From Moorella sp. E308F (lineage in GTDB: Bacteria > Bacillota > DSM-521 > Neomoorellales > Neomoorellaceae): a stretch of 64,000 bases of DNA. The position numbers and the translations under genes were made by a program. This document shows, piece by piece, positions 1-64,000 of this stretch (the first letter of the stretch is position 1; each line of letters opens with the position of its first letter). A model generated the notes under the pieces. It was given only the letters and a program-made list of their open reading frames with translations, made no database searches and was not told the origin of the DNA. The DNA lies in contig NZ_BJKN01000002.1 in the NCBI RefSeq assembly GCF_006538365.1, positions 124,001 to 188,000 of the forward strand, read 5' to 3'.

Positions 1-741
1 CCCCATGCCCCCTATACCTGCCCCCCGGATTACCTGACGAAAGTGGCCAAGACGGCGGCCGGACTGGGGGTGGGTATACATATTCACCTGGCGGAAACGA
101 AGGGAGAGGTAGAAGATATTCAGGCCCGTTACGGGGCCACTCCGGTAGCCCTGATCGAAAAATTGGGCCTGTTCGACCTGCCGGTCCTGGCCGCCCACTG
201 CGTCCACCTGACCACAGAAGATATTTCTATCCTGGCAGAAAAAAAGGTTGGTGTCGCCCACTGTCCGGAGAGCAACCTGAAGCTGGCCAGCGGGGTGGCG
301 CCGGTGGCGGCGATGCTGGCTGCCGGTGTCAATGTGGCCATCGGCACCGACGGCGCCGCCAGCAACAACAACCTGGATATGGTGGCCGAAATGCGTACCT
401 GTGCCCTGCTGGCCAAAGGGATAAGCGGTGATCCCACCGTAGTTCCCGCTCACCAGGCCCTGGTTATGGCCACCTTGAACGGTGCCCGGGCCCTGGGCCT
501 GGAAAAGGACATCGGCACCCTGGAGACCGGGAAAAAAGCCGATCTGATCCTGGTAAACAAGCACCAGCCCCACTTAATGCCGCCCCATAATGTAGAAGCC
601 AACCTGGTTTATGCCGCCCGCGGGAGCGATGTGGATACGGTAATCGTTAACGGGAAAATTCTCATGGCCGCCGGGGAAGTAAAGACCCTGGACGCCGGGG
701 AAATTTACGCCCAGGTAATGAAACGGGCCGGTAGAGGGTAA
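1..741 (+). CDS. mtaD: 5-methylthioadenosine/S-adenosylhomocysteine deaminase-type amidohydrolase, 3' part
   Basis: The gene is cut by the left window edge; the reading frame is open from base 1, where it encodes HAPYTCPPDYL, a motif typical of MtaD/SsnA-type deaminases. The visible 246 residues carry the metal-dependent hydrolase signatures: IHLAE (metal-site His), LAAHCVHL (second His) and GTDGAASNN (metal-site Asp), ending with the C-terminal part of the beta-sandwich (KKADLILV, VIVNGKIL). Family members deaminate MTA, SAH or adenosine in purine salvage and methyl-cycle recycling; the exact substrate cannot be told from sequence. The first Met-like codon inside the window (GTG at 43) is internal and not the start. 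Confidence 0.88.
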   Translation, partial: PHAPYTCPPDYLTKVAKTAAGLGVGIHIHLAETKGEVEDIQARYGATPVALIEKLGLFDLPVLAAHCVHLTTEDISILAEKKVGVAHCPESNLKLASGVAPVAAMLAAGVNVAIGTDGAASNNNLDMVAEMRTCALLAKGISGDPTVVPAHQALVMATLNGARALGLEKDIGTLETGKKADLILVNKHQPHLMPPHNVEANLVYAARGSDVDTVIVNGKILMAAGEVKTLDAGEIYAQVMKRAGRG

Positions 742-768
742 AAAAATTCCACCTCCTTCCACGCCTAC

Positions 769-830
769 GGGGTTAGCTGCCGGGTGCGGACCAAGGATGG
801 CCCTACCGCGGTGACCCGCGGATTAACCCC
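769..830. other. Structured non-coding element between mtaD and the aldo/keto reductase
   Basis: The 278 bases between the two genes hold no convincing gene; frame 1 stays open to 915 but has no start or ribosome site. A 7-bp outer stem (GGGGTTA 769-775 with TAACCCC 824-830) encloses a compact 6-bp hairpin (CCGCGG 806-811 and 816-821, loop TGAC) and further GC-rich sequence. The layout is like a folded leader RNA but I cannot match it to a known riboswitch class. There is no U-tract, so it is not a simple terminator. Confidence 0.35.
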
Positions 831-1019
831 CTGGAAATGGTTCCCCCGTTTTCCACCGAGGAAATTCGGCGATCTGGTGGAAGAAAGGATGGAATTGATG
901 GCATTTTTATCGTAGCATGAAGGTCCTATTTTGTTAACATAAAACTTAATGGTAAAACCCAATGGTTTTTCCAGGACCAATTTCAGGTTTCCTTGATTTC
1001 AATATGGGGGGAGTAACCT

Positions 1020-1958
1020 GTGGAGTACCGCCAGCTGGGTAAAACGGGGATGAAGGTTTCCGAGCTATGTTTCGGCGCTCTGCCCATGGGGCCGCGCCAG
1101 AAAAACCTCGACATTGACACCTGCACCAGGATTATCAAAAGAGCCCTGGACGGAGGGGTTAATTTCATCGATACGGCGCAAATTTATGAGACCTACGAGC
1201 CTATCCGGCGGGCTATTCACGCCTACGGCGGTGAAGTGATTATCGCCACCAAGTCCGCAGCTGTCACCTATGAGGATATGGAGCGGGCTATCCAGGAGGC
1301 CCGGGAGAAGCTCCAGCTGGATTATATCCATATTTTCCACCTGCATGCGGCCCGGGCAACGGAGCATATTTTCGAAGAAAGGGCGGGCGCCTGGCGCTGC
1401 CTCCTCGATGCCCGGGAGAAAGGGCTTATCGGGGCCGTTGGTATTGCTACCCACGGCGTGGCGGCGGTGCGGAAAGCGGCCGCCGAAAAAGAAATAGATG
1501 TTATCTTTCCCCTGGTAAATATCAAGGGCATGGGCATCATCGACGGCAGCCGCGCAGACATGCTGGCCGCCATCTCGACAGCCGTGGCTGCCGGCAAGGG
1601 GATTTACCTGATGAAGGCCCTGGCCGGGGGGAACCTCTTGGACAACTACCAGGAGGCCATGGCCTTTGCCCGCCAGGTACCGGGTATTGCCGCCGTCGCC
1701 GTAGGTATGGTCAGCGAGGCAGAGGTGGATTACAACCTGCGCTTTTTTAACGGCGAGGACCCGGGGAAAATAGAGATTGCCGCCAAAGAGTTTACCGTGG
1801 TGGAGACCGTCTGCAGCGGCGACGGCGCCTGTCTTAAGGCCTGCACCAACGACGCTATAACCTTAGTTAACGGTAAAGCCAGGATCGACCGCGGCAAATG
1901 CCTTCTCTGCGGCTACTGCACCGAGGTGTGCCCGCAGTTTGCCATCAGGATGATCTAG
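1020..1958 (+). CDS. Aldo/keto reductase fused to a 2x[4Fe-4S] ferredoxin domain
   Basis: 312 residues from a GTG start preceded by GGGGGGAG. Residues 1-260 form an AKR barrel with the expected tetrad: Asp51 and Tyr56 (FIDTAQIYE), Lys78 (ATKS) and His107/109 (FHLHA). Residues about 264-312 form a C-terminal bacterial ferredoxin with one CX5CX3C group (CSGDGACLKAC) and one canonical CX2CX2CX3C group (CLLCGYCTEVC). Such fusions are common in anaerobic Firmicutes and presumably link substrate reduction to ferredoxin rather than only NAD(P)H. The substrate is unknown. It stands alone, with a strong promoter for the next operon directly after it. Confidence 0.85.
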   Translation: MEYRQLGKTGMKVSELCFGALPMGPRQKNLDIDTCTRIIKRALDGGVNFIDTAQIYETYEPIRRAIHAYGGEVIIATKSAAVTYEDMERAIQEAREKLQLDYIHIFHLHAARATEHIFEERAGAWRCLLDAREKGLIGAVGIATHGVAAVRKAAAEKEIDVIFPLVNIKGMGIIDGSRADMLAAISTAVAAGKGIYLMKALAGGNLLDNYQEAMAFARQVPGIAAVAVGMVSEAEVDYNLRFFNGEDPGKIEIAAKEFTVVETVCSGDGACLKACTNDAITLVNGKARIDRGKCLLCGYCTEVCPQFAIRMI

Positions 1959-1974
1959 TGTCAAAGCCCTGCCC

Positions 1975-2003
1975 TTGACACCTCCGGGAATGTGCCCTAT
2001 AAT
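1975..2003 (+). promoter_or_regulatory. Consensus sigma-A promoter for the ylxM-ffh operon
   Basis: TTGACA (1975-1980), a 17-base spacer and TATAAT (1998-2003) match the vegetative consensus at all twelve positions. Transcription should start near 2010, leaving only about 10 bases before the ATG of ylxM at 2021. Confidence 0.85.
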
Positions 2004-2020
2004 TCTTATCGGTGGTGCTT

Positions 2021-2389
2021 ATGCTTGACCAGCTGGCCCGGGTGGCGCGTCTGTACGATTTTTACGGCCCCCTTCTTACCCCCAAGCAGAGGCAGTGGCT
2101 GGAACTCCACTACCACCACGACCTTTCCCTGGGAGAGATAGCTGATGAAGAAGGGATCAGCCGCCAGGCTGTCTACGACGGCCTGCATAGGGCGATCAAA
2201 GCCCTGGAGGATTATGAAGCCCGCCTGGGTTACCTGCAGCGGGAACTCACCCTGCGGGAACAGCTGGCAGCAGCTATCAGGCACCTGGAAAACTACCGCC
2301 ATGGTGGCGGGGAAGGGGAGCTGGCTGAAGCTTCCCGCATCCTTGAGCGGCTCCTGGAACTGCCGGAGGGCAGTGCGGGGAAGAATTAA
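2021..2389 (+). CDS. ylxM: YlxM-like helix-turn-helix protein of the signal recognition particle operon
   Basis: 122 residues from ATG 2021 (an in-frame GTG at 2012 is too close to the predicted transcript start). The N-terminal half has the sigma-70 region 4-like helix-turn-helix of the YlxM/p13 family (LTPKQRQWLELHYHHDLSL, then GISRQAVYDGLHRAIKALE). The C-terminal half is charged and helical. In other Gram-positive bacteria YlxM is encoded just before ffh and is thought to modulate SRP function; that order is kept here. The leader is very short and lacks a clear Shine-Dalgarno sequence. Confidence 0.87.
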   Translation: MLDQLARVARLYDFYGPLLTPKQRQWLELHYHHDLSLGEIADEEGISRQAVYDGLHRAIKALEDYEARLGYLQRELTLREQLAAAIRHLENYRHGGGEGELAEASRILERLLELPEGSAGKN

Positions 2390-2452
2390 ACTGGCGCAGA
2401 TTTAAATGTAGCAGATTTATATGTAATTGTTCCCAATACGGGGGTGAAACAG

Positions 2453-3796
2453 GTGGCCGTCTTTGCTTCTCTGGCCGACAAGCTCCAGGAAACCTTTAAA
2501 AAACTGCGCGGTAAAGGCAAGCTCACCGAAGCTGACGTGACAGCCGCCATGCGGGAGATCCGCCTGGCTTTACTGGAAGCCGACGTCAACTTCAAGGTCG
2601 TCAAGGATTTTATCAACCGGGTCAAAGAGCGGGCCGTCGGCCAGGAAGTCATGCAGAGCCTCACCCCCGGCCAGCAGGTGGTTAAGATTGTCCATGAGGA
2701 GCTGACGGCCCTCATGGGCGGCAGCGAGAGTAAAATCAACTGGGCCAGCCAGCCGCCGACGGTCATCATGCTGGTTGGCTTACAGGGCGCCGGTAAGACA
2801 ACTACTGCTGCCAAACTGGCCCGCCTGGTGCAAAATCAGGGCCGGCGGCCCCTGCTGGTGGCTGCTGATGTTTATCGTCCGGCGGCCGTTAAACAGCTCC
2901 AGGTCCTTGGGGAGCAGTCAAAGGTACCGGTATTCAGCATGGGGGAAGGGATCAATCCAGTAGATATTGCCCGGGCCGCGGTAGAGCACGCCCGTAAGTT
3001 TGGCAGTAACCCTGTCATCCTGGATACTGCCGGCCGGCTGCATATTAACGAAGCCATGATGGCTGAACTGGCGGCTATTAAAGAGGCAGTCAACCCCCAG
3101 GAAATTCTCCTGGTAGTAGATGCCATGACCGGCCAGGACGCCGTGCAGGTGGCTTCTATCTTTCACCAGCAGCTGGGCCTGACAGGGGTAATACTCACCA
3201 AACTGGACGGCGATACTCGCGGCGGTGCCGCCCTATCCGTCCGGGCGGTCACCGGGTGCCCCATAAAATTTATCGGCATGGGAGAAAAAACCGATGCCCT
3301 GGAAACCTTCCACCCGGACCGCCTGGCTTCCCGCATCCTGGGGATGGGGGATGTCTTGAGCCTCATTGAAAAGGCCCAGGCCAATCTTGACGTAGAGAGG
3401 GCCAGAGAACTACAGAGGAAGATTCGCCAGCAGGAGTTTACCCTGGAAGATTTCCTGGAGCAGATGAAGCAGATGAAGAAGATGGGTCCTTTGGAGGAAA
3501 TCTTAAGCATGTTACCCGGGGCCGGGAAAATGAAGCAGTTAAAGGATCTCCAGATTGACCCGAAAGAATTGGTCCACACCGAGGCCATTATCCAGTCCAT
3601 GACCCCGGAGGAGCGCCGCAACCCGGCCATCATAAACGGCAGCCGCAAAAAACGCATCGCCGCCGGCAGCGGTACCCGGGTTCAGGATGTAAATCGTCTG
3701 CTGCGCCAGTTTGAAGAAGCCAAAAAGCTAATGCAACTTTTAGGCGAAGGCGGTAGCAAGATAAAAAAGAAAGGCCGCCTCCCTTTCCCTTTTTAA
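2453..3796 (+). CDS. ffh: Signal recognition particle GTPase Ffh
   Basis: 447 residues. GTG 2453 is chosen because GGGGG lies 8 bases before it and the product starts with the usual SLADKLQ-type N-terminus; GTG 2444 is an alternative that overlaps that ribosome site. Domain order is N (helical), G (P-loop GLQGAGKTTTAAKLA, DTAGRL, TKLDGD) and a methionine-rich M domain (FLEQMKQMKKMG, LEEILSMLPG). It binds 4.5S RNA and delivers membrane proteins to FtsY and SecYEG. It is followed by rpsP after 16 bases. Confidence 0.97.
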   Translation: MAVFASLADKLQETFKKLRGKGKLTEADVTAAMREIRLALLEADVNFKVVKDFINRVKERAVGQEVMQSLTPGQQVVKIVHEELTALMGGSESKINWASQPPTVIMLVGLQGAGKTTTAAKLARLVQNQGRRPLLVAADVYRPAAVKQLQVLGEQSKVPVFSMGEGINPVDIARAAVEHARKFGSNPVILDTAGRLHINEAMMAELAAIKEAVNPQEILLVVDAMTGQDAVQVASIFHQQLGLTGVILTKLDGDTRGGAALSVRAVTGCPIKFIGMGEKTDALETFHPDRLASRILGMGDVLSLIEKAQANLDVERARELQRKIRQQEFTLEDFLEQMKQMKKMGPLEEILSMLPGAGKMKQLKDLQIDPKELVHTEAIIQSMTPEERRNPAIINGSRKKRIAAGSGTRVQDVNRLLRQFEEAKKLMQLLGEGGSKIKKKGRLPFPF

Positions 3797-3812
3797 AAGG
3801 AGGTGACTGCAT

Positions 3813-4085
3813 ATGGCAACCAAGATCCGCTTAAAGCGTATGGGGGCTAAAAAAGCACCTTTTTACCGGGTGGTAGTAGCCGATTCCCGCTCGCCCCGTG
3901 ATGGCCGGGTAATTGAAGAGATTGGGTACTATAACCCCGTCAAACAACCTGCCGAAATCAATGTTGATGAGGAAAAAGCCCTGCGCTGGCTGAGTACCGG
4001 AGCGCAGCCTTCGGAAACAGTGCGCGCCCTGTTGAAAAAAGCTGGTGTCTGGCAGAAATTTGTTGCTGCCAGGGAAGCTAAATAG
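3813..4085 (+). CDS. rpsP: 30S ribosomal protein S16
   Basis: 90 residues with a typical bS16 N-terminus ([23 protein letters not shown]) and [12 protein letters not shown] motif. An AAAAGGAGGTGA ribosome site precedes the ATG. The neighbours khpA, rimM and trmD form the classical rpsP-rimM-trmD-rplS arrangement of Firmicutes. Confidence 0.97.
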
Positions 4086-4096
4086 GGGGGATAATA

Positions 4097-4327
4097 ATGA
4101 AGGAATTGTTATTGACCCTGGCCCAGGCCCTGGTAGATCACCCCGATCAGGTCAGCGTTAACCAGGTAGAAGGAGAAAGATCAGTTATCCTGGAGCTCAG
4201 GGTGGCCCAGGAGGACATGGGTAAGGTCATTGGCAAACAGGGACGTATCGCCCGGGCCATCCGTACCCTGGTTAAAGCTGCCGCTGCCCACCAGGGCAAG
4301 CGGGTAGTTGTGGAGATTATCCAGTAG
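4097..4327 (+). CDS. khpA: KH-domain RNA-binding protein KhpA (YlqC)
   Basis: 76 residues forming one KH domain with the [18 protein letters not shown] signature (the GxxG loop is GKQG). KhpA homologues bind RNA, often with KhpB/Jag, and influence cell division and small RNA regulation in Firmicutes. Located between rpsP and rimM as usual; preceded by an AGGGGGGA-type ribosome site. Confidence 0.93.
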
Positions 4328-4329
4328 AG

Positions 4330-4842
4330 ATGGTACCTGACAGGATCGACGTCGGTAAAATTGTGGCTACCCACGGTATCCGGGGAGAGGTAAAAGTAGA
4401 ACCCTGGACGGACTTTCCCGAGCGTTTCCGGCCCGGGACCAGGATGCTTCTCCAGCTGGGAGAAGAGATAAAGGCGGTAACTATAGCCGGGGCCCGCCCC
4501 CACGGCCGGCACCTGATCCTCAAGCTGGCGGAAGTTAATGATTGCGATCAGGCCGGGGCATTACGCGGGGCGGTTCTTAAGGTAGAGCCCTGGGAAGTGG
4601 AACCCCTTCCGGAAGGGCATTATTATATTTTCCAGTTAGTGGGAAGCCGGGTTTATACTACCGGCGGCGAATTCCTGGGAATTTTAACCGAGGTGTTAAC
4701 CACCGGCGCCAATGATGTCTATGTCGTCAAGGGCACCGGGAAAAAGGAAATACTAATACCGGCCTTAAAAGACGTAGTGCGTAAAATTGACCTGGCCCGG
4801 AGGGAAATGACCGTCGCCCTGCCACCGGGTTTGCTGGATTAG
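4330..4842 (+). CDS. rimM: Ribosome maturation factor RimM
   Basis: 170 residues. The N-terminal RimM beta-barrel has the GKIVATHGIRGEVKVEPWTDFPERF signature in its usual place, followed by a PRC-barrel domain (residues about 95-168, with GILTEVLTTGANDVYVV). RimM binds S19 and assists 30S head assembly. Its ATG lies 2 bases after the khpA stop, so translation is probably coupled. Confidence 0.95.
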   Translation: MVPDRIDVGKIVATHGIRGEVKVEPWTDFPERFRPGTRMLLQLGEEIKAVTIAGARPHGRHLILKLAEVNDCDQAGALRGAVLKVEPWEVEPLPEGHYYIFQLVGSRVYTTGGEFLGILTEVLTTGANDVYVVKGTGKKEILIPALKDVVRKIDLARREMTVALPPGLLD

Positions 4843-4854
4843 GGGGCCTTGCCC

Positions 4855-5616
4855 TTGCGGGTTGATGTGCTGACCATTTTCCCCGAGATGTTCACCGGGT
4901 TTTTAAATACGAGTATTATCAAACGGGCGCGGGAACAGGGCCGTTTAAATGTTAACCTGGTCGATATCCGGGCCTATGCCAGGGACAAACACCGCAATGT
5001 TGACGACTATCCCTTTGGCGGCGGGCCGGGGATGGTCATGCTCGCCGAACCCATCTTCCTGGCTGTGGAGGCTTTGTTACCCGAAGCAGCTGCCGCCAGG
5101 CCGCCCATCATCCTTTTATCACCCCAGGGCGAGGTCTTTAACCAGGCCCTGGCCGCGGAACTGGCCGGGGAAGAACGCCTTATTCTCATTTGCGGCCATT
5201 ATGAAGGCGTCGATGAACGGGTCAGGCAGTTTCTGGTAAACCGGGAAATATCAATTGGCGACTATGTCCTGACAGGCGGCGAGCTGCCGGCCATGGTAGT
5301 TATTGACGCCGTTACTCGCCTGTTACCGGGGGTACTTGGAGACCCGACGGGGGCCAGGGAGGATTCCTTTGCCATGGGCCTGCTGGAATATCCTCAGTAT
5401 ACCAGGCCCCGCTCCTTTCGCGGGCTGGAAGTACCCGAAGTCTTGCTATCGGGTAATCATGAAAGAATAAGGCGCTGGCGGCGCCAGCAGGCTCTAGAAC
5501 GGACCTGGCGGCGGCGGCCGGATTTGCTGGCGAAGATAGAGTTAAGCCCCGAAGACCGGCGCCTGCTGGCGGATATTATCCGCCGTGCCGGCAGTGAAGA
5601 CCTGCCAGGGGAATAA
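4855..5616 (+). CDS. trmD: tRNA (guanine37-N1)-methyltransferase TrmD
   Basis: 253 residues from TTG 4855, which gives the family start [13 protein letters not shown] and lies 8 bases after AGGGGG; TTG 4849 is too close to that site. The SPOUT knot motifs are present: [36 protein letters not shown] and [14 protein letters not shown]. It methylates G37 of tRNAs with SAM, preventing frameshifting. TTG as start codon suggests modest translation. Confidence 0.96.
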
Positions 5617-5637
5617 ATCCGTAAGACCATTCGCAAG

Positions 5638-5667
5638 TTGTTTCCTGGTGAAAACCTGTGGTATAAT
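5638..5667 (+). promoter_or_regulatory. Probable sigma-A promoter for rplS
   Basis: TTGTTT (5638-5643), 18-base spacer and a perfect TATAAT (5662-5667) lie in the trmD-rplS gap. It would give rplS its own transcript in addition to readthrough. Confidence 0.65.
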
Positions 5668-5705
5668 AAACGCTGGTGTTACCGGCAGGGAAAGGAGGGG
5701 TTGCG

Positions 5706-6047
5706 TTGAATATTCTGGAAGCCCTGGAAAAGGAACAAATGCGTTCAGATATACCCGACTTTAGACCAGGGGATACTGTACGTGTACATGTCAAGGTCAT
5801 TGAAGGCAACCGGGAGCGTATCCAGGTTTTTGAAGGAACGGTCATTGGCCGCCGCGGGCGGGGTATAAATGAAACCTTTACCGTCCGCAGGGTTTCCTAT
5901 GGTGTGGCGGTAGAGAGGATTTTCCCCGTTCATTCACCGCGTATTGAACGTATCGAAGTGGTAAGGCACGGCCGGGTCAGGCGGGCAAAGCTCTATTACC
6001 TGCGCGGACGGGCCGGTAAAGCTGCCCGGATTAAAGAAGAGAGGTAA
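5706..6047 (+). CDS. rplS: 50S ribosomal protein L19
   Basis: 113 residues from TTG 5706, 5 bases after AAAGGAGGGG; this gives the family start [13 protein letters not shown] and the usual length. The longer frame from GTG 5676 would read through the ribosome site. Contains the bL19 signatures [30 protein letters not shown] and [14 protein letters not shown]19 sits at the 30S-50S interface. Confidence 0.97.
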
Positions 6048-6059
6048 CATAGTCGAACA

Positions 6060-6087
6060 ACGGGACTGGTGCTCAAATCAGTCCCGT
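6060..6087 (+). terminator. Hairpin between rplS and lepB, terminator or attenuator
   Basis: A perfect 9-bp stem (ACGGGACTG 6060-6068 with CAGTCCCGT 6079-6087) with a 10-base loop follows rplS. The downstream sequence TGTTTGACT is only weakly U-rich, so termination is probably partial. Confidence 0.5.
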
Positions 6088-6113
6088 GTTTGACTAATAG
6101 GGGGCGTCAACTG

Positions 6114-6662
6114 TTGGAGGAAAGTAAGAAAGCGGCAGGGGAAATTAAAGGTTCGGCCTGGTGGAGAGATTTACTCCAGTCCCTGGTAATCGCCGCCGTT
6201 TTAGCTCTAATCATCCGGAGTTTTCTTTTTACCCCGTTTTATATTCCTTCACCGTCCATGGAACCAACCCTTTACCCCGGGGACCGCATTATTGTTAACC
6301 GCCTGGCCTACCGCCTGGGAGAACCCCAGCGCGGTGATGTAGTAGTTTTTCGATACCCCCTCGATCCCAGCCGCGATTATGTCAAACGGGTGGTGGCCGT
6401 TGGGGGGGATATAGTTGAGGCGCGGGATAATGTTCTCTATATCAACGGCCAGCCCCAGCCACCGGCAAGCTATTTACCGCCGGGAGTAGTCTACAGTGAC
6501 TTTGGACCTATTAAAGTACCGCCCAACAACTACTTTATGATGGGAGATAACCGTAATAACAGTGCCGACAGCCGGGTATGGGGGACCCTGGACAGGAAGC
6601 TGATTATCGGCAAGGCGGTCCTGGTTTATTGGCCTTTAAATCATATCGGACTCATCAGGTAG
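6114..6662 (+). CDS. lepB: Signal peptidase I
   Basis: 182 residues from TTG 6114, 9 bases after AGGGG; a GTG at 6069 lies inside the preceding hairpin loop and is less likely. One N-terminal membrane segment (about residues 22-40) precedes the catalytic domain. Ser48 in PSPSMEPTL and Lys91 in DYVKRVVAVGGD form the catalytic dyad, and the box MGDNRNNSADSR is intact. It cleaves signal peptides of exported proteins on the outer face of the membrane. rbgA follows after 8 bases. Confidence 0.95.
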   Translation: MEESKKAAGEIKGSAWWRDLLQSLVIAAVLALIIRSFLFTPFYIPSPSMEPTLYPGDRIIVNRLAYRLGEPQRGDVVVFRYPLDPSRDYVKRVVAVGGDIVEARDNVLYINGQPQPPASYLPPGVVYSDFGPIKVPPNNYFMMGDNRNNSADSRVWGTLDRKLIIGKAVLVYWPLNHIGLIR

Positions 6663-6670
6663 GTGGCAGT

Positions 6671-7486
6671 ATGCCGGCAGGATTAAAGTCCTTGCGCCAG
6701 TACCTGAAGGTTGTCGACATTGTCCTGGAAGTCGCCGATGCCCGCCTGCCTTCGTCCAGCCGTTACCCCGGATTGGAGACAATCCTCGGTAGCAGGGCAC
6801 GGATCCTGGTTTTAACCAGGATCGATCTGGCTGAGCCCGCGGCCACGACACGCTGGCTGGATGTCTTCCGGGCTGGTGGGACTCCCGCCGTGGCCGTCAA
6901 TGCCCGAACGGGAGAAGGCATGCGGGCTTTACGTCAGCAACTGGCCGGTATAGCGAAGGAAAAAAAGGAAAAACTGGCCCGGAAAGGGTTACGGGCACGG
7001 CCGTTAAGGATCATGGTTCTGGGGATTCCCAATGTCGGCAAATCTTCACTGTTAAATCGCCTGGCGGGACGGGGAGCAGCCCGTACCGGTGACCGGCCCG
7101 GGATTACCCGCGGGCCCCAGTGGATCCGTATAGAGGGCGATATGGAACTCCTGGATACCCCTGGTGTTCTCTGGTCCCACTGGCACGAACCGGGGACGGC
7201 CCTGTGGTTGGGAGCCATTGGCTGTGTTCCTGAAGGTATTTTGCCCGTTACCGATATAGCTAACCTGGTGGTAGAATTTTTACTCGCTAAAGCCCCGGAA
7301 CTCCTGCGGACAAGATATGGTATCACTGAGCAGGAAGCCGCGGGAGCAAATTTACTCGCGGCCATTGGTCGCCGGCGTGGTTATCTCCTGCCCGGCGGTA
7401 TTATTGACCAGGAAAAGACGGCACAAGCCCTGGTTAAAGATTTCCGGGAAGGATATTTAGGTCGCTTTACCCTGGAGCTCCCATGA
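6671..7486 (+). CDS. rbgA: Ribosome biogenesis GTPase RbgA (YlqF)
   Basis: 271 residues from ATG 6671 behind AGGTGG. It is a circularly permuted GTPase: G4 (TRID) comes first, then G1 (GIPNVGKSSLLNRL), G2 (GITRG) and G3 (DTPG), followed by the C-terminal RNA-binding helical domain. RbgA acts in late 50S maturation (L16 incorporation) in Gram-positive bacteria. Its place after rplS and lepB is usual for this phylum. Confidence 0.95.
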   Translation: MPAGLKSLRQYLKVVDIVLEVADARLPSSSRYPGLETILGSRARILVLTRIDLAEPAATTRWLDVFRAGGTPAVAVNARTGEGMRALRQQLAGIAKEKKEKLARKGLRARPLRIMVLGIPNVGKSSLLNRLAGRGAARTGDRPGITRGPQWIRIEGDMELLDTPGVLWSHWHEPGTALWLGAIGCVPEGILPVTDIANLVVEFLLAKAPELLRTRYGITEQEAAGANLLAAIGRRRGYLLPGGIIDQEKTAQALVKDFREGYLGRFTLELP

Positions 7487-7537
7487 AAAAATCTCAACAG
7501 CATTCCCGGGGGCCTGGATAGAACCTGGTCAGAATAC

Positions 7538-7567
7538 TTGACAAAACTAACAGAAGTGCATCATTAT
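7538..7567 (+). promoter_or_regulatory. Probable sigma-A promoter for the LuxR-type regulator
   Basis: A perfect TTGACA (7538-7543) is followed after 18 bases by CATTAT (7562-7567, four of six consensus positions). The predicted start near 7574 gives a leader of about 48 bases to GTG 7622. Confidence 0.55.
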
Positions 7568-7621
7568 TTCAACGAGATCCTTTTCCGATTATATCGTGGC
7601 AGCGGGAAAGAGGTGGAAGTT

Positions 7622-8290
7622 GTGCCGGCCGATAAGATTTCCATTGTGATTGCTGATGACCATCCGTTGGTGCGGGAAGGCATTCGCAAGATCCTGGAAC
7701 TGGAGCCGGGCATTCAGGTGGTTGCCGAGGCCGGGGACGGGCAGGAAGCCATTGCCATGGCCCGGCGTCACCACCCGGACGTAATTTTAATCGATATTAA
7801 CATGCCCGGTTTAAACGGTATCGAAGCTACCAAGGTGATCCGCCGGGAACTGCCCCAAACCGGCATCCTGGCCCTGACCATACACGATGACGAGGAATAT
7901 ATCATTGAATTGCTAAAATGCGGGGTTTCCGGCTATGTCCTTAAGGACATCGGCGCCGAAGAACTGGTCAAGGCTATTTTCCAGGTAGCCCGGGGATACC
8001 AGGTAATTCACCCCGGCATAGCCCCCAAGGTAATTGATTATATCCAGAAGAAGGACCTGCCTGCTAATTCATCTATAGGGGGGCTACCTTTAACGCCCAG
8101 GGAACGGGAAATTTTAGTTCACGTCAGCCTGGGGAAATCAAACCGTGAGATAGCCCGGGACTTATATATTAGTGAAAAAACGGTAAAAAACCATTTAACG
8201 AATATCTTTCATAAAATTGGTGTTAGCGATCGTACCCAGGCAGCTCTTTATGCCTTGAAACACGGCTTAAGTGGTGGTAATCTAATATAG
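7622..8290 (+). CDS. NarL/FixJ-type response regulator, orphan
   Basis: 222 residues from GTG 7622 behind AGAGGTGG. Residues 1-120 are a receiver domain with the acidic pair in VIADDHP, the phosphoacceptor Asp58 (LIDINMPG) and Lys in VLKDIG. Residues about 155-218 are a LuxR-type helix-turn-helix (LTPREREILVHVSLGKSNREIA, ISEKTVKNHLTNIFHKI). No histidine kinase gene adjoins it. DegU- or NarL-like function is likely, targets unknown. Confidence 0.9.
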   Translation: MPADKISIVIADDHPLVREGIRKILELEPGIQVVAEAGDGQEAIAMARRHHPDVILIDINMPGLNGIEATKVIRRELPQTGILALTIHDDEEYIIELLKCGVSGYVLKDIGAEELVKAIFQVARGYQVIHPGIAPKVIDYIQKKDLPANSSIGGLPLTPREREILVHVSLGKSNREIARDLYISEKTVKNHLTNIFHKIGVSDRTQAALYALKHGLSGGNLI

Positions 8291-8311
8291 GTGATAAAAA
8301 AGGTGGCCGAA

Positions 8312-8977
8312 GTGCAAGGTGTAAGCCTGGAAGAACAGGAGCGGGTAGAGGCCCTTTACGCCTGGGAGCGGCGCTTACAGCGCCGGGGTGCCGTGTATAT
8401 AGCCGGCGTGGATGAAGCCGGCCGCGGTCCCTTAGCCGGGCCGGTAACTGCCGCTGCCGTTATCTTGCCACCGGGTTTGTTTATCGCCGGCCTCAATGAT
8501 TCTAAAAGAATACCACCTGCCAGGCGCCGGCAGCTGGCTGGAATAATTAAAAAAGAAAGCCTGGCCTGGGCCGTTGGCTGGGCTTCGGTTAAGGAGATTG
8601 ATTGCCTGAATATCCTGGTGGCTTCCCGGTGGGCCATGTGGCGGGCCTTAATGGCTTTACCCATTAAGCCCGACCATGTTTTAGTTGACGGCTTGAAACT
8701 ACCAGGTTTCCCTGTACCCCAGACCCCCCTGATAGGGGGCGACGCGTTAAGCGCCTCCATTGCGGCTGCCTCGATCCTGGCCAAGGTGGCCAGGGATGAA
8801 CTGATGGTGGCCTACGACGCTGTTTTTCCCGGTTACGGCCTGGCAGAAAATAAGGGCTACCCAACGCCGGAGCACCGGCGCGCTCTGGCCTGCCTGGGTC
8901 CCAGTTCACTGCACCGCTTAAGTTTTAAAAACGCTTTGGTAGTCAAAAGCAGGGATTTTCATAAATATGGCGAATAA
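8312..8977 (+). CDS. rnhB: Ribonuclease HII
   Basis: 221 residues from GTG 8312, 5 bases after AAAGGTGG (GTG 8291, abutting the previous stop, is an alternative). The catalytic core GVDEAGRGPLAGPVTAAAV supplies the first Asp/Glu of the DEDD site; LVDGLKLPG and SIAAASILAKVARDELM supply the others. It removes RNA from RNA/DNA hybrids and single ribonucleotides from DNA. It overlaps the open frame of nuoA but ends before the preferred nuoA start. Confidence 0.94.
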   Translation: MQGVSLEEQERVEALYAWERRLQRRGAVYIAGVDEAGRGPLAGPVTAAAVILPPGLFIAGLNDSKRIPPARRRQLAGIIKKESLAWAVGWASVKEIDCLNILVASRWAMWRALMALPIKPDHVLVDGLKLPGFPVPQTPLIGGDALSASIAAASILAKVARDELMVAYDAVFPGYGLAENKGYPTPEHRRALACLGPSSLHRLSFKNALVVKSRDFHKYGE

Positions 8978-9032
8978 GTATGTGAGTATTGCCAAAGGTT
9001 ATGGGGCCGATTATGGAAAGGAGGTAGTAAGG

Positions 9033-9392
9033 GTGTTGCAGCAGTATGGGATAATAGCCATTTTCCTCGCTGGCGGGGCAGCTACGGCCATCGCCGCCCT
9101 GGCAACCAACTGGCTCCTCCGCCCCCGGGGAAAAGCGGTGGGGGACAAAGTGGCCACCTATGAATGCGGCCTGGATACCAGGGGACCAACGTGGGTCCAG
9201 TTTAAAGTAAGTTACTTTTTGTATGCCCTTGTCTTTTTATTGTTTGATATAGAAACTGTTTTTTTATACCCTTGGGCGGTACGTTTTCAAGTTCTGGGGC
9301 TATTCGCTTTTATTGAAATGATTATTTTTATAGCTATCCTGGTAATTGGCCTCTGGTATGCCTGGAAGGAGGGTGCGTTAAAGTGGCTGTAG
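9033..9392 (+). CDS. nuoA: Complex I subunit NuoA
   Basis: 119 residues from GTG 9033 behind AAAGGAGG, the usual size; a longer frame from 8967 overlaps rnhB. Three membrane segments are visible, with the family motif [21 protein letters not shown] between the first and second, and [12 protein letters not shown] in the second. First gene of an 11-gene operon. Confidence 0.96.
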
Positions 9393-9883
9393 CCAGGTTG
9401 AAACCGCCAGAACCCCAAGTGCCTGATAATATTATCCTGTCGACAGTGGATTATATGCTCAATTTCTGCCGGGCCCATTCCTTCTGGCCGCTAACCTTCG
9501 GCCTGGCCTGTTGCGCCATTGAAATGATGGCTGCCGGCGGATCCCGTTATGATATTGCCCGCTTTGGCTACGAAGTTTTCCGGCCTTCGCCGCGCCAGGC
9601 TGATTTGATGATTGTGGCGGGAACGGTAACGAAAAAAATGGCACCCATTGTCCGGCGCCTTTACGAGCAGATGCCGGCGCCAAAATGGGTTATCGCCATG
9701 GGGAGCTGTGCCATCAGCGGCGGCCCCTTCGTGGATTCTTATAACGTTGTGCCCGGAGTAGATACCATTGTGCCGGTTGATGTTTATGTTCCCGGGTGCG
9801 CCCCCCGGCCGGAGGCATTGATTAACGGCCTCCTGCAGCTAAAGAAAAAAGTGATCAATCCTAAAGCAGTGCTGGTGAAGTGA
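9383..9883 (+). CDS. nuoB: Complex I subunit NuoB
   Basis: 166 residues from GTG 9383, overlapping nuoA by 10 bases. Ligands of the terminal N2 [4Fe-4S] cluster are all present: adjacent Cys43-Cys44 ([11 protein letters not shown]), Cys109 (GSCAISGG) and Cys139 (VPGCAPRPE). It passes electrons to quinone in the peripheral arm. Confidence 0.97.
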
Positions 9884-9884
9884 A

Positions 9885-10334
9885 ATGACCGCGTTAATTG
9901 AAGAATTGCAGGGCCTCTTCCCTGGAGTTCACGGGGAGGAAGGTGTTGATATGCCAGCCCTGGTTGTACCGGCCGACCGGCTGCTGGCGGTAATGAAGGA
10001 GTTAAAGGAGAGACGGGGTTATAATTTTTTGACCGACCTGACGGCTGTAGATTACAAAGATGAAGACCGGATAGAAATGGTATACCATTTATTAGCCGTG
10101 CCGGAAGCAAAGGAGCTAAGGGTCAAGGTGAACCTCAACCGCCAGCACCCGGAAGTTCCTTCGCTGACTGCTATCTGGCCGGCAGCGGAAGTACAGGAAC
10201 GGGAAGTCTATGATCTAATGGGGGTCATTTTTAAAGGGCACCCCAACCTGAAAAGGATCCTCTGTCCCGATGATTTTAGCGGCCATCCTTTGCGCAAGGA
10301 TTTCCAGTTAAATGCCGAAGAAGGGAGGGAATAG
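9885..10334 (+). CDS. nuoC: Complex I subunit NuoC
   Basis: 149 residues. The 30-kDa subunit family signature is seen in FLTDLTAVDYKD and in the C-terminal EREVYDLMGVIFKGHPNLKRILCPDD. It is separate from NuoD, not fused as in E. coli. It is a structural part of the Q module, and its start is 1 base after the nuoB stop. Confidence 0.96.
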   Translation: MTALIEELQGLFPGVHGEEGVDMPALVVPADRLLAVMKELKERRGYNFLTDLTAVDYKDEDRIEMVYHLLAVPEAKELRVKVNLNRQHPEVPSLTAIWPAAEVQEREVYDLMGVIFKGHPNLKRILCPDDFSGHPLRKDFQLNAEEGRE

Positions 10335-10337
10335 GTC

Positions 10338-11453
10338 ATGGCCGTTGCCAGGGAAGATTTGCAGACCCAGGAAATCGAGCTCAATATGGGCCCCCAACAC
10401 CCCAGTACCCATGGTGTTTACCGGGCCCTTTTAACCCTGGATGGTGAAAAAGTAGTCAAGGTTGAAAATATTATTGGTTATTTGCACCGGGGTATAGAAA
10501 AGCTGGCGGAGGACCGCACCTACACCCAGATCATCCCCTACACTGACCGCCTTGATTACCTGGCCGGGATGCTGAACAACCTGGGTTATGTCCAGACGGT
10601 GGAAAAACTGATGGGGATAGAGGTGCCGGAGCGGGCCGAGTACCTGCGCATTATCATGGCCGAGCTGTCCAGAATAGCTAGCCACCTGATCATGGTTGCT
10701 TCCATGGCCCTGGATGTGTCCGGTTGGACGGCATGGTTTCCCCCTTTCCGGGAAAGGGAGCGGATATTAGATCTCTTTGAGATGACTTGTGGTTCGCGCC
10801 TGACGGTGAGCTATATGCGCATCGGCGGCGTGGCTGCCGATATTCCGCCGGGCTTCTTGCCGGCCCTGGAAGCTTTTTTAGATGATTTGCCCCAGTTAAT
10901 CGCGGAAGTGAACGGCTTGATTACCGGGAATGAAATTTTTAAGGCTCGTTGCCGGGGTGTGGGCAGGATTGATCTGGAGACAGCCCTGGCCTATGGTATC
11001 ACAGGGCCGAACTTACGCGCCTGCGGGCTGCCCTTTGATTTGCGCAAAGCGCGGCCGTATGGTATTTATGATCGGTTCGAATTCGATATCCCCACTTTAA
11101 ACAACGGGGATAGCTACGACCGCTTTGTTATTCGCCTTTTGGAGATGGAACAGAGCGCCCGCATCATCCGCCAGGCCATGGCAGGGCTCCCCGAGGGGCC
11201 GGTAATGGCCAAAGTGCCCCGGGTAATTAAACCGCCCAGGGGAGAAGTTTACCACCAGATCGAGGGTGCTAAAGGAATTTTGGGCTTTTATCTCGTAAGC
11301 GACGGCGGCAATAAGCCCTACCGCCTGCACATTCACAGCCCGTCCTTTGTTAATTTAGGCTCTCTACCCAAAATAGCCGAAGGCGGTAATATCCAGGATT
11401 TTGTTGTCAACCTTGCTTCCATTGATATTGTTCTGGGTGAGGTTGACCGGTGA
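10338..11453 (+). CDS. nuoD: Complex I subunit NuoD
   Basis: 371 residues with the 49-kDa subunit signatures [14 protein letters not shown] and [11 protein letters not shown]-like [18 protein letters not shown], forming part of the quinone pocket. The His of PQHPSTHG needed near the quinone head group is kept. The ancestor of this family is the large subunit of NiFe hydrogenases, but the Ni-binding cysteines are absent, so this is the complex I form. Confidence 0.97.
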
Positions 11454-11482
11454 TCGGGAGTTTTGCTTAAGGGAGAGGATAG

Positions 11483-12529
11483 ATGGTTATGGAAAATATA
11501 TTTACTGGCATAGCCGCCTATTTAAAGGGGCTGCTTGCCGGGGCACCGCCGTGGGTCCAGACCTTGGGGATGGGCCTCCTGTACCTGGTGGGTGTCCTAG
11601 CCTTTATCTTTCTTAATGCCATTTATTTGATTTACCTGGAACGGAAGGTAAGCGCTTATATGCAGCAGCGGCTCGGGCCCAACCGCCTGGGCCCCCGTGG
11701 GCTCCTCCAGTCGGTAGCCGATGCTGTAAAGCTCCTGGGCAAGGAGGATATTATACCCCGCGGGGCTGATAAATGGGTTTTTATTATTGCGCCGGTAATA
11801 ATCTTTATCCCGGCGGTCATGGTCTATGCCATCATCCCCTTTGGCAAAGGGATGATCCCTGTTGATTTGAATATTGGTGTCTTTTACTTCCTGGCAGTGG
11901 CCTCGACCACAACTATTGCCATTTTAATGGGCGGCTGGGGGGCCAACAATAAATACGCCCTGCTGGGGAGTATGCGCTGCGTGGCCCAAATGGTAAGCTA
12001 TGAAATCCCCCTGACCTTTTCCATCCTGGGGGTAATTATGCTGGCCGGGTCCCTGCAGACTTCCCAGATAGTGGCGGCCCAGGAAAAGATCTGGTATATC
12101 CTGCTCCAGCCTTTGGCTTTCCTTATTTACTTTATTGCGGCCACAGCGGAAGTAAACCGCGCCCCCTTTGACCTGGTGGAAGGGGAGCAGGAGATCATCG
12201 CCGGCCCCTATACGGAATACACCGGCATGCGCTACGCCCTCTTTTATCTCTCGGAGTATGCCAACCTGGTCAGCGTTTCCGCCCTGGCGGTAACCCTTTT
12301 CCTCGGGGGCTGGCACGGACCGTGGCTGCCCTCGTGGTTATGGTTCCTCATTAAAGTCTATATTATGATTTTCATCTTTATGTGGGTGCGCTGGACCTTT
12401 CCCCGCATTCGCATCGACCACCTGTTGAGCTTTAATTGGAAGGTATTGTTACCTCTGTCCCTGGCCAACATCCTGGTGACCGGCGTGGGAATTAAGGTTT
12501 ACCAGCTGCTGACCCTGGGGAGGTGGTAG
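11483..12529 (+). CDS. nuoH: Complex I subunit NuoH
   Basis: 348 residues, about eight membrane helices. The conserved loops [20 protein letters not shown] and [27 protein letters not shown], which link the quinone chamber to the proton channels, are intact. A 29-base gap with AGAGGATAG precedes the ATG. Confidence 0.97.
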
Positions 12530-12530
12530 G

Positions 12531-12935
12531 ATGTTCGGGCAAGGTTTATTAAAGGGTTTAAGTATTACCTGGCACTTCTTTTTTGGCAAGGCCTTAACAG
12601 AACAGTATCCGGAACGGCGGCCCAACCTGCCCCCGGCTTCCCACGGTTCCTTTCGCCTGGACAGGGAGAAGTGTATTGCCTGTGGCCTGTGCGCCAGCGC
12701 CTGCCCCAACCATGCCATAACTATCGAGAGCGAGCGCGATGAGCAGAAGAAACGCAGGCTTACCGGTTACCGGGTGAAATTTGGCCAGTGTCTCTTCTGC
12801 GGCCTGTGTGTAGAAAGCTGTCCCCAGGACGCCCTGCACTGGCAGCCCGATTTTGAGCTGGCCTGCTATCGTTATGAGGATACCGAACATGATTTGCTGG
12901 CCGGCCCGGCAGCGGAGGTGAAAAAAGGTGCCTGA
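12531..12935 (+). CDS. nuoI: Complex I subunit NuoI
   Basis: 134 residues with two [4Fe-4S] motifs (CIACGLCASACPNHA and CLFCGLCVESCPQDA), the N6a/N6b clusters. As nuoE, nuoF and nuoG are missing from the operon, this subunit is the likely entry point for electrons, perhaps from ferredoxin; that is inference from related truncated complexes. Confidence 0.96.
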   Translation: MFGQGLLKGLSITWHFFFGKALTEQYPERRPNLPPASHGSFRLDREKCIACGLCASACPNHAITIESERDEQKKRRLTGYRVKFGQCLFCGLCVESCPQDALHWQPDFELACYRYEDTEHDLLAGPAAEVKKGA

Positions 12936-13434
12936 TATAACTGCCCTTTTCTTCTGGCTGCTGGCGGCGATTATTACCGCTTCCGCCCTGGCCGTAGTCA
13001 TATTAAAAAATATTGTGCACAGCGCCCTGTACCTGGTTTTAACCTTTGCCGGCGTTGCCGGGCTCTATATCTTGCTAGGCGCCGAGTTCCTGGCGGCCGT
13101 GCAGCTCCTGGTCTATGCCGGTGCTATTGCCGTTCTAATTGTATTTGCCATTATGCTGACCCGGCGGGGCGACATCCGGGCCAGCAACCTGTTTAATGTC
13201 AATTACCTGGCGGCGGCCGTTGTTTCCCTGGCCCTGTTTATCGTAATCACCCTGGCAACAGCCCGCATATACTGGGTGGCTACTCCCGGCCAGGCTCCGG
13301 CAGGTAATGTCGGAGCTATTGCCGAGGCTTTTTTGGGCCCGTTTGCCCTCCCCTTTGAAATAGCGGCCGTGCTCTTACTGGTGGCCATGGTAGGAGCTAT
13401 TCTCCTGGCGAGGGGAGGGAAACAGGACCAGTGA
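12928..13434 (+). CDS. nuoJ: Complex I subunit NuoJ
   Basis: 168 residues, five membrane helices. GTG start overlaps nuoI by 8 bases, with GAGGTG as ribosome site. [27 protein letters not shown] is the family core including the helix that carries a pi-bulge in complex I. Confidence 0.95.
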
Positions 13435-13739
13435 TTACCTTAAATCACTACCTGGCCCTGGGGGGCCTGCTTTTCTGCATCGGCCTCTTTGGTGCCCTGG
13501 CCAAGAGAAATGCCGTCGCTGTTTTAATGGGAATTGAACTCATGCTCAATGCGGTCAATATTAATCTGGTGGCTTTTAACCATTTCCTGGAGCCGGCCCG
13601 GGTGACAGGCCAGATCTTTGCCATTTTTGTCATTGTCGTGGCCGCAGCCGAGGTAGCCGTCGGCCTGGCTCTGGTCTTAAATATCTACCGTCGGCGCCTG
13701 GACAGCAACGTGGATGACCTTGACTGGCTCAAATGGTAA
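13431..13739 (+). CDS. nuoK: Complex I subunit NuoK
   Basis: 102 residues, three membrane helices. The channel glutamates lie in [12 protein letters not shown] and [14 protein letters not shown] start overlaps the nuoJ stop by 4 bases. Confidence 0.96.
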
Positions 13740-13765
13740 TTCGTCAATAAGGCAGGTGATATCCC

Positions 13766-15640
13766 GTGATCAAATATGCTTGGTTGATACCTGTTTTTCC
13801 CGCTATTGCTTTTCCTATCATTATTTTTCTCACGCGTAAAGTGCGCCTTTTAAGCGCCCTGGTGGCTATTGCCGCCATTGCGGCCAGCTTTGTCATGGCC
13901 GTAGGAGTATTACGGCAAGTTTTCCTCCTGGGTGTAACCATGGAGAAGCCGGTGGAATATGCTGTCCCGTGGCTGCAGATCCCGGGACTTTTAAAGATTG
14001 AAGCCGGGATATTAATTGACCCCTTGACTGCAGTAATGCTTTTGGTAGTTACCCTGGTGGCCCTGCTGGTAGAAATTTACTCAGTAGGCTATATGCACGG
14101 TGACCCGGGATTTTCTAATTTCTTTAGCTATCTCTCCCTTTTCAGTGCCTCCATGCTGGGACTGGTCCTGGCCAATAACTACTTTATGATCTTTTTCTTC
14201 TGGGAATTGGTGGGACTCTGTTCTTACCTCCTTATCGGTTTTTACTATCATAAACACGCGGCAGCCCGGGCGGGCTTGAAAGCGTTTGTAACCAACCGGG
14301 TGGCCGATTTTGGCTTTATGCTGGGCTTTTTCTTCCTCTTTGCCATGTTTGGGACCTTTAATTTCCGGGAACTGGCAGAGGCCATTCCCGGCTATCAAAA
14401 TACGGGCTTTTTAGCCCTGGCGGCGGCCCTGGTATTTATCGGCCCCATCGGCAAGTCGGCCCAGTTTCCCCTCCATGTCTGGCTGCCTGATGCCATGGAA
14501 GGCCCCACGCCGGTGAGCGCCCTGATCCATGCCGCGACCATGGTGGCTGCCGGTGTCTATTTACTGGCGCGGGCTTTTGTCCTCTTTGCCAGCCTGCCGG
14601 GGGTTATGCTCCTGGTGGCCTATGTAGGCGGCTTTACGGCTTTATTCTCAGCCACCATTGCCGTTGCCCAGCGGGACATCAAGCGGATACTTGCCTACTC
14701 TACCATGAGCCAGCTGGGTTACATGGTCATGGCCATGGGCGTAGGCAGCATGACGGCCGGCATGTTCCATCTCATGACCCATGCCTTCTTTAAAGCCCTT
14801 CTCTTCCTGGGAGCCGGCAGTGTGATTCATGCTTTGGAAGAACAGGATATTTTCCGCATGGGTGGTTTATACAAGGATATGAAGATTACCGCCGGCACCT
14901 TTATCCTTGCGGCTTTAGCCCTGGCCGGGTTACCGCCCCTGGCGGGTTTCTGGAGCAAGGATGAGATTCTGGCCGCAACCTTTGACCACGGCTTTACCGG
15001 CCTTTATATCCTGGGCACCCTGGTGGCCTTCCTGACGGCTTTTTATATGTTCCGCCTGATCTTCGTGGCCTTCTTTGGCGACCGGCGCGCCGGGCTACAC
15101 GGCCATGAGTCGCCTTTAACTATGACCGTGCCCCTCATTATCCTGGCCGTGCTTACGGTGGTAGTCGGTTTCGTGGGTACGCCCTTCACCGAACACGGCT
15201 TCAGTACCTTTGTTTATTACGGCGAGCCCCATCACGTTGAGCCCAATTATGCCGTCATGCTCATTTCCGTACTCGTCGCCCTGGCGGGTATCGGTCTGGC
15301 CTGGCTCTTCTATGGCCGTCCCAGCGACGTGCCGGAAAAACTGGCTAACCGTTATCGCAGCATCTATACGTTGCTGGTAAACAAATTTTATATCGACGAA
15401 ATCTATATGTGGCTTTTCCGCCGCGTTGTTTTGGGGCTGTCGGAAGCCTTTAACTGGCACGACCGTCATGTAGTTGACGGCATCTTTGACGGTGTTGGCG
15501 ATATGACCCGTATCTCGGGCCGGAAACTCCGCCTCCTCCAGACGGGGAATCTGCAGACCTATGCCCTGGTCATCTTTACCGCCGTAGTGATTATTGCCCT
15601 CTGGATGGCGTCACCGGTGTTAGGAGGTGTGATCCAGTGA
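13766..15640 (+). CDS. nuoL: Complex I antiporter-like subunit NuoL
   Basis: 624 residues with about 16 membrane helices and the long C-terminal lateral helix. The antiporter motifs FWELVGLCSYLLIGFYY (TM5 Glu) and KSAQFPLHVWLPDAMEGPTPVSALIHAATMVAAGVYL (TM7 Lys and TM8) are intact, as is the YSTMSQLGYM motif. Pumps protons or sodium ions. Confidence 0.97.
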   Translation: MIKYAWLIPVFPAIAFPIIIFLTRKVRLLSALVAIAAIAASFVMAVGVLRQVFLLGVTMEKPVEYAVPWLQIPGLLKIEAGILIDPLTAVMLLVVTLVALLVEIYSVGYMHGDPGFSNFFSYLSLFSASMLGLVLANNYFMIFFFWELVGLCSYLLIGFYYHKHAAARAGLKAFVTNRVADFGFMLGFFFLFAMFGTFNFRELAEAIPGYQNTGFLALAAALVFIGPIGKSAQFPLHVWLPDAMEGPTPVSALIHAATMVAAGVYLLARAFVLFASLPGVMLLVAYVGGFTALFSATIAVAQRDIKRILAYSTMSQLGYMVMAMGVGSMTAGMFHLMTHAFFKALLFLGAGSVIHALEEQDIFRMGGLYKDMKITAGTFILAALALAGLPPLAGFWSKDEILAATFDHGFTGLYILGTLVAFLTAFYMFRLIFVAFFGDRRAGLHGHESPLTMTVPLIILAVLTVVVGFVGTPFTEHGFSTFVYYGEPHHVEPNYAVMLISVLVALAGIGLAWLFYGRPSDVPEKLANRYRSIYTLLVNKFYIDEIYMWLFRRVVLGLSEAFNWHDRHVVDGIFDGVGDMTRISGRKLRLLQTGNLQTYALVIFTAVVIIALWMASPVLGGVIQ

Positions 15641-17166
15641 ATTTTCCCATCTTGACGGCCATTATGTTGGCCCCAGTGGTGGGTCTGCTCCTGATCCTGC
15701 TAATCCCGGAAAAGGAAGAGTTGACCATCAAAATCACCGCCGCTGTGGCCACCTTTGTTTCCCTGGTGCTGGCCATCCTGGCTTACGTACTCTATGATTA
15801 CGGCCGGGGGGGCCTGCAATTCCTTCAGGATGTTCCCTGGGTTCCGTCCTTCGGCATTAATTACTCCGTCGGTGTCGACGGGTTAAGTATGCCTATGGTA
15901 CTGCTGACGGCCATCGTCATCTTCACCGGCGTCTTTGCCTCCTGGGATATGACCAAACGGGTGAAGGAATTCTTCATTTTCCTGTTAATGCTGGTGACGG
16001 GGGTTTTCGGGGTCTTCATCAGCCGCGATCTCTTTTTCTTTTACCTCTTCTTTGAGGTAGCGGTGATCCCCATGTACCTTTTAATAGGCATCTGGGGCAG
16101 CACCAGGAAAGAGTACGCGGCCATGAAGCTGACCCTTTACCTCCTGGTCGGCAGCGCTTTTGCCCTGATTGGTATTATTGCCACCTTCCTGTACGCTGCG
16201 CAGCAGCTAGGCCATGCCACCTTCGACATCCAGACCCTGGCCACGGTGAAGTATGACCTGGGCTTCCAGAAATTTGTTTTCTTCTTGATGTTAATCGGCT
16301 TTGGGGTGCTGGTGCCTATCTGGCCCCTGCATCTGTGGTCACCGGACGGCCATGTGGCCGCTCCGACGGCTGTCAGTATGCTCCACGCCGGTGTCTTGAT
16401 GAAGCTGGGAGCCTACGGTCTCATCCGGGTGGGCCTTTTCCTCTTCCCGGAAGGAGCCAAATACTGGGCGCCCCTCATTGCCGTTCTCTGTATAGTGAAT
16501 GTGGTCTACGGGGCCATGATTGCCATGGTCCAGAAAGACCTCAAGTTTGTTATCGGCTATAGCAGCGTCAGCCATATGGGCTACGTTCTTTTGGGGATAG
16601 CAGCCCTTAACACTTTAAGCCTGAACGGGGCGGTAGCCCAGATGTTTGCCCACGGTATCATGACGGCCCTCTTCTTTGCCCTGGTGGGTAATGTTTACCA
16701 CAAGGCCCATACCAGGGAAATCGCCCGCTTTGGCGGCCTGGCCCACCAGATGCCGCGGGTAGCAGCCGGCTTCCTTATCGGCGGCCTGGCCTCCCTGGGC
16801 CTCCCGGGACTTAACAACTTTGTGGCCGAGTTTCTCATTTTCATCGGCTCCTTCACCAGGGAGCAGTCTTTGCTGGGCGGTGTTCTCTCGTACCGCATCC
16901 TCTCGATACTGGCCATCTCCGGTATAGTCATCACGGCCACCTATGTATTGCGGGTGGTCAAGAACACCTTCTTTGGCCCGCGGAAACACGAATGGGATCA
17001 CCTGGAAGATGCCCGCGGGGTGGAGATGGTGCCCATTGTTGTATTAGTGGCCACCCTGATCCTCTTTGGCTTGCTGCCTTCCCTTCAGATTGACATGATT
17101 AACAGCGGCGTAGCCCCGCTCGTAGCTAAAATAGAAGCTGCGAAGGCGATTGGGGGTATCTTTTAA
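15637..17166 (+). CDS. nuoM: Complex I antiporter-like subunit NuoM
   Basis: 509 residues, 14 membrane helices. Keeps FFEVAVIPMYLLIGIWG (TM5 Glu), PLHLWSPDGHVAAPTAVSMLHAGVLMKLGAYG (proton channel) and YSSVSHMGYV. GTG start overlaps the nuoL stop by 4 bases. Confidence 0.97.
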   Translation: MNFPILTAIMLAPVVGLLLILLIPEKEELTIKITAAVATFVSLVLAILAYVLYDYGRGGLQFLQDVPWVPSFGINYSVGVDGLSMPMVLLTAIVIFTGVFASWDMTKRVKEFFIFLLMLVTGVFGVFISRDLFFFYLFFEVAVIPMYLLIGIWGSTRKEYAAMKLTLYLLVGSAFALIGIIATFLYAAQQLGHATFDIQTLATVKYDLGFQKFVFFLMLIGFGVLVPIWPLHLWSPDGHVAAPTAVSMLHAGVLMKLGAYGLIRVGLFLFPEGAKYWAPLIAVLCIVNVVYGAMIAMVQKDLKFVIGYSSVSHMGYVLLGIAALNTLSLNGAVAQMFAHGIMTALFFALVGNVYHKAHTREIARFGGLAHQMPRVAAGFLIGGLASLGLPGLNNFVAEFLIFIGSFTREQSLLGGVLSYRILSILAISGIVITATYVLRVVKNTFFGPRKHEWDHLEDARGVEMVPIVVLVATLILFGLLPSLQIDMINSGVAPLVAKIEAAKAIGGIF

Positions 17167-18596
17167 TGGCTAGTCTGCAGCTACTAACGGTGGAAATATT
17201 GACGGCGGCTTTAGGCCTGGGGCTGCTGGCTTTAGGCCTTCTGGTACCCAAAAACGACCGCCGGGGTATTGGCTATGTAGCAGCCGCCGGCCTGGCCGGC
17301 CTGATGGTGGTAGCTTTCAGCATGCGGGATGCCAGCGGGGTAGTTCTGGGCGGTTATGTTATCGACCCCTTTGGCACCTATTTTAAAGTCTTATTCCTGG
17401 CCGCGGCTCTGCTGACTGCAGTTTGTTCTTTTGAATATGTAGAAAAGATGGGCTTTAACCAGGGAGAATATTATGCTTTGCTGGTGCTGGCCACCCTGGG
17501 GATGATGGTCCTGGCTTCTTCCGGCGAGCTGATCAGCCTTTATCTGGGCCTGGAGCTGATGACCATTACTTTCTGCATCCTGGCCGCCTATCGCCTGGAT
17601 GATGCCAAATCGGCCGAAGCAGGTATCAAGTACGTCCTGCTAGGGGCCATGTCCTCGGCCATTCTCCTGTACGGCTTGAGCCTGGTCTATGGGGCCAGCG
17701 GGAGCACGGTAATCAAGGAGATAGGCCAGGCAGTTGCGGCCGGTGGCGCCAGCCCGGCCCTCCTCCTGGGAACCATCTTTCTTTTGGCCGGCTTTGCTTT
17801 TAAGGTAACGGCCGTACCCTTTCACATGTGGTCTCCCGATGTTTATGAAGGGGCACCGACGCCGGTAACGGGTTTCTTATCGGTTGCCTCCAAGGCCGCC
17901 GGTTTTGCCGCCCTGGTACGGGTGTTTTTTGGCGCCCTGCCGGACCTGCACAACTTCTGGGTGCAGCTCTTTATTGCCCTGGCAGTGCTGACCATGGTCC
18001 TGGGGAATCTCGTGGCCATTCCCCAGACCAATATCAAGCGGCTGCTGGCCTATTCCAGCATTTCCCAGGCCGGCTACCTGCTCCTGGGTGTTGTATCCTT
18101 CTCGATCTTAGGTATAGGGGCTATCATGTACTATGCCATGCTCTACGTCTTCGGCAACATGGGCGCTTTTATGGCAGCCACGGCTTTCTACAACACCGAT
18201 GGGAGCGATGAGATAAGGGATTATGCCGGCCTGGCCAGGCGTTCGCCCCTGGTGGCGGCGGTAATGCTTTTTTCCCTGCTGTCCCTGGCGGGGATACCGC
18301 CCATGGCCGGCTTTGTCGGCAAGTTTTACCTGTTTATGGCCATTATATCCCAGGGTTATATCTGGCTGGCCATCCTCGGTATCCTTATGAGCATGGTCTC
18401 TGTCTACTACTACCTGCTGGTGGCCAAGGCCATGTACCTGGGTAACCCGCCGGAGGGGAGCCGGCCGGTGCGGGTAGCTCCCGGCCTCCAGGTAGCCATG
18501 ATAGTGTCTCTGCTAGTCCTCTTCCTCCTGGGGATTTACCCGACACCCCTGACCAATTATGCCATGAACTCGGCGGTAGCCTTTTTTATGCCCTGA
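17166..18596 (+). CDS. nuoN: Complex I antiporter-like subunit NuoN
   Basis: 476 residues, 14 membrane helices. Keeps LGLELMTITFCILAAYR (TM5 Glu), KVTAVPFHMWSPDVYEGAPTPVTGFLSVASKAAGFAAL and YSSISQAGYLLLG. Its ATG shares one base with the nuoM stop. It closes the 11-gene operon; no nuoE, nuoF or nuoG is present in the window. Confidence 0.97.
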   Translation: MASLQLLTVEILTAALGLGLLALGLLVPKNDRRGIGYVAAAGLAGLMVVAFSMRDASGVVLGGYVIDPFGTYFKVLFLAAALLTAVCSFEYVEKMGFNQGEYYALLVLATLGMMVLASSGELISLYLGLELMTITFCILAAYRLDDAKSAEAGIKYVLLGAMSSAILLYGLSLVYGASGSTVIKEIGQAVAAGGASPALLLGTIFLLAGFAFKVTAVPFHMWSPDVYEGAPTPVTGFLSVASKAAGFAALVRVFFGALPDLHNFWVQLFIALAVLTMVLGNLVAIPQTNIKRLLAYSSISQAGYLLLGVVSFSILGIGAIMYYAMLYVFGNMGAFMAATAFYNTDGSDEIRDYAGLARRSPLVAAVMLFSLLSLAGIPPMAGFVGKFYLFMAIISQGYIWLAILGILMSMVSVYYYLLVAKAMYLGNPPEGSRPVRVAPGLQVAMIVSLLVLFLLGIYPTPLTNYAMNSAVAFFMP

Positions 18597-18680
18597 GGCT
18601 TCCCATCTTAGCGATCTCATTGAACAGGTGAAACGTTTACAGGGCTTCAGCCTTTAGCCCTCAAGGCGAGGTGAGCCAGC

Positions 18681-19043
18681 ATGACTGTGGCGCGGCGGCG
18701 GCGCGGCCAGCGAGGCGAGGCGGCCGCCGCTGCCTATTTAGAGCGCAGCGGCTACCGGCTGCTGGCGCGTAATTACCGCTGCCCCCTGGGGGAAATAGAC
18801 ATTATTGCTGCCGACGGCGAGGCAGTTGTTTTTGTCGAGGTACGCACCCGTTCGACAGCTACCTTCGGTACACCCCAGGAGTCAGTTGACGCCCGCAAGC
18901 AAATGCGCCTGCGCCGCCTGGCGGCCTATTACCTTAGCGGGCATGGTTTGAGCAACCGCCCCTGTCGTTTTGATGTGGTGGCGGTTTGGCTGGACCGGCA
19001 GGAGAGAGTGAGGGAGATAGAAATTATTAAAGGAGCGTTTTAA
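18681..19043 (+). CDS. yraN: UPF0102/YraN-family nuclease-like protein
   Basis: 120 residues. N-terminal RRGQRGEAAAAAYLERSGYRLLARNYRCPLGEIDII and VVFVEVRTR match the YraN family, a restriction-endonuclease-like fold with E-D-EVR catalytic residues. The gene often adjoins rnhB in Firmicutes; here the nuo operon separates them. Cellular role not settled. Confidence 0.9.
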   Translation: MTVARRRRGQRGEAAAAAYLERSGYRLLARNYRCPLGEIDIIAADGEAVVFVEVRTRSTATFGTPQESVDARKQMRLRRLAAYYLSGHGLSNRPCRFDVVAVWLDRQERVREIEIIKGAF

Positions 19044-19047
19044 ATGT

Positions 19048-19073
19048 AAAGCCAGGGTAACCCCTGGCTTTTT
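19048..19073. terminator. Bidirectional intrinsic terminator
   Basis: AGCCAGGG (19050-19057) and CCCTGGCT (19062-19069) form an 8-bp stem with loop TAAC, flanked by an A-run and TTTTT. It lies between the convergent yraN and deacetylase genes and can serve both. Confidence 0.85.
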
Positions 19074-19083
19074 AATTACAGAT

Positions 19084-20406
19084 TTATTTCTTTAATAACA
19101 GGTCCTGGACCCGGTCCTGGAGGTAAATACCGTCCCTGTACGACTCGGCGGAGGCGCGTTCAAAGAGGGCGTGGCCTTCTTCCTGGCAGCGGGGGCAGGC
19201 CTCGCGGGGGATAAAGATAGCCAGGATGTGGCTGCCCCGGTCGGTTCGCGAGTCGATCCAGGTGAGCCCGCCGCAAGAATCACATACGAGCGTTGTTTCT
19301 TCCTGGGTTTCCATCAGCCCCTCGGTGTCGTAATAGATCTGGCGCCGGCGGCTGATTTCTTTTTTATCCCGGACATATTCAGCCCGCAATGTTTCCCGCT
19401 GCTGCCAGGCCTGGTAGGTTTCTTCGCACAGGCGGGCGATGTAGTCGCTGACCCGGGAAGACTGGGCCACCCTGGCCGGGTTGTAGTCAGGCTCCAGAAT
19501 GCCGGAATAATCGAGTCCAGCCAGGGCCAGAATAATCCCTACATTGACATAGGGCAGGGCGCCTTCGATGGAGTAGCCGCCTTCTAAGACGGCAATGTCC
19601 GGCTGCAGGCGGTCATTCAGGCGGGCATAACCCCGGGCGGAAAAACGCATGTTGGTGATGGGATCGGTATAATGGTTATCCTGGCCGGCGGAATTGATGA
19701 CCAGATCGGGTTTAAAATCGGCCAGGACGGGCAGGATGAAATGTTCCAGGGCGTAGAGGAAACCTTCTTCGCCTGTCTCGGGCGGCAGGGGCAGGTTTAA
19801 ATTATAGCCGAAGGCGTTCGGTCCCCCGAACTCATTTAAGAAGCCGGTGCCGGGGTAGAGGGTACGCCCGTCCTGGTGTAAAGAAATATAAAGGGTGTCT
19901 GGATCATGCCAGTAGATGTCCTGGCTGCCGTCGCCGTGGTGGCAGTCGGTATCCACAATGGCGATGCGCTTTTTACCATAATGACGGCGGATATATTCGA
20001 TCATAATGGCTTCTATATTAATATTGCAGAAGCCACGGGCGCCGTGGACGATGCGCATGGCATGGTGTCCCGGCGGCCGGACGATGGCAAAGGCTTTATC
20101 CACCTCACCTTTGAGGACGGCTTCAGCAGCCACGATAGCGCCGCCGGCGGCTATCAGGTGGGATTCGGTGATCCGGGACATGACATCAGGGACACAGACG
20201 TGCACCCTTTCCACATCGGCTATGGCAGCCAGGCGGGGGCGGTATTCATAGATGCCGTCGATATCCAGGATGCCTTCTTCCAGGACCTGGTCCTGGGTAT
20301 AGAGGAGCCGCTCTTCCCGTTCCGGGTGGGTAGGGCTGATGGCCCAGTCAAAGGCCGGGAAGAAGACCAGGCCCAGGCGGCGGGCGGCTTTATACATCAT
20401 CCCCAT
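19084..20406 (-). CDS. Histone deacetylase-family (acetoin/acetylpolyamine-type) amidohydrolase with C-terminal zinc ribbon
   Basis: 440 residues. The arginase/deacetylase core (about 20-330) has the charge-relay pair in RPPGHHA, the zinc motif DTDCHHGDGSQDIYW and the second Asp ligand in SAGQDNHYTDP. The last 75 residues add a Cys4 pair (CDSCGGLTW, CPRCQEEG) absent from most family members. Bacterial relatives deacetylate polyamines or other small amides, or serve acetoin use. The 5' end overlaps the hydantoinase-like gene by 17 bases, so the two are co-translated. The substrate is unknown. Confidence 0.85.
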   Translation of the reverse strand: MGMMYKAARRLGLVFFPAFDWAISPTHPEREERLLYTQDQVLEEGILDIDGIYEYRPRLAAIADVERVHVCVPDVMSRITESHLIAAGGAIVAAEAVLKGEVDKAFAIVRPPGHHAMRIVHGARGFCNINIEAIMIEYIRRHYGKKRIAIVDTDCHHGDGSQDIYWHDPDTLYISLHQDGRTLYPGTGFLNEFGGPNAFGYNLNLPLPPETGEEGFLYALEHFILPVLADFKPDLVINSAGQDNHYTDPITNMRFSARGYARLNDRLQPDIAVLEGGYSIEGALPYVNVGIILALAGLDYSGILEPDYNPARVAQSSRVSDYIARLCEETYQAWQQRETLRAEYVRDKKEISRRRQIYYDTEGLMETQEETTLVCDSCGGLTWIDSRTDRGSHILAIFIPREACPRCQEEGHALFERASAESYRDGIYLQDRVQDLLLKK

Positions 20407-22063
20407 CTCCCTTCAGCGGAGTGACCCGGGGTTTAACCTGAACTTTTACCCGGATATTTTTACCGGTTGTATAAAAACCGGAAACCATATTAAAGGCTTG
20501 TTCTTCCACTACTTCCAGCTCGGTGCCGGCCGCTTCCGGGGTCAGGCGCAAAAGACGCCCGCGCAAAAGCTCCAGGGCGCGGGTACGGGCCCGCTCCAGG
20601 TTGTAGCCGGCAGGGATCTTTTCCCGGATGCCCTCTTCGGGAACAGTTAGCAGTCCCTGTTCGGTATCGGCCAGGAGGGTCAATTCCGTAGTGGGCTGGC
20701 TTAAAGCTGCCCCGATGGCATTGGCCACCCCGGCCAGGTTGGGGACGGTGACCGGGAGGCCGAAAGCAGCTTCCAGCTCGGCCGCCAGTATGGGCGCCGG
20801 GGCGCCAATGACAATCACCTGGGCGGGCTGTAATTGTTTACCTTCCAGCACTTCGCGGACGGTGTAGACCGGCCGGCTGTTGATTTTATCCAGCAGGGTC
20901 CGACACTGCCGGGCAATTTCCCCCGCCATTTGCTGCAAAATCGCTGCGGCCATATTCAGTGTACTAAGTCCCAGTTTATCGCCCAATTCGGCTATGCCCT
21001 GGCGGGCGGCGGCCTTATCCCCTAGGTCCAGGCGACCCAGGGTAATGAGGGCGTCGGTAGGGGTCACGGCCGGGCCCCCCAGGGCCCGGGCCGGCCCCTG
21101 GCGGTCGGGGCCGATGGTTAAACGCCCCTCCTTTACCCGCAGGCAGCTGTCGCCCCCCAGACCCAGGGAGTAGCTGAACAGCGCGCGCACCAGGGTGGGG
21201 TAGCCGGCAAGGCTTATGCCGGTGGGTTCATAGAGGGGCACACCGCCGGCCAGGAAAGCAATATCAGTGGTTGTTCCGCCTATATCCAGGATGATAGCAT
21301 CTTGCTGAGCTGGCACCAGGGCCAGGGCGCCCATGACGCTGGCCGCAGGGCCGGAAAGGATGGTTTCAACAGGTAAGGCCCGCGAGGCCTCCAGGGAGAG
21401 GGTGCCGCCGTCGGCCTTTAAAATATAGGGAGCAAAGGGTAAATTCTTTCTGGCAGTAAAAGTTTCAATGGCAGCCGCAAAGGAACTATAGGTAGCGGCG
21501 ACGGCGCTGTTCAGATAGGCGGTGAAGACCCGGCGGGGAAAGTTTAACCGGCCTGACAGGCGGTGGCCCATGGTAATAAAATCGTAGCCAGGGGACAGGG
21601 CCTGCTTGATGCCGAGTTCGTGCTCCGGATTGCGGGTTGAGAACTTGCCGACAATGGCCAGGTGGCGGATGCCGGCCTGCTGCAGCTCCCTGTCGGCAGC
21701 CTTAATCTCCGCTTCTACCAGAGGGCTGGTGGGGCGGCCGCGGTGGTCGATGGACCCCGAGAGGATGAAGTTTTTCTGGCCACAGGCGAGTACGGCGGGA
21801 TTTAAGCCCGGCCCCGGCTCCAGGAGCAAACCTACGGGGCTGGTGCGGCCGGTAACGATGGCATTGGTGCAAATAGTTGTGCTTAAATTGAGGCGTTTTA
21901 TTGCGGAGGGTTCGATCCCGGCCAGGACAGCTTCCAGGGCTCGGGTAATAGTGCCGAGGTAGTCCGCCTGGTCGGTAGTTGTTTTATAGTGGCGCAGGAT
22001 GCGGCCCCCGGCAATGAGGACGGCATCGGTGTGGGTGCCACCCATATCCAGTCCTACAAACAT
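20390..22063 (-). CDS. Hydantoinase/oxoprolinase (HyuA)-like protein
   Basis: 557 residues. N-terminal GLDMGGTHTDAVLI and internal ILDIGGTTTDIAFLAGG are the actin-like ATPase phosphate-binding loops of the hydantoinase A family. It is shorter than typical HyuA (about 650-700 residues) and has no HyuB gene beside it. Family members hydrolyse cyclic amides with ATP. The overlap with the deacetylase gene suggests joint action on an amide substrate, which is inference. Confidence 0.82.
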   Translation of the reverse strand: MFVGLDMGGTHTDAVLIAGGRILRHYKTTTDQADYLGTITRALEAVLAGIEPSAIKRLNLSTTICTNAIVTGRTSPVGLLLEPGPGLNPAVLACGQKNFILSGSIDHRGRPTSPLVEAEIKAADRELQQAGIRHLAIVGKFSTRNPEHELGIKQALSPGYDFITMGHRLSGRLNFPRRVFTAYLNSAVAATYSSFAAAIETFTARKNLPFAPYILKADGGTLSLEASRALPVETILSGPAASVMGALALVPAQQDAIILDIGGTTTDIAFLAGGVPLYEPTGISLAGYPTLVRALFSYSLGLGGDSCLRVKEGRLTIGPDRQGPARALGGPAVTPTDALITLGRLDLGDKAAARQGIAELGDKLGLSTLNMAAAILQQMAGEIARQCRTLLDKINSRPVYTVREVLEGKQLQPAQVIVIGAPAPILAAELEAAFGLPVTVPNLAGVANAIGAALSQPTTELTLLADTEQGLLTVPEEGIREKIPAGYNLERARTRALELLRGRLLRLTPEAAGTELEVVEEQAFNMVSGFYTTGKNIRVKVQVKPRVTPLKGDGDDV

Positions 22064-22273
22064 TTGCCTCGCCTCCAGGTTTATTTTAGAACTTTAAACC
22101 GGGAGTTGCAAGGATAATGCATTATCGGCCCATTATTTTCTGCGTTTTACGAGTTTAACTTTGAAAATGCTTTAAAAGAATATAAAGGTAGTATTTGCGG
22201 GTCACTCCTGGCATATGAATGATAGCGGGCGGTTCTGCGCCTGCCTGCGAACATTGTTAGCGAGGTGAAGAAG

Positions 22274-23182
22274 TTGCCAGCCACCGCCCGGCTGACTAAT
22301 TTCTATAGCAAGGTAATGCTGGAGGGGGAAGAGCAGTTCAGCACCGTTACCATTGAAGCCACTGCACCGCCTCCCGTGGCAATCGACTATCCAGAACCGG
22401 GTACCTGCCGGGTGACCCTCCGGGCCATCCTGAATATGTACCCCGGCCCCCTCTATATCCAGGACGGTATTCTCCGGGAAGTAACGGTTGAGCCTGGTGA
22501 AAGGCAGGTTACTTTTAACATCAGCCTTGATGAGGCCGTCCAGGCGACGTCGACGGTGGTAGAAGGTATACCCTACCGGGTGGTGTTGTGCTTCAGCCGT
22601 CGGCCCCTGCAGGAATTTTACCGGGATAAATTAATTATACTCGATCCGGGCCACGGGGGGACCGATGGCGGCTGGCGGGGACCGGTCAATCTCTGGGAGC
22701 GGGATATGGCGTGGAAGACCGCCCTGGAACTGGCGCGGGTCATGGAGGGTTTTAAAGCCCGGGTGATCTGGACCCGCCAGGCAGAGGAAAACCCCTCCTG
22801 GCAGGAACGCCTGCAGAAAGTTACCCCGGCTACTTTTTGCTTTATCAGCATTCACGAGCATGGTGCAGAGGATGAATGCCAGCGAGGGACGGCCGTCCTT
22901 TATAATCCCGCTTTTCGGGGTAATGAGGAACTGGCGGCAAAGGTTTTAGAGAGAATCGTGGCCAGGGTCAAGACACCGGTACGGGGAGTTAAAGCAGACG
23001 AGGAGCTGGCCTGCCTTGGGGAGGTGCCCGGCTTAAAGCTGGAACCGGTAGCCATTACCAACTGGGTCGATGAAGGTTTGCTGCGCAACCCCTATTTCCA
23101 TCAGAAGGTAGCCCTGGCTACCGCTGTAGCTATCAAACAATATTTCCAGCGGGGGAAATATGCCTATGGCCGGGAAGAATGA
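22274..23182 (+). CDS. N-acetylmuramoyl-L-alanine amidase (Amidase_3) with N-terminal beta domain
   Basis: 302 residues from TTG 22274, 6 bases after GAGGTG; GTG 22265 is part of that ribosome site. Residues about 1-115 are an unassigned beta-rich domain. From IILDPGHGGTDGG on it is a zinc amidase: His (PGHGG), Glu (NLWERDMAW) and His (ISIHEHG) are the metal ligands. There is no obvious signal peptide. A weak sporulation-type promoter (TAGTATT 22189-22195, CATATGAAT 22212-22220, 16-base spacer) lies upstream; this is only suggestive. Confidence 0.82.
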   Translation: MPATARLTNFYSKVMLEGEEQFSTVTIEATAPPPVAIDYPEPGTCRVTLRAILNMYPGPLYIQDGILREVTVEPGERQVTFNISLDEAVQATSTVVEGIPYRVVLCFSRRPLQEFYRDKLIILDPGHGGTDGGWRGPVNLWERDMAWKTALELARVMEGFKARVIWTRQAEENPSWQERLQKVTPATFCFISIHEHGAEDECQRGTAVLYNPAFRGNEELAAKVLERIVARVKTPVRGVKADEELACLGEVPGLKLEPVAITNWVDEGLLRNPYFHQKVALATAVAIKQYFQRGKYAYGREE

Positions 23183-23828
23183 GAAAAAATTCTTCTATAA
23201 AATACCCATCCGCACCCATATCATTACCGAAAACGACGATATAGTCAGCCTGGCCATAAAATATAGTACCGGTATTGCTGCGCCCGGCGATGTCATCTGC
23301 CTGGCGGAAAGTGTCGTCGCCATTAGCCAGGGACGGGCTATTTTACCGGAAACAGTACGCCCCGGGAGGCTGGCCCGTTTTTTAAGCCGTTTTCCCGGTA
23401 AAGACGGGAGTCTCGCCACGCCGCCGGCCATGCAGCTGGCCATTGAAGAAGCAGGTAGAGCGCGCATCCTGGCCGGCTGTGCCGCGGCTGCTGTGGGCCG
23501 GTTGATCAAGAAAAAGGGCCTTTTCTACATTGTAGCCGGGCGCGAGCTGGCCCTGATCGATGATATAGCCGGTACCATGTACCCCTACGAGAGACATATT
23601 GTCATGGGACCTAAAAACCCGGGCCGGCTAGTACAGGGTATTAAAAAGGCTACCGGTGCAGAAGCCGTGATTGCCGATGTCAATGATAAAGGGTGTGTTG
23701 ACATCCTGAGCATCACTGATAAGCGTTACAGGCAAGCAGTAATTGAGGCTTTAAGGGATAATCCCTTTGGCAATGAAGATGAGCAGACGCCCATAGTTAT
23801 CCTCAAGCGCCGGGAAATGAGGGGATAG
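23160..23828 (+). CDS. CofE-like (coenzyme F420-0:glutamate ligase family) protein
   Basis: 222 residues. The fold family is indicated by IPIRTHIITENDDI, GDVICLAESVVAISQGRAI and DINDKG-like ADVNDKGCVDILSIT. True CofE adds glutamates to F420-0, but F420 genes are not seen here and this group is also found in bacteria not known to make F420. It could glutamylate another substrate. The start overlaps the amidase gene by 23 bases. Confidence 0.75.
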   Translation: MPMAGKNEKKFFYKIPIRTHIITENDDIVSLAIKYSTGIAAPGDVICLAESVVAISQGRAILPETVRPGRLARFLSRFPGKDGSLATPPAMQLAIEEAGRARILAGCAAAAVGRLIKKKGLFYIVAGRELALIDDIAGTMYPYERHIVMGPKNPGRLVQGIKKATGAEAVIADVNDKGCVDILSITDKRYRQAVIEALRDNPFGNEDEQTPIVILKRREMRG

Positions 23829-23838
23829 ATGGCCATAG

Positions 23839-23864
23839 AATCGCCCAATGACGGGCGATTTTTT
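23839..23864 (+). terminator. Intrinsic terminator after the CofE-like gene
   Basis: AATCGCCC (23839-23846) and GGGCGATT (23853-23860) with a 6-base loop, followed by a run of six T (23859-23864). Confidence 0.9.
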
Positions 23865-23866
23865 AC

Positions 23867-23896
23867 TTGTCCTGCAAGTGGACGAGAACGTATAAT
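23867..23896 (+). promoter_or_regulatory. Probable sigma-A promoter for isocitrate dehydrogenase
   Basis: TTGTCC (23867-23872), 18-base spacer and TATAAT (23891-23896) directly follow the preceding terminator. Confidence 0.65.
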
Positions 23897-23931
23897 AATG
23901 GGGTAATGAGATTTTCTGGAGGTGGCTTTAG

Positions 23932-24939
23932 TTGAAGCATGTGGTTACCCTGATACCGGGTGATGGTACCGGCCCGGAACTGATTGCTGCGGCCCGGCGG
24001 GTCCTGGATGCCAGCGGGGCCGAGCTTGAGTGGGAAGTCGTGGCGGCCGGGGAGACGGCCCAGGAGAAGTACGGCAGCGTATTACCAGAGGAAACCCTGG
24101 CTTCCATTCGTAAAAACGGCGTGGCCCTTAAAGGCCCTATTACTACGCCGGTAGGCACCGGTTTTCGCAGTGTCAATGTGGCTTTACGGAAAGAACTTGA
24201 CCTTTATGCCAATATTCGCCCGGCTCGTAACCTGCCCAATGTACCCTCCCGCTACCAGGGTGTCGACCTGGTCATTTTTCGAGAGAACACGGAAGATCTC
24301 TATGCCGGTATAGAACATATGGTAGGAGAGGAAGCAGCGGAAAGTATTAAAATTATCACCCGCAAAGGTTCCGAACGCATTGCCCGGGCAGCCTTTGAAT
24401 ATGCCCGCCGCAACGGCAGGAAAAGGGTGACGGCCGGGCACAAAGCCAATATCATGAAATTCAGCGACGGCCTTTTCTTGCGGACTTTTTATGAAGTGGC
24501 TCAAGATTACCCCGATCTAACTGCCGACGACCGTATTGTGGACAACCTGAGCATGCAGCTGGTGCAGAAACCAGAACAATATGATGTCCTGGTGCTGCCC
24601 AACCTCTACGGTGATATCCTTTCCGACCTCTGCGCCGGCCTGGTAGGCGGCCTGGGGGTGGCGCCGGGAGCGAATATCGGCGACCGGGCGGCTGTTTTTG
24701 AACCCATCCACGGCAGTGCGCCCAAATATGCCGGCCAGAACAAGGTTAACCCCCTGGCAACCATCCTCTCCGGGGTAATGATGCTGGAGCATTTAGGCGA
24801 AAAGGAAGCTGCCGCGAGGATTCAGAAGGCTATCCTGGCTGTCCTGGCCGAAGGAAAATACCTAACCTATGACCTGGGAGGCACTGCCGGTACCAGCGAA
24901 ATGGCCGACGCTATTGTAAGGCAGCTGGAGAAGGCGTAG
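23932..24939 (+). CDS. NAD-type isocitrate dehydrogenase (isocitrate/isopropylmalate family)
   Basis: 335 residues from TTG 23932 behind GGAGGTGG. Substrate loop [26 protein letters not shown] has the Ser of isocitrate enzymes. [19 protein letters not shown] carries the metal-binding aspartates, and [15 protein letters not shown] fits the NAD-dependent homoisocitrate/isocitrate branch. It supplies 2-oxoglutarate for biosynthesis in an anaerobe. Isopropylmalate dehydrogenase is less likely from the substrate loop. Confidence 0.85.
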
Positions 24940-24960
24940 CTGCCTGGTGGAGGGGTAGGA

Positions 24961-25641
24961 GTGGCCTTATTTGCCATAGCCGATCTGCACCTGGGTCGCG
25001 ATATGGCTATGTTTGGGCCGGTATGGGAAAACCACCAGGCTAAGCTTGCGGCCCGCTGGCAGAGGGTGGTCAACCCCGGGGATACAGTTTTAATCCTGGG
25101 AGATATCAGCTGGGGCATGCGCCTCGATGATGCCTTGCCCGACCTGCAGTTCCTCAAGTCCCTGCCGGGGTCCAAGCGCATCCTGAAGGGGAATCACGAC
25201 TACTGGTGGCAGACGGAGCGTAAAATGGCGGCGGCCATCCTTGATGCGGATCTTGCCCTTTTAAAGCCGGAGATCATTGCCGGAATGGCCGTCTGCGGCA
25301 CCCGGGGCTGGCTGGTCCCCCAGCACCCTCTATATAATGAAGAGACGGATGGGAAAGTTTACCGGCGAGAAGTTTTGCGCCTGGAGATGGCCCTGAATGG
25401 TGTGCAGAAGCTGCGCCGGGAAGAGCCCCTGGCCGTGATGATGCATTTTCCCCCGGCCTGTCGTGGTGAAGCGACCGATTTTATAAGCCTAATGCAGAGC
25501 TATGGTGTCAGTCACTGTTATTACGGGCACCTCCACGGCGCTGACCAGGAAAAAGCCCTGGCAGGGAAGGAGTGGGGCATTAACTTTCACCTGGTTGCTG
25601 CCGACTATGTGAATTTTACCCCGGTTCTGGTATCCTGTTAA
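24961..25641 (+). CDS. Calcineurin-like metallophosphoesterase
   Basis: 226 residues. Motif series DLHLG, GDISWG, LKGNHDYWW, MHFPP and YYGHLHG gives the full two-metal site. The substrate is unknown. GTG start behind GAGGGGTAGGA; 21 bases after the dehydrogenase, so probably co-transcribed. Confidence 0.88.
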   Translation: MALFAIADLHLGRDMAMFGPVWENHQAKLAARWQRVVNPGDTVLILGDISWGMRLDDALPDLQFLKSLPGSKRILKGNHDYWWQTERKMAAAILDADLALLKPEIIAGMAVCGTRGWLVPQHPLYNEETDGKVYRREVLRLEMALNGVQKLRREEPLAVMMHFPPACRGEATDFISLMQSYGVSHCYYGHLHGADQEKALAGKEWGINFHLVAADYVNFTPVLVSC

Positions 25642-25647
25642 AATGGT

Positions 25648-25674
25648 GACCTGTCCATATTATGTGGACAGGTC
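25648..25674. terminator. Strong hairpin after the phosphoesterase gene
   Basis: A perfect 10-bp stem (GACCTGTCCA 25648-25657, TGGACAGGTC 25665-25674) with a 7-base loop. Only a short T-run (TTTT at about 25680) follows, so it may be a weak terminator or an mRNA-stabilising end. Confidence 0.5.
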
Positions 25675-25748
25675 GCTGAGTTTTAGGAACCTTAAGGTCC
25701 TTAAGGACGTCTAAAGATAGGGAAGTCTCTATTTTTGGAGGAAAAGTT

Positions 25749-27947
25749 ATGAACTACATACGGAAACGGGTTTTATCTGTCTTTCTGACTGTTTTCCTGG
25801 CTGTCGGCTTGCTGGCCAATCCCCTGCTGTCTCTGGCAGCCGCTTCCTGGCAGGTGGTACCTGAGGTAGAAAAAATACCTCTGGCCACTGGCGTGCAGTA
25901 TTCGGCCTACCAAATTACTGCTCCCGGCTATAAGGAGGCAGTGAAGGTTTTAACTATCGATCCCCGGGACAAGTTTACAATTCTGGAGACGTCCGTATCC
26001 CACGGCAACCTGGCCCTTGACCAGGAAAGACCCACGGCTATGGCCGCCAGGCTGGCCAAGGAAGGTAAGGCTGCAGTAGCGGCAACAAATGGTGATTTCT
26101 ACAGCACCCGGGTGCCTTACTTGCCCATCGGCCTGCAGATAAGCAACGGTGAGCTGTTAATCAGCCCCCAGGGGTTTCCGGCCCTGGGGTTGACCGGGGA
26201 CAAAAAAGCCATTATCGGAACTCCTGTTATGGCCGCCTACCTGACGGTGACCAGGGAAATAGCGGGAAAAGGCGGAAGTGTGGCCCGGGTGGTTTACACT
26301 TATCCTATCGCCCATGTCAACCGGGAAAGGGGGGCCGACATGCTGGTCCTCTATACCCCGGCCTTTGCGGCCCGCACCGGCACCAATGACTACGGTACGG
26401 AGATAATTCTGAAAGGCGTTGACCTGCCCGTTAAAGCAGGACGAACATATACCGGCACCGTGGCTGTCAGGATTGACGCCAAGGGTAATAACTCCATCCC
26501 GCCGGACGGGGTAGTCCTCTCCGGCCACGGGAAGGCCCAGGAGTTTTTAAAACAGCTTCATGCTGGCGACAGGGTTAGTTTCACCATCAGGTTTACCGAT
26601 ACCCGCTGGCATGATGTTGTCCAGGCTGTGGGCGGCCATGAGATTATCCTGCAAAACGGGCAGGTCGTCCTGCCCGCGAACAGCACGGACCCCCTGGTGA
26701 GGTCCCGCCACCCCCGGACGGCTGTTGGCCTCACGAAGGACGGCCGCCTGGAGATAGTGGTCGCCGATGGCCGCCAGCCCGGCTACAGTGACGGTATGAC
26801 CCTTTACGAACTGGCCGCATTTATGCAATCCAGGGGGATAGTCGCGGCCCTGAACCTTGATGGTGGCGGTTCATCAGTGCTGGCGGCCCGAAATGTCGGC
26901 GAGCATGAGCTATCGATTTTAAACCAACCTTCCGACGGTCAGGAAAGGCCGGTTACCAATGGCCTGGTTGTTTTTTCCACCGCCCCCCGGGGTCAACTCA
27001 GCCATTTATACCTGGTTCCTGACGTAATCAAGGTGTATAAAGGCAGTAAAGTGCAATTCAGCCTCAAGGCCCAGGATAATTATTATAACCCTGCTCCGGT
27101 ACCTGACGGTGTGACCTGGCAGGTGGCGGGGAATGTGGGTCGCTTTATTTCCCCCGGCCTGTTCCAGGCTGCTAACCCCGGCCAGGGTGAGATTACCGCC
27201 CGGACAGGGCGGGTAAAAGCTACCGCCAGGGTTACTGTCGTCGATAAGGTATACAGGCTGGAAGTTACCCCGGCTATTGCCACCCTGCAGCCCGGTGCTG
27301 TCCAGCACTTTACAGTAACGGCCTTTGATACCGAGGGCAATAAAATATATGTCGACAGCTCTTTGTACCAGTGGACGGTCAGCGAAGGGCTGGGCCGGTT
27401 TGACCCGGAAAAAGGGCAGCTCGCATTGGCCGGGCCGGTGAGTAATGCCTGGATCAAGGTCAGGCTGGGTGACCGGGAAGCTGTAGCCGCAATCAATCCC
27501 GCCCTGGAGCTGGCTCTAGATGGCCGGCCCGTAGCCGGGCAGGAGGTAACCCTGGTCGTCCGCCATAACGGTGAGCCGGTAGCGGGGGCGGTGGTCCAGC
27601 AAGTCCAGCCAACAGCGGCTTTAGGCAGGGTAACGGCACAAGCCCTTTATGTAAGGTCAGGCCCGGGAACAGGGCATAAAGCCATCACCCTGGTACCGGA
27701 GGGTTACCGGCTGGCTGTCCTGGCCAGGCTGGAAAACGGCTGGCTGCAGGTGCGCCTGCCGGACGGCCGGGAAGGCTATTGTTTTGGGGAATATGTTGCT
27801 GTCCAGGAAGGCAGCCGGAACCTGGGCCAGACGGATGCCCAAGGTAGAATCCGGTTTACGGCTGGGGTGGCCGGGAGCTATAGCTTTGTCGCAATGAAAG
27901 AAGGTTATTTACAGGCTAACCTGAACCTGGTGTTTAGCGAGAAATAA
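25749..27947 (+). CDS. Secreted phosphodiester glycosidase (NAGPA domain) with SH3 domain
   Basis: 732 residues. Residues 1-31 are a signal peptide (basic start, hydrophobic core, SLAAA). About 60-410 is a NAGPA/DUF2233 phosphodiester glycosidase domain with AATNGDFYS and ALNLDGGGSSVL motifs. About 420-590 has two Ig-like beta domains. About 615-690 is a bacterial SH3 domain (LYVRSGPGTGHKAITLV). Related proteins act on cell-envelope polymers, including in spores. Preceded by TTGGAGGAAAAG. Converges on gatD with 18 bases between. Confidence 0.87.
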   Translation: MNYIRKRVLSVFLTVFLAVGLLANPLLSLAAASWQVVPEVEKIPLATGVQYSAYQITAPGYKEAVKVLTIDPRDKFTILETSVSHGNLALDQERPTAMAARLAKEGKAAVAATNGDFYSTRVPYLPIGLQISNGELLISPQGFPALGLTGDKKAIIGTPVMAAYLTVTREIAGKGGSVARVVYTYPIAHVNRERGADMLVLYTPAFAARTGTNDYGTEIILKGVDLPVKAGRTYTGTVAVRIDAKGNNSIPPDGVVLSGHGKAQEFLKQLHAGDRVSFTIRFTDTRWHDVVQAVGGHEIILQNGQVVLPANSTDPLVRSRHPRTAVGLTKDGRLEIVVADGRQPGYSDGMTLYELAAFMQSRGIVAALNLDGGGSSVLAARNVGEHELSILNQPSDGQERPVTNGLVVFSTAPRGQLSHLYLVPDVIKVYKGSKVQFSLKAQDNYYNPAPVPDGVTWQVAGNVGRFISPGLFQAANPGQGEITARTGRVKATARVTVVDKVYRLEVTPAIATLQPGAVQHFTVTAFDTEGNKIYVDSSLYQWTVSEGLGRFDPEKGQLALAGPVSNAWIKVRLGDREAVAAINPALELALDGRPVAGQEVTLVVRHNGEPVAGAVVQQVQPTAALGRVTAQALYVRSGPGTGHKAITLVPEGYRLAVLARLENGWLQVRLPDGREGYCFGEYVAVQEGSRNLGQTDAQGRIRFTAGVAGSYSFVAMKEGYLQANLNLVFSEK

Positions 27948-27965
27948 TTTGCTCCAGGTTGCGCT

Positions 27966-28706
27966 TTACCACTTACCTTTGGTGGGCAAAAAGCGCCGGT
28001 AGACTTCTTCGTTAACAGCCAGCTCCAAAGAATCATTCAAGGGTGGCAGTTCGACTTCGCCATAACGGCGCTGCAGGGCCAGCCGGAGGAGGTAATCGGC
28101 CAGGTGGGGGTTTTTACTCAATAAAGGGCCGTGGAGGTAGGTGCCGATAGCGTTCCGGTAGCGGGCACCTTCCGTCTGGTCGGTGCCGTTGTTGCCGTCG
28201 CCGTAAATTACCCGGCCCAGGGGCCGGGCACCTTGGAGGAAGGTGCGGCCGCCGTGGTTTTCAAACCCTATCACCGGCCGGTCCGTACCCAACTCCTCCA
28301 CCTGGATGGCAATATTGCCCTTCAAGCGCTTGTTCCCGGCCTCGGTATAGGCGGCAAAAAGGCCTAAGCCGGGTAATGTTTCCCCGGTGCTGGTGCGGTA
28401 ATACTCGCCGAGGAGCTGGTAGCCGCCGCAGATGGCCAGGAGGGCCGCGCCTGCTTCCACCGCTTCCTTGAGCCAGGGACCTTTAGCAACTAAATCGGCA
28501 CTGGCCACCCCCTGCTCCTGGTCGGGACCGCCGCCCAGGAAGAAAAGGTCATAGGCCTTAGGGTCCAGCTTATCCCTCAGGGAGATCTGGGTTACTTCTA
28601 CCTCAATACCCCGCCACTCAGCCCGGCGGCGAAGGATTAAGACATTACCCCGGTCACCGTAGAGGTTAAGGAGTTCCGGATAGAGATGGCAGAGGCGTAA
28701 CTTCAC
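27966..28706 (-). CDS. gatD: Lipid II isoglutaminyl synthase, glutaminase subunit GatD
   Basis: 246 residues, a CobB/CobQ-type class I glutamine amidotransferase with nucleophile Cys93 (LLAICGGYQLLG) and catalytic His in TYLHGPLL. It releases ammonia from glutamine for MurT, which amidates D-glutamate of lipid II. The start overlaps murT by 41 bases. Confidence 0.93.
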   Translation of the reverse strand: MKLRLCHLYPELLNLYGDRGNVLILRRRAEWRGIEVEVTQISLRDKLDPKAYDLFFLGGGPDQEQGVASADLVAKGPWLKEAVEAGAALLAICGGYQLLGEYYRTSTGETLPGLGLFAAYTEAGNKRLKGNIAIQVEELGTDRPVIGFENHGGRTFLQGARPLGRVIYGDGNNGTDQTEGARYRNAIGTYLHGPLLSKNPHLADYLLRLALQRRYGEVELPPLNDSLELAVNEEVYRRFLPTKGKW

Positions 28707-30033
28707 TGACAGCCCCCCTTGCTTTAAGGATGCGGCGGTACAGGGCCAGGTTGGTATAGGTACAGAGAATCAGGCCTTCGTCGACTGGTTCTCCCAGTAA
28801 AAAGTTGACGCTTTCTTCCTGGTCGGGGATAACCTTCAGGTCCGCCTCTTTTACCCCCTGGTATTTGAGACAAAGGGCCATATCACCGGCCCGCAGGCCG
28901 GCACAGATAATCCGGTTGTAAGGAGCCTGTAACAAGGGACTGACGTCGGCATCCCACAGCCAGGAGACGTCGCGGCCGTCGGCAGCCAGGTCATTGATGG
29001 CCAGGAGATAGGTCGCTTTTCCGCGGCCGGCAGTCAGGGTCTTCAGGGCCACACTTAAGCCCGTGGGGTTTTTTACTAACATCAAGGTCAAATGTTTGTT
29101 GCCCAGGATAAAGGTTTCGGCCCGACCCTGGCCCGGGAGGAAGGTCGCCACCACCCGGGCAACGGTTGCCGGGTCAATCTTTAATAGCAGGGCGGCACTG
29201 GCAGCGGCCAGGACATTATAGACATTATAAATCCCCGGCATGGGGGTCCGGAGGGGCAGTTTGCCGGCTGGGCAAACAAGGTCAAAACGTGCTCCTCCGG
29301 AATTTAGCTCTAAATTCCTGACCTCATATTCCGCTGGTGGCCGGCTGTAGGAACACTGCGGGCAGAAATAATCCCCCAGGTGGCTGTAATGATAGTAATT
29401 AAACTCCAGGGGCCGGCGGCAGCGGGGACAGATATGGCCTTCCAGGACTTCGCTGGTTGTCGCCTGACTCCAGGGCGTCCGCGCCAGGCCAAAGTAGCGG
29501 ACCCTCTTCCTTCCCCCGCCCAGGGAAGTGACCAGGGAATCATCGGCGTTAAGGACCAGGGTGGCCGTCGGGATGGCTGCCAGGGCGCGGCTGATGGCCG
29601 CTGCCAGTTGTTCCAGCTCATGGTAGCGGTCTAATTGATCCCGCAATAAATTCGTAATGATCATCATATCGGCCTTGACCTGTCGGGTAACCAGGCCCAG
29701 GGTGCCTTCATCTACTTCCAGGACAGCAATTTCCCCCCGCCGGGCCAGGAGGGCCGTGGTTACGCCGGCGGGCATGTTGGCCCCTTCACTGTTATGAACC
29801 ACCTTTAACCCGGCGGCCCGTAAAATTGAGGCCAGGAGGTTGGTGGTCGTCGTCTTGCCGTTGGTCCCGGTAACGATAATAACTTTCTCATACCTGGAGG
29901 CTAAACGGCCCATTAAATCCGGGTCAATTTTCAGGGCCAGATAGCCCGGCAGGGAGGTACCACCCCGTTGCAAAAGGCGGGATATAAATGCTACCAGGCG
30001 ACCAGTCCAGATGGCCAGGAAGGTACGCAACAA
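28666..30033 (-). CDS. murT: Lipid II isoglutaminyl synthase, Mur ligase subunit MurT
   Basis: 455 residues, TTG start behind AAAGGAGG. Mur ligase P-loop is in VTGTNGKTTTTNLLASIL. The middle domain carries the MurT-type Cys4 zinc ribbon (CPRCRRPLEF and CPQCSYSRP). The C-terminal DUF1727 domain follows. With GatD it converts the lipid II glutamate to isoglutamine. Confidence 0.94.
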   Translation of the reverse strand: MLRTFLAIWTGRLVAFISRLLQRGGTSLPGYLALKIDPDLMGRLASRYEKVIIVTGTNGKTTTTNLLASILRAAGLKVVHNSEGANMPAGVTTALLARRGEIAVLEVDEGTLGLVTRQVKADMMIITNLLRDQLDRYHELEQLAAAISRALAAIPTATLVLNADDSLVTSLGGGRKRVRYFGLARTPWSQATTSEVLEGHICPRCRRPLEFNYYHYSHLGDYFCPQCSYSRPPAEYEVRNLELNSGGARFDLVCPAGKLPLRTPMPGIYNVYNVLAAASAALLLKIDPATVARVVATFLPGQGRAETFILGNKHLTLMLVKNPTGLSVALKTLTAGRGKATYLLAINDLAADGRDVSWLWDADVSPLLQAPYNRIICAGLRAGDMALCLKYQGVKEADLKVIPDQEESVNFLLGEPVDEGLILCTYTNLALYRRILKARGAVSEVTPLPSLSGTP

Positions 30034-30049
30034 TTTCTAGGAACCTCCT

Positions 30050-31633
30050 TTAACCCATAGCGGCCTGGCTGCGGCGCAGGCGCCTGCCGAGAAGGCTTAA
30101 GAACATAGCCAGTTCCTCCATGCGTAACAACCAGGCCAGGCCGGCGTAACTCAAAACTCCCAGGGTAATCAGCAGGGCCAGTTCCAGTCCCTCCCGTACC
30201 AGACGGGGCCAGGTTACCGGGAGCAGAATATGAGCGGCCGCCAGGGTCAGGAGAAGGCCCATGACCAGAGCTGCCAGGAGACTTTTTAAAGCAGTTTGCA
30301 GCAACCGGCGACCTTCCAGGGAATTTTGCACCTTGCGCCGCAGGTAATAGAGCAGCAGGGCGACGTTGACGCAGCCGGCCAGGGAGTAGGCCAGGGCCAG
30401 GCCGCGGATGCCGAAGGCCGGTCCCAGGGTAAAATTCAAGGCGGTACCCGCTGCCAGGGTAACCAGGCCGATCTTTAAGGGAGTTACCGTATCCTGGGTG
30501 GCATAGAAGGCCCGGCTCAAAATCTCATAGGCACCATAGGCTGTTATCCCCAGGGAGTAAAAGACCAGAGCTTCGGTAGTGGCCAGGGTGTCGGCACTGG
30601 TAAAGCGGCCATGCTGGAATAGGACCCTCACCACCGGTTGCCCCAGGGCAATTAGACCCACCGTGGCCGGGATGGAGATGAAAACCACGGCCCTTAAAGA
30701 GCCCGACAGGTAACGGGTAAAGGAACGAAAATCCCCCTCCATGGCAATACGGGTCAGGGCCGGTAGAAGGGCAATCCCCATGGATGAAGCAAAGAGGATG
30801 GGCACCAGCACCACCCGGCTGGAGATAGTCAGGGCATTAATGGAACCCCGGGGCAGGTAGGAGGCAATGAAAGTCTGGTTAAAGAAAAGGTTTAACTGGG
30901 CAATGGAAAGGCCAATGGTTACCGGTAGCATTAGTTTAAAAATCCTGCGAATGCCTGGATGCTTAAGGTCCAGGACCAGCCGGTAGCGGGGCTTAAGGTG
31001 CCATACTCCCCAGACCTGCACCAGGAAATTCAGGGCCGCGCCAATCAAGGTGGAAATGGCAAAAGCGGCGATGCTGTATTTCTCAGCCAGGGCGAGGCCG
31101 AAAACTATAATGGCGGCGTTGTATACCAGGGGGCCGATGGCCGTGCCTATAAAGGATTGGTAGGCGTACTCTGTCCCCATTAAGACCCCATTCAGGCAGT
31201 GAAAGAGGATGGCTACCAGGACAATCCGGGTCAGGTAGGCGGTATACGCCACTTGATCGGCATCAAAGCCCGGGGCTATCAAGTGTATCAGCCAGGGAGT
31301 CCAGATCATTCCCAGGGTTACGGCAACCCCTACCAGGGTCAGGACCAGATTAAAGGCAATGCTTACAGTCTGCCAGACGGCATCTTCATTCTCTTCCGCC
31401 AGGTAACTGGCCAGAACCGGGATAAAGGCCGAGCTAACCCCGCCTCCCACCAGGATTAAATAGATGGTGTCCGGGATAACAAAGGAGGTATTGAGCATGT
31501 CGGTTAACTGGTTCTGGCCAAACAGAGCGGAAATAGCTGTATTGCGTAAAAAACCCAGAATCCGTGACACGCCGGCAGCCAGGCTCATGATAGCTACCGA
31601 GCGGGCCAGCCCCATTGTCCCTTGTTTTACCAC
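30050..31633 (-). CDS. murJ: Lipid II flippase MurJ
   Basis: 527 residues with about 14 membrane helices of the MOP superfamily. N-terminal MSLAAGVSRILGFLRN is the MurJ/MviN signature. GTG start behind AAGGAAG. The ribosome site of murT overlaps its 3' end, so murJ-murT-gatD is one operon for lipid II modification and export. Confidence 0.93.
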   Translation of the reverse strand: MVKQGTMGLARSVAIMSLAAGVSRILGFLRNTAISALFGQNQLTDMLNTSFVIPDTIYLILVGGGVSSAFIPVLASYLAEENEDAVWQTVSIAFNLVLTLVGVAVTLGMIWTPWLIHLIAPGFDADQVAYTAYLTRIVLVAILFHCLNGVLMGTEYAYQSFIGTAIGPLVYNAAIIVFGLALAEKYSIAAFAISTLIGAALNFLVQVWGVWHLKPRYRLVLDLKHPGIRRIFKLMLPVTIGLSIAQLNLFFNQTFIASYLPRGSINALTISSRVVLVPILFASSMGIALLPALTRIAMEGDFRSFTRYLSGSLRAVVFISIPATVGLIALGQPVVRVLFQHGRFTSADTLATTEALVFYSLGITAYGAYEILSRAFYATQDTVTPLKIGLVTLAAGTALNFTLGPAFGIRGLALAYSLAGCVNVALLLYYLRRKVQNSLEGRRLLQTALKSLLAALVMGLLLTLAAAHILLPVTWPRLVREGLELALLITLGVLSYAGLAWLLRMEELAMFLSLLGRRLRRSQAAMG

Positions 31634-31639
31634 TTTTGC

Positions 31640-31708
31640 GCTTCCTTTTTATTTGGCATTGTTGACACACTACCTGTATTTTAATCCTTTAGGTTATAAA
31701 AAGGAAGC
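31640..31708. repeat. 13-bp perfect inverted repeat in the murJ-cotF divergent region
   Basis: GCTTCCTTTTTAT (31640-31652) and ATAAAAAGGAAGC (31696-31708) are exact inverted copies 43 bases apart. The left arm includes the murJ ribosome site; the right arm precedes a short frame (31715-31825) on the plus strand. It may be an operator or a result of local duplication. Confidence 0.5.
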
Positions 31709-31714
31709 CTTAGG

Positions 31715-31825
31715 GTGACAGAATGTATAACGGAAAGGGGAGGCACGTTGACAGAGCGTACTCCCTGGAGGAAAAGGGATTTTCGGCCAGACTGGTTAAA
31801 TAATTTAACCGGGAGGGGGAGATAA
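31715..31825 (+). CDS. Possible 36-residue protein
   Basis: An open frame from GTG 31715 (or TTG 31748 behind GGAGG, giving 25 residues) to TAA 31825. The product is basic and tryptophan-containing. No family is recognised. It ends 41 bases before the CotF-like gene and could be leader sequence only. Confidence 0.2.
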   Translation: MTECITERGGTLTERTPWRKRDFRPDWLNNLTGRGR

Positions 31826-31866
31826 TAACTTTCGAGCCAAACTATCTTTTTCAGGAGGAGATTTTT

Positions 31867-32433
31867 ATGGCAGCCCATTACGGCGCCCATGAAGTAATGG
31901 AAATCCATGAAGTTTTGAGCGACACTATCGATGGGATCAATCAATTCCAGTTATACCGCCCCCATGTCAAAGATCCCCAGCTTCATTCTATCCTGGACAA
32001 GCAGCTGCAATTTATGACCCAGGAGTATAATAACATGGTTCAAGCCATCAACCAGCGCGGTATCACCCAGGCGATACCTTACCGCATACCCCGAACGGCT
32101 GCCCCGGTTTACGGCTTAAATAACCCGGAAACCCAAAAGCCGAATACCTCCATTCAAGATATGGATGACCGGGATGTAGCCAGCGGCATGCTGGGATGCC
32201 ATAAGGCTTCAGCAGCCTTTAGAATGATGGCTTCCTTGGAATGTGCCGACTTGGAGCTGCGGCGCATGATCCAGCAGGGGGCCATTAACTGCGCCGAGCA
32301 GGCTTATGAAGTATGGCAGTACATGAATCAAAAAGGCTATTACCAGGTACCGACCATGAAGGATGTAACGACAAGTACCATGATTAATGCTTACAGCCCA
32401 GCCAGTACAGGACAGATAAGGCAGTATCAGTAA
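31867..32433 (+). CDS. CotF-family spore coat protein
   Basis: 188 residues, ATG behind CAGGAGGAG. Helical, ferritin-like CotF family protein: HEVMEIHEVLSDTIDGINQFQLY, then CADLELRRMIQQGAINCAEQAYEVWQYMNQKGYYQVP. Members are spore coat or small acid-rich coat-associated proteins. A broken copy of its 3' third occurs at 55846-55970. Confidence 0.85.
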   Translation: MAAHYGAHEVMEIHEVLSDTIDGINQFQLYRPHVKDPQLHSILDKQLQFMTQEYNNMVQAINQRGITQAIPYRIPRTAAPVYGLNNPETQKPNTSIQDMDDRDVASGMLGCHKASAAFRMMASLECADLELRRMIQQGAINCAEQAYEVWQYMNQKGYYQVPTMKDVTTSTMINAYSPASTGQIRQYQ

Positions 32434-32484
32434 TAAACCGCGCTATTCTGGGCGCAACCGCTGTCCCCTTAGACATGCAAAAAC

Positions 32485-32517
32485 GCCCCGCCTGCTATTA
32501 GTAGGCAGGGCTTTTTT
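32485..32517 (+). terminator. Intrinsic terminator after the CotF-like gene
   Basis: GCCC/GGGC arms with one mismatch extended by GCCTGCT/AGTAGGC (32485-32511), then seven T. The 313 bases from here to 32830 hold a GC-rich inverted repeat (GGGGC/GCCCC near 32645) and the direct repeats listed next, but no gene. Confidence 0.85.
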
Positions 32518-32713
32518 ATTCCAGTAGATTTCTAAGTCAATGTTAACTTCTCCATGGAGCTTATAAACCCTTGCAAGCTTTTCCCGCCCGGTGTAAACTA
32601 TAACCAGTTCATCTAATCCAGTCAGATCATAATTAGAGGCGGGGCATCTTCCGCCCCAGCCAGATGTTTTGCAGGCCTCTGAGGCCTTTATCGTCGCGGA
32701 AAGTCTTTATTAT

Positions 32714-32746
32714 CTTAAGAACTTCTTAACATTTTCTTGATAACAT
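32714..32746 (+). promoter_or_regulatory. Three 11-bp spaced direct repeats, candidate response-regulator operator
   Basis: CTTAAG (32714), CTTAAC (32725) and CTTGAT (32736) recur at exactly 11-base steps, one helical turn, upstream of the secreted protein gene. OmpR/PhoB-type regulators commonly bind such repeats, and one is encoded next door (33576). The third repeat also holds TTGATA, a possible -35, but the nearest -10-like TATGCT (32763) is 20 bases on. Confidence 0.45.
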
Positions 32747-32830
32747 CCTGAGACTCTTGGGGTATGCTATTCCTAAACCAAGAAACAACAGGCCTGGTTG
32801 TTTCGAGAAAAAAGAAAGGGATGATGTAAG

Positions 32831-33406
32831 GTGACGAAGGGCAAAAAGATACTGGCTGCTGTGGCGGCCCCCCTGGTGCTGGGAGGATTCCTGGTGGCAA
32901 CCCAGCCCGGGTCTTCCCTGGCAGCCGACGGTACCCCGGTGCAGTCCACCCAGACTACTTATGGTCCAGGTTTAGGCTTGGGGTTGGGGCGAGCCCAGGG
33001 AGGGATGCTCGGTATACTCAGCAAAATCCTGGGCCTGGACCTGGCAGACTTAAGGGCCGAGCGCCAGGCGGGTAAATCCATAGCCGGGATTGCCGCTGAA
33101 CACGGGATTAGTAAAGACCAGCTGGTAGACACGATAACTGCTGAACGGCAAAAGCTCCTGGATGAAAAGGTGGCCGCCGGCCAGATAACCCCGGAGCAGG
33201 CCAGTTACTGCCTGGAAAACATGAAGGAGAGGATTGGGCAGAACCTTGAACGGACGACAGTTGGTCCCAATGGCCAGGGCCGGGGCGGCTGGAAGGCCGG
33301 TGCCCCGGGCAATACCGGAGCACGCCAGGGGATGCAGGCCGGGCCAAGGGGGCGGGCCGGCCAGGGTGCAGGCTTTGGCCGCGGCCCGGCTAGCAGTCAA
33401 CAGTAA
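32831..33406 (+). CDS. Secreted glycine-rich protein, two-component system partner
   Basis: 191 residues, GTG start. Residues 1-31 are a signal peptide ending near SLAADG. Residues about 57-120 are helical (ILGLDLADLRAERQAGKSIA, ISKDQLVDTITAERQKLLDE), like DUF2680-type small secreted proteins. About 125-191 is a low-complexity Gly/Gln/Arg tail. It precedes a two-component system whose sensor also has a Gly-Arg-Gln repeat. Function unknown; envelope stress or metal sensing is possible. Confidence 0.7.
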   Translation: MTKGKKILAAVAAPLVLGGFLVATQPGSSLAADGTPVQSTQTTYGPGLGLGLGRAQGGMLGILSKILGLDLADLRAERQAGKSIAGIAAEHGISKDQLVDTITAERQKLLDEKVAAGQITPEQASYCLENMKERIGQNLERTTVGPNGQGRGGWKAGAPGNTGARQGMQAGPRGRAGQGAGFGRGPASSQQ

Positions 33407-33468
33407 CCTGTACGGGTAGTTTTAACCGTCCAGTTAAAGGTTTTCAGGAAGGTTCCCGTAGTTGTATC

Positions 33469-33500
33469 TACCCAGGGGGATTACCCCCTGGGTATTCTTA
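33469..33500 (+). terminator. Intrinsic terminator after the secreted protein gene
   Basis: A perfect 11-bp stem (TACCCAGGGGG 33469-33479, CCCCCTGGGTA 33484-33494), loop ATTA, followed by TTCTTAAAT. It separates the small gene from the two-component genes. Confidence 0.75.
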
Positions 33501-33575
33501 AATCAGGAGTAATAAAGGAAAAACACTGCTGGTAGCGAAACAGTTAATAACATAGCCTCCCCGGGGAGGAAAAGG

Positions 33576-34265
33576 ATGGATAAAAAGAAGATCTTAATCA
33601 TCGAAGATGAAGAAAAAATAGCCACTGTTATCCAGCAATATTTACTCAAAGAACAGTTTGCAGTTTTAATAGCTGCTGATGGAGTCATGGGGCTAAAAAA
33701 AGCGCGCCAGGAAAAGCCCGACCTGATTATTTTAGATTTAATGCTGCCGGGCTTGAGCGGTCTCGATGTCTGCCGGGAAATCAGGAAGGAAAGCCAGGTC
33801 CCTATCATCATGCTCACGGCTAAAGCTGAGGAAATAGACAAACTTTTAGGACTGGAGCTGGGAGCCGACGATTACATCACCAAGCCCTTCAGTTTAGCCG
33901 AGCTGGCGGCGCGTATCCGGGCCGTCTTGCGCCGTACCGGTGGCCAGGAACAGCCCAAAAATACGGTGCAGACCAGGGGCGATTTGACCATAGATTTTAG
34001 TGGCCTCCAGGTATACAAAAAGGGACAGCCCCTGAACCTTACTCCGACGGAATTCAATCTTTTATCTGTTTTGTTCCGGCATCCGGGCCGGGTGTACAGC
34101 CGGTTGCAGCTCCTGGATGCGGCCCTGGGCGAAGCATACCAGGGATATGAAAGGTCCATTGACACCCATATCAGCAACCTGCGCCGTAAAATCGAAGACG
34201 ACCCGGCCAATCCTCGCTACATTCTCACCGTTTACGGTGTGGGATATAAATTTGGCGAAGGATAA
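33576..34265 (+). CDS. OmpR/PhoB-family response regulator
   Basis: 229 residues, ATG behind GGGGAGGAAAAGG. Receiver domain with acidic pair (IIEDEEK), Asp54 (LDLMLPG), Thr/Lys (MLTAKAEE, TKPFS). C-terminal winged helix (NLTPTEFNLLSVLFRHPGRV, SIDTHISNLRRKIE, YGVGYKF). Its likely target is the repeat operator at 32714. Confidence 0.93.
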   Translation: MDKKKILIIEDEEKIATVIQQYLLKEQFAVLIAADGVMGLKKARQEKPDLIILDLMLPGLSGLDVCREIRKESQVPIIMLTAKAEEIDKLLGLELGADDYITKPFSLAELAARIRAVLRRTGGQEQPKNTVQTRGDLTIDFSGLQVYKKGQPLNLTPTEFNLLSVLFRHPGRVYSRLQLLDAALGEAYQGYERSIDTHISNLRRKIEDDPANPRYILTVYGVGYKFGEG

Positions 34266-34282
34266 ATTCCGGGCAGAAAAGG

Positions 34283-35710
34283 GTGAGCGGGTTGAAACTC
34301 AGGACCAGGTTATCCCTGGCCTTTATCATGGTAGTTCTCCTGGCGGTAGCGACCCTGGCGGTTGCCGTAGGCTGGGCCACCAGGACTTTCTTTCATGGGT
34401 ACCTGGATGAGGTAGCCGGGAAACGCCAGCAGGTGTGGGCCGATTTTTTTACTGCTTATTACCGCGACAGAGGGGACTGGACCGGGGTCCAGGAGCTTTT
34501 TAATACACCATGGCATGGCGGCCGGGGCCAGGGCATGGTCCGGGGGCAGGGTATGGGGCGGGGCCAGGGGTTGGGCTGGGGTCGGACCGGTTTAGAAAGG
34601 GTGATCCTGGCCGATAGCAGTAGCCTTGTTGTTGCTGATACTTATGGGCTCAGGTTAGGTGAAAGACTGTCCGAACAGGAATTGGCGCAGGGTACAGCGA
34701 TTATCGTTGATGGCCAGAGGGTGGGTACCTTGTGGTTGACTACTACAACCCCACCGGGTGTCCTGTCCCAGGAAGACCTTTTTACCCGCTCCGTTACTGT
34801 GGCGATCATCCTGGCAGGTATAGCGGTATTAATCCTGGCCGGCCTGGCAGGCTTTTTCCTGGCCCGGCGGATAGCCGGGCCCTTGAGCAAACTTACAAAG
34901 GCAGTACATAGGCTGGCTGCCGGCGGCTGGGAACAGCGCCTAGTCCTAACCGGCGATGAAGAGATTGTCCAGCTGGTGACAGCCTTTAACGACATGGCTG
35001 CCCGGCTGGAAAAATATGAGGCCATGCGCCGCAACCTGGTTGCTGATGTGGCCCATGAACTGCGCACACCCCTGACCGTCCTGCGGGGTCAACTGGAATC
35101 CCTCCAGGCAGGAGCCCTGGAGGCAAAGCCGGAAGTAATAATGTCCTTGCATGATGAGATCCTGCGCCTCTCCCGGCTGGTTCATGATTTGCAGGAACTG
35201 AGCCTGGCCGAAGCGAAAAAACTCCCCCTGCACCAGGAAACTTTCAACCTGGTCGAGGCAGTGCAGAAGGTGTTGAATTTCTTCCAGGTTGAAGCTGAAG
35301 GTAAAAATATTGCTCTAACCCTCAATACTGAGGGACAGGAAATACAGGTAAAAGGGGACAGGGACCGCCTTACCCAGGTCTTAATTAACCTCCTGGGCAA
35401 TGCCCTGCGTTATACGCCCCCGCAGGGCCAGGTGGGGGTAACCATCAAGGAGAAGTCCGGCGAAGTTAGCGTTTCAGTGGCTGATACCGGCCCGGGGATC
35501 GCAGCTGCCGATCTCCCCTATGTCTTTGAAAGGTTTTACCGGCCCGATAAGTCCCGGAGCAGGGCCCAGGGGGGAGCGGGGCTGGGCCTGGCCATTGCCA
35601 AAGGTTTCGTTGAAGCCCATGGGGGGAGAATCTGGGTCGAAAGCCAGCCTGGCCAGGGTACCAGGTTTACCTTTACCATTCCGGTTACCCGCCATAATAG
35701 TTCTTCATAA
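34283..35710 (+). CDS. Sensor histidine kinase with Gly-rich extracellular repeat
   Basis: 475 residues. Two membrane helices (about 10-33 and 170-192) flank an extracellular domain that contains a tandem RGQGM-type repeat (about residues 75-98). HAMP follows, then the H box VADVAHELRTPLTV, N box LINLLGNALRYTPP and G boxes DTGPGIAAADLP and GAGLGLAIA. TTG 34292 is an alternative start. It is co-transcribed with the response regulator. Confidence 0.92.
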   Translation: MSGLKLRTRLSLAFIMVVLLAVATLAVAVGWATRTFFHGYLDEVAGKRQQVWADFFTAYYRDRGDWTGVQELFNTPWHGGRGQGMVRGQGMGRGQGLGWGRTGLERVILADSSSLVVADTYGLRLGERLSEQELAQGTAIIVDGQRVGTLWLTTTTPPGVLSQEDLFTRSVTVAIILAGIAVLILAGLAGFFLARRIAGPLSKLTKAVHRLAAGGWEQRLVLTGDEEIVQLVTAFNDMAARLEKYEAMRRNLVADVAHELRTPLTVLRGQLESLQAGALEAKPEVIMSLHDEILRLSRLVHDLQELSLAEAKKLPLHQETFNLVEAVQKVLNFFQVEAEGKNIALTLNTEGQEIQVKGDRDRLTQVLINLLGNALRYTPPQGQVGVTIKEKSGEVSVSVADTGPGIAAADLPYVFERFYRPDKSRSRAQGGAGLGLAIAKGFVEAHGGRIWVESQPGQGTRFTFTIPVTRHNSSS

Positions 35711-35887
35711 TTTTTCCATATATCCTATATTCCGCACCTCTAGTTATAATTTCCAGGATTTTGGGGGGCGTCCAAAATTAGGGTGTTAGCCTGATGATTT
35801 CCAGAAGGTTTTACGAAGAATTTCGGCGAAATAATGCGAACCAAGGTATTTTGGTCGTTTAAGTCTAAATTATTGGAGGCCAGTACA

Positions 35888-37447
35888 ATGCAGCAGAGCT
35901 ACAAGTTAAAAGCTAGTCCCTTGAGTGAAAAATACTTACTAGAGCTTAAGTTTCCGGGAAACGGCGACAATATTGCTGATGCAGATCGTTTACGCCAAGC
36001 ACTGGAAACCCAAATTGGCTGTCCCGTGATTATTCCTCTTGAGTTACTAAGGGAAATTCCGGCAAAGTTACGCCAGAATGATTGGAAGGTAACAGTAACT
36101 GTAGGCTACTACTGGCCTCCGGGGTGGGGGTTAGAACGACTGGCCGCCGAGTTAGTGGAACTAGGGCCGGGTTCTGACCGGTTAGGTCCCTTTGGCCTGG
36201 CGGTGGACTTGGGCAGTACCACTGTGGGAGGATATTTGTGGGATCTAGGTTCAGGTAAACTTCTCGCTGCTGATGGTGTGGCTAATGCACAGACGAGGCT
36301 TGGAGAAGATATCCTGACTCGTATTCATTACGCAGCTACTCCTCAGGGACTAGCAGAACTGCAGCAGTTAGCAAGCATGAGTATAAACAGGATAATTGAT
36401 TTGGTGACCAAGCAGGCTAACATAGTACCGCAGGATATTACCGCAGGGGTAATCAGTGGTAATACAACTATGGTGCATCTATTACTGGGTCTACCAACAG
36501 CAAATATCTGCCGGAATCCTTATGTACCTGTAGTTAACGCTCCGGGGTTTTTCCCGGCAGCAATGATAGGTCTGGATCTCCACCCGCGAGCTCTCGTTTA
36601 CCTTTTACCCAGCGTAGGTAGTTATGTGGGAGGAGACATCCTGGCGGGTATTTTAGCGAGTGGTATGCACCGGCAAAAAGAGGTCAGCCTTTTGGCGGAC
36701 ATTGGTACCAACGGAGAAATGGTCTTAGGCAATCGAGAATGGTTGGTGGTAGCTGCTGGAGCAGCCGGCCCGGCCTTGGAAGGTGGGGTAGTAGCTTGTG
36801 GCATGCGGGCTGAACCTGGTGCAGTTTGTCAGGTTCGTATAGATCCGGATACAGGTAAGGTGACTTACCGCACTATTGGAGATGTACCCGCGCGCGGTAT
36901 TTGTGGTTCAGGCATTGTGGATGCAATAGCTCAAGCGCTGCTAGCAGGGATCATTAATCAGCGAGGAGAATTACGTGAACCGCTTACTTCTCTAGTGGTT
37001 GTGCCGGCAGAGGAAAGCGCTACTGGCCAGCCCATCGAGCTCACTGCCGTAGACATCCAGCGGCTGTTGCGCACCAAAGCTGCAGCCAATGCCATCATGG
37101 CTACGCTGCTAGAGAGTGTTGGCTGTACTTTTGCCGATCTTAAGTACTTTTATGCTGCTGGTGCATTTGGCGAGCATCTAGATATTGAATCAGCTATTAC
37201 CCTTGGGCTATATCCCGACCTGCCGCGGGAAAATATCGTACGCTTAGGAAACAGTTCTGGTACAGGCGCCAGCCTGGTCCTTACTGACATTAATAAGGCA
37301 CAGGAGTTAGAAGAAATAGCCCGGCGCGTTACGTATCTGGAGATGAACAATAGCCCGCAATTTATGGCCCATTTTACCGCAGGCCTGTTTTTCCCCCACA
37401 CCGACCTTGACCTTTTCCCTACTGTTAAAGCTCGCCTAAAACACTAA
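35888..37447 (+). CDS. Corrinoid protein reactivator-like ATPase (DUF4445/RACo family) without iron-sulfur domain
   Basis: 519 residues from ATG 35888 behind TTGGAGG; a longer frame from 35834 lacks a ribosome site. The ASKHA ATP-binding core has FGLAVDLGSTTVGGYLWDL (about residue 125), SGNTTMVHLLLGL, LADIGTNGEMVLG, CGSGIVDAIAQALLAG and FYAAGAFGEHL. RACo and RamA proteins reduce inactive Co(II) corrinoid proteins with ATP; they carry an N-terminal [2Fe-2S] or C-terminal [4Fe-4S] domain. Here the N-terminal 120 residues hold only one Cys and no cluster motif. A corrinoid protein is encoded at 54349. Codon use is less GC-rich than in the left part. Confidence 0.82.
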   Translation: MQQSYKLKASPLSEKYLLELKFPGNGDNIADADRLRQALETQIGCPVIIPLELLREIPAKLRQNDWKVTVTVGYYWPPGWGLERLAAELVELGPGSDRLGPFGLAVDLGSTTVGGYLWDLGSGKLLAADGVANAQTRLGEDILTRIHYAATPQGLAELQQLASMSINRIIDLVTKQANIVPQDITAGVISGNTTMVHLLLGLPTANICRNPYVPVVNAPGFFPAAMIGLDLHPRALVYLLPSVGSYVGGDILAGILASGMHRQKEVSLLADIGTNGEMVLGNREWLVVAAGAAGPALEGGVVACGMRAEPGAVCQVRIDPDTGKVTYRTIGDVPARGICGSGIVDAIAQALLAGIINQRGELREPLTSLVVVPAEESATGQPIELTAVDIQRLLRTKAAANAIMATLLESVGCTFADLKYFYAAGAFGEHLDIESAITLGLYPDLPRENIVRLGNSSGTGASLVLTDINKAQELEEIARRVTYLEMNNSPQFMAHFTAGLFFPHTDLDLFPTVKARLKH

Positions 37448-37591
37448 TAGGACGTGTCCTGAACCAGTTTTCGCCACAGCAAAACTTTATATCGTGTATA
37501 AGATAAACTGATTGGACGTACAATCTTTTCTATGTTACATTCTTTTTGTAGGTTACACCCTTAATGAAGTAAAGTAAGGAGAAGAGCAATT

Positions 37592-38521
37592 ATGATTAAA
37601 AAGTACGCCAACAAGGGTTTTATACAACAGCTGGATGGTTCTTACGCTGTCTTAATTCATCCTCTCAACGGATATCTGGAACCCGAACAGCTAGAGGCCA
37701 TACGTAAGCTGACCCAACAATACGGAAAGGCGAAGCTCACGGTTACCGAGGCTATCATGATTTACGGGATAAAACCCGAGGACCTTGACCAGGTGGCCGC
37801 AGAGTTAGAAAAGGCGCGCCTACCTTTGGCTGATATCGGTCCGGTGGTGCGAAATGTCAAAGTATGTTCCAGCCAGTATTGTAAGCACGTTATCCGCGAT
37901 GTTACTCCTCTGGCAGCGGAAATCAATCAGCGCCTCGCAGGGATGGCGACGCCGAAAAAATTTAAGATGGCCCTGAATGGCTGCCCCAATTCATGCGTGG
38001 AGGCACAACTAAACGACCTGGGTATCATTGCTGTCCAGGACGGGTACTGGCTTTACCTTGGAGGCAAAGGAGGACGTCAACCCCAATTGGGTACTCGGCT
38101 GGACATGGTTATCAAGGAAGAGCATCTAGTCGAAACTGTCGAACGGATAGTTAAGGGCTATCTTCAGGTTGCCCAGAACGAGCGACTGGCTGAAGTTATT
38201 AACCGGATGGGCCTTCTGCCATTCCTAAAGGTAGCGCTGGCATGGAGTAGTGAAGGAATCAAGACGTGCATAGGCGCGCGGTATTGTAAAAACGGTGTTG
38301 GTGATGTCCATACTATGGCGGAGCGCCTAGTGTCCTCCGGCAATTTACAAGGAAATATCACTATCAGTGGCTGTGGCAATGCATGTGCTATGGACAAGGA
38401 AGCGGATTGTAATGTTGTTATTTTGAAAGACAGGTTATGGGTATACAAAAATGGCGATATGGATGTTGTTGATACTGACCAGTTACCTGAGTATCTTAAA
38501 CGGAAGGGTATTTTAAAATAA
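37592..38521 (+). CDS. Siroheme-[4Fe-4S] nitrite/sulfite reductase-like protein with doubled cluster motifs
   Basis: 309 residues. About 1-85 is the ferredoxin-like NIR_SIR half-domain. The first motif set is Cys92/Cys97 (CSSQYC, spacing one shorter than CX5C) and Cys131/Cys135 (NGCPNSC). The usual end helix (YLQVAQNERLAEVINRMG) follows, but then a second set appears: Cys226/Cys232 (CIGARYC, CX5C) and Cys261/Cys265 (GCGNAC). Small alSir-type proteins have only one set. It could be a sulfite reductase, a siroheme-dependent electron carrier or another reductase. The 144 bases before it have no clear promoter. Confidence 0.78.
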   Translation: MIKKYANKGFIQQLDGSYAVLIHPLNGYLEPEQLEAIRKLTQQYGKAKLTVTEAIMIYGIKPEDLDQVAAELEKARLPLADIGPVVRNVKVCSSQYCKHVIRDVTPLAAEINQRLAGMATPKKFKMALNGCPNSCVEAQLNDLGIIAVQDGYWLYLGGKGGRQPQLGTRLDMVIKEEHLVETVERIVKGYLQVAQNERLAEVINRMGLLPFLKVALAWSSEGIKTCIGARYCKNGVGDVHTMAERLVSSGNLQGNITISGCGNACAMDKEADCNVVILKDRLWVYKNGDMDVVDTDQLPEYLKRKGILK

Positions 38522-38556
38522 CTCCAATTTGAGTTTAACAGAGAAGGGGTGTTGGG

Positions 38557-38949
38557 GTGAATAAGTTGAAAGTCCTTTTCCATGTTAACGAATCTGGCAG
38601 ATGGCAAAGGGTTCTCGTGAACATCATTAATTTTTTAAATGATGTTGGGCAAGGAAATGCTGACATCGAAGTAGTGGCCAACGGTGAGGCGGTTTCTATT
38701 TTCGGGAACAGGTGCCTCCTGGCCGGAGGTGAGGGTCAGGGGGCAAGCTGCGGGACAGCTAATGGATCGCTGGTAGAGCAGATGAAGAAGTTATCGGAGA
38801 TGGGAGTAAACTTTGTAGCGTGTCGGAACGCTCTTAAAGGTCAGTCTATCGACGAGGACAGCCTCCCCAACTTTCTGACAGTTGTACCGGCCGGCATAAC
38901 AGAAATCGCCACGAAACAGGCTGAAGGGTATGCCTACATCAAGCCTTGA
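38557..38949 (+). CDS. DsrE/F-like protein
   Basis: 130 residues, GTG behind AGAAGGGG. The N-terminal beta-alpha fold LKVLFHVNESGRWQRVLVNIINFL and the region VNFVACRNALKG are typical of DsrE-like proteins, with one conserved-position Cys in FVACRNAL. Family members bind or relay sulfur with dissimilatory sulfur enzymes; its place 35 bases after the siroheme protein supports a shared function. Confidence 0.8.
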   Translation: MNKLKVLFHVNESGRWQRVLVNIINFLNDVGQGNADIEVVANGEAVSIFGNRCLLAGGEGQGASCGTANGSLVEQMKKLSEMGVNFVACRNALKGQSIDEDSLPNFLTVVPAGITEIATKQAEGYAYIKP

Positions 38950-38965
38950 TTATGTGCCCTATGTA

Positions 38966-38989
38966 GGGGAAGTGAGAAACTTCCCCTTT
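38966..38989 (+). terminator. Intrinsic terminator after the DsrE-like gene
   Basis: GGGGAAGT (38966-38973) and ACTTCCCC (38979-38986) with a 5-base loop, followed by TTT. Confidence 0.65.
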
Positions 38990-39057
38990 AATGTAATTTG
39001 AACATGCGGCAATAAAAAAGGGCCCGATCCAGCACAATAAGGGGGTAGTAAAATCGT

Positions 39058-39819
39058 ATGGAAGGAATTGTAGACTCTCATACCCATGTTTCGTTGCTTC
39101 CGTACGAAGGGCTAGAAAACATGGCCCTGGCCGGGGTGAAGAAGATTATCGGCTGCTCCATATTTTTCGGGGCCAAACATGCGGAAACACTCTTTGATCA
39201 TTTCCACCAGATGTTAACCCTTTCCACGAGCAATGCCGCCCAAAATGGTATCAAGCTTTTCGTTACAGTTGGTATTCACCCCATGGGAACGCCGGAAGAC
39301 TGGCCCAGGGTAATTGACGCCCTTCCATCCTTTCTTAATATGAGCGATGTTGTCGGTTTGGGCGAAATCGGCCTGCATGAGGGGAATAAGCGGGAACAGG
39401 ACGTCCTCCGGGAGCAATTGAAGATAGCCAAGGAATACGGGGTTCCGGTGATCATTCATACTCCGCCCCAGCGCAGGGTGGAAATTACCGAAAAAACGAT
39501 TGAAATTGCCGCCGCCGTTGGGATAGAACCCGGAAAAATGATCATCGATCACGCTAATTTGGACATCATTAACATAATTGAAGAGTTTGGGGCCGTTCCC
39601 GGGCTCACCATCCGCCAGGAGGGGCTCACTCCCCATTTATTGCTAAATCACCTGGAACGCTTCCCACGAGGTGTTCTGAACAGCGATTACAGCAATCTCA
39701 AACCCAATGATCCCCTGAGCGTCCCCAGGGCCGTGCGGTACCTGGAACTGAACGGAGCTTCCCCGGAAATCATTGCTCGGATCGCGAGGTACAACGCTGA
39801 GGAACTTTTTGGTATCTAA
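39058..39819 (+). CDS. TatD-related metal-dependent hydrolase
   Basis: 253 residues. N-terminal IVDSHTHVSLL gives the first two His ligands; VGIHPMG, VGLGEIGLHEG (Glu), VIIHTPP and IIDHANLD add the rest; LNSDYS supplies the last Asp. TatD proteins are DNases or other phosphoesterases, but this divergent branch may be an amidohydrolase with another substrate. ATG behind AGGGGGTAG. Confidence 0.8.
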   Translation: MEGIVDSHTHVSLLPYEGLENMALAGVKKIIGCSIFFGAKHAETLFDHFHQMLTLSTSNAAQNGIKLFVTVGIHPMGTPEDWPRVIDALPSFLNMSDVVGLGEIGLHEGNKREQDVLREQLKIAKEYGVPVIIHTPPQRRVEITEKTIEIAAAVGIEPGKMIIDHANLDIINIIEEFGAVPGLTIRQEGLTPHLLLNHLERFPRGVLNSDYSNLKPNDPLSVPRAVRYLELNGASPEIIARIARYNAEELFGI

Positions 39820-39941
39820 ACAACCAGGGAGGATAACCCTCTGATTTTGGACATCAGGCACAAAATACGGTTGTATAGTTTTCGGCTCTGATTTCCGAAT
39901 ACCCTGGTTTATTCCTGGTTGCCGCGGCCGTTTCATCTTGA

Positions 39942-41180
39942 CTAAGGCAAGGTGGTGACGACAGCCTCGTTTGAATATGCTGATGTTCCCGCTAGATTGA
40001 AGGCCAGTACCCGGTAGGTGTAGGTGGTGTTGGCCTCGACATGGGTATCGGTATAGGCCGTTGCTCCCACCATCAGGGTGGTGACCCGCAAAAACGGCCC
40101 GCCTCCCGCCCGGCGCTCCAAAACGAACCCGTCTTCATCCGCAGCGTTGTTTATCCAGGTAAGTTCAACCTGCCCTGGTAAAGCCGCCGTGGCCGTCAAA
40201 CTTGACGGGGCCTGCGGAGGAGTTACGGGAAAGGCCGGGCGAACATCAACAAGGGCCATCATCCCGCCGGGGTAATCGTCGGTATTGACCAGGTGCAAAA
40301 GATCCCGGTCGTATAGATAATGCTCCCCCTCCGGGGGCGTGAAGACCAGGTCGGCGCTTTGCCCGGCACCTAAGGTGATCGCGTTCTTATCGTAAGTAGC
40401 GTCAAGCAAGGGACTGCGGCGGGGCCGGCCGTCCTCGGCCACAACGCGCGCCGGCCCTTCCTGGAAGGCCAGGGTGTGGGCGAGGAAGCCGGCATTAATT
40501 AAGCGGAGTAGTACCCGCTGGCCGGCAAGGACGGGGACGCGGGAGGAGAGGGGTTGCGTGGATGTATCGGGTGGGGCCACACAGTCCGGAAAGGGGCGCC
40601 CGTTTACCAGCCAGTACTGCGGGGCGTAGTTCAACGGGTTGTATATAGCGCCGGTGGCGATAACTTCGTGCGCCGCGCGGTCGAATTCGCTGAGCAGAAT
40701 AACAGCCTCAACGTCGTAACCGCTCCCGGTATCTGCCCCGTAGGCGGTATAATAGTTCGGGCTGCCAGGGTCGTCCCAGCCGGCCGGCCTTACGATGAGC
40801 GCGCCGTACAGGCCCATCTGGACCTGGCGCTCGGGACTGGTGCCGCTTTCATAGCGAAAGGTACCCGGGCGGTAGGCGGGAAAACTATAGACCACACTCC
40901 TTCCTGGCGCGGCGAAGCGAGTGAGCGAAACCAGCCGGCCGCCGGCGTCGAGGACCGGTTCCGGGGCAATCTCCTGCCCCGGAAAAGTAAGAGAGACAGG
41001 TTCATTTAACATGTTATGAAGCGTTATTTCTACCATATCGCCGACCGTGGCTTCAAGCACAGGTCCCGGCACTTGAGGCGCGGCGGTCGGACTGGTAGCT
41101 AGACCCCAGATAACGGCGGGGAAACCACCGGGTAGCGAAACGATGCCCGGACGTGCCCAGAGTTCTATGCTTACCAGCAT
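39942..41180 (-). CDS. Multicopper oxidase-like paralogue C, copper ligands lost, C-terminal FnIII domain
   Basis: 412 residues from ATG 41180 behind AAAGGAGATGAAGG; a longer frame to 41213 overlaps that site. Two cupredoxin domains (about 1-140 and 150-320) align with paralogues A and B (MGLYGALIVRPAGW, WLVNGRPFPD, YPGGMM), but HxHG is replaced by FPGQ and HCH by ESG, and no HxxHxH is left. A fibronectin type III domain (about 325-412, PSSLTATA to EAVVTTLP) is added. Without copper ligands it is probably structural. There is no signal peptide. Confidence 0.8.
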   Translation of the reverse strand: MLVSIELWARPGIVSLPGGFPAVIWGLATSPTAAPQVPGPVLEATVGDMVEITLHNMLNEPVSLTFPGQEIAPEPVLDAGGRLVSLTRFAAPGRSVVYSFPAYRPGTFRYESGTSPERQVQMGLYGALIVRPAGWDDPGSPNYYTAYGADTGSGYDVEAVILLSEFDRAAHEVIATGAIYNPLNYAPQYWLVNGRPFPDCVAPPDTSTQPLSSRVPVLAGQRVLLRLINAGFLAHTLAFQEGPARVVAEDGRPRRSPLLDATYDKNAITLGAGQSADLVFTPPEGEHYLYDRDLLHLVNTDDYPGGMMALVDVRPAFPVTPPQAPSSLTATAALPGQVELTWINNAADEDGFVLERRAGGGPFLRVTTLMVGATAYTDTHVEANTTYTYRVLAFNLAGTSAYSNEAVVTTLP

Positions 41181-41184
41181 ACCT

Positions 41185-42423
41185 TCATCTCCTTTCGCGA
41201 GTACTATTTGCACGGCTGTTTCTTTGCAGCCTGCCGACCTCTGGCCCGAGAGTACCGACTGGAAAGATGCCGATCATCGTCATCATCCCCCCGGGGAATT
41301 CGCCCCAGTTGGTGATCTGCGGTTCGGAGTGGGAATGGAGCATAAAGTAGTACTCGCCGGTCACGTTTAGAGAAGTTACTCCTATGGGTATGTCACCCTT
41401 TTGCCCTAAGTACGGGCTGCCACTCCACATGGTCCACCCGACATCACCAATCGCCTGGTTCCGGAGGTTGGGGATCGGGGTGGGAATCAGGTTGGTCACC
41501 GGGTCATATCCCAGGCCGTCCCACTGGAAGATCTGGTCGTAGGTCTGGCCGGGACCCACTAACACCGTGAAGTGTTTGTGCGATAGGTCCTGGGTGCCGT
41601 TTCTTAGCAGCCGCCCGTCCAGCGCGACCACCCGGGTATGATTCCCGTGGGGGTGTAGCGGGTGGGCATCGCAGCCGGCGCCTATATAGCGTATAAGGAC
41701 CCGCTCGCCCGGTTCCGCCATAATCATTGAGCCGTATGGCTGCTGGGGAAGATAGGTCGCTCTATCGGGCAACATCGTATCGGGGGCACAGCGCCCGTTA
41801 ATCGTCCAGTAGCGAGGTCTGTAAGTGCTGGGCCGGTAAGGTTTGCCCAAGCGGACGGCTTCGTGTAGCACCGGGTCTATCTCCGCGACCACCAGCAGGT
41901 ATTCGCGGTCGAATTCGGTGTCGGTTTCCGGGCCGTATGCGGACCAGGTGGCCGGGTCGAGGGGGTCGAAGCCGGCCGGGCGAACGATAATGGCCCCGTA
42001 GAGCCCCATCGGCACCTGTTTGTTAATCTCCGTACCGCTGTGGTAGACATAGGTGCCCGGCTGGCTGGCCACGAACTGGTAAATGACCGTCCCCCGCGGG
42101 GGCACGTAATCAGTAAGGGAAACGAGGCGCCCGTTTTCGTATATGGGCCCGACCGGTACCGCGCCACTGTTGGTTAGCCTGAACACTCCGTTCTGGCCGG
42201 GGAACATTATGGAAACGTTCTCGCGCAGTTCGTTGGTCAGTTTAATGGTGACTGTATCGCCCTGGTTAACAATAATGGTCGGACCGGGTAACTGGGCAGG
42301 CCTGCCCATCTCATCCCGGTAGCCCCAGATGTAGATACTCGCTCCGTCGGGGGTGATGATATATCCGTCAACAGCGCGCAGGTGGAAGGTCGGCGATCCG
42401 TTGGCTGTAGCTTGTGTTGGCAT
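41185..42423 (-). CDS. Multicopper oxidase-like paralogue B, keeps domain-2 histidines
   Basis: 412 residues, ATG behind GGAGGGAGG. Domain 1 lost its ligands (FPGQ in place of HWHG, YHSG in place of HCH). Domain 2 keeps HxxHxHG (His254, His257, His259 in AHPLHPHG) and HxH with Ser for Cys (His363-Ser-His365 in MLHSHSE), so it lacks a type 1 site but supplies four possible trinuclear-cluster ligands. There is no signal peptide. Confidence 0.85.
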   Translation of the reverse strand: MPTQATANGSPTFHLRAVDGYIITPDGASIYIWGYRDEMGRPAQLPGPTIIVNQGDTVTIKLTNELRENVSIMFPGQNGVFRLTNSGAVPVGPIYENGRLVSLTDYVPPRGTVIYQFVASQPGTYVYHSGTEINKQVPMGLYGAIIVRPAGFDPLDPATWSAYGPETDTEFDREYLLVVAEIDPVLHEAVRLGKPYRPSTYRPRYWTINGRCAPDTMLPDRATYLPQQPYGSMIMAEPGERVLIRYIGAGCDAHPLHPHGNHTRVVALDGRLLRNGTQDLSHKHFTVLVGPGQTYDQIFQWDGLGYDPVTNLIPTPIPNLRNQAIGDVGWTMWSGSPYLGQKGDIPIGVTSLNVTGEYYFMLHSHSEPQITNWGEFPGGMMTMIGIFPVGTLGPEVGRLQRNSRANSTRERR

Positions 42424-42473
42424 GAATCCTCCCTCCTGGAAGTTGGTTGGGGGAGCCCCGGCCGGCCCCTCGC

Positions 42474-43511
42474 TTAAAAGCCGGGCCCCGGCTGGGGCGG
42501 CAGAGTTCCGGCAGGGTATACAGTAATGTGCGTCATCATCCCGCCGGGGGTAGCTCCCGCATTGGTGTTTTTGTGGTAGCCCCTGTTGAAGAGCGGGTAA
42601 AGCGCCGGTTGTTGAGGTTCGATAATGACGTCGACCGTCTGCCCGGCGCCGAAATAGAGAACGTCCCGCCAGTGGGAAAGGTCCTCCCCGTGCAGCCCGC
42701 GTAACAGTCGGGCATCCCGGGCAACAATCCGCAGCGGCAGCCCGAGAATGGTGATGGCATGCTCTTCAAAACCGAGGTTTATGAAGCGCAGGAGCACCTT
42801 TTCCCCGGCGTTGGCCTGAATCAGGGAATGATAGGGCTGTTGGCTGAGGTCGCCATCCGGCGCCGTATGCAGCGTGTCGGGGTAGGCGCGGCCGTTGATT
42901 AACCAGTAGGCCGGGCGGTATTCGCTCCAGTCGAACTCCTGGACCCTCTGCACCTGCTCGTGGGCTACCGGGTCGAGTTCTGATATCAATAGAAAGTACT
43001 CCCGGTCGAATTCGGTTCCCGTACCCGCGCCATATGCAGTTTTAAATAGCGGATTCGCAGGGTTGTAGTCGGCGGGACGGGCGATCAACGGCCCGACCAT
43101 GCCCATCTGAATGTGTTCTACCGGTTCAAAGTGGCAGTGGTACATATAGGTGCCGGGATCCTTGGGTTCGTAATAATATATGAAATCGCGCCCTACCGGT
43201 ACCGCAATTGACGTCTCGGGAACGCCGTCCCACAAAGATATCTGGTTGGGGAAGCCGTGCCAGTGGATCGTGTGGGAGTCGTCGAGGTCGGGCCGTTGCG
43301 GCATCCCCAGGTTGGTAAGGGTCAGTTCAACCCGGTCGCCGACTCTGACATCCAGGAGCGGCGCGGGTAACGTTGCCTTCCCCCGGCGCGCGAAGATCTC
43401 GTTTTCGGGAACCCCGGTCAGGTCAACGAAACCGAAGATATAGTGGACCGAGCCGTCGGGCATGGTGATGAAACTGTCGGTTGCCCCGTAACGCACCTGG
43501 ACGAACGTCAC
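42474..43511 (-). CDS. Multicopper oxidase-like paralogue A, complete type 1 copper site in domain 1
   Basis: 345 residues, GTG behind AAGGAGGAG. Domain 1 has HxxHxHG (His80, His83, His85 in SHTIHWHG) and HCH plus His/Met (His125-Cys126-His127, His133, Met138 in YHCHFEPVEHIQMGM): a full type 1 site and half of a trinuclear site. Domain 2 keeps the fold (WLINGRAYPD, PGGMM) but not the second histidine sets. Bacterial relatives oxidise metals or phenols or are coat laccases. There is no signal peptide. It starts 25 bases after the giant gene. Confidence 0.87.
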   Translation of the reverse strand: MTFVQVRYGATDSFITMPDGSVHYIFGFVDLTGVPENEIFARRGKATLPAPLLDVRVGDRVELTLTNLGMPQRPDLDDSHTIHWHGFPNQISLWDGVPETSIAVPVGRDFIYYYEPKDPGTYMYHCHFEPVEHIQMGMVGPLIARPADYNPANPLFKTAYGAGTGTEFDREYFLLISELDPVAHEQVQRVQEFDWSEYRPAYWLINGRAYPDTLHTAPDGDLSQQPYHSLIQANAGEKVLLRFINLGFEEHAITILGLPLRIVARDARLLRGLHGEDLSHWRDVLYFGAGQTVDVIIEPQQPALYPLFNRGYHKNTNAGATPGGMMTHITVYPAGTLPPQPGPGF

Positions 43512-43536
43512 GTGAACTCCTCCTTGGTAAAAACAT

Positions 43537-46500
43537 TTAGCGGGCCTCGTCGGCGCCGATATCCACCCCGGCCCCCCGGGGTCGCGGCTGGTCGTCGAAA
43601 TCGGTTGTTGGCGCGTTATAGATATCGCCGTTCACGACGAGGGTAGTGGTACCCCGGTCAATGACTGGTGAATTGGGTTTCAGGTGGTAATCGCCTTGCA
43701 ATTGCGGTTCGACTGTTATAATTTTAACGGTCTTGAAGTCCGGCTCCATATTGAAGGCTACGGCCGTGACGGTGGTATCATAAGGCATCACGAACGACGG
43801 GTTTACACCAACAATGTTGGTAGGAACGGGCACGCCGTACGGTTGCGACAGGCTGCAGTAGCGCGGGCTCAGCACCTCGGGGGTCGGGGTACCGAAGACC
43901 TCGAGATCAATCACGTTGACCGGGTTCGGGTCGGCCGGTGCGCCGATGCCGGCGATACCGCCGCGGCCGTTGTTTAGGGTCTGATCGTACCAGCCGGCCC
44001 GGTTATCCCAGAAGATGTTGTTGAAGAGGACCGGGTTGCTGAAGGTCGGGGCGCCCGGCGGCAGGCTGGCCTGGAAGGCGGCGCTGTTCGCCTCGCTGAC
44101 AAGGCCCGCTCCGTGCGGCCGGCCGTCGCTGTCTTCGGCGGTGGCGGTGGTGATGTTCTTGGCGACGGTGTTGTTGACGATTACCACGTTGGACGCATCG
44201 TCGAGGGCAATTCCCCCGCCGAGGTCGGTGGAGACGTTGTTAGTGATGATGTTGTTATAGATGTTGATGCGGTGCGTACCTGCCCGGAGCAGGCGGATCC
44301 CGCCGCCGTCGTCGTTGGCCAGGTTGCCCTGGACGAGGTTGTTGTAAATGTCCACCGCCCCGGAGCCGGGCGAAAGGGTTGCTGGCGGGATTGGCTGTTC
44401 GCCGCCTACAAAGATGCCCGCACCCTCGTCAAAGGAAGCGTTGAAAAGGAACTTGTTGTGGTGGATGCGCCCGCCGTCGCTCAGCCCGAAATGCGAGAGG
44501 CCGCCGCCGTATTCGGCGGAGTAGTTGCCGCAGACCTCGTTGTGGTCGAATTCATACCCGTCGGCGCCGGTAAAGATCCCAACGCCGCCGGCCAGGCTGA
44601 TGCCGCCGTTATTCAGGATGCGGTTGTGGTGGATGTGCACGCCGTCATTTTGGTTGTCACCGGCGTAGGGCCTACCGATCATGATCGCGCCTCCGAAGCC
44701 GCCGCCGTTGCTCAGGATGACGTTGTTGCTGATCTCGAGGTAGCGACAGTAAGCGTTGGCCACAATGCCCCCGCCTTCTTCGCCCCGGGCACCGGTGATC
44801 GTCAGCCCGTCAATTTGCGTCGTAAACGCAGGACCGAAGGCGCCATCCTCGGCTACTACCGTGATGACTTGACCCCGCGGTATCTCCTGGGGCCCGTCAA
44901 AGGTAATGGCGGCGAGCCTTGTTTCCCATTGCTGCCGGTAGCTGGCGAAGAAGCGCCCGTCCAGCCTGGTAACCCAGGCCCCCATGCCCTGGAGTTTCAC
45001 ATTCTTGTAGAGAATCGGGCTCTCGTAGTAAACGCCGGGATTGATAATGATCAATGACCCCGGCGCGGCGCGGTCGATGGCCGCCTGGATGGTCGTACGG
45101 GTGGTGGCGTTTACGATCGGGGGATCGTAAATCCCGGGGACCAGGACGTGGATGGTGATTCCCAATGTACTGGGGATACCGGCACTCGAGGTTATCACCA
45201 TCTGGGCCGGGCCGGCAGCGAAGCTTCGCGGTACGTACGTGAGGATAAAGGTATCACGCCAGGCCAAAACGGGAATGGCTCTGCCGTTAAGCGTCACTGT
45301 TCCTGGATGGGCACCGAAGTTACGCCCCCTGATGAAGATCAGGCGGTTGCCGGTCAAAGTCACGTAGACAGGATTCACGCTTCCGATTTCCGGGGCGCCG
45401 GTTGTCTGGCAGAGCGGCGGCCGCGAGAATTGCGCCCCAGGTCTTCCCACGAAGGCGGTGATGGGGAAAAGGGCGACGTCGGCATAGGTGGTTTTCCCCG
45501 GCCAGACATCGAAGACCATGGTCAAGGTCTGGTAGTTGGGATTATATCTTATATTGGGCCGGCCGGGATCGCCGGGGTCGTTGCCGACAACCAGGTACAT
45601 TCCCGGTGCCACGCCGGATGGAGTAGGTACGTTGCGGGTATAAGTGGACGGTAAGAGCACCTCAAAGATGCCGTTGGCGTCCGAATGAACGGTGGTGATC
45701 AACCGCCCCGTATAGTCCCGGATGCCGACCGGTGTATAAGGAATGCCGCGCTTTTCGCCGTAGTAGATAAAATTCGGGTCGGTTTCGATATTCACGTCGT
45801 CGAGGAGGAAGCCGACTATGCGCCCCGGCACGGGAACATCGGTATACAGAAAGAAGTCCGCCACCGCGTTTTGCCCTGGACTGACGGTTACTATTTTAGT
45901 ATCGTATTTGTCGCCATAGTAAGGGGGCGGGGGCAGGCGGAACAGAGCCGCATCAGTAGCGCTGGCGGGTTGGTCCCGAGTGGTCATCGAAAGGGCGACA
46001 AACCGGTCGCCCTGGCCGGTGTTCACCGCGCCGGGGTCGAGCACCTTGTACAGCGGTTTCGGGGAACCATCGGGCCAAAGGTTATACGGGTCGGCCGGCG
46101 GGACCACCTGCACAAGGTAGGTTCCTGGTGGGAGCGGCTTTTCCACGGCGCCGGGGGCCCCGAAGTATGGTTCGAAGTAAGTCGCGAAGGAGTAACCGCC
46201 GTCAAAGACGCCGTCCTTGATCTGGTTGGAGGCGTTGGGTACTTCGATGCAGCCCGGGTCAACGCTCCCGTCGGGCCGCACACAGTCGGTTGGATGTTGC
46301 CAGGCGTCGGTCTGCACGGAGTTAATCAGCGTGGTGCTGCCGTCGTCATTCAGCCGGTAGAGGTTGACGGTTACGTTGGGGATGCCCGGTTCGTAGTCCT
46401 CAGCCACCGCGTAGCGGGGGTTGAGTTCGTTGCGCATCGTCGCGTAATAAACGATTCCCGAGATGCCCCCATGGAGTTCGTCGTCGGGTGTTCCCAAAAG

Positions 46501-48048
46501 TCCGTCCGGTCCCGGTAGCGGGTATTCCCGCATCCCCCAATCGATGCGGTTCGTTTTCGCCGCCCACGTCAGGACCGCCAGGGTAAGGGCGCGGGGATGG
46601 GTCGTAGTGGGTCGCGGCGGGGTGATCCCGTAATCGGGGGTAGCGGTCGCAGCCGTCCGCCCGAACCGGTCAAAGCCCAGTTCCGCCACGGCGAACCGCT
46701 CGAGTTCGAAAACTTCGTTGAGCGAGTAGCGGCCGTCGAGATCGGTTACGGTGGCATACTGCACACTGCCGTCTTTGAAGCGCGTGCCCACGGGGATATA
46801 GGGGATACCTTCCTCGATATAGTTCCCGGCAGCATCCGTATCGCGTACGCCGTTGCCGTTCTCGTCCCTGAAGACCATGCCGCTGATCCAGCCGAACCAG
46901 CGCGGGATCCCGATATCGCCCATATCAATCGTTTCACCCGCGGCGATCTGGACAGTACGGAAGGAGATGATGTAGTCGAGGGGTTCATCCCAGATGGCCA
47001 TCTGATAGAGACCTGCAGGAACGTTGGTGATGGTAAAGGTTCCGTCAGGGTTGCCCCGGCCGGTATAGACCTGTTCGTCGGTGCGGCCGATATCGGTAAG
47101 AGCGATCCAGGGCCGGTCGACGGGTCCGCCGAGGATCAGGGGCCTGACTGGCGGTGTGAACTCGATGATCGTACGGACGCGGCCGGTGATCGTGCCCGTT
47201 CCCGCTCCGGGGGCGAACTCCTTCGGCCTGACAAAACCGAACCAGACCAGGGGTGCCCTGAAACCCTCGCGTGGGCTATACCCGTCGTTACCTTCTTCAA
47301 TCCAGGCGTCAATGACGTGGGTACCCTCGATGGTTGTGGTCTGGATCCAGTCGCTGCCGTCGGGCGGGATCGCCTGCACCCCGTACTTGCCCGGCGGGAG
47401 GTTTTCAATGACGGCGTCGCCGTTTTCATCCGTCCAGATTATGCCGCCGGTGTTCGGCACTGGTACCGGTTTCCCGTCCGGACCGATAATCAGGTTGCCG
47501 CTGGCGTCACGCTTGTAAACCGTTCCGAGGGGGTTGCCGAAATAGTCGACCGTAACCTCGCCGGCGGCATCTGCGAGCACGATGCGGAACCCCGGCAGGC
47601 CGTGTTCGAGGGGGAAGTCATCCTCGCCGTTGACAGGGTGGATATCTTCAAAGACGTGAACGCGGATTTTGGCAAGCGGCAAGGGGTGGGGCTGCAACTC
47701 AACGGTCAGCGTACTGTCACGCGTCAGGTTGATCCAGTTACCCCCGAGCTTGTAGCCGGGAGCCAGGACGGAGACGAGGTATTTGCCGGCCGGCAGGGAG
47801 ACGGTGGGTTGCCTGGAGTCCCCGGTGGCCACGACCGCACTGTGGCTGGCGCCGGGCTTCAACGAAGGCCAGTTGGCCGGATCGGGGTCGAAAGGATCTC
47901 CCACGTTGTCCTGGTTGACGATAAATTGGAAATTCGTTATGGGTATACCTGTACCGACTTGCGAGACAGTTACTGTGAGTTGAAAAATGCCCATTTGTTT
48001 AGTGGGACTTTTCCTGGATATTACTGGCTCCTTTGTACTAATATCCAT
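43537..48048 (-). CDS. 1503-residue SdrD-like/IPT/beta-helix protein
   Basis: ATG start behind GGGGGTTGGG. Residues about 20-930 are a chain of SdrD/Cna-B and carboxypeptidase regulatory-like beta-sandwich repeats, marked by recurrent DENGNGVRD-, PPGKYGVQ- and TDLDGRYSL-type motifs. About 955-1045 is an IPT/TIG domain (SVNPVYVTLTGNRLIFIRGRNFG). About 1050-1400 is a right-handed parallel beta-helix (TIQAAIDRAAPGSLIIINPG, then many NNVILSNGG-type turns), ending with an NSPVIDRG/DIGADE C-terminus. No signal peptide, sortase motif or S-layer domain is seen. It heads the operon with the three oxidase paralogues; a spore-surface scaffold is likely. Confidence 0.83.
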   Translation of the reverse strand: MDISTKEPVISRKSPTKQMGIFQLTVTVSQVGTGIPITNFQFIVNQDNVGDPFDPDPANWPSLKPGASHSAVVATGDSRQPTVSLPAGKYLVSVLAPGYKLGGNWINLTRDSTLTVELQPHPLPLAKIRVHVFEDIHPVNGEDDFPLEHGLPGFRIVLADAAGEVTVDYFGNPLGTVYKRDASGNLIIGPDGKPVPVPNTGGIIWTDENGDAVIENLPPGKYGVQAIPPDGSDWIQTTTIEGTHVIDAWIEEGNDGYSPREGFRAPLVWFGFVRPKEFAPGAGTGTITGRVRTIIEFTPPVRPLILGGPVDRPWIALTDIGRTDEQVYTGRGNPDGTFTITNVPAGLYQMAIWDEPLDYIISFRTVQIAAGETIDMGDIGIPRWFGWISGMVFRDENGNGVRDTDAAGNYIEEGIPYIPVGTRFKDGSVQYATVTDLDGRYSLNEVFELERFAVAELGFDRFGRTAATATPDYGITPPRPTTTHPRALTLAVLTWAAKTNRIDWGMREYPLPGPDGLLGTPDDELHGGISGIVYYATMRNELNPRYAVAEDYEPGIPNVTVNLYRLNDDGSTTLINSVQTDAWQHPTDCVRPDGSVDPGCIEVPNASNQIKDGVFDGGYSFATYFEPYFGAPGAVEKPLPPGTYLVQVVPPADPYNLWPDGSPKPLYKVLDPGAVNTGQGDRFVALSMTTRDQPASATDAALFRLPPPPYYGDKYDTKIVTVSPGQNAVADFFLYTDVPVPGRIVGFLLDDVNIETDPNFIYYGEKRGIPYTPVGIRDYTGRLITTVHSDANGIFEVLLPSTYTRNVPTPSGVAPGMYLVVGNDPGDPGRPNIRYNPNYQTLTMVFDVWPGKTTYADVALFPITAFVGRPGAQFSRPPLCQTTGAPEIGSVNPVYVTLTGNRLIFIRGRNFGAHPGTVTLNGRAIPVLAWRDTFILTYVPRSFAAGPAQMVITSSAGIPSTLGITIHVLVPGIYDPPIVNATTRTTIQAAIDRAAPGSLIIINPGVYYESPILYKNVKLQGMGAWVTRLDGRFFASYRQQWETRLAAITFDGPQEIPRGQVITVVAEDGAFGPAFTTQIDGLTITGARGEEGGGIVANAYCRYLEISNNVILSNGGGFGGAIMIGRPYAGDNQNDGVHIHHNRILNNGGISLAGGVGIFTGADGYEFDHNEVCGNYSAEYGGGLSHFGLSDGGRIHHNKFLFNASFDEGAGIFVGGEQPIPPATLSPGSGAVDIYNNLVQGNLANDDGGGIRLLRAGTHRINIYNNIITNNVSTDLGGGIALDDASNVVIVNNTVAKNITTATAEDSDGRPHGAGLVSEANSAAFQASLPPGAPTFSNPVLFNNIFWDNRAGWYDQTLNNGRGGIAGIGAPADPNPVNVIDLEVFGTPTPEVLSPRYCSLSQPYGVPVPTNIVGVNPSFVMPYDTTVTAVAFNMEPDFKTVKIITVEPQLQGDYHLKPNSPVIDRGTTTLVVNGDIYNAPTTDFDDQPRPRGAGVDIGADEAR

Positions 48049-48226
48049 ATTGTCCCAACCCCCAGTTAAAACTTTGGATTATCTTATTCTTATTCTTATT
48101 GTTATAAATTGGTTACTGAGGGTTGAGATAGAGTTATGATTGTGGTAGGGATAGTGGTGCTGATCGTACGGCTGGTAAAAGAGCCCGGAGGCGGACGGCG
48201 GACAGGTGTCCTATAGATATGAAATA

Positions 48227-48255
48227 AAACAGGGAGGCGATGCCCTTCCCTGTTT
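48227..48255 (-). terminator. Intrinsic terminator of the Mn-catalase-like gene
   Basis: Read on the minus strand: AAACAGGGA, 11-base loop, TCCCTGTTT, then TATTTC. It lies between the stop at 48304 and the giant gene, so the two are separate transcripts. A (TTCTTA)-like short tandem repeat occurs at about 48085-48108. Confidence 0.75.
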
Positions 48256-48303
48256 ACGATCTTGCCCTATAGTACTTTTTGACAAAAGCCGTCCCCAACT
48301 ATC

Positions 48304-48990
48304 TTACTGGGGCGGGATTTGCGGCTGGTCAAAGGACGGTGGTTGCGGGTTATGCAGGGAGGACCCCACATAGTTGCCGGGTGTGGACAGGTTGAAAAAG
48401 AGCCGGGCGTCCTTGTCCACACCCCAGTTTTGGGTGGAGCCGGTGCCCCGGACCTTCTGGAAGCATTCCCGGAACATGGTGTTGTGCGCCTCTTCCCTGT
48501 TTAGCAGGAAATCGATCATCTGCCGAATATACCGGTCGGCGATTTGCCGGTGCAGATATTCATAAACAACCTTGGCACGTTGTTCGGCGGCGATGTTGGA
48601 AAGCAGGTCCGCGGGCAGGTCACCGGTGGCTTCAATGTAAGACGCTGTCCACACCTGGCCGGAGGCGTTGCTGTAAAAGGGATTGAGTCCGGTCATTACA
48701 TGCGCCTGAACATTGCCGATGGTGGCGTTCATGGCCTGGGGTTCATGGCCGTTCAAGAGGTTGACTGCCGTACATACCATTTCCAGGTGACTGAGTTCCT
48801 CCGCGGCGATGTCAAGGAAAATATCCTTGATGGCCGGGTCTTGAATGCGAAAACTTTGGGCCAGGTACTGTAACCCGGCTTTCAGCTCACCGTGGGGGCC
48901 CCCGATTTGCTCCTGCAAAAGCGCCGCGTAGTTTGGGTTCGGCCGTTCCACACGCACCATTTCTAGCAGGTTCTTATCGTGCTTGAACAT
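48304..48990 (-). CDS. Manganese catalase/CotJC-family protein
   Basis: 228 residues, ATG behind AAAGGGGGA. Four-helix ferritin-like core with ligands in GPHGELKAGLQYL, AAEELSHLEM, AAEQRAKVVYEYL and NREEAHNTMF, the pattern of dimanganese catalases and the spore coat protein CotJC. The C-terminus is rich in Pro and Gln. It would remove peroxide, possibly in the spore coat. A CATACCAT box at about 30-40 bases upstream resembles a mother-cell sigma-E/K -10 element but no good -35 is seen. Confidence 0.85.
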   Translation of the reverse strand: MFKHDKNLLEMVRVERPNPNYAALLQEQIGGPHGELKAGLQYLAQSFRIQDPAIKDIFLDIAAEELSHLEMVCTAVNLLNGHEPQAMNATIGNVQAHVMTGLNPFYSNASGQVWTASYIEATGDLPADLLSNIAAEQRAKVVYEYLHRQIADRYIRQMIDFLLNREEAHNTMFRECFQKVRGTGSTQNWGVDKDARLFFNLSTPGNYVGSSLHNPQPPSFDQPQIPPQ

Positions 48991-49336
48991 GTTATTCCCC
49001 CTTTCTTAGTCTATTATCCCATACTGGGCTTCATGGTATGTACCCTGTTAAAGCATGCTTGATTTAATTGTTTACCCGGACCAAGATGGAAAAGGCGTGG
49101 GAAGCCTGGGATGAAGCCGAATGGGCTTTCAAGGGGGAAACATGCAGCGGTTATAGGTGAAGTTAACCGCGCCTATGTGAAAGAGGGTTTACTATCCAGG
49201 GACGAAGGGAGGTTTCTTTAACAGGTATTCTGAATACATGCTTAAAAAACCTTGAAGATACGCTTTATTTATGATTAATTTAATCTAGTATGAACGGTAA
49301 ACGGCATTTATATGATATTCTGTTGAGGTGACGGAA
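48991..49336. other. 346-base gap without a supported gene
   Basis: Between the Mn-catalase gene and the CCG-domain gene, which diverge, I see only short frames (for example one of 24 codons from 49086) without convincing ribosome sites or recognisable products. It must contain promoters for both flanking genes, but no clear consensus promoter was found. Confidence 0.4.
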
Positions 49337-50362
49337 ATGGCTCTGGAGCTGAAAGCGGAATCAAGGGATTATCGTTTGCCGCAAACTCTCGAAGTGATCC
49401 GGGGGAATATTGTCAAATACGGCAATCCCCTGGGCCTTAAGGGAAATGAGGTTGCTGGGTGGGCCAGAGATCTCAACCTGCCGCGGCAGGGGGATGTGCT
49501 TTTATATACCGGCGGCGAGTATCAACTGGTCCCCTACATTGATAGCCTGGTAGATATGCTCACCAGAATGAACCAGGGCAGCGTAGGATTTTCCTTGATG
49601 ATGGGCGTCCGCAACCTGATCGACAGGGTGGGGATCAATCCCGAAAAGATTGTTGCCGGCGTGCGCTCCAGGGATCGGGAGCGCTACCGGGATGTCAGCC
49701 GCAAGGCCGCCCTGATCCTTCAGGAGATGGGCCTGAAAAAAATCTGTTATCTGGGCGAAGAAGAGATCTACAGCGGGGCTCTTCTTTATGAATACGGTTT
49801 CGTAGGCGACCTGCGTCAGCACGCCCGCAAGGTTGCCGAGTTAATTAATTCAACCGGCGCCAGAGCCATCATTTGCCTATCGCCCCATTCGGCGGAAATT
49901 TTTAAGCTGATTTATCCCGAGCTATTGGAAAATTTTAATTACGAAGTTAAAACCTTCCTGGAAGCGGTCTACGATCTGGTTAAGGATGCCCCCGGGCGTC
50001 TGCCTACCGGTTTTTCGGGAAACGTAACGGTCCACGATTCCTGTCGCATGGCCAGGGAACTGGGTATTACGGAAGAGATCAGGGATATCCTGGGCAAGAT
50101 GGAGGGAGTTAATTTAATAGAACCGGAGCTCAACCGGCGTTGGACGACCTGCTGCGGCGGGCCCGGCAAGGTCCTTTTCCCTGAATTGTCCGGGAAGATC
50201 GCTGCCCGCCGGGTTGGCGAACTCGCGGCCACCAATGCCGATCTGGTTATCACCTTCTGCCCTTATTGCCTAGCGGCTCTCGATAAGGGTCGACGTGAGG
50301 GGCACAAGAATATCCAGCTTGAGGACTTTATTGAGTTTCTTTACAGGGGGATTGCCAAATGA
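49337..50362 (+). CDS. CCG-domain (HdrD/LutA-like) iron-sulfur oxidoreductase subunit
   Basis: 341 residues from ATG 49337 behind GAGGTGACGG. The C-terminal cysteine-rich CCG motif is complete: DSCRMAREL, TTCCGGPGK and TFCPYCLAAL. The N-terminal half looks like a degenerate first CCG domain (LLYTGGEYQLVPYIDS) without the cysteines. Such proteins bind a [4Fe-4S] cluster and act in heterodisulfide or lactate oxidation. It overlaps the LutB-like gene by 4 bases. Confidence 0.85.
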   Translation: MALELKAESRDYRLPQTLEVIRGNIVKYGNPLGLKGNEVAGWARDLNLPRQGDVLLYTGGEYQLVPYIDSLVDMLTRMNQGSVGFSLMMGVRNLIDRVGINPEKIVAGVRSRDRERYRDVSRKAALILQEMGLKKICYLGEEEIYSGALLYEYGFVGDLRQHARKVAELINSTGARAIICLSPHSAEIFKLIYPELLENFNYEVKTFLEAVYDLVKDAPGRLPTGFSGNVTVHDSCRMARELGITEEIRDILGKMEGVNLIEPELNRRWTTCCGGPGKVLFPELSGKIAARRVGELAATNADLVITFCPYCLAALDKGRREGHKNIQLEDFIEFLYRGIAK

Positions 50363-51576
50363 GTTCGGTGCTGGAACGCTTGTTGCAAAAGTATACGGCG
50401 GAGCTTAATAAAGCCTCCGATGACCCCAATATTCAGCTAGCTCTTTCCCGGGGTGTTAAATCTTATCGAGATAATACCGAAGCTGCCCTCAAACGCTTCC
50501 CCCATACGACCAAGTTGGCCGAGGAAGTGCGCGCTATAAAGGAATCTGCCATCGAACGCATGGATGAATTGGTGACTCAAGCCAGGCAAGCCATCGAAGC
50601 TAACCACGGCAAGACCTACTTGGCAAAATCGCGTGAAGACGCCTTGAAATTGGCGGCGGACATCATTGGCACAGGAAAGATAGTGGTTAAAGGCAAGAGC
50701 ATTTTGGGCGAAGAGCTGGAAATAAGGGACTACCTTATCGAAAAAGGCAACGAAGTCTGGGAAACAGACCTGGGGGAGTTTTTGTTACAACTGCGGCATG
50801 AAAGGCCCATGCACATCGTTTCGCCTTCCATTCATGTACCCCGGGAGCAGGTGGCGGAATTATTTTCCGAGTTTTTCGGCCGGGAAATTCCTCCGGATAT
50901 TGCCGCCGAAGTCGGGGCCGTTAGGGAATTCATGAGGGAAAAGTATTTCAGAGCCCATTTCGGCATGAGCGGTGCCAACGTAGTGGCGGCGGACTGCGGA
51001 GCAATGGTTATTATTGAAAATGAAGGCAACGCCCGCATATGCACCGCCGTCCCGCCGGTGCATATCGCTCTGGTGGGGATCGAAAAAGTGGTGCCCACTT
51101 TCCAGGAGGCCATGAAAGTGGCCGAAGTTACCTGGCGCTATGCCAACTATACTGTCCCCGGTTATGTGAATATTATCAGCGGGCCCAGCAAGACGGGAGA
51201 CATCGAAAAGGTAACCGCCTATGGCGCTCACGGCCCTAGGGAACTTCACGTTATCTTTGTGGATAACGGCCGCAGCGAAATGGCTGCCGATCCTCTCTTC
51301 AGGCAGGGTTTGTATTGCTTAAGATGCGGGGGCTGCATGTACGAATGCCCCGTCTTTCAACTGACCGCCGGGTATTTCGGTTATCGTTATCTGGGAGGCA
51401 TAGGAGCCATCTGGACGGCTTTCGTGGCCGGTGGCATGGATAATGCCGTGCCGCTAATTTACACCTGTCTCCGCTGCGGCCGGTGCGTGGAGCGCTGTCC
51501 GGTAAGCATCGATGTTCCGTCTATGATCGCCGAACTGCGCCGGCGAATAGTTGAGCTTGCCAATGAAGCCAGTTAA
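50359..51576 (+). CDS. LutB-like LUD-domain ferredoxin protein
   Basis: 405 residues. The N-terminal LUD domain (about 60-310, with FGMSGANVVAADCGAMVIIENEGN) is followed by two [4Fe-4S] motifs, CLRCGGCMYECP and CLRCGRCVERCP. LutB works with LutA and LutC in lactate oxidation; no LutC gene is present. With the CCG protein it may pass electrons for another oxidation, maybe linked to the methyltransferase genes downstream. Confidence 0.86.
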   Translation: MSSVLERLLQKYTAELNKASDDPNIQLALSRGVKSYRDNTEAALKRFPHTTKLAEEVRAIKESAIERMDELVTQARQAIEANHGKTYLAKSREDALKLAADIIGTGKIVVKGKSILGEELEIRDYLIEKGNEVWETDLGEFLLQLRHERPMHIVSPSIHVPREQVAELFSEFFGREIPPDIAAEVGAVREFMREKYFRAHFGMSGANVVAADCGAMVIIENEGNARICTAVPPVHIALVGIEKVVPTFQEAMKVAEVTWRYANYTVPGYVNIISGPSKTGDIEKVTAYGAHGPRELHVIFVDNGRSEMAADPLFRQGLYCLRCGGCMYECPVFQLTAGYFGYRYLGGIGAIWTAFVAGGMDNAVPLIYTCLRCGRCVERCPVSIDVPSMIAELRRRIVELANEAS

Positions 51577-51735
51577 TAAATGCGACGCAGTAGCGGCGAC
51601 TAAGTAAGGCTCAGTAACTTCATTCGGGCGGCTCCGGGTATTACTCCCCTTGCTCAACCGGCAACCCTCAGGTTAAAAATAAAGAAAAAGCTACCAGAAA
51701 TAAAATCGATACCAGAGGAATGGAGGTGCAGGGAA

Positions 51736-51903
51736 ATGAGTATTGCCCCGGTGGAACTGGCGGCAGGACGGGAACGGTACACTTATGAGGATTATTCGGC
51801 GCGAACATTGCTATCGGTGCATGGCTGGAATGAGACTCGGGGACTAAATGCCGAGCCAATTTTATTTTTAAAGAAGGAATTTTTGATCAGAAGTAGAATA
51901 TAA
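51736..51903 (+). pseudogene. Truncated Uma2-family gene start
   Basis: A 55-codon frame with a good ribosome site (GGAGGTGCAGGGAA). MSIAPVELAAGRERYTYEDY resembles the N-terminus of Uma2-type PD-(D/E)XK nuclease-fold proteins, which normally have about 190 residues; the catalytic part is missing. It lies in a 393-base gap that otherwise holds no gene. Confidence 0.4.
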
Positions 51904-51969
51904 GTATATACAAGTAGTTGGAGCACGAATATTTCAAACAACACATGTATTTTTGGAGGGTTGGCAGAA

Positions 51970-52770
51970 ATGCTTATAATTGGCGAGAAGCTCAACAGTG
52001 CAATTCCCAGCGTGCGTCAAATTATGGAGGAGAAAGATGTGGCGGCTGTTCAGGATCTGGCACTCAGGCAAGCAGCAGCAGGAGCCCATTATCTAGATGT
52101 GAACACTGCTCACTGCAGTGATGAAATAGCGTATATGGAATGGATTGTACGTACTGTTCAAGAGGTAACCGATGCGCCTTTATGCATTGACAGTACGGTG
52201 GGTCCGGTAATTGAGAAAGCATTGGAAACTGTTAAGGGGGATAAGAGCCGTGTCTTGATTAACTCTATTTCACTGGAAAAAAATCGCCTGGAACAGGTGT
52301 TGCCCCTTATTCTGGAGTACCAGTGTCCCGTAATTGGGCTGACCGTTGATGACAACGGTATTCCTAAAACCGTAGAAGACCGTATCAATATTGCTGAGCG
52401 CATGGTGGAGCTCCTGTCCAAACACAACTATAATTTGGACAACCTTTATATCGATCCTCTGGTGCTTCCTCTAGCGGTAAATCATGCAAATGCGGTAATC
52501 TTTTTTCAATGCCTGAGCGAAATTAAACGCTTGTTTAAAGTAAAAACAGTGTCCGGTTTAAGCAACATTTCTTTCAACATGCCCAAACGAAAGCTCATCA
52601 ACCGCTATTTCCTGGCCATATGCATGGCGCATGGGATGGACGCGGCTATACTAGACCCCCTGGACAATAAGATCATGACAGCGGTGAGTACGGTCAAATT
52701 ATTATTGGGCAACGATCCTTTTGGTAAAAACTTCTTAAAGGCGTATAGAAAAGGAACATTAGAGGATTAA
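51970..52770 (+). CDS. Pterin-binding methyltransferase (MtrH/AcsE-like)
   Basis: 266 residues from ATG 51970, 9 bases after GGAGGG (TTG 51961 touches that site). TIM-barrel of the dihydropteroate synthase-like family: LIIGEKLNSAIPSVRQ, AGAHYLDVNTA, CIDSTVGPVIEKAL, LINSISLEK, LYIDPLVLPLAV. It would move a methyl group between a corrinoid protein and tetrahydrofolate (methyltransferase II). It forms a set with the UroD-type enzyme and corrinoid protein downstream. Confidence 0.88.
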   Translation: MLIIGEKLNSAIPSVRQIMEEKDVAAVQDLALRQAAAGAHYLDVNTAHCSDEIAYMEWIVRTVQEVTDAPLCIDSTVGPVIEKALETVKGDKSRVLINSISLEKNRLEQVLPLILEYQCPVIGLTVDDNGIPKTVEDRINIAERMVELLSKHNYNLDNLYIDPLVLPLAVNHANAVIFFQCLSEIKRLFKVKTVSGLSNISFNMPKRKLINRYFLAICMAHGMDAAILDPLDNKIMTAVSTVKLLLGNDPFGKNFLKAYRKGTLED

Positions 52771-52896
52771 GGGGGTTGTGAGTTACAAAAAAGGGGGTGA
52801 AGCACCCAAGAAAGGTGAGAAGGTGGTCAACTCAAGGTAGTATGTTGTATGGGGAAGAAGAGTTTATTTAGTAAGCCAAAGGGAGGGAATTAGATC

Positions 52897-54069
52897 ATGA
52901 ACGAGAAGGAAAGGCTTTATGAAGAGCGGTTTAAGCGTTACACTACAGCTCTGGAGGGCGGTAAGCCTGACAAAGTGCCAGTAGTTTTTCCTCTAGGCGA
53001 GTGGGTGGTCAAGTACACGGATACCACCCTTCAGGAAGCGTATTACGACGTTGACAAGGCGACAGAAGTTGTTGCCGGGTTGATCCGGGATCTGGATTTC
53101 GATGCTATGTTCGGCTCCATCAATCTATGGTGGCCCCCCATGTTTGATGCCATGGGTTGTAAGCTATATAAGTTTCCGGGGATTTATTTTGAAGATAATT
53201 CAGGATTCCAATATATAGAAGAAGAATATATGAAGCCAGAAGACTACGACGAATTTATCGACAATCCCACCCAATGGCTGGCAAACAAGTATTTACCACG
53301 TATAAGTGAAGAGTTTGTCGAACCAGGGTCGTACCGGGCTACTGTAGCTTTAATAAAGAGCGCCGCCGCCTTTGCCATGCATAACGCCAAGTCGGCGGCG
53401 GTAGGGGAAAAATGGGCGAAGGAATACGGGATAGTACCCTCGGGGACAGGTCTTACCAAGGCACCTTTTGATACCCTGGGCGATGCCTTGCGGGGCACGA
53501 AAGGGATCCTCCTGGACCTTCGCCGACGGCCCGAGAAAGTTCAGGCCGCGTGTGAAGCCATTGTACCCCATAATATAGCCTATGCCATGATCACAGCGGG
53601 GGGAGATACTTCTCTACCCTGTTTCGCTCCTCTCCATAAAGGAGCCTATCCCTTCTTACGACTTGAACATTGGGAGAAATTCTACTGGCCTACCTGGAAG
53701 GCGGTTATCGAAGGACTTTGGGCCATGGGGAAAAGGACTTTCTTCTTTGCCGAAGGCGATTGGACGCCGTATTTGGACAAGATAGCCGAATTGCCGGATA
53801 AGAGCATCGTTTTTTGCATTGACTTAACTGATGCCAAGAAAGCCAAAGAGGTGCTGGGAGGCAGATTCTGCCTTTACGGAGGTGTGCCAACTACCCTGCT
53901 CACCTATGGCACGCCGCAAGAAGTGAAGGATTGTGTCAAGCAAGCCATAGAGGAATTAGGTGGCGATGGAGGGTTTGTCCTTGCCGCTGGCGGAGTGGTC
54001 ATGGGCGACGCCAAAAGGGAAAACATTGTTGCCATGCTCGAGGCAGCCAGGGAGTACGGTGTTTATTAA
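52897..54069 (+). CDS. UroD-family corrinoid methyltransferase (methyltransferase I)
   Basis: 390 residues, ATG behind AAAGGGAGGG. It belongs to the uroporphyrinogen decarboxylase/MtaA-like fold. The C-terminal FCIDLTDAKKAKEVLGGRFCLYGGVP carries Cys residues at the place of the zinc site in methyl-transferring members, and the arginine cluster of true decarboxylases is not seen. It probably transfers a methyl group from a substrate such as a methoxylated aromatic to the corrinoid protein encoded 280 bases downstream. The substrate is unknown. Confidence 0.85.
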   Translation: MNEKERLYEERFKRYTTALEGGKPDKVPVVFPLGEWVVKYTDTTLQEAYYDVDKATEVVAGLIRDLDFDAMFGSINLWWPPMFDAMGCKLYKFPGIYFEDNSGFQYIEEEYMKPEDYDEFIDNPTQWLANKYLPRISEEFVEPGSYRATVALIKSAAAFAMHNAKSAAVGEKWAKEYGIVPSGTGLTKAPFDTLGDALRGTKGILLDLRRRPEKVQAACEAIVPHNIAYAMITAGGDTSLPCFAPLHKGAYPFLRLEHWEKFYWPTWKAVIEGLWAMGKRTFFFAEGDWTPYLDKIAELPDKSIVFCIDLTDAKKAKEVLGGRFCLYGGVPTTLLTYGTPQEVKDCVKQAIEELGGDGGFVLAAGGVVMGDAKRENIVAMLEAAREYGVY

Positions 54070-54100
54070 ACTTTGACAGGGGTAAGAGGAGGTGGACAGA

Positions 54101-54274
54101 ATGGCCGAAATTAAGGCAAAAGATTTTGTGGCAGAAGCAGGTTCGTGTGTACCGTGGAAGATTAAAAAAGAAGAATTCGGGCAATTAGCCGGCAACGAGG
54201 AAATTGTAAAAAAGGAATGGGAAAAGCTTGACGCCTTTGCCTATGCTTTTATCTGGTTCTGGGTACAGCGCTAA
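54101..54274 (+). CDS. 57-residue protein within the methyltransferase operon
   Basis: ATG 54101 lies about 8 bases after AGAGGAGG; GTG 54092 would overlap that site. The product is charged (MAEIKAKDFV, KKEEFGQLAGN) and ends in an aromatic stretch (FAYAFIWFWVQR). No family is recognised. It sits 31 bases after the UroD-type gene and 74 before the corrinoid gene, so it is probably a partner or regulator of these enzymes. Confidence 0.6.
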   Translation: MAEIKAKDFVAEAGSCVPWKIKKEEFGQLAGNEEIVKKEWEKLDAFAYAFIWFWVQR

Positions 54275-54348
54275 ATATCGAGTGATAAAGGAAAATTAAT
54301 TCCAGGTAATGGAGCGCTGTTAAATATATTGAGAGGAGTGGGGTAGTT

Positions 54349-54972
54349 ATGCCCAAAGAGGCCCTGCCGAAAGCCATGGCTGAATTAGAAGAAGAACAAG
54401 TTCTCACTTTGGTCAAAGAATTATTAGGAAACGGAGTTGCTCCTTTGGAAATTGTCAAAGCTCTACAGGAAGGAATGGTGGAAGTAGGCAACCGCTTTGA
54501 GAGCGGGGATTATTTCTTGAGCGAATTGGTTATGGCCGGCGAGATCATGAAAGGTGCCATGGACATCTTAGAGCCTCATTTGAGCGGCGAGAGCGCAGAA
54601 CATAAGGGAACTATTGTTATCGGTACGGTTAAAGGAGATATCCACGACCTGGGTAAGAATATCGTCATAATGCTTCTCAAAGGTTCGGGATACAACGTGA
54701 TTGACTTGGGAGTGGATGTACCCAAAGAAAAATTTGTCGAGGCTGTTAAGGACACGGGCGCGCCCCTGGTAGGCATGAGCGTGCTCTTAACCAGTTGTCA
54801 GGGGGCATTAAAGGAGACCATTGAAGCCTTGCGAGCTGAGGGTCTAAATACCAAAGTGATAATTGGCGGCAATTATATTAATGAAACAGTTAGAAAGCAT
54901 GTGGGCGCAGATTATTTTGCTACTACGGCCAGCGATGGGCTCAAAGCGGCTACTGAGGTGTTTGGAGGCTAA
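54349..54972 (+). CDS. Methyl-carrying corrinoid protein
   Basis: 207 residues, ATG behind GAGAGGAGTGGGG. N-terminal helical cap (about 10-85) and B12-binding Rossmann domain with lower-ligand His99 in GDIHDLGKN, then SVLLTSC and IGGNYIN. It carries the methyl group on cobalt between methyltransferases I and II. Confidence 0.94.
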   Translation: MPKEALPKAMAELEEEQVLTLVKELLGNGVAPLEIVKALQEGMVEVGNRFESGDYFLSELVMAGEIMKGAMDILEPHLSGESAEHKGTIVIGTVKGDIHDLGKNIVIMLLKGSGYNVIDLGVDVPKEKFVEAVKDTGAPLVGMSVLLTSCQGALKETIEALRAEGLNTKVIIGGNYINETVRKHVGADYFATTASDGLKAATEVFGG

Positions 54973-54990
54973 GATCTAAGCCGGTAAAAA

Positions 54991-55025
54991 GAGGGATAGG
55001 GGCATCATATATTGCCCCTTCCCTC
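54991..55025 (+). terminator. Hairpin after the corrinoid protein gene
   Basis: GAGGG and AGGGGCA (54991-55003) pair with TGCCCCT and CCCTC (55013-55025) with a small internal loop. No T-run follows, so termination strength is uncertain. A 18-codon frame behind CCGGAGGA (from GTG 55065) is too short to support. Confidence 0.5.
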
Positions 55026-55202
55026 AATTCATTGGTTAACCAAAAAGAGTCCCCGGAGGAAAAAGTGAATATTATGAAGAATAATATATGTTATTTACCT
55101 TGGGCAGGTTGTGCAGCTTGACGGGTGGCGCAATTACCTTGTTCCCACTTGGGGCGGGTGCTAAAGTTTGAATAAGTCATTTTTAGAATGGGATGTAGGA
55201 GA

Positions 55203-55874
55203 ATGGGGCGATATACAGTTATTGCCTGCAAAGTTATGGAAGAAGAAATTTTGTCTCTGGCTCCGCAGGGGTGTGAGTTACACTTCCTGAACTCGGAATT
55301 GCACCGCTCCCCGGAGCGATTACGGCAGGCTTTACAGGAGGCCATTGATTGCGCCTCCGGCAGTGACTTTATACTGTTAGGCTACGGTCTTTGCGGCGGA
55401 GCCCTGGAGGGGCTGCGGGCCAGAACCACACCCCTCGTGATACCCAAGGTGGATGATTGTATTCCTCTGTTGTTGGGGTCCTGGGAAGCTAGACGTCAGT
55501 GGGGGCTAGATACTTACTTTTTATCTGCCGGTTGGCTGGCCGGGGAGGATAACCTGATACGGGAGTACGAACGCTGCCTTGCACGGTACGGTAAAGAGCG
55601 GGGTAGACGCATCATGCGCCACTTATTTTGCCACTACCGGCGCCTGATGTTCATAAATACTGGTCGGCTAGGGGAAGAGGTGGCTAAGGAAGCGGCTCGT
55701 GAAGTAGCGGAAAAACTGGGGTTAAGTTTTGAGATCACGAGTGGAAACAAGAATTACTTGAGGCAACTGTTGTTGGGGCCGTGGGATTACCAGTTTTGGA
55801 AGGTGCAGCCCGGTCAAGAGGTCCTGTTGGCCGGGTTGCACGATTGTTCAGCAGGGGGCAATCAACTGCGCTGA
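55203..55874 (+). CDS. DUF1638 protein, C-terminus joined to CotF remnant
   Basis: 223 residues from ATG 55203 (MGRYTVIACKVMEEE); ATG 55188 lacks a ribosome site. DUF1638 features are HFLNSELHRSPERLRQALQ, LLGYGLCGGALEGL and PKVDDCIPLLLGS. These proteins are often encoded with UroD-type corrinoid methyltransferases. The last 9-10 codons are read out of frame in a CotF-type fragment, so the native end was probably lost or replaced. Confidence 0.8.
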   Translation: MGRYTVIACKVMEEEILSLAPQGCELHFLNSELHRSPERLRQALQEAIDCASGSDFILLGYGLCGGALEGLRARTTPLVIPKVDDCIPLLLGSWEARRQWGLDTYFLSAGWLAGEDNLIREYERCLARYGKERGRRIMRHLFCHYRRLMFINTGRLGEEVAKEAAREVAEKLGLSFEITSGNKNYLRQLLLGPWDYQFWKVQPGQEVLLAGLHDCSAGGNQLR

Positions 55875-55970
55875 GCAGGCTTATAAAGTATAGCAGTACA
55901 TGAACCAGAAAGGCTCCTACCAGGTACCAGCCATGAAGAACGTAACGATAAGCACAAGGAAGATTAACCT
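55846..55970 (+). pseudogene. Remnant of a CotF-family gene
   Basis: In frame from 55846 the translation is VQQGAINCAEQAYKV, stop, QYMNQKGSYQVPAMKNVT, matching the intact CotF-like gene at 32276-32380. By eye 16 of about 108 bases differ. TAG at 55891-55893 replaces TGG. The 5' two thirds are absent. Confidence 0.85.
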
Positions 55971-56037
55971 TATAAGGGGAGGTGAGGCCGGTTGCTTCAT
56001 GCCCTTGAATACTGAACGCCTGCAGCACCCAGGAATT

Positions 56038-56050
56038 TCCCATTATGGGA
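56038..56050. promoter_or_regulatory. Candidate enhancer site of the sigma-54 activator
   Basis: TCCCATTATGGGA is a perfect palindrome about 118 bases upstream of the -24 element of the sigma-54 promoter, a usual distance for an upstream activator site. Confidence 0.4.
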
Positions 56051-56166
56051 CAAATATTTCCAAAATGAGAACGCGTGTATTTATAAATTCTTAAAGATAT
56101 TTCTCTCAGGGGCTTAATTTATGAGATTTATCAAGATGAAAGACAGCGCCCAATAGCTGTGAATAT

Positions 56167-56182
56167 TGGCACGGATATTGCT
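56167..56182 (+). promoter_or_regulatory. Sigma-54 (-24/-12) promoter
   Basis: TGGCAC (56167-56172), 5 bases, TTGCT (56178-56182) match the sigma-54 consensus, with the required 10 bases between GG and GC. It would start near 56194 and drive the zinc ribbon, transporter and transhydroxylase-like genes. A sigma-54 activator is encoded at 61820-63898. Confidence 0.85.
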
Positions 56183-56358
56183 ATATGTTTTAATCAGTGA
56201 GGTGATTTATATTGGTGCGCTAGAGAGTAAGTAAAGGAGACGGCCATGATTATTGTTAGGCATCTAAAAACATGCAATCAACCCTGAAATTAAAACTCAC
56301 GGTAACATGTCAAGGACTAAAAATGAGAGTTGATAACTTTAGCGAGGAGGAAACTTAA

Positions 56359-56493
56359 ATGTGCTTTAGACCACCTGCTGTAGCCAAGAAGATTAAATGT
56401 CCCAATTGTGGAAAGGAAGTAATTAGGCAAGGAAATAACCCCAAAATATGTCCTCATTGTAAGGCGAACCTAGATTCTGCTGATAAGAAATAA
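56359..56493 (+). CDS. 44-residue zinc ribbon protein
   Basis: ATG 56359 stands behind AGCGAGGAGGAAAC. The product starts MCFRPPAVAKK and has two CxxC pairs (CPNCGKE, CPHCKANL), a rubredoxin-like or zinc ribbon knuckle. It is the first gene after the sigma-54 promoter. Function unknown. Confidence 0.72.
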   Translation: MCFRPPAVAKKIKCPNCGKEVIRQGNNPKICPHCKANLDSADKK

Positions 56494-56898
56494 AAAGCAA
56501 ATTGTTATTAAAACTGCTAGCAGCTCGTGTGAATAATAGTTGCTGACAACTTCGGGTTAGGGGCCATGTCTTTTCATAAGCTACGTTAGCTACTTTTCCC
56601 CACCGAAGTGGGGGTAGATAGGGGACTTAGCATCACTTTTTATCATGGAAGTAGAGGATGCTTTTGGGTTTGGGATATTTTTCACATAGGCTGCTAGATG
56701 AGATATGTGTATTCCAGTGCTTTTGGACATGATGGGAGAAATAACTCTTTTGCAGTGAGGGCAATAAACCTTTATATACAGCCGGAGGAGGGGAGCAGTA
56801 AAAGGGACAGCGCTACGAGTTTTTACCAGGAGAGAGTATGTCACCGGGGCTTGTGTACGAACGTTTAGAAGTCTCCGAATAACAAAGGGGGGTGTACT
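56494..56898. other. 405-base stretch without a supported gene
   Basis: It holds a GC hairpin (CCCCAC/GTGGGG near 56598-56613, with a TTCG loop on the minus strand) and a minus-strand frame (56590-56844) with one CPHC motif but no recognisable ribosome site or family. I do not call a gene. Confidence 0.4.
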
Positions 56899-58074
56899 GT
56901 GAAAAGAAAAGCGTGGGCGGTTATGTGGGCGGTCTATCTTGCGGGCGTAGCTGTAGCGTTGAACCAGTTTAAAGTACCGCCGGTAATGCAGGTTCTTATG
57001 GAAAGTCTTCAGGCTGATATGGCAACGGCGGGATGGCTAATGTCTGTTTTTTGCATCGCCGGGGTCATACTGGCACTTCCGGCAGCGTTCCTCCTGGCAG
57101 GTCTGGGGCCGAAAAACAGTGGATTAATAGGTCTAGGTTGTATAATTATTGGTGCAGTAATTGGAGCTGTGGCTAAAAGTGCAGCGATTATGCTTATTGC
57201 CAGGACTATCGAAGGCGTTGGGTTGGCTTTAATTGCAGTCGTGGCTCCGGCGGTTATTAGTATATGGTTTGAACCACATGAACGAGGATTGCCTATGGGT
57301 ATTTGGGCTACATGGGTACCAGTTGGCAGTTTTCTTATTTATAATTTGGCCAACCCAATTGCAAAACTCGGTGGCTGGACCAGTATCTGGTGGTTTGGAG
57401 CTGTTTTTGCTTTAGTTGCATTTATGGTGTATAGCGCTATTGTTGCCCCGCCCAATAAAACGGCGAGTGGGAGTGAAGAGGGTGGTGGCGCTATCTCTAT
57501 TAGCCATGGGTTGAAAAGTATAAATACCTGGCTTATTTCCATTGCCTTTGCCGCATTTAACTTCAGTTTTATAGCCTATGCCACCTGGGCACCCACCTTC
57601 TTAGCCGAAGTTCATAAGATGGATCCGGGAGCTGCCAGTTTTTACGCTAGCCTGGTAACCCTGGTTTTTATACCTGGCGGCATATTCGCTGGATGGGTTC
57701 TTGACCGCTTCGGAAATCGTAAAGGTATCCTGGCAGCCTCCTTCATTATTTGTACGATTTTAGTGTTATGGGCTTTTAAAGTAGGGGGCAATGTTGGAAT
57801 TCTTGTTTCTTATTATGTTATTTTAGGTCTGGCGGCAAGCTTTGTTCCGACCTGCGTTTTTACCATTGCTCCGGAAACAGCTATTAATCCCCAATTTGCT
57901 GGCGTAGCCTTGGGAGTGGTGATCCTTGGTCAGAACAGTGGCATGTTCATCGGACCTCCTGTTGTAGGTCAGGCTATAGCAAGTGGAGGTTGGGATGCGG
58001 GAGTATATCCTTTAGTTGCAGGGCTTCTTGTCTCTCTGGTGGCAACTCTATTAATACGCACTAAAACAGAGTAA
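56899..58074 (+). CDS. MFS transporter
   Basis: 391 residues, GTG behind AAAGGGGGGTG. Twelve membrane helices in two halves; motif A-type loop DRFGNRKG follows TM8, and the first-half loop is the weaker GLGPKNSG. NarK/NNP or OxlT-like by general shape. In this operon it probably imports the aromatic substrate. Confidence 0.85.
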   Translation: MKRKAWAVMWAVYLAGVAVALNQFKVPPVMQVLMESLQADMATAGWLMSVFCIAGVILALPAAFLLAGLGPKNSGLIGLGCIIIGAVIGAVAKSAAIMLIARTIEGVGLALIAVVAPAVISIWFEPHERGLPMGIWATWVPVGSFLIYNLANPIAKLGGWTSIWWFGAVFALVAFMVYSAIVAPPNKTASGSEEGGGAISISHGLKSINTWLISIAFAAFNFSFIAYATWAPTFLAEVHKMDPGAASFYASLVTLVFIPGGIFAGWVLDRFGNRKGILAASFIICTILVLWAFKVGGNVGILVSYYVILGLAASFVPTCVFTIAPETAINPQFAGVALGVVILGQNSGMFIGPPVVGQAIASGGWDAGVYPLVAGLLVSLVATLLIRTKTE

Positions 58075-58204
58075 AAGGAGGTGAACTGTTTTCTAGAAAG
58101 GAGGTTTTTTGCCAAAAATTAAAGGGAAACCTGTAATGCCTCGAGGATCGAATTTCAATGCTTAATGACAAAATTAAGAAAAACTAACGGAGGGATACTA
58201 TGCC

Positions 58205-60796
58205 ATGACGGAAAAGGACACGAAACTCCAAAATGGTGTACGTACCTATTACAAGAATTTGGGTTTGTGTTCCTTTGCCTTTGGATCAAACTCGGCAGAA
58301 ATTGACGTTAAGGACGGTAAAATTCTTCGTATTCGACCGTTGAGATATAACCGTAAGTATAAGACAGAACAATTGCGACCCTGGAAGATTAAGGCCAGAG
58401 GGAAAACCTTTGAAGCACCGATGAAGTCGCTTCTGAGCCCCTTTAACTATGTGTACAAGAAGCGGACGTATTCGCCGAACCGGATACTATACCCCATGAA
58501 AAGGGTGGACTGGGATCCGGAAGGAGAGCGCAACCCGCAAAACAGGGGTAAGAGTAAATTTGTACGTATCACCTGGGATGAAGCTGCTGAATTAATTGCT
58601 AAGGAATTGAAGCGAGTGTGCGAAAAATACGGCCCGACCTCGGTTTTGGTACAGGGGGACGGCCACGGCGAGACTAAGACCATTCATGGTCCTCACGGCT
58701 GTCAGATTCGCTTGATGGAGCTTCTCGGCGGTTACACCATCCAGGCACGCCAGCCCGACAGCTGGGAAGGCTGGTACTGGGGCGCCAAGCATGTCTGGGG
58801 ACAGGATCCAGTAGGCCAGGGTAGGCAGGCCAATCTAATTAAGGATATTTCGGAAAACACTCAAATGATCCTGTTCTGGGGTTGCGACCCAGAGACGACA
58901 CCGCTTGCATGGGGCGGGCTGCAGGCTAGCCGTTTGTGCTTCTGGTTTACCGAACTAGGCATAAAATCCGTATACATCTGTCCCGACCTTAATTATGGTG
59001 CAGCAGTTCATGCGGATAAATGGATACCTGTAAGACCCAACACGGACGCGGCATTACAGCTCGCTATTGCCTATACATGGATTACGGAAGACACTTATGA
59101 TAAAGATTATGTCGCCACTCATACTCACGGTTTTGAGGAATTTAAGAAGTATGTTCTAGGCGAAGAAGACGGCGTTCCCAAGACACCAAAGTGGGCCGAA
59201 GATATCTGCGGTGTTCCTGCCCGGGTTATTAAGGCTTTAGCCAGGAAATGGGCTCGGGAAGCAACCAGCATTGCCCACAATAACGGCGGCTCTTACATCA
59301 GGTCCTGCTATGCCCACGAGCCGGGACGTCTGGAAGTAATCCTTTTGGGCATGCAGGGCTTAGGAAAACCCGGTCAGGGACAGCTCAAGCTCTTTGAGTG
59401 GCAGCTTTTCAGCTTGCATGACCAGAACCCAATGCCCCGAAGAGAAATAATACCCAGCCCGGAAGGGGCCTACCAGGGATTTACATTTCCAGTGCCAAAG
59501 CAGTTTATCCCTAAAACTCTCATCCCGAAAGCAATTTTGAGCGACGAACCCATTACCTGGTACGGGATAACATATGCAGGAATTCCCAAGGAGGATCAGT
59601 TCGTACAGTATAAATATCCTGCTGAGGGATGTTCGGAAATTCACATGATATGGAGCGACAGCCCATGCTGGTCCACTTGTTGGAATGGTGGAAACATGTG
59701 GATTGAGGCTCTACGCAGTCCTAAAATTGAGTGCGTTGTCATGCAGCATCCGTGGATGGAAAATGACTGCCTGTTTGCCGACATAATCCTGCCTATTAAC
59801 ACAAAGTTTGAGGAAGAAGACTTTGGGGTTGATGTTTTAGGTGACAGCTTCAATGTAGTCCTTTACGAAGGGCAGTGCATTGAACCTCTAGGAGAATCAA
59901 AGAGCGACTATGAAGCAGTAGCGGAAGTAGCAAAGAAACTTGGCCTCTACGAAGAATACACTAGAGGTAAGAGTATTGAGGACTTAATTAAGGACGGTTA
60001 CGAACAATCCGGGATAAAAGACAGGATAAGCTATGAAGAATTTCGGGAGAAAGAATACTTTGTAATACCTACGGCTGAGGACTGGGAGAATGACGAACCC
60101 GGTTTCAGCCCGTTCTATAAGGATCCAGAGAACAATCCTCTGGATACACCGACCGGAAAGCTTGAATTCTATTCCGTAGGTCTGGCTGAAAACTTCCCGG
60201 ATGATAAAGAACGTCCGCCGGTGCCTCATTGGATACCTTACGGCGAAACTCATCAAGAAAGCCTTTTGCATCCACGTTCCCAAAAGTATCCATTTCTTAT
60301 AGTTTCCAATCATCCTCGCTGGCGGTGTCATGCTCAGCTGGATGATATACCATGGTTCCGTGAGATTCCTACTTGTAAAGTTAAAGGGCCGGATGGATAT
60401 TTATACGAACCGGTCTGGATTAATCCAGTAGATGCAAAGGCATTGGGAATCAAAAGCGGTGATGTAGTTAAGATATATAACGATCGCGGATGGGTACTTG
60501 GTGGGGCATATGTTACCGAACGTATAATGCGGGGGGTAGTTTATCAAGATCATGGTGCAAGACTAGATCCGATAATACCTGGTAAAGCCGACCGTGGTGG
60601 AGCTAACAATCTTATCTGCCCTACCAACACGACATCAAAGAATTGTGCAGGGGAAGTCACGAGCGGGTATCTTGTAGGCGTAGAAAAAGTGGATATTGAG
60701 GAAATGAAAAAGCAATACCCTGAGGCGTTTAACAGGCCTTACGATCCTTATTATGGAGTTCGTTTCGAGGCCTGGATTACGGAGGTGAAAAACTAA
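58205..60796 (+). CDS. athL: Pyrogallol-phloroglucinol transhydroxylase-like molybdopterin enzyme, large subunit
   Basis: 863 residues, ATG behind ACGGAGGGA. A DMSO-reductase-family protein without an N-terminal [4Fe-4S] motif, as in transhydroxylase. Segments resemble AthL of Pelobacter acidigallici as I recall it: PWKIKARGKTF, YPMKRVDWDPEGERNPQ, QPDSWEGWYWG (the Ser is the expected Mo ligand), AIAYTWITEDTYDKDYVA and CIEPLGESKSDYE. The known enzyme moves a hydroxyl group from tetrahydroxybenzene to pyrogallol to give phloroglucinol without net redox change. The substrate here may differ. The last base is shared with the small-subunit gene. Confidence 0.85.
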   Translation: MTEKDTKLQNGVRTYYKNLGLCSFAFGSNSAEIDVKDGKILRIRPLRYNRKYKTEQLRPWKIKARGKTFEAPMKSLLSPFNYVYKKRTYSPNRILYPMKRVDWDPEGERNPQNRGKSKFVRITWDEAAELIAKELKRVCEKYGPTSVLVQGDGHGETKTIHGPHGCQIRLMELLGGYTIQARQPDSWEGWYWGAKHVWGQDPVGQGRQANLIKDISENTQMILFWGCDPETTPLAWGGLQASRLCFWFTELGIKSVYICPDLNYGAAVHADKWIPVRPNTDAALQLAIAYTWITEDTYDKDYVATHTHGFEEFKKYVLGEEDGVPKTPKWAEDICGVPARVIKALARKWAREATSIAHNNGGSYIRSCYAHEPGRLEVILLGMQGLGKPGQGQLKLFEWQLFSLHDQNPMPRREIIPSPEGAYQGFTFPVPKQFIPKTLIPKAILSDEPITWYGITYAGIPKEDQFVQYKYPAEGCSEIHMIWSDSPCWSTCWNGGNMWIEALRSPKIECVVMQHPWMENDCLFADIILPINTKFEEEDFGVDVLGDSFNVVLYEGQCIEPLGESKSDYEAVAEVAKKLGLYEEYTRGKSIEDLIKDGYEQSGIKDRISYEEFREKEYFVIPTAEDWENDEPGFSPFYKDPENNPLDTPTGKLEFYSVGLAENFPDDKERPPVPHWIPYGETHQESLLHPRSQKYPFLIVSNHPRWRCHAQLDDIPWFREIPTCKVKGPDGYLYEPVWINPVDAKALGIKSGDVVKIYNDRGWVLGGAYVTERIMRGVVYQDHGARLDPIIPGKADRGGANNLICPTNTTSKNCAGEVTSGYLVGVEKVDIEEMKKQYPEAFNRPYDPYYGVRFEAWITEVKN

Positions 60797-61608
60797 TGAA
60801 AGTATTTGTTATTGATGTTGCTAAATGTAATGGCTGTTATAACTGCCAGCTGGTCTGCAAAGACGAACATGTTGACAACGACTGGTCACCCTATGCCAAA
60901 CCCCAACCAGATACAGGTCACTTCTGGATGAAGTTAGTTGATATAGAACATGGCAGTGTTCCAAAGGTAAAAATCGAATATCAGGCAAGACCTTGTATGC
61001 ATTGCGATAATGCAAAATGTATTGAGGTTGCCGGGGATGGGTCAGTATATAAGAGGAACGACGGGTTGGTCATTATAGACCCCGAAAAGGCTACAGGTCG
61101 CAAGGATCTTGTCGATTCTTGTCCCTATGGCGCTATTTACTGGAATGACAAATTAAATTTACCACAGAAATGTACCGGATGCGCGCATCTGGTTGACGCA
61201 GGCGAAGTCCCCCGCTGCGTTGAAGCATGTGCTACAGAGGCGATAAAATTTGGCGAGGAAGAAGAATTAAAGGAATTAATCTCCCAGGCTGAGGTATTAC
61301 AGCCTGAACTCGGTCTAAAACCCAGGGTATATTACCTAAACCTTCCTAAATTCTTTGTAGCAGGGGAAGTTTATGATCCGGATATCGATGAAGTCCTGGA
61401 AGGGGCGCAGGTATCCCTCATTAACAACGAGACCGGCCAAAGCTGGACAGAGACAACTGACGATTTCGGTGATTTTTGGATCAGACGCCTTAACAGTGGC
61501 TGTTATACACTAAAAATTGAAAAGAACGGTTATCAACCTTATCAAGTTCAAGACCTGAAAGTAGATAAAAGCGTCAATATTGGTAGTATTGCGCTGAAAC
61601 GGGAATGA
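60796..61608 (+). CDS. athS: Transhydroxylase-like small subunit with three [4Fe-4S] clusters and C-terminal beta domain
   Basis: 270 residues, ATG overlapping the athL stop, GGAGGTG upstream. Twelve cluster cysteines (CNGCYNCQLVC, CMHCDNAKC, SCPYG, CTGC, RCVEAC) fit three [4Fe-4S] clusters as in AthS, rather than four. Residues about 185-270 form a Cna-B-like beta domain (FVAGEVYDPDIDEVLEGAQVS), also a feature of AthS. It pairs with the large subunit. Confidence 0.86.
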   Translation: MKVFVIDVAKCNGCYNCQLVCKDEHVDNDWSPYAKPQPDTGHFWMKLVDIEHGSVPKVKIEYQARPCMHCDNAKCIEVAGDGSVYKRNDGLVIIDPEKATGRKDLVDSCPYGAIYWNDKLNLPQKCTGCAHLVDAGEVPRCVEACATEAIKFGEEEELKELISQAEVLQPELGLKPRVYYLNLPKFFVAGEVYDPDIDEVLEGAQVSLINNETGQSWTETTDDFGDFWIRRLNSGCYTLKIEKNGYQPYQVQDLKVDKSVNIGSIALKRE

Positions 61609-61651
61609 TGTAATATCAGGTGTTTGACGTTTTCATGTGCCTTTGCTAGTT

Positions 61652-61680
61652 AGGGGAGCCAAGATAAAGCTCCCCTTTTT
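61652..61680 (+). terminator. Intrinsic terminator after athS
   Basis: AGGGGAGC (61652-61659) and GCTCCCCT (61669-61676) with a 9-base loop, then TTTTT. Confidence 0.88.
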
Positions 61681-61720
61681 AAATACCCATTCATTCCTGC
61701 CGTCACAGTCTTTTTGAAAG

Positions 61721-61764
61721 TGGTAGAGTAGAGGCGTGCTGCGCGGCATACTTCTGCTCTACCA
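61721..61764. repeat. Long imperfect hairpin between convergent genes
   Basis: TGGTAGAG (61721-61728) pairs with CTCTACCA (61757-61764), and the stem continues inward with AGA/TCT and TGC/GGCA pairs. No T-run. It could end the regulator transcript or be a repeat-element relic. Confidence 0.5.
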
Positions 61765-61819
61765 CCTTATTTCACTGATCTAAATTTAATCTAAGGACTT
61801 GTACTGCGCTTTTGGAATA

Positions 61820-63898
61820 CTATGTCGAGCAATCTAGTTTGTATTGCTTAAGTTTTCTATACAGAGTGGATTTACCAAGTCCAAGTAGTTTCGCCGCTTT
61901 AGGGATATTGTTGCCAGTAGAAGCCATGGCGTTTTGAATGACTATCTTTTCAGCTTCCTCCAATGAGGTTATCCCGGCTATGCTGCAAATACCTGTACTT
62001 TTCAAGGTGGTTCCCCTCACTACTTCGTTAGGCAGGTGCTGGACGTCTATAAGGCCGTCCTGGGACATGTTGACGGCATAAATCATAGCATTCTCCAGCT
62101 GTCTGACGTTACCGGGCCATTCGTACTCTAAAATTATTTTTTTTGCAGCCGGGCTTATAGTTGGCAATACATGTCCTGTCTTTTTACAGTAGTATTCTAT
62201 AAAGTGCTGGCATAACAGCAAGATATCTTCCTGTCGCTGGCGCAGGGGCGGTATTTCTAGCTTGAGAACCGCCAGCCGGAAGTACAGGTCGAGACGAAAC
62301 TGATTTTCTTGCACCATCTGGTAGAGATTTTTGTTAGTTGCAGCTATAACGCGAAAGTCAACAGGAATATACTTCCTACCTCCCAGCCGCATGACGCGCT
62401 TGTCCTCTAAAACCCTAAGCAACGTGGCCTGGGTTTCAATGGGCATATCGCCTATTTCGTCAAGGAAAAGGGTTCCTTTGTGAGCCAGCTCAATTTTGCC
62501 TGGTCTTCCATTGCGTTCGGCACCCGTAAAGGTTCCGCCTTCATAACCAAATAGCTCGCTTTCAATAAGGTTTCTGGGAATCGCAGAACAGTTCAAAGCA
62601 ACGAAAGGACCTTCGGGCCGGTATTGATTGTGAATAGCCTGGGCAAATAGCTCCTTTCCGGTGCCGCTCTCTCCTATTAATAAAATATTTTCGCCGGCAT
62701 CGGCGAACTTACGGGCCAAGTCTTTTGCATGGTTTATGCAGGCGCTGTTGCCAATAATATCATCAAAGTGATACTTGGCCACTGCACCAGTTCGCACATT
62801 AACAAGGTTGTTGATTTTTTCAGACAGGTTGACACGGATGATGGCACCTTCTATGCGTTTTTCTTTCTGGCCTGGTATAAATTGTATGCTAAATACGCAG
62901 TGGCGTTCCTTTTTGCAGTTGCGAATAGTTGCTTCCAGGTAATTAACAGGTTTCTGGCTTGTTAATACCTGCATTACCCTGTCGTCCACAAAGTCCCTTA
63001 TGTTTCTGCCTTCAACTTTGCCGCCGTTTGGATTAAGTATTAGAGCTGCTTCCTGGTTAGCCTTAATAATCTTATTTTCACAATCGACAGCTATGATTCC
63101 AGCATCAATGCATGCGAGAATTGTTTCTAATGTATTATTCATAACCAAGAGCCTATGGTTTTTTTCTTTGAGTTTGAGGTGGTTTTCAATAGCTACCGCC
63201 AGGGAGGCAACCCAGCCCAGGGTATGCGACTGTAAATTTTTCAGGTCTTTTTCCCACGGCCGTTCCCCCAGAGCCTGTACCAGTACCAGGGTGCCAATAA
63301 GGTCGCCTTTTTCATCCATGATAGGAGCGGCTGAACTGATGTTGTCTTCAAGGGCAATACAGTAATTTTCGGGACCCATTAACTGGACCGGACATTTTAA
63401 AATCATACTGAGCCCGTGGGCTAAAGTTCCTGAGGTCTCTTCGTTCCAGATCGCCCCTACCACCGCATTTATTGACTTAAAATAGGAGATTTCGTTAGTA
63501 TCTCCTTCAAGGTAAAGAATAGTACCGTTGGCGCTATGGAGGCTTAAAATGTAGCCGGAAGTCTTGAGCAGGTGCTTAAATGCGTTTATAAGGGTTTTGG
63601 TGGTTGAAATTAACAGGCTGTTTTCTTCAAGTATAGCCTCCAGTTTATCCTTAGGCATATTATGCCCGATTTTTGTGGCAAAAGGATCAATGTTGTTTTC
63701 GCGTGACCTTAACCAGGAAGCAGCAACCTCCGGGCTTAAACAAGAAAAAGTCCGTGGATCTTCATTGTGGTATAGAAAACGTTGTTTACAATGCTGAATT
63801 TCTTGCCAGCGCCGCTGGAATAAGGTATAGTCAAAAGGATTTGCCATAAATTCGGTCCGGTTATCGTTACAGGCTACATCAGGCCTGATAACTTCCAT
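61820..63898 (-). CDS. Sigma-54-dependent activator with GAF and PAS domains (AcoR-like)
   Basis: 692 residues from ATG 63898 behind AGGAGGG; a longer frame to 63964 lacks this site. N-terminal GAF-type sensor region (about 60-220), PAS (about 250-350), AAA+ domain (about 370-600) with Walker A GESGTGKELFAQ, Walker B GTLFLDEIGDMP and the sigma-54 contact loop GTFTGA in place of the usual GAFTGA. C-terminal Fis-type helix-turn-helix (AAKLLGLGKSTLYRKLKQY). It probably senses an aromatic compound and activates the promoter at 56167. Confidence 0.92.
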   Translation of the reverse strand: MEVIRPDVACNDNRTEFMANPFDYTLFQRRWQEIQHCKQRFLYHNEDPRTFSCLSPEVAASWLRSRENNIDPFATKIGHNMPKDKLEAILEENSLLISTTKTLINAFKHLLKTSGYILSLHSANGTILYLEGDTNEISYFKSINAVVGAIWNEETSGTLAHGLSMILKCPVQLMGPENYCIALEDNISSAAPIMDEKGDLIGTLVLVQALGERPWEKDLKNLQSHTLGWVASLAVAIENHLKLKEKNHRLLVMNNTLETILACIDAGIIAVDCENKIIKANQEAALILNPNGGKVEGRNIRDFVDDRVMQVLTSQKPVNYLEATIRNCKKERHCVFSIQFIPGQKEKRIEGAIIRVNLSEKINNLVNVRTGAVAKYHFDDIIGNSACINHAKDLARKFADAGENILLIGESGTGKELFAQAIHNQYRPEGPFVALNCSAIPRNLIESELFGYEGGTFTGAERNGRPGKIELAHKGTLFLDEIGDMPIETQATLLRVLEDKRVMRLGGRKYIPVDFRVIAATNKNLYQMVQENQFRLDLYFRLAVLKLEIPPLRQRQEDILLLCQHFIEYYCKKTGHVLPTISPAAKKIILEYEWPGNVRQLENAMIYAVNMSQDGLIDVQHLPNEVVRGTTLKSTGICSIAGITSLEEAEKIVIQNAMASTGNNIPKAAKLLGLGKSTLYRKLKQYKLDCST

Positions 63899-64000
63899 AC
63901 CAACCCTCCTAGTAAACAGAAAACCTACATCCTGGCAGGATTTTAGGCCGAGAAAAAAATGCAACGTTCTGTTTAAGTAATTCGAGGTTCAGACCTTTTC

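Follow-up and report, generated by a model that had tools for sequence, protein, structure and literature searches.

Genes for predicted methyl transfer from methoxylated aromatics of the lignin type stand next to a gene pair resembling pyrogallol transhydroxylase (PGTH) in the 3.06-Mb genome of a thermophilic, acetogenic Moorella, and the question that this locus raises is whether they form a single pathway, in which an aromatic would be demethylated and the resulting trihydroxybenzene rearranged to phloroglucinol, or whether two separate systems are neighbours. The initial annotation had proposed the former. The window, by which we mean the whole stretch of 64,000 nucleotides analysed here (G000:C2:124001-188000), has Moorella stamsii DSM 26217 as its nearest named relative (large subunit of the molybdoenzyme 99% identical; same contig as G001:C24). 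We consider it probable that the locus is made of two independent modules and that the second is an inducible system whose molybdoenzyme processes phenolic hydroxyl groups, more probably as a reductive dehydroxylase than as a transhydroxylase.

Gene content and the methyl-transfer module

Gene content was checked by listing the open reading frames, by profile scans and by searches for solved relatives. The open reading frames and the profile scans confirmed the whole gene inventory previously given for 51970-61608 (MT2, MT1, corrinoid protein, DUF1638, MFS transporter, PGTH-like pair and sigma-54 activator), to which we add a gap of 1 kb separating DUF1638 from the transporter, a small ORF at 56359-56493 and a scar at 55849-55955. 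The features of the locus are the following:

51961..52770, + strand: MT2, MtvA-type methyltetrahydrofolate:corrinoid methyltransferase (PF00809, Pterin_bind, E 9e-21; PRK07535 over cut-off)
52897..54069, + strand: MT1, MtvB-type O-demethylase methyltransferase of the UroD family (PF01208, E 2e-25)
54349..54972, + strand: corrinoid protein, MtvC-type (B12-binding and B12-binding_2 domains)
55188..55874, + strand: DUF1638 protein, member of the methyl set (PF07796, E 2e-42)
55849..55955, + strand: rearrangement scar and breakpoint, 107 bp left from the 3' part of the gene at 31867-32433
56167..56182, + strand: putative sigma-54 promoter, perfect match to the consensus, TGGCACGGATATTGCT
56359..56493, + strand: small MCFRPP zinc-ribbon ORF, 44 aa
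56899..58074, + strand: MFS transporter (PF07690, E 2e-50)
58205..60796, + strand: thL, large subunit of a PGTH-like bis-MGD molybdoenzyme, clade B (37.9% to PGTH)
60796..61608, + strand: thS, iron-sulphur small subunit with a C-terminal carboxypeptidase-regulatory-like domain (Fer4_11, CarboxypepD_reg)
61820..63964, - strand: sigma-54 activator of the PAS-AAA-Fis type (PF00158, E 2e-63; HTH_8)

Elsewhere in the window, the minus strand at 43537-48048 encodes a putative surface protein of 1503 residues that is rich in repeats, and this stretch has mostly 96-97% DNA identity in M. stamsii and G003. A 228-residue protein resembling manganese catalase is present in two copies with 86% DNA identity that flank the region on its two sides, one in the window (48304-48990) and the other at L106:17057-17743.

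Judged by its sequence, the first module (51961-55874) is an ordinary MtvABC system of an already known kind with DUF1638 attached, for which demethylation is predicted. It encodes together a UroD-family MT1, a B12-binding corrinoid protein and a pterin-binding MT2 whose best solved relatives are 4o0q and 2yci. Most other Moorella genomes have one or two orthologues of MT1 (73-87% identical), as do two further genera of the family, and the MT2 and corrinoid genes almost always adjoin them; the corrinoid proteins next to MT1 in other Moorella and in relatives within the family are 80-91% identical to that of the window, and throughout Moorella the MtvABC orthologues are found apart from thLS. 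The order MT2-MT1-corrinoid-DUF1638 is repeated in G014 (L145), from which we regard DUF1638 as part of the methyl set. Another genome, G004, contains only two close homologues of MT1 (75 and 80% full-length identity), located near 0.31 and 1.26 Mb, and because these positions fit the published numbering of the mtv genes of M. thermoacetica (Mothe_c03140-03190 and c13000; PMC13391211) we infer that G004 is M. thermoacetica and that the two copies are the published MtvBs, MT1 being an orthologue of them under this species assignment. MtvB, OdmB and VdmB are methoxyaromatic demethylases of the UroD superfamily (PMC13222342), and several Moorella strains use vanillate and syringate (PMC11328732). 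The earlier assignment of the methyl set to the aromatic O-demethylases agrees with these results as a prediction of activity. In the predicted reaction a phenyl methyl ether, of vanillate or syringate type, would lose its methyl group through MT1 to the corrinoid protein in its Co(I) form, from which MT2 would carry it to tetrahydrofolate for use in acetogenesis.

Other methyl systems were examined as well. A methanol or glycine-betaine system, which the initial annotation had named as the alternative, is excluded, MT1 being a UroD-family protein and MtvB orthologue and neither MtaB- nor MttB-type. A chloromethane system of the CdmB type is likewise excluded: CdmB (9rui) is the best, and the only, solved relative of MT1, and the MtvB orthologues are much closer. 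The Rfam scan around the methyl set gave no cobalamin riboswitch, nor any other RNA, at the gathering threshold.

Predicted sigma-54 control and the breakpoint between the modules

Examination of the 64-kb window identified a single consensus-perfect -24/-12 site (0.06 expected by chance), which lies 3' of DUF1638 and 5' of the zinc-ribbon ORF, the MFS gene and both subunits of the molybdoenzyme. The consensus sequence, the activator gene adjacent to the operon and the presence of rpoN in the genome are those of a sigma-54-dependent operon. Because this only site comes after the methyl set and DUF1638, sigma-54 can drive the second half of the locus only, and its control over the whole of 51970-61608 was not confirmed. 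The promoter is identical in M. stamsii (L205:15161), and similar sigma-54 sites stand upstream of thL in seven other Bacillota loci, one contig being counted twice among them. Homologues of the activator lie less than 10 kb from thL in 12 stretches, all from Bacillota and counting the window itself and repeats of the same genomes. No receiver domain was found in the activator, which is likely to be a dedicated regulator of the phenol module. Matches to sigma-70 promoters and terminators did not exceed those in shuffled sequences and were not used.

A second perfect sigma-54 site is located just beyond the end of the window, at C2:188361 (L106:2361-6396 being G000:C2:188361-192396). It is followed by a gene (C2:188681-190873) for a molybdoenzyme of 731 residues, to which acetylene hydratase is the closest solved structure; the enzyme has NrfC- and NrfD-like partners, and two other Moorella genomes encode it with 96-97% identity. 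The activator is therefore flanked on either side by a sigma-54 promoter, and the methyl set is served by neither. We propose that the second module comprises 56167-63964 and extends past the window to about C2:192.4 kb, and that both sites are working promoters. The activator, presumably sensing an aromatic inducer, would switch on the small ORF, the MFS importer and thLS from the first, and probably also the acetylene-hydratase/catechol-dehydroxylase-type enzyme with its NrfC/NrfD-like partners from the second. Transporters of the MFS family 59-65% identical to that of the window adjoin thLS in G016, G089 and L028.

The breakpoint at 55849 falls exactly between the two modules. The 107-bp remnant is a direct copy, 86% identical, of part of the gene at 31867-32433, the intact copy of which is 23.5 kb away, and DUF1638 takes its last 8 or so codons from the scar. 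In two sister Moorella genomes the sigma-54 promoter comes after an intact equivalent of this gene, which in G010 immediately precedes it; the other genome is G003. The phenol module of M. stamsii is 96% identical and has MtvABC replaced before the promoter: there a different insert of 12 kb (C13, L205:2814-15386) lies between the LUD genes and the identical promoter and encodes an aldehyde ferredoxin oxidoreductase (AOR) and a corrinoid protein, besides two methyltransferases of the MtmB family and an Nramp-like transporter, the contig ending 0.2 kb past the promoter and its join to the thLS contig being deduced from their overlap in window coordinates. The slot before the phenol promoter is thus variable, and in M. 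stamsii it is a site for methyl-transfer cassettes. In the stretches around 86 further genes of the thL family, which for 44 genes included 7 kb or more of upstream sequence, neither MT2, corrinoid nor DUF1638 genes were found; one copy, in Sporomusa acidovorans, has a lone UroD gene beside it. Taken together, the scar, the arrangements in the relatives and the absence of this adjacency elsewhere indicate that the neighbourhood of thL and Mtv genes is the product of a rearrangement not seen elsewhere. In the Sporomusa stretch (L035:9986-20344) the clade-B thLS is followed by an old-yellow-enzyme-type reductase, the UroD protein, an MFS transporter and a sigma-54 activator; this UroD protein is 28% identical to the MT1 of the window, and no corrinoid or MT2 gene is present there.

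These results bear on the explanation that the locus is one unit, in which the Mtv set demethylates methoxylated trihydroxybenzenes and thLS converts the product to phloroglucinol. An MtvB-type demethylase is indeed present, thLS is related to PGTH and some genomes have clade-B relatives within phloroglucinol clusters, but the phenol genes have their own promoter, which excludes the methyl set, the two halves meet at a breakpoint and their adjacency is not conserved in relatives. We therefore regard a single pathway or regulon as most improbable. A search of the open-access literature found no published locus joining O-demethylation and transhydroxylation, which is weak evidence of absence. 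The locus provides no evidence for joint action, and joint action of the two modules on a methoxylated polyphenol in the cell is possible.

Relation of the molybdoenzyme to pyrogallol transhydroxylase

The large subunit thL shares 37.9% identity with PGTH across 782 positions, and thS matches the small subunit of PGTH (4v4c_B) with E 7e-63 and has its PGTH-type iron-sulphur character. The predicted structure of thL matches PGTH (4v4c) with Z 36.1 and DMSO reductases with Z 35.0, so that the model supports a Ser-ligated DMSO-reductase fold in which PGTH is not clearly separated from the DMSO reductases. In a tree of 103 sequences, obtained by a quick search with SH-aLRT support only, thL did not group with PGTH: the PGTH clade and an 87-member clade containing the window protein (clade B) separated as sisters, each on a long stem, with an SH-aLRT of 99%. 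Four residues, His144, Asp174, Ser175 and Trp176 in PGTH numbering, are invariant in both clades and correspond in thL to His154, Asp185, Ser186 and Trp187, Ser186 being the molybdenum ligand. Tyr152, Tyr404 and Tyr560 of PGTH, which we take to be substrate or co-substrate contacts, are present in all 11 members of the PGTH clade and in none of 88 in the clade of the window, and thL lacks all three.

The genomic context gave a similar picture. In phloroglucinol breakdown the final cleavage of a ring fragment belongs to the BKACE family (PMC10470551), whose presence in a genome is a supporting rather than a strictly defining trait of PGTH. The genome of the window has no BKACE-family lyase, whereas G003 and G129, both with PGTH-clade enzymes, have three and six, respectively; a single cyclase-family protein in the genome matches the cyclases of phloroglucinol clusters at only 20-28%. 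Clade position and residues thus argue that thL is not a pyrogallol transhydroxylase and belongs to a sister clade. The initial description of a transhydroxylase-like enzyme was right as to kinship in sequence and fold and wrong if taken to mean the PGTH clade, and the proposed ring transhydroxylation to phloroglucinol is contradicted by that clade position, by the absence of the three tyrosines and by the genome without a BKACE lyase. The same tyrosines, lyase and poorly matching cyclase-family protein also count against the one-unit explanation discussed above. Many PGTH-like genes of gut Coriobacteriia, Chloroflexota and acetogens are read as pyrogallol transhydroxylases, and by both the tree and the residue test this name is wrong for the clade-B set, which makes up the majority of the genes sampled.

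The sister Moorella genome G003 is a better candidate for a combined demethylation and transhydroxylation metabolism. Its contig C35 (L113, C35:66000-85900, and C35:11646-14793) has a group of genes for PGTH-clade enzymes, an SDR resembling phloroglucinol reductase, a BKACE lyase and a hydroxyacyl-CoA dehydrogenase, and MtvABC lies on this contig too, about 58 kb away.

A Dodh-like enzyme in the same slot and the proposed function of thLS

In G010 the type of promoter, the MCFRP ORF, the activator (86% identical and in the same place) and the downstream enzyme and its operon (97%) are as in the window, and the slot of the MFS-thLS genes is occupied by a protein 45% identical to the DOPAC dehydroxylase Dodh of Gordonibacter, with an iron-sulphur partner at 55% and a different transporter. 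Dodh was located by means of a published primer (PMC7028382), and the same small MCFRPP ORF lies upstream of it, as it does near many clade-B thL genes. Clade-B thL genes have multiplied in Gordonibacter and Raoultibacter, just as catechol dehydroxylases have (PMC7028382). The swap in G010, the small ORF at Dodh and the multiplication of clade B together point to an inducible role of thLS in the processing of phenolic hydroxyl groups. Membership of thL itself in the Dodh/Dadh clade of catechol dehydroxylases is excluded on sequence by its 22% identity to Dodh and by its position on the opposite side of the tree, outside the acetylene hydratase/catechol dehydroxylase branch.

The zinc-ribbon ORF (40-80 residues, beginning with MCFRPP) stands beside PGTH-like enzymes of clade B as well as beside catechol dehydroxylases, both in Bacillota and in Coriobacteriia (window 56359-56493; L170:1815-2060; L202:4864-5001; L028-L031, L035, L041, L050, L062, L065, L068 and L108). 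It may be an accessory that these loci have in common, or a marker for them.

Whether thLS removes, transfers or adds a hydroxyl group requires weighing three readings. We favour a cytoplasmic Mo/Fe-S enzyme that most likely acts on a polyphenol hydroxyl, with reductive dehydroxylation more probable than PGTH-type transhydroxylation. Against dehydroxylation we count that thS keeps the architecture of the PGTH small subunit and the operon offers no obvious partner through which electrons would enter, and that clade-B thL genes are found inside phloroglucinol-pathway clusters (L075, L097, L098 and L109), in one of which, L098, the stretch examined has no PGTH, so that clade B may also perform a hydroxyl transfer that feeds phloroglucinol. 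These clusters, the conserved His154, Asp185, Ser186 and Trp187 and the two-subunit build would equally suit two modules in which thLS is a different phenol transhydroxylase, acting for example on hydroxyhydroquinone or tetrahydroxybenzene; we hold this to be unlikely, though worth keeping in mind, given the loss of the three PGTH-clade tyrosines, the genome without a BKACE-type lyase and the exchange with a catechol dehydroxylase in G010. Very unlikely, in our judgement, is a third reading, also with two modules, in which thLS is of the RehL kind (resorcinol hydroxylase), adding a hydroxyl and feeding electrons to a chain; PgtL and RhL do form one family within the Ser-ligated DMSO-reductase group (PMC10100899).

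Products of demethylation such as protocatechuate or gallate could be substrates of thLS, and the two modules could cooperate metabolically in this way. More tentatively, and with rather less confidence than doubt, we suggest that clade-B thLS form an additional class of molybdenum-dependent phenol dehydroxylases, undescribed so far and descended from the PGTH line, interchangeable with catechol dehydroxylases in acetogens and gut Coriobacteriia within a common regulatory shell, which in Moorella would consist of the sigma-54 promoter, the MCFRPP zinc-ribbon protein, the activator and the NrfCD-linked partner enzyme, and perhaps serving a quinone-linked respiration of polyphenols. If true, this would account for what acetogens may do with catechols and pyrogallols that remain once O-demethylation is complete. 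The cassette swap of G010 provides a concrete and testable guess for the role of clade B, Moorella and Sporomusa being cultivable.

Placing the locus among known systems, the first module resembles the MtvABC of Moorella thermoacetica in its UroD-type MT1, corrinoid protein, pterin-binding MT2 and the order MT2-MT1-corrinoid, and differs only in the attached DUF1638 and the neighbouring phenol module, no functional difference being seen. Compared with the transhydroxylase AthLS (4v4c), thLS has the fold, the two subunits, the molybdenum-ligand serine, the His, Asp and Trp residues and the regulatory-like C-terminal domain of the small subunit in common, but it shares 38% identity, belongs to the other clade, lacks Tyr152, Tyr404 and Tyr560 and comes from a genome without a BKACE lyase. 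With the gut catechol dehydroxylases Dodh, Hcdh and Eadh, thLS has the promoter, activator and small-ORF surroundings in common, as the G010 swap and the MCFRPP ORF next to Dodh indicate, whereas thL itself stands far from Dodh in identity and in the tree. The likeness to acetylene hydratase and NrfCD-linked molybdoenzymes belongs to the enzyme outside the window (C2:188681-190873), which has the NrfC/NrfD-like partners and is 34% identical to Dodh.
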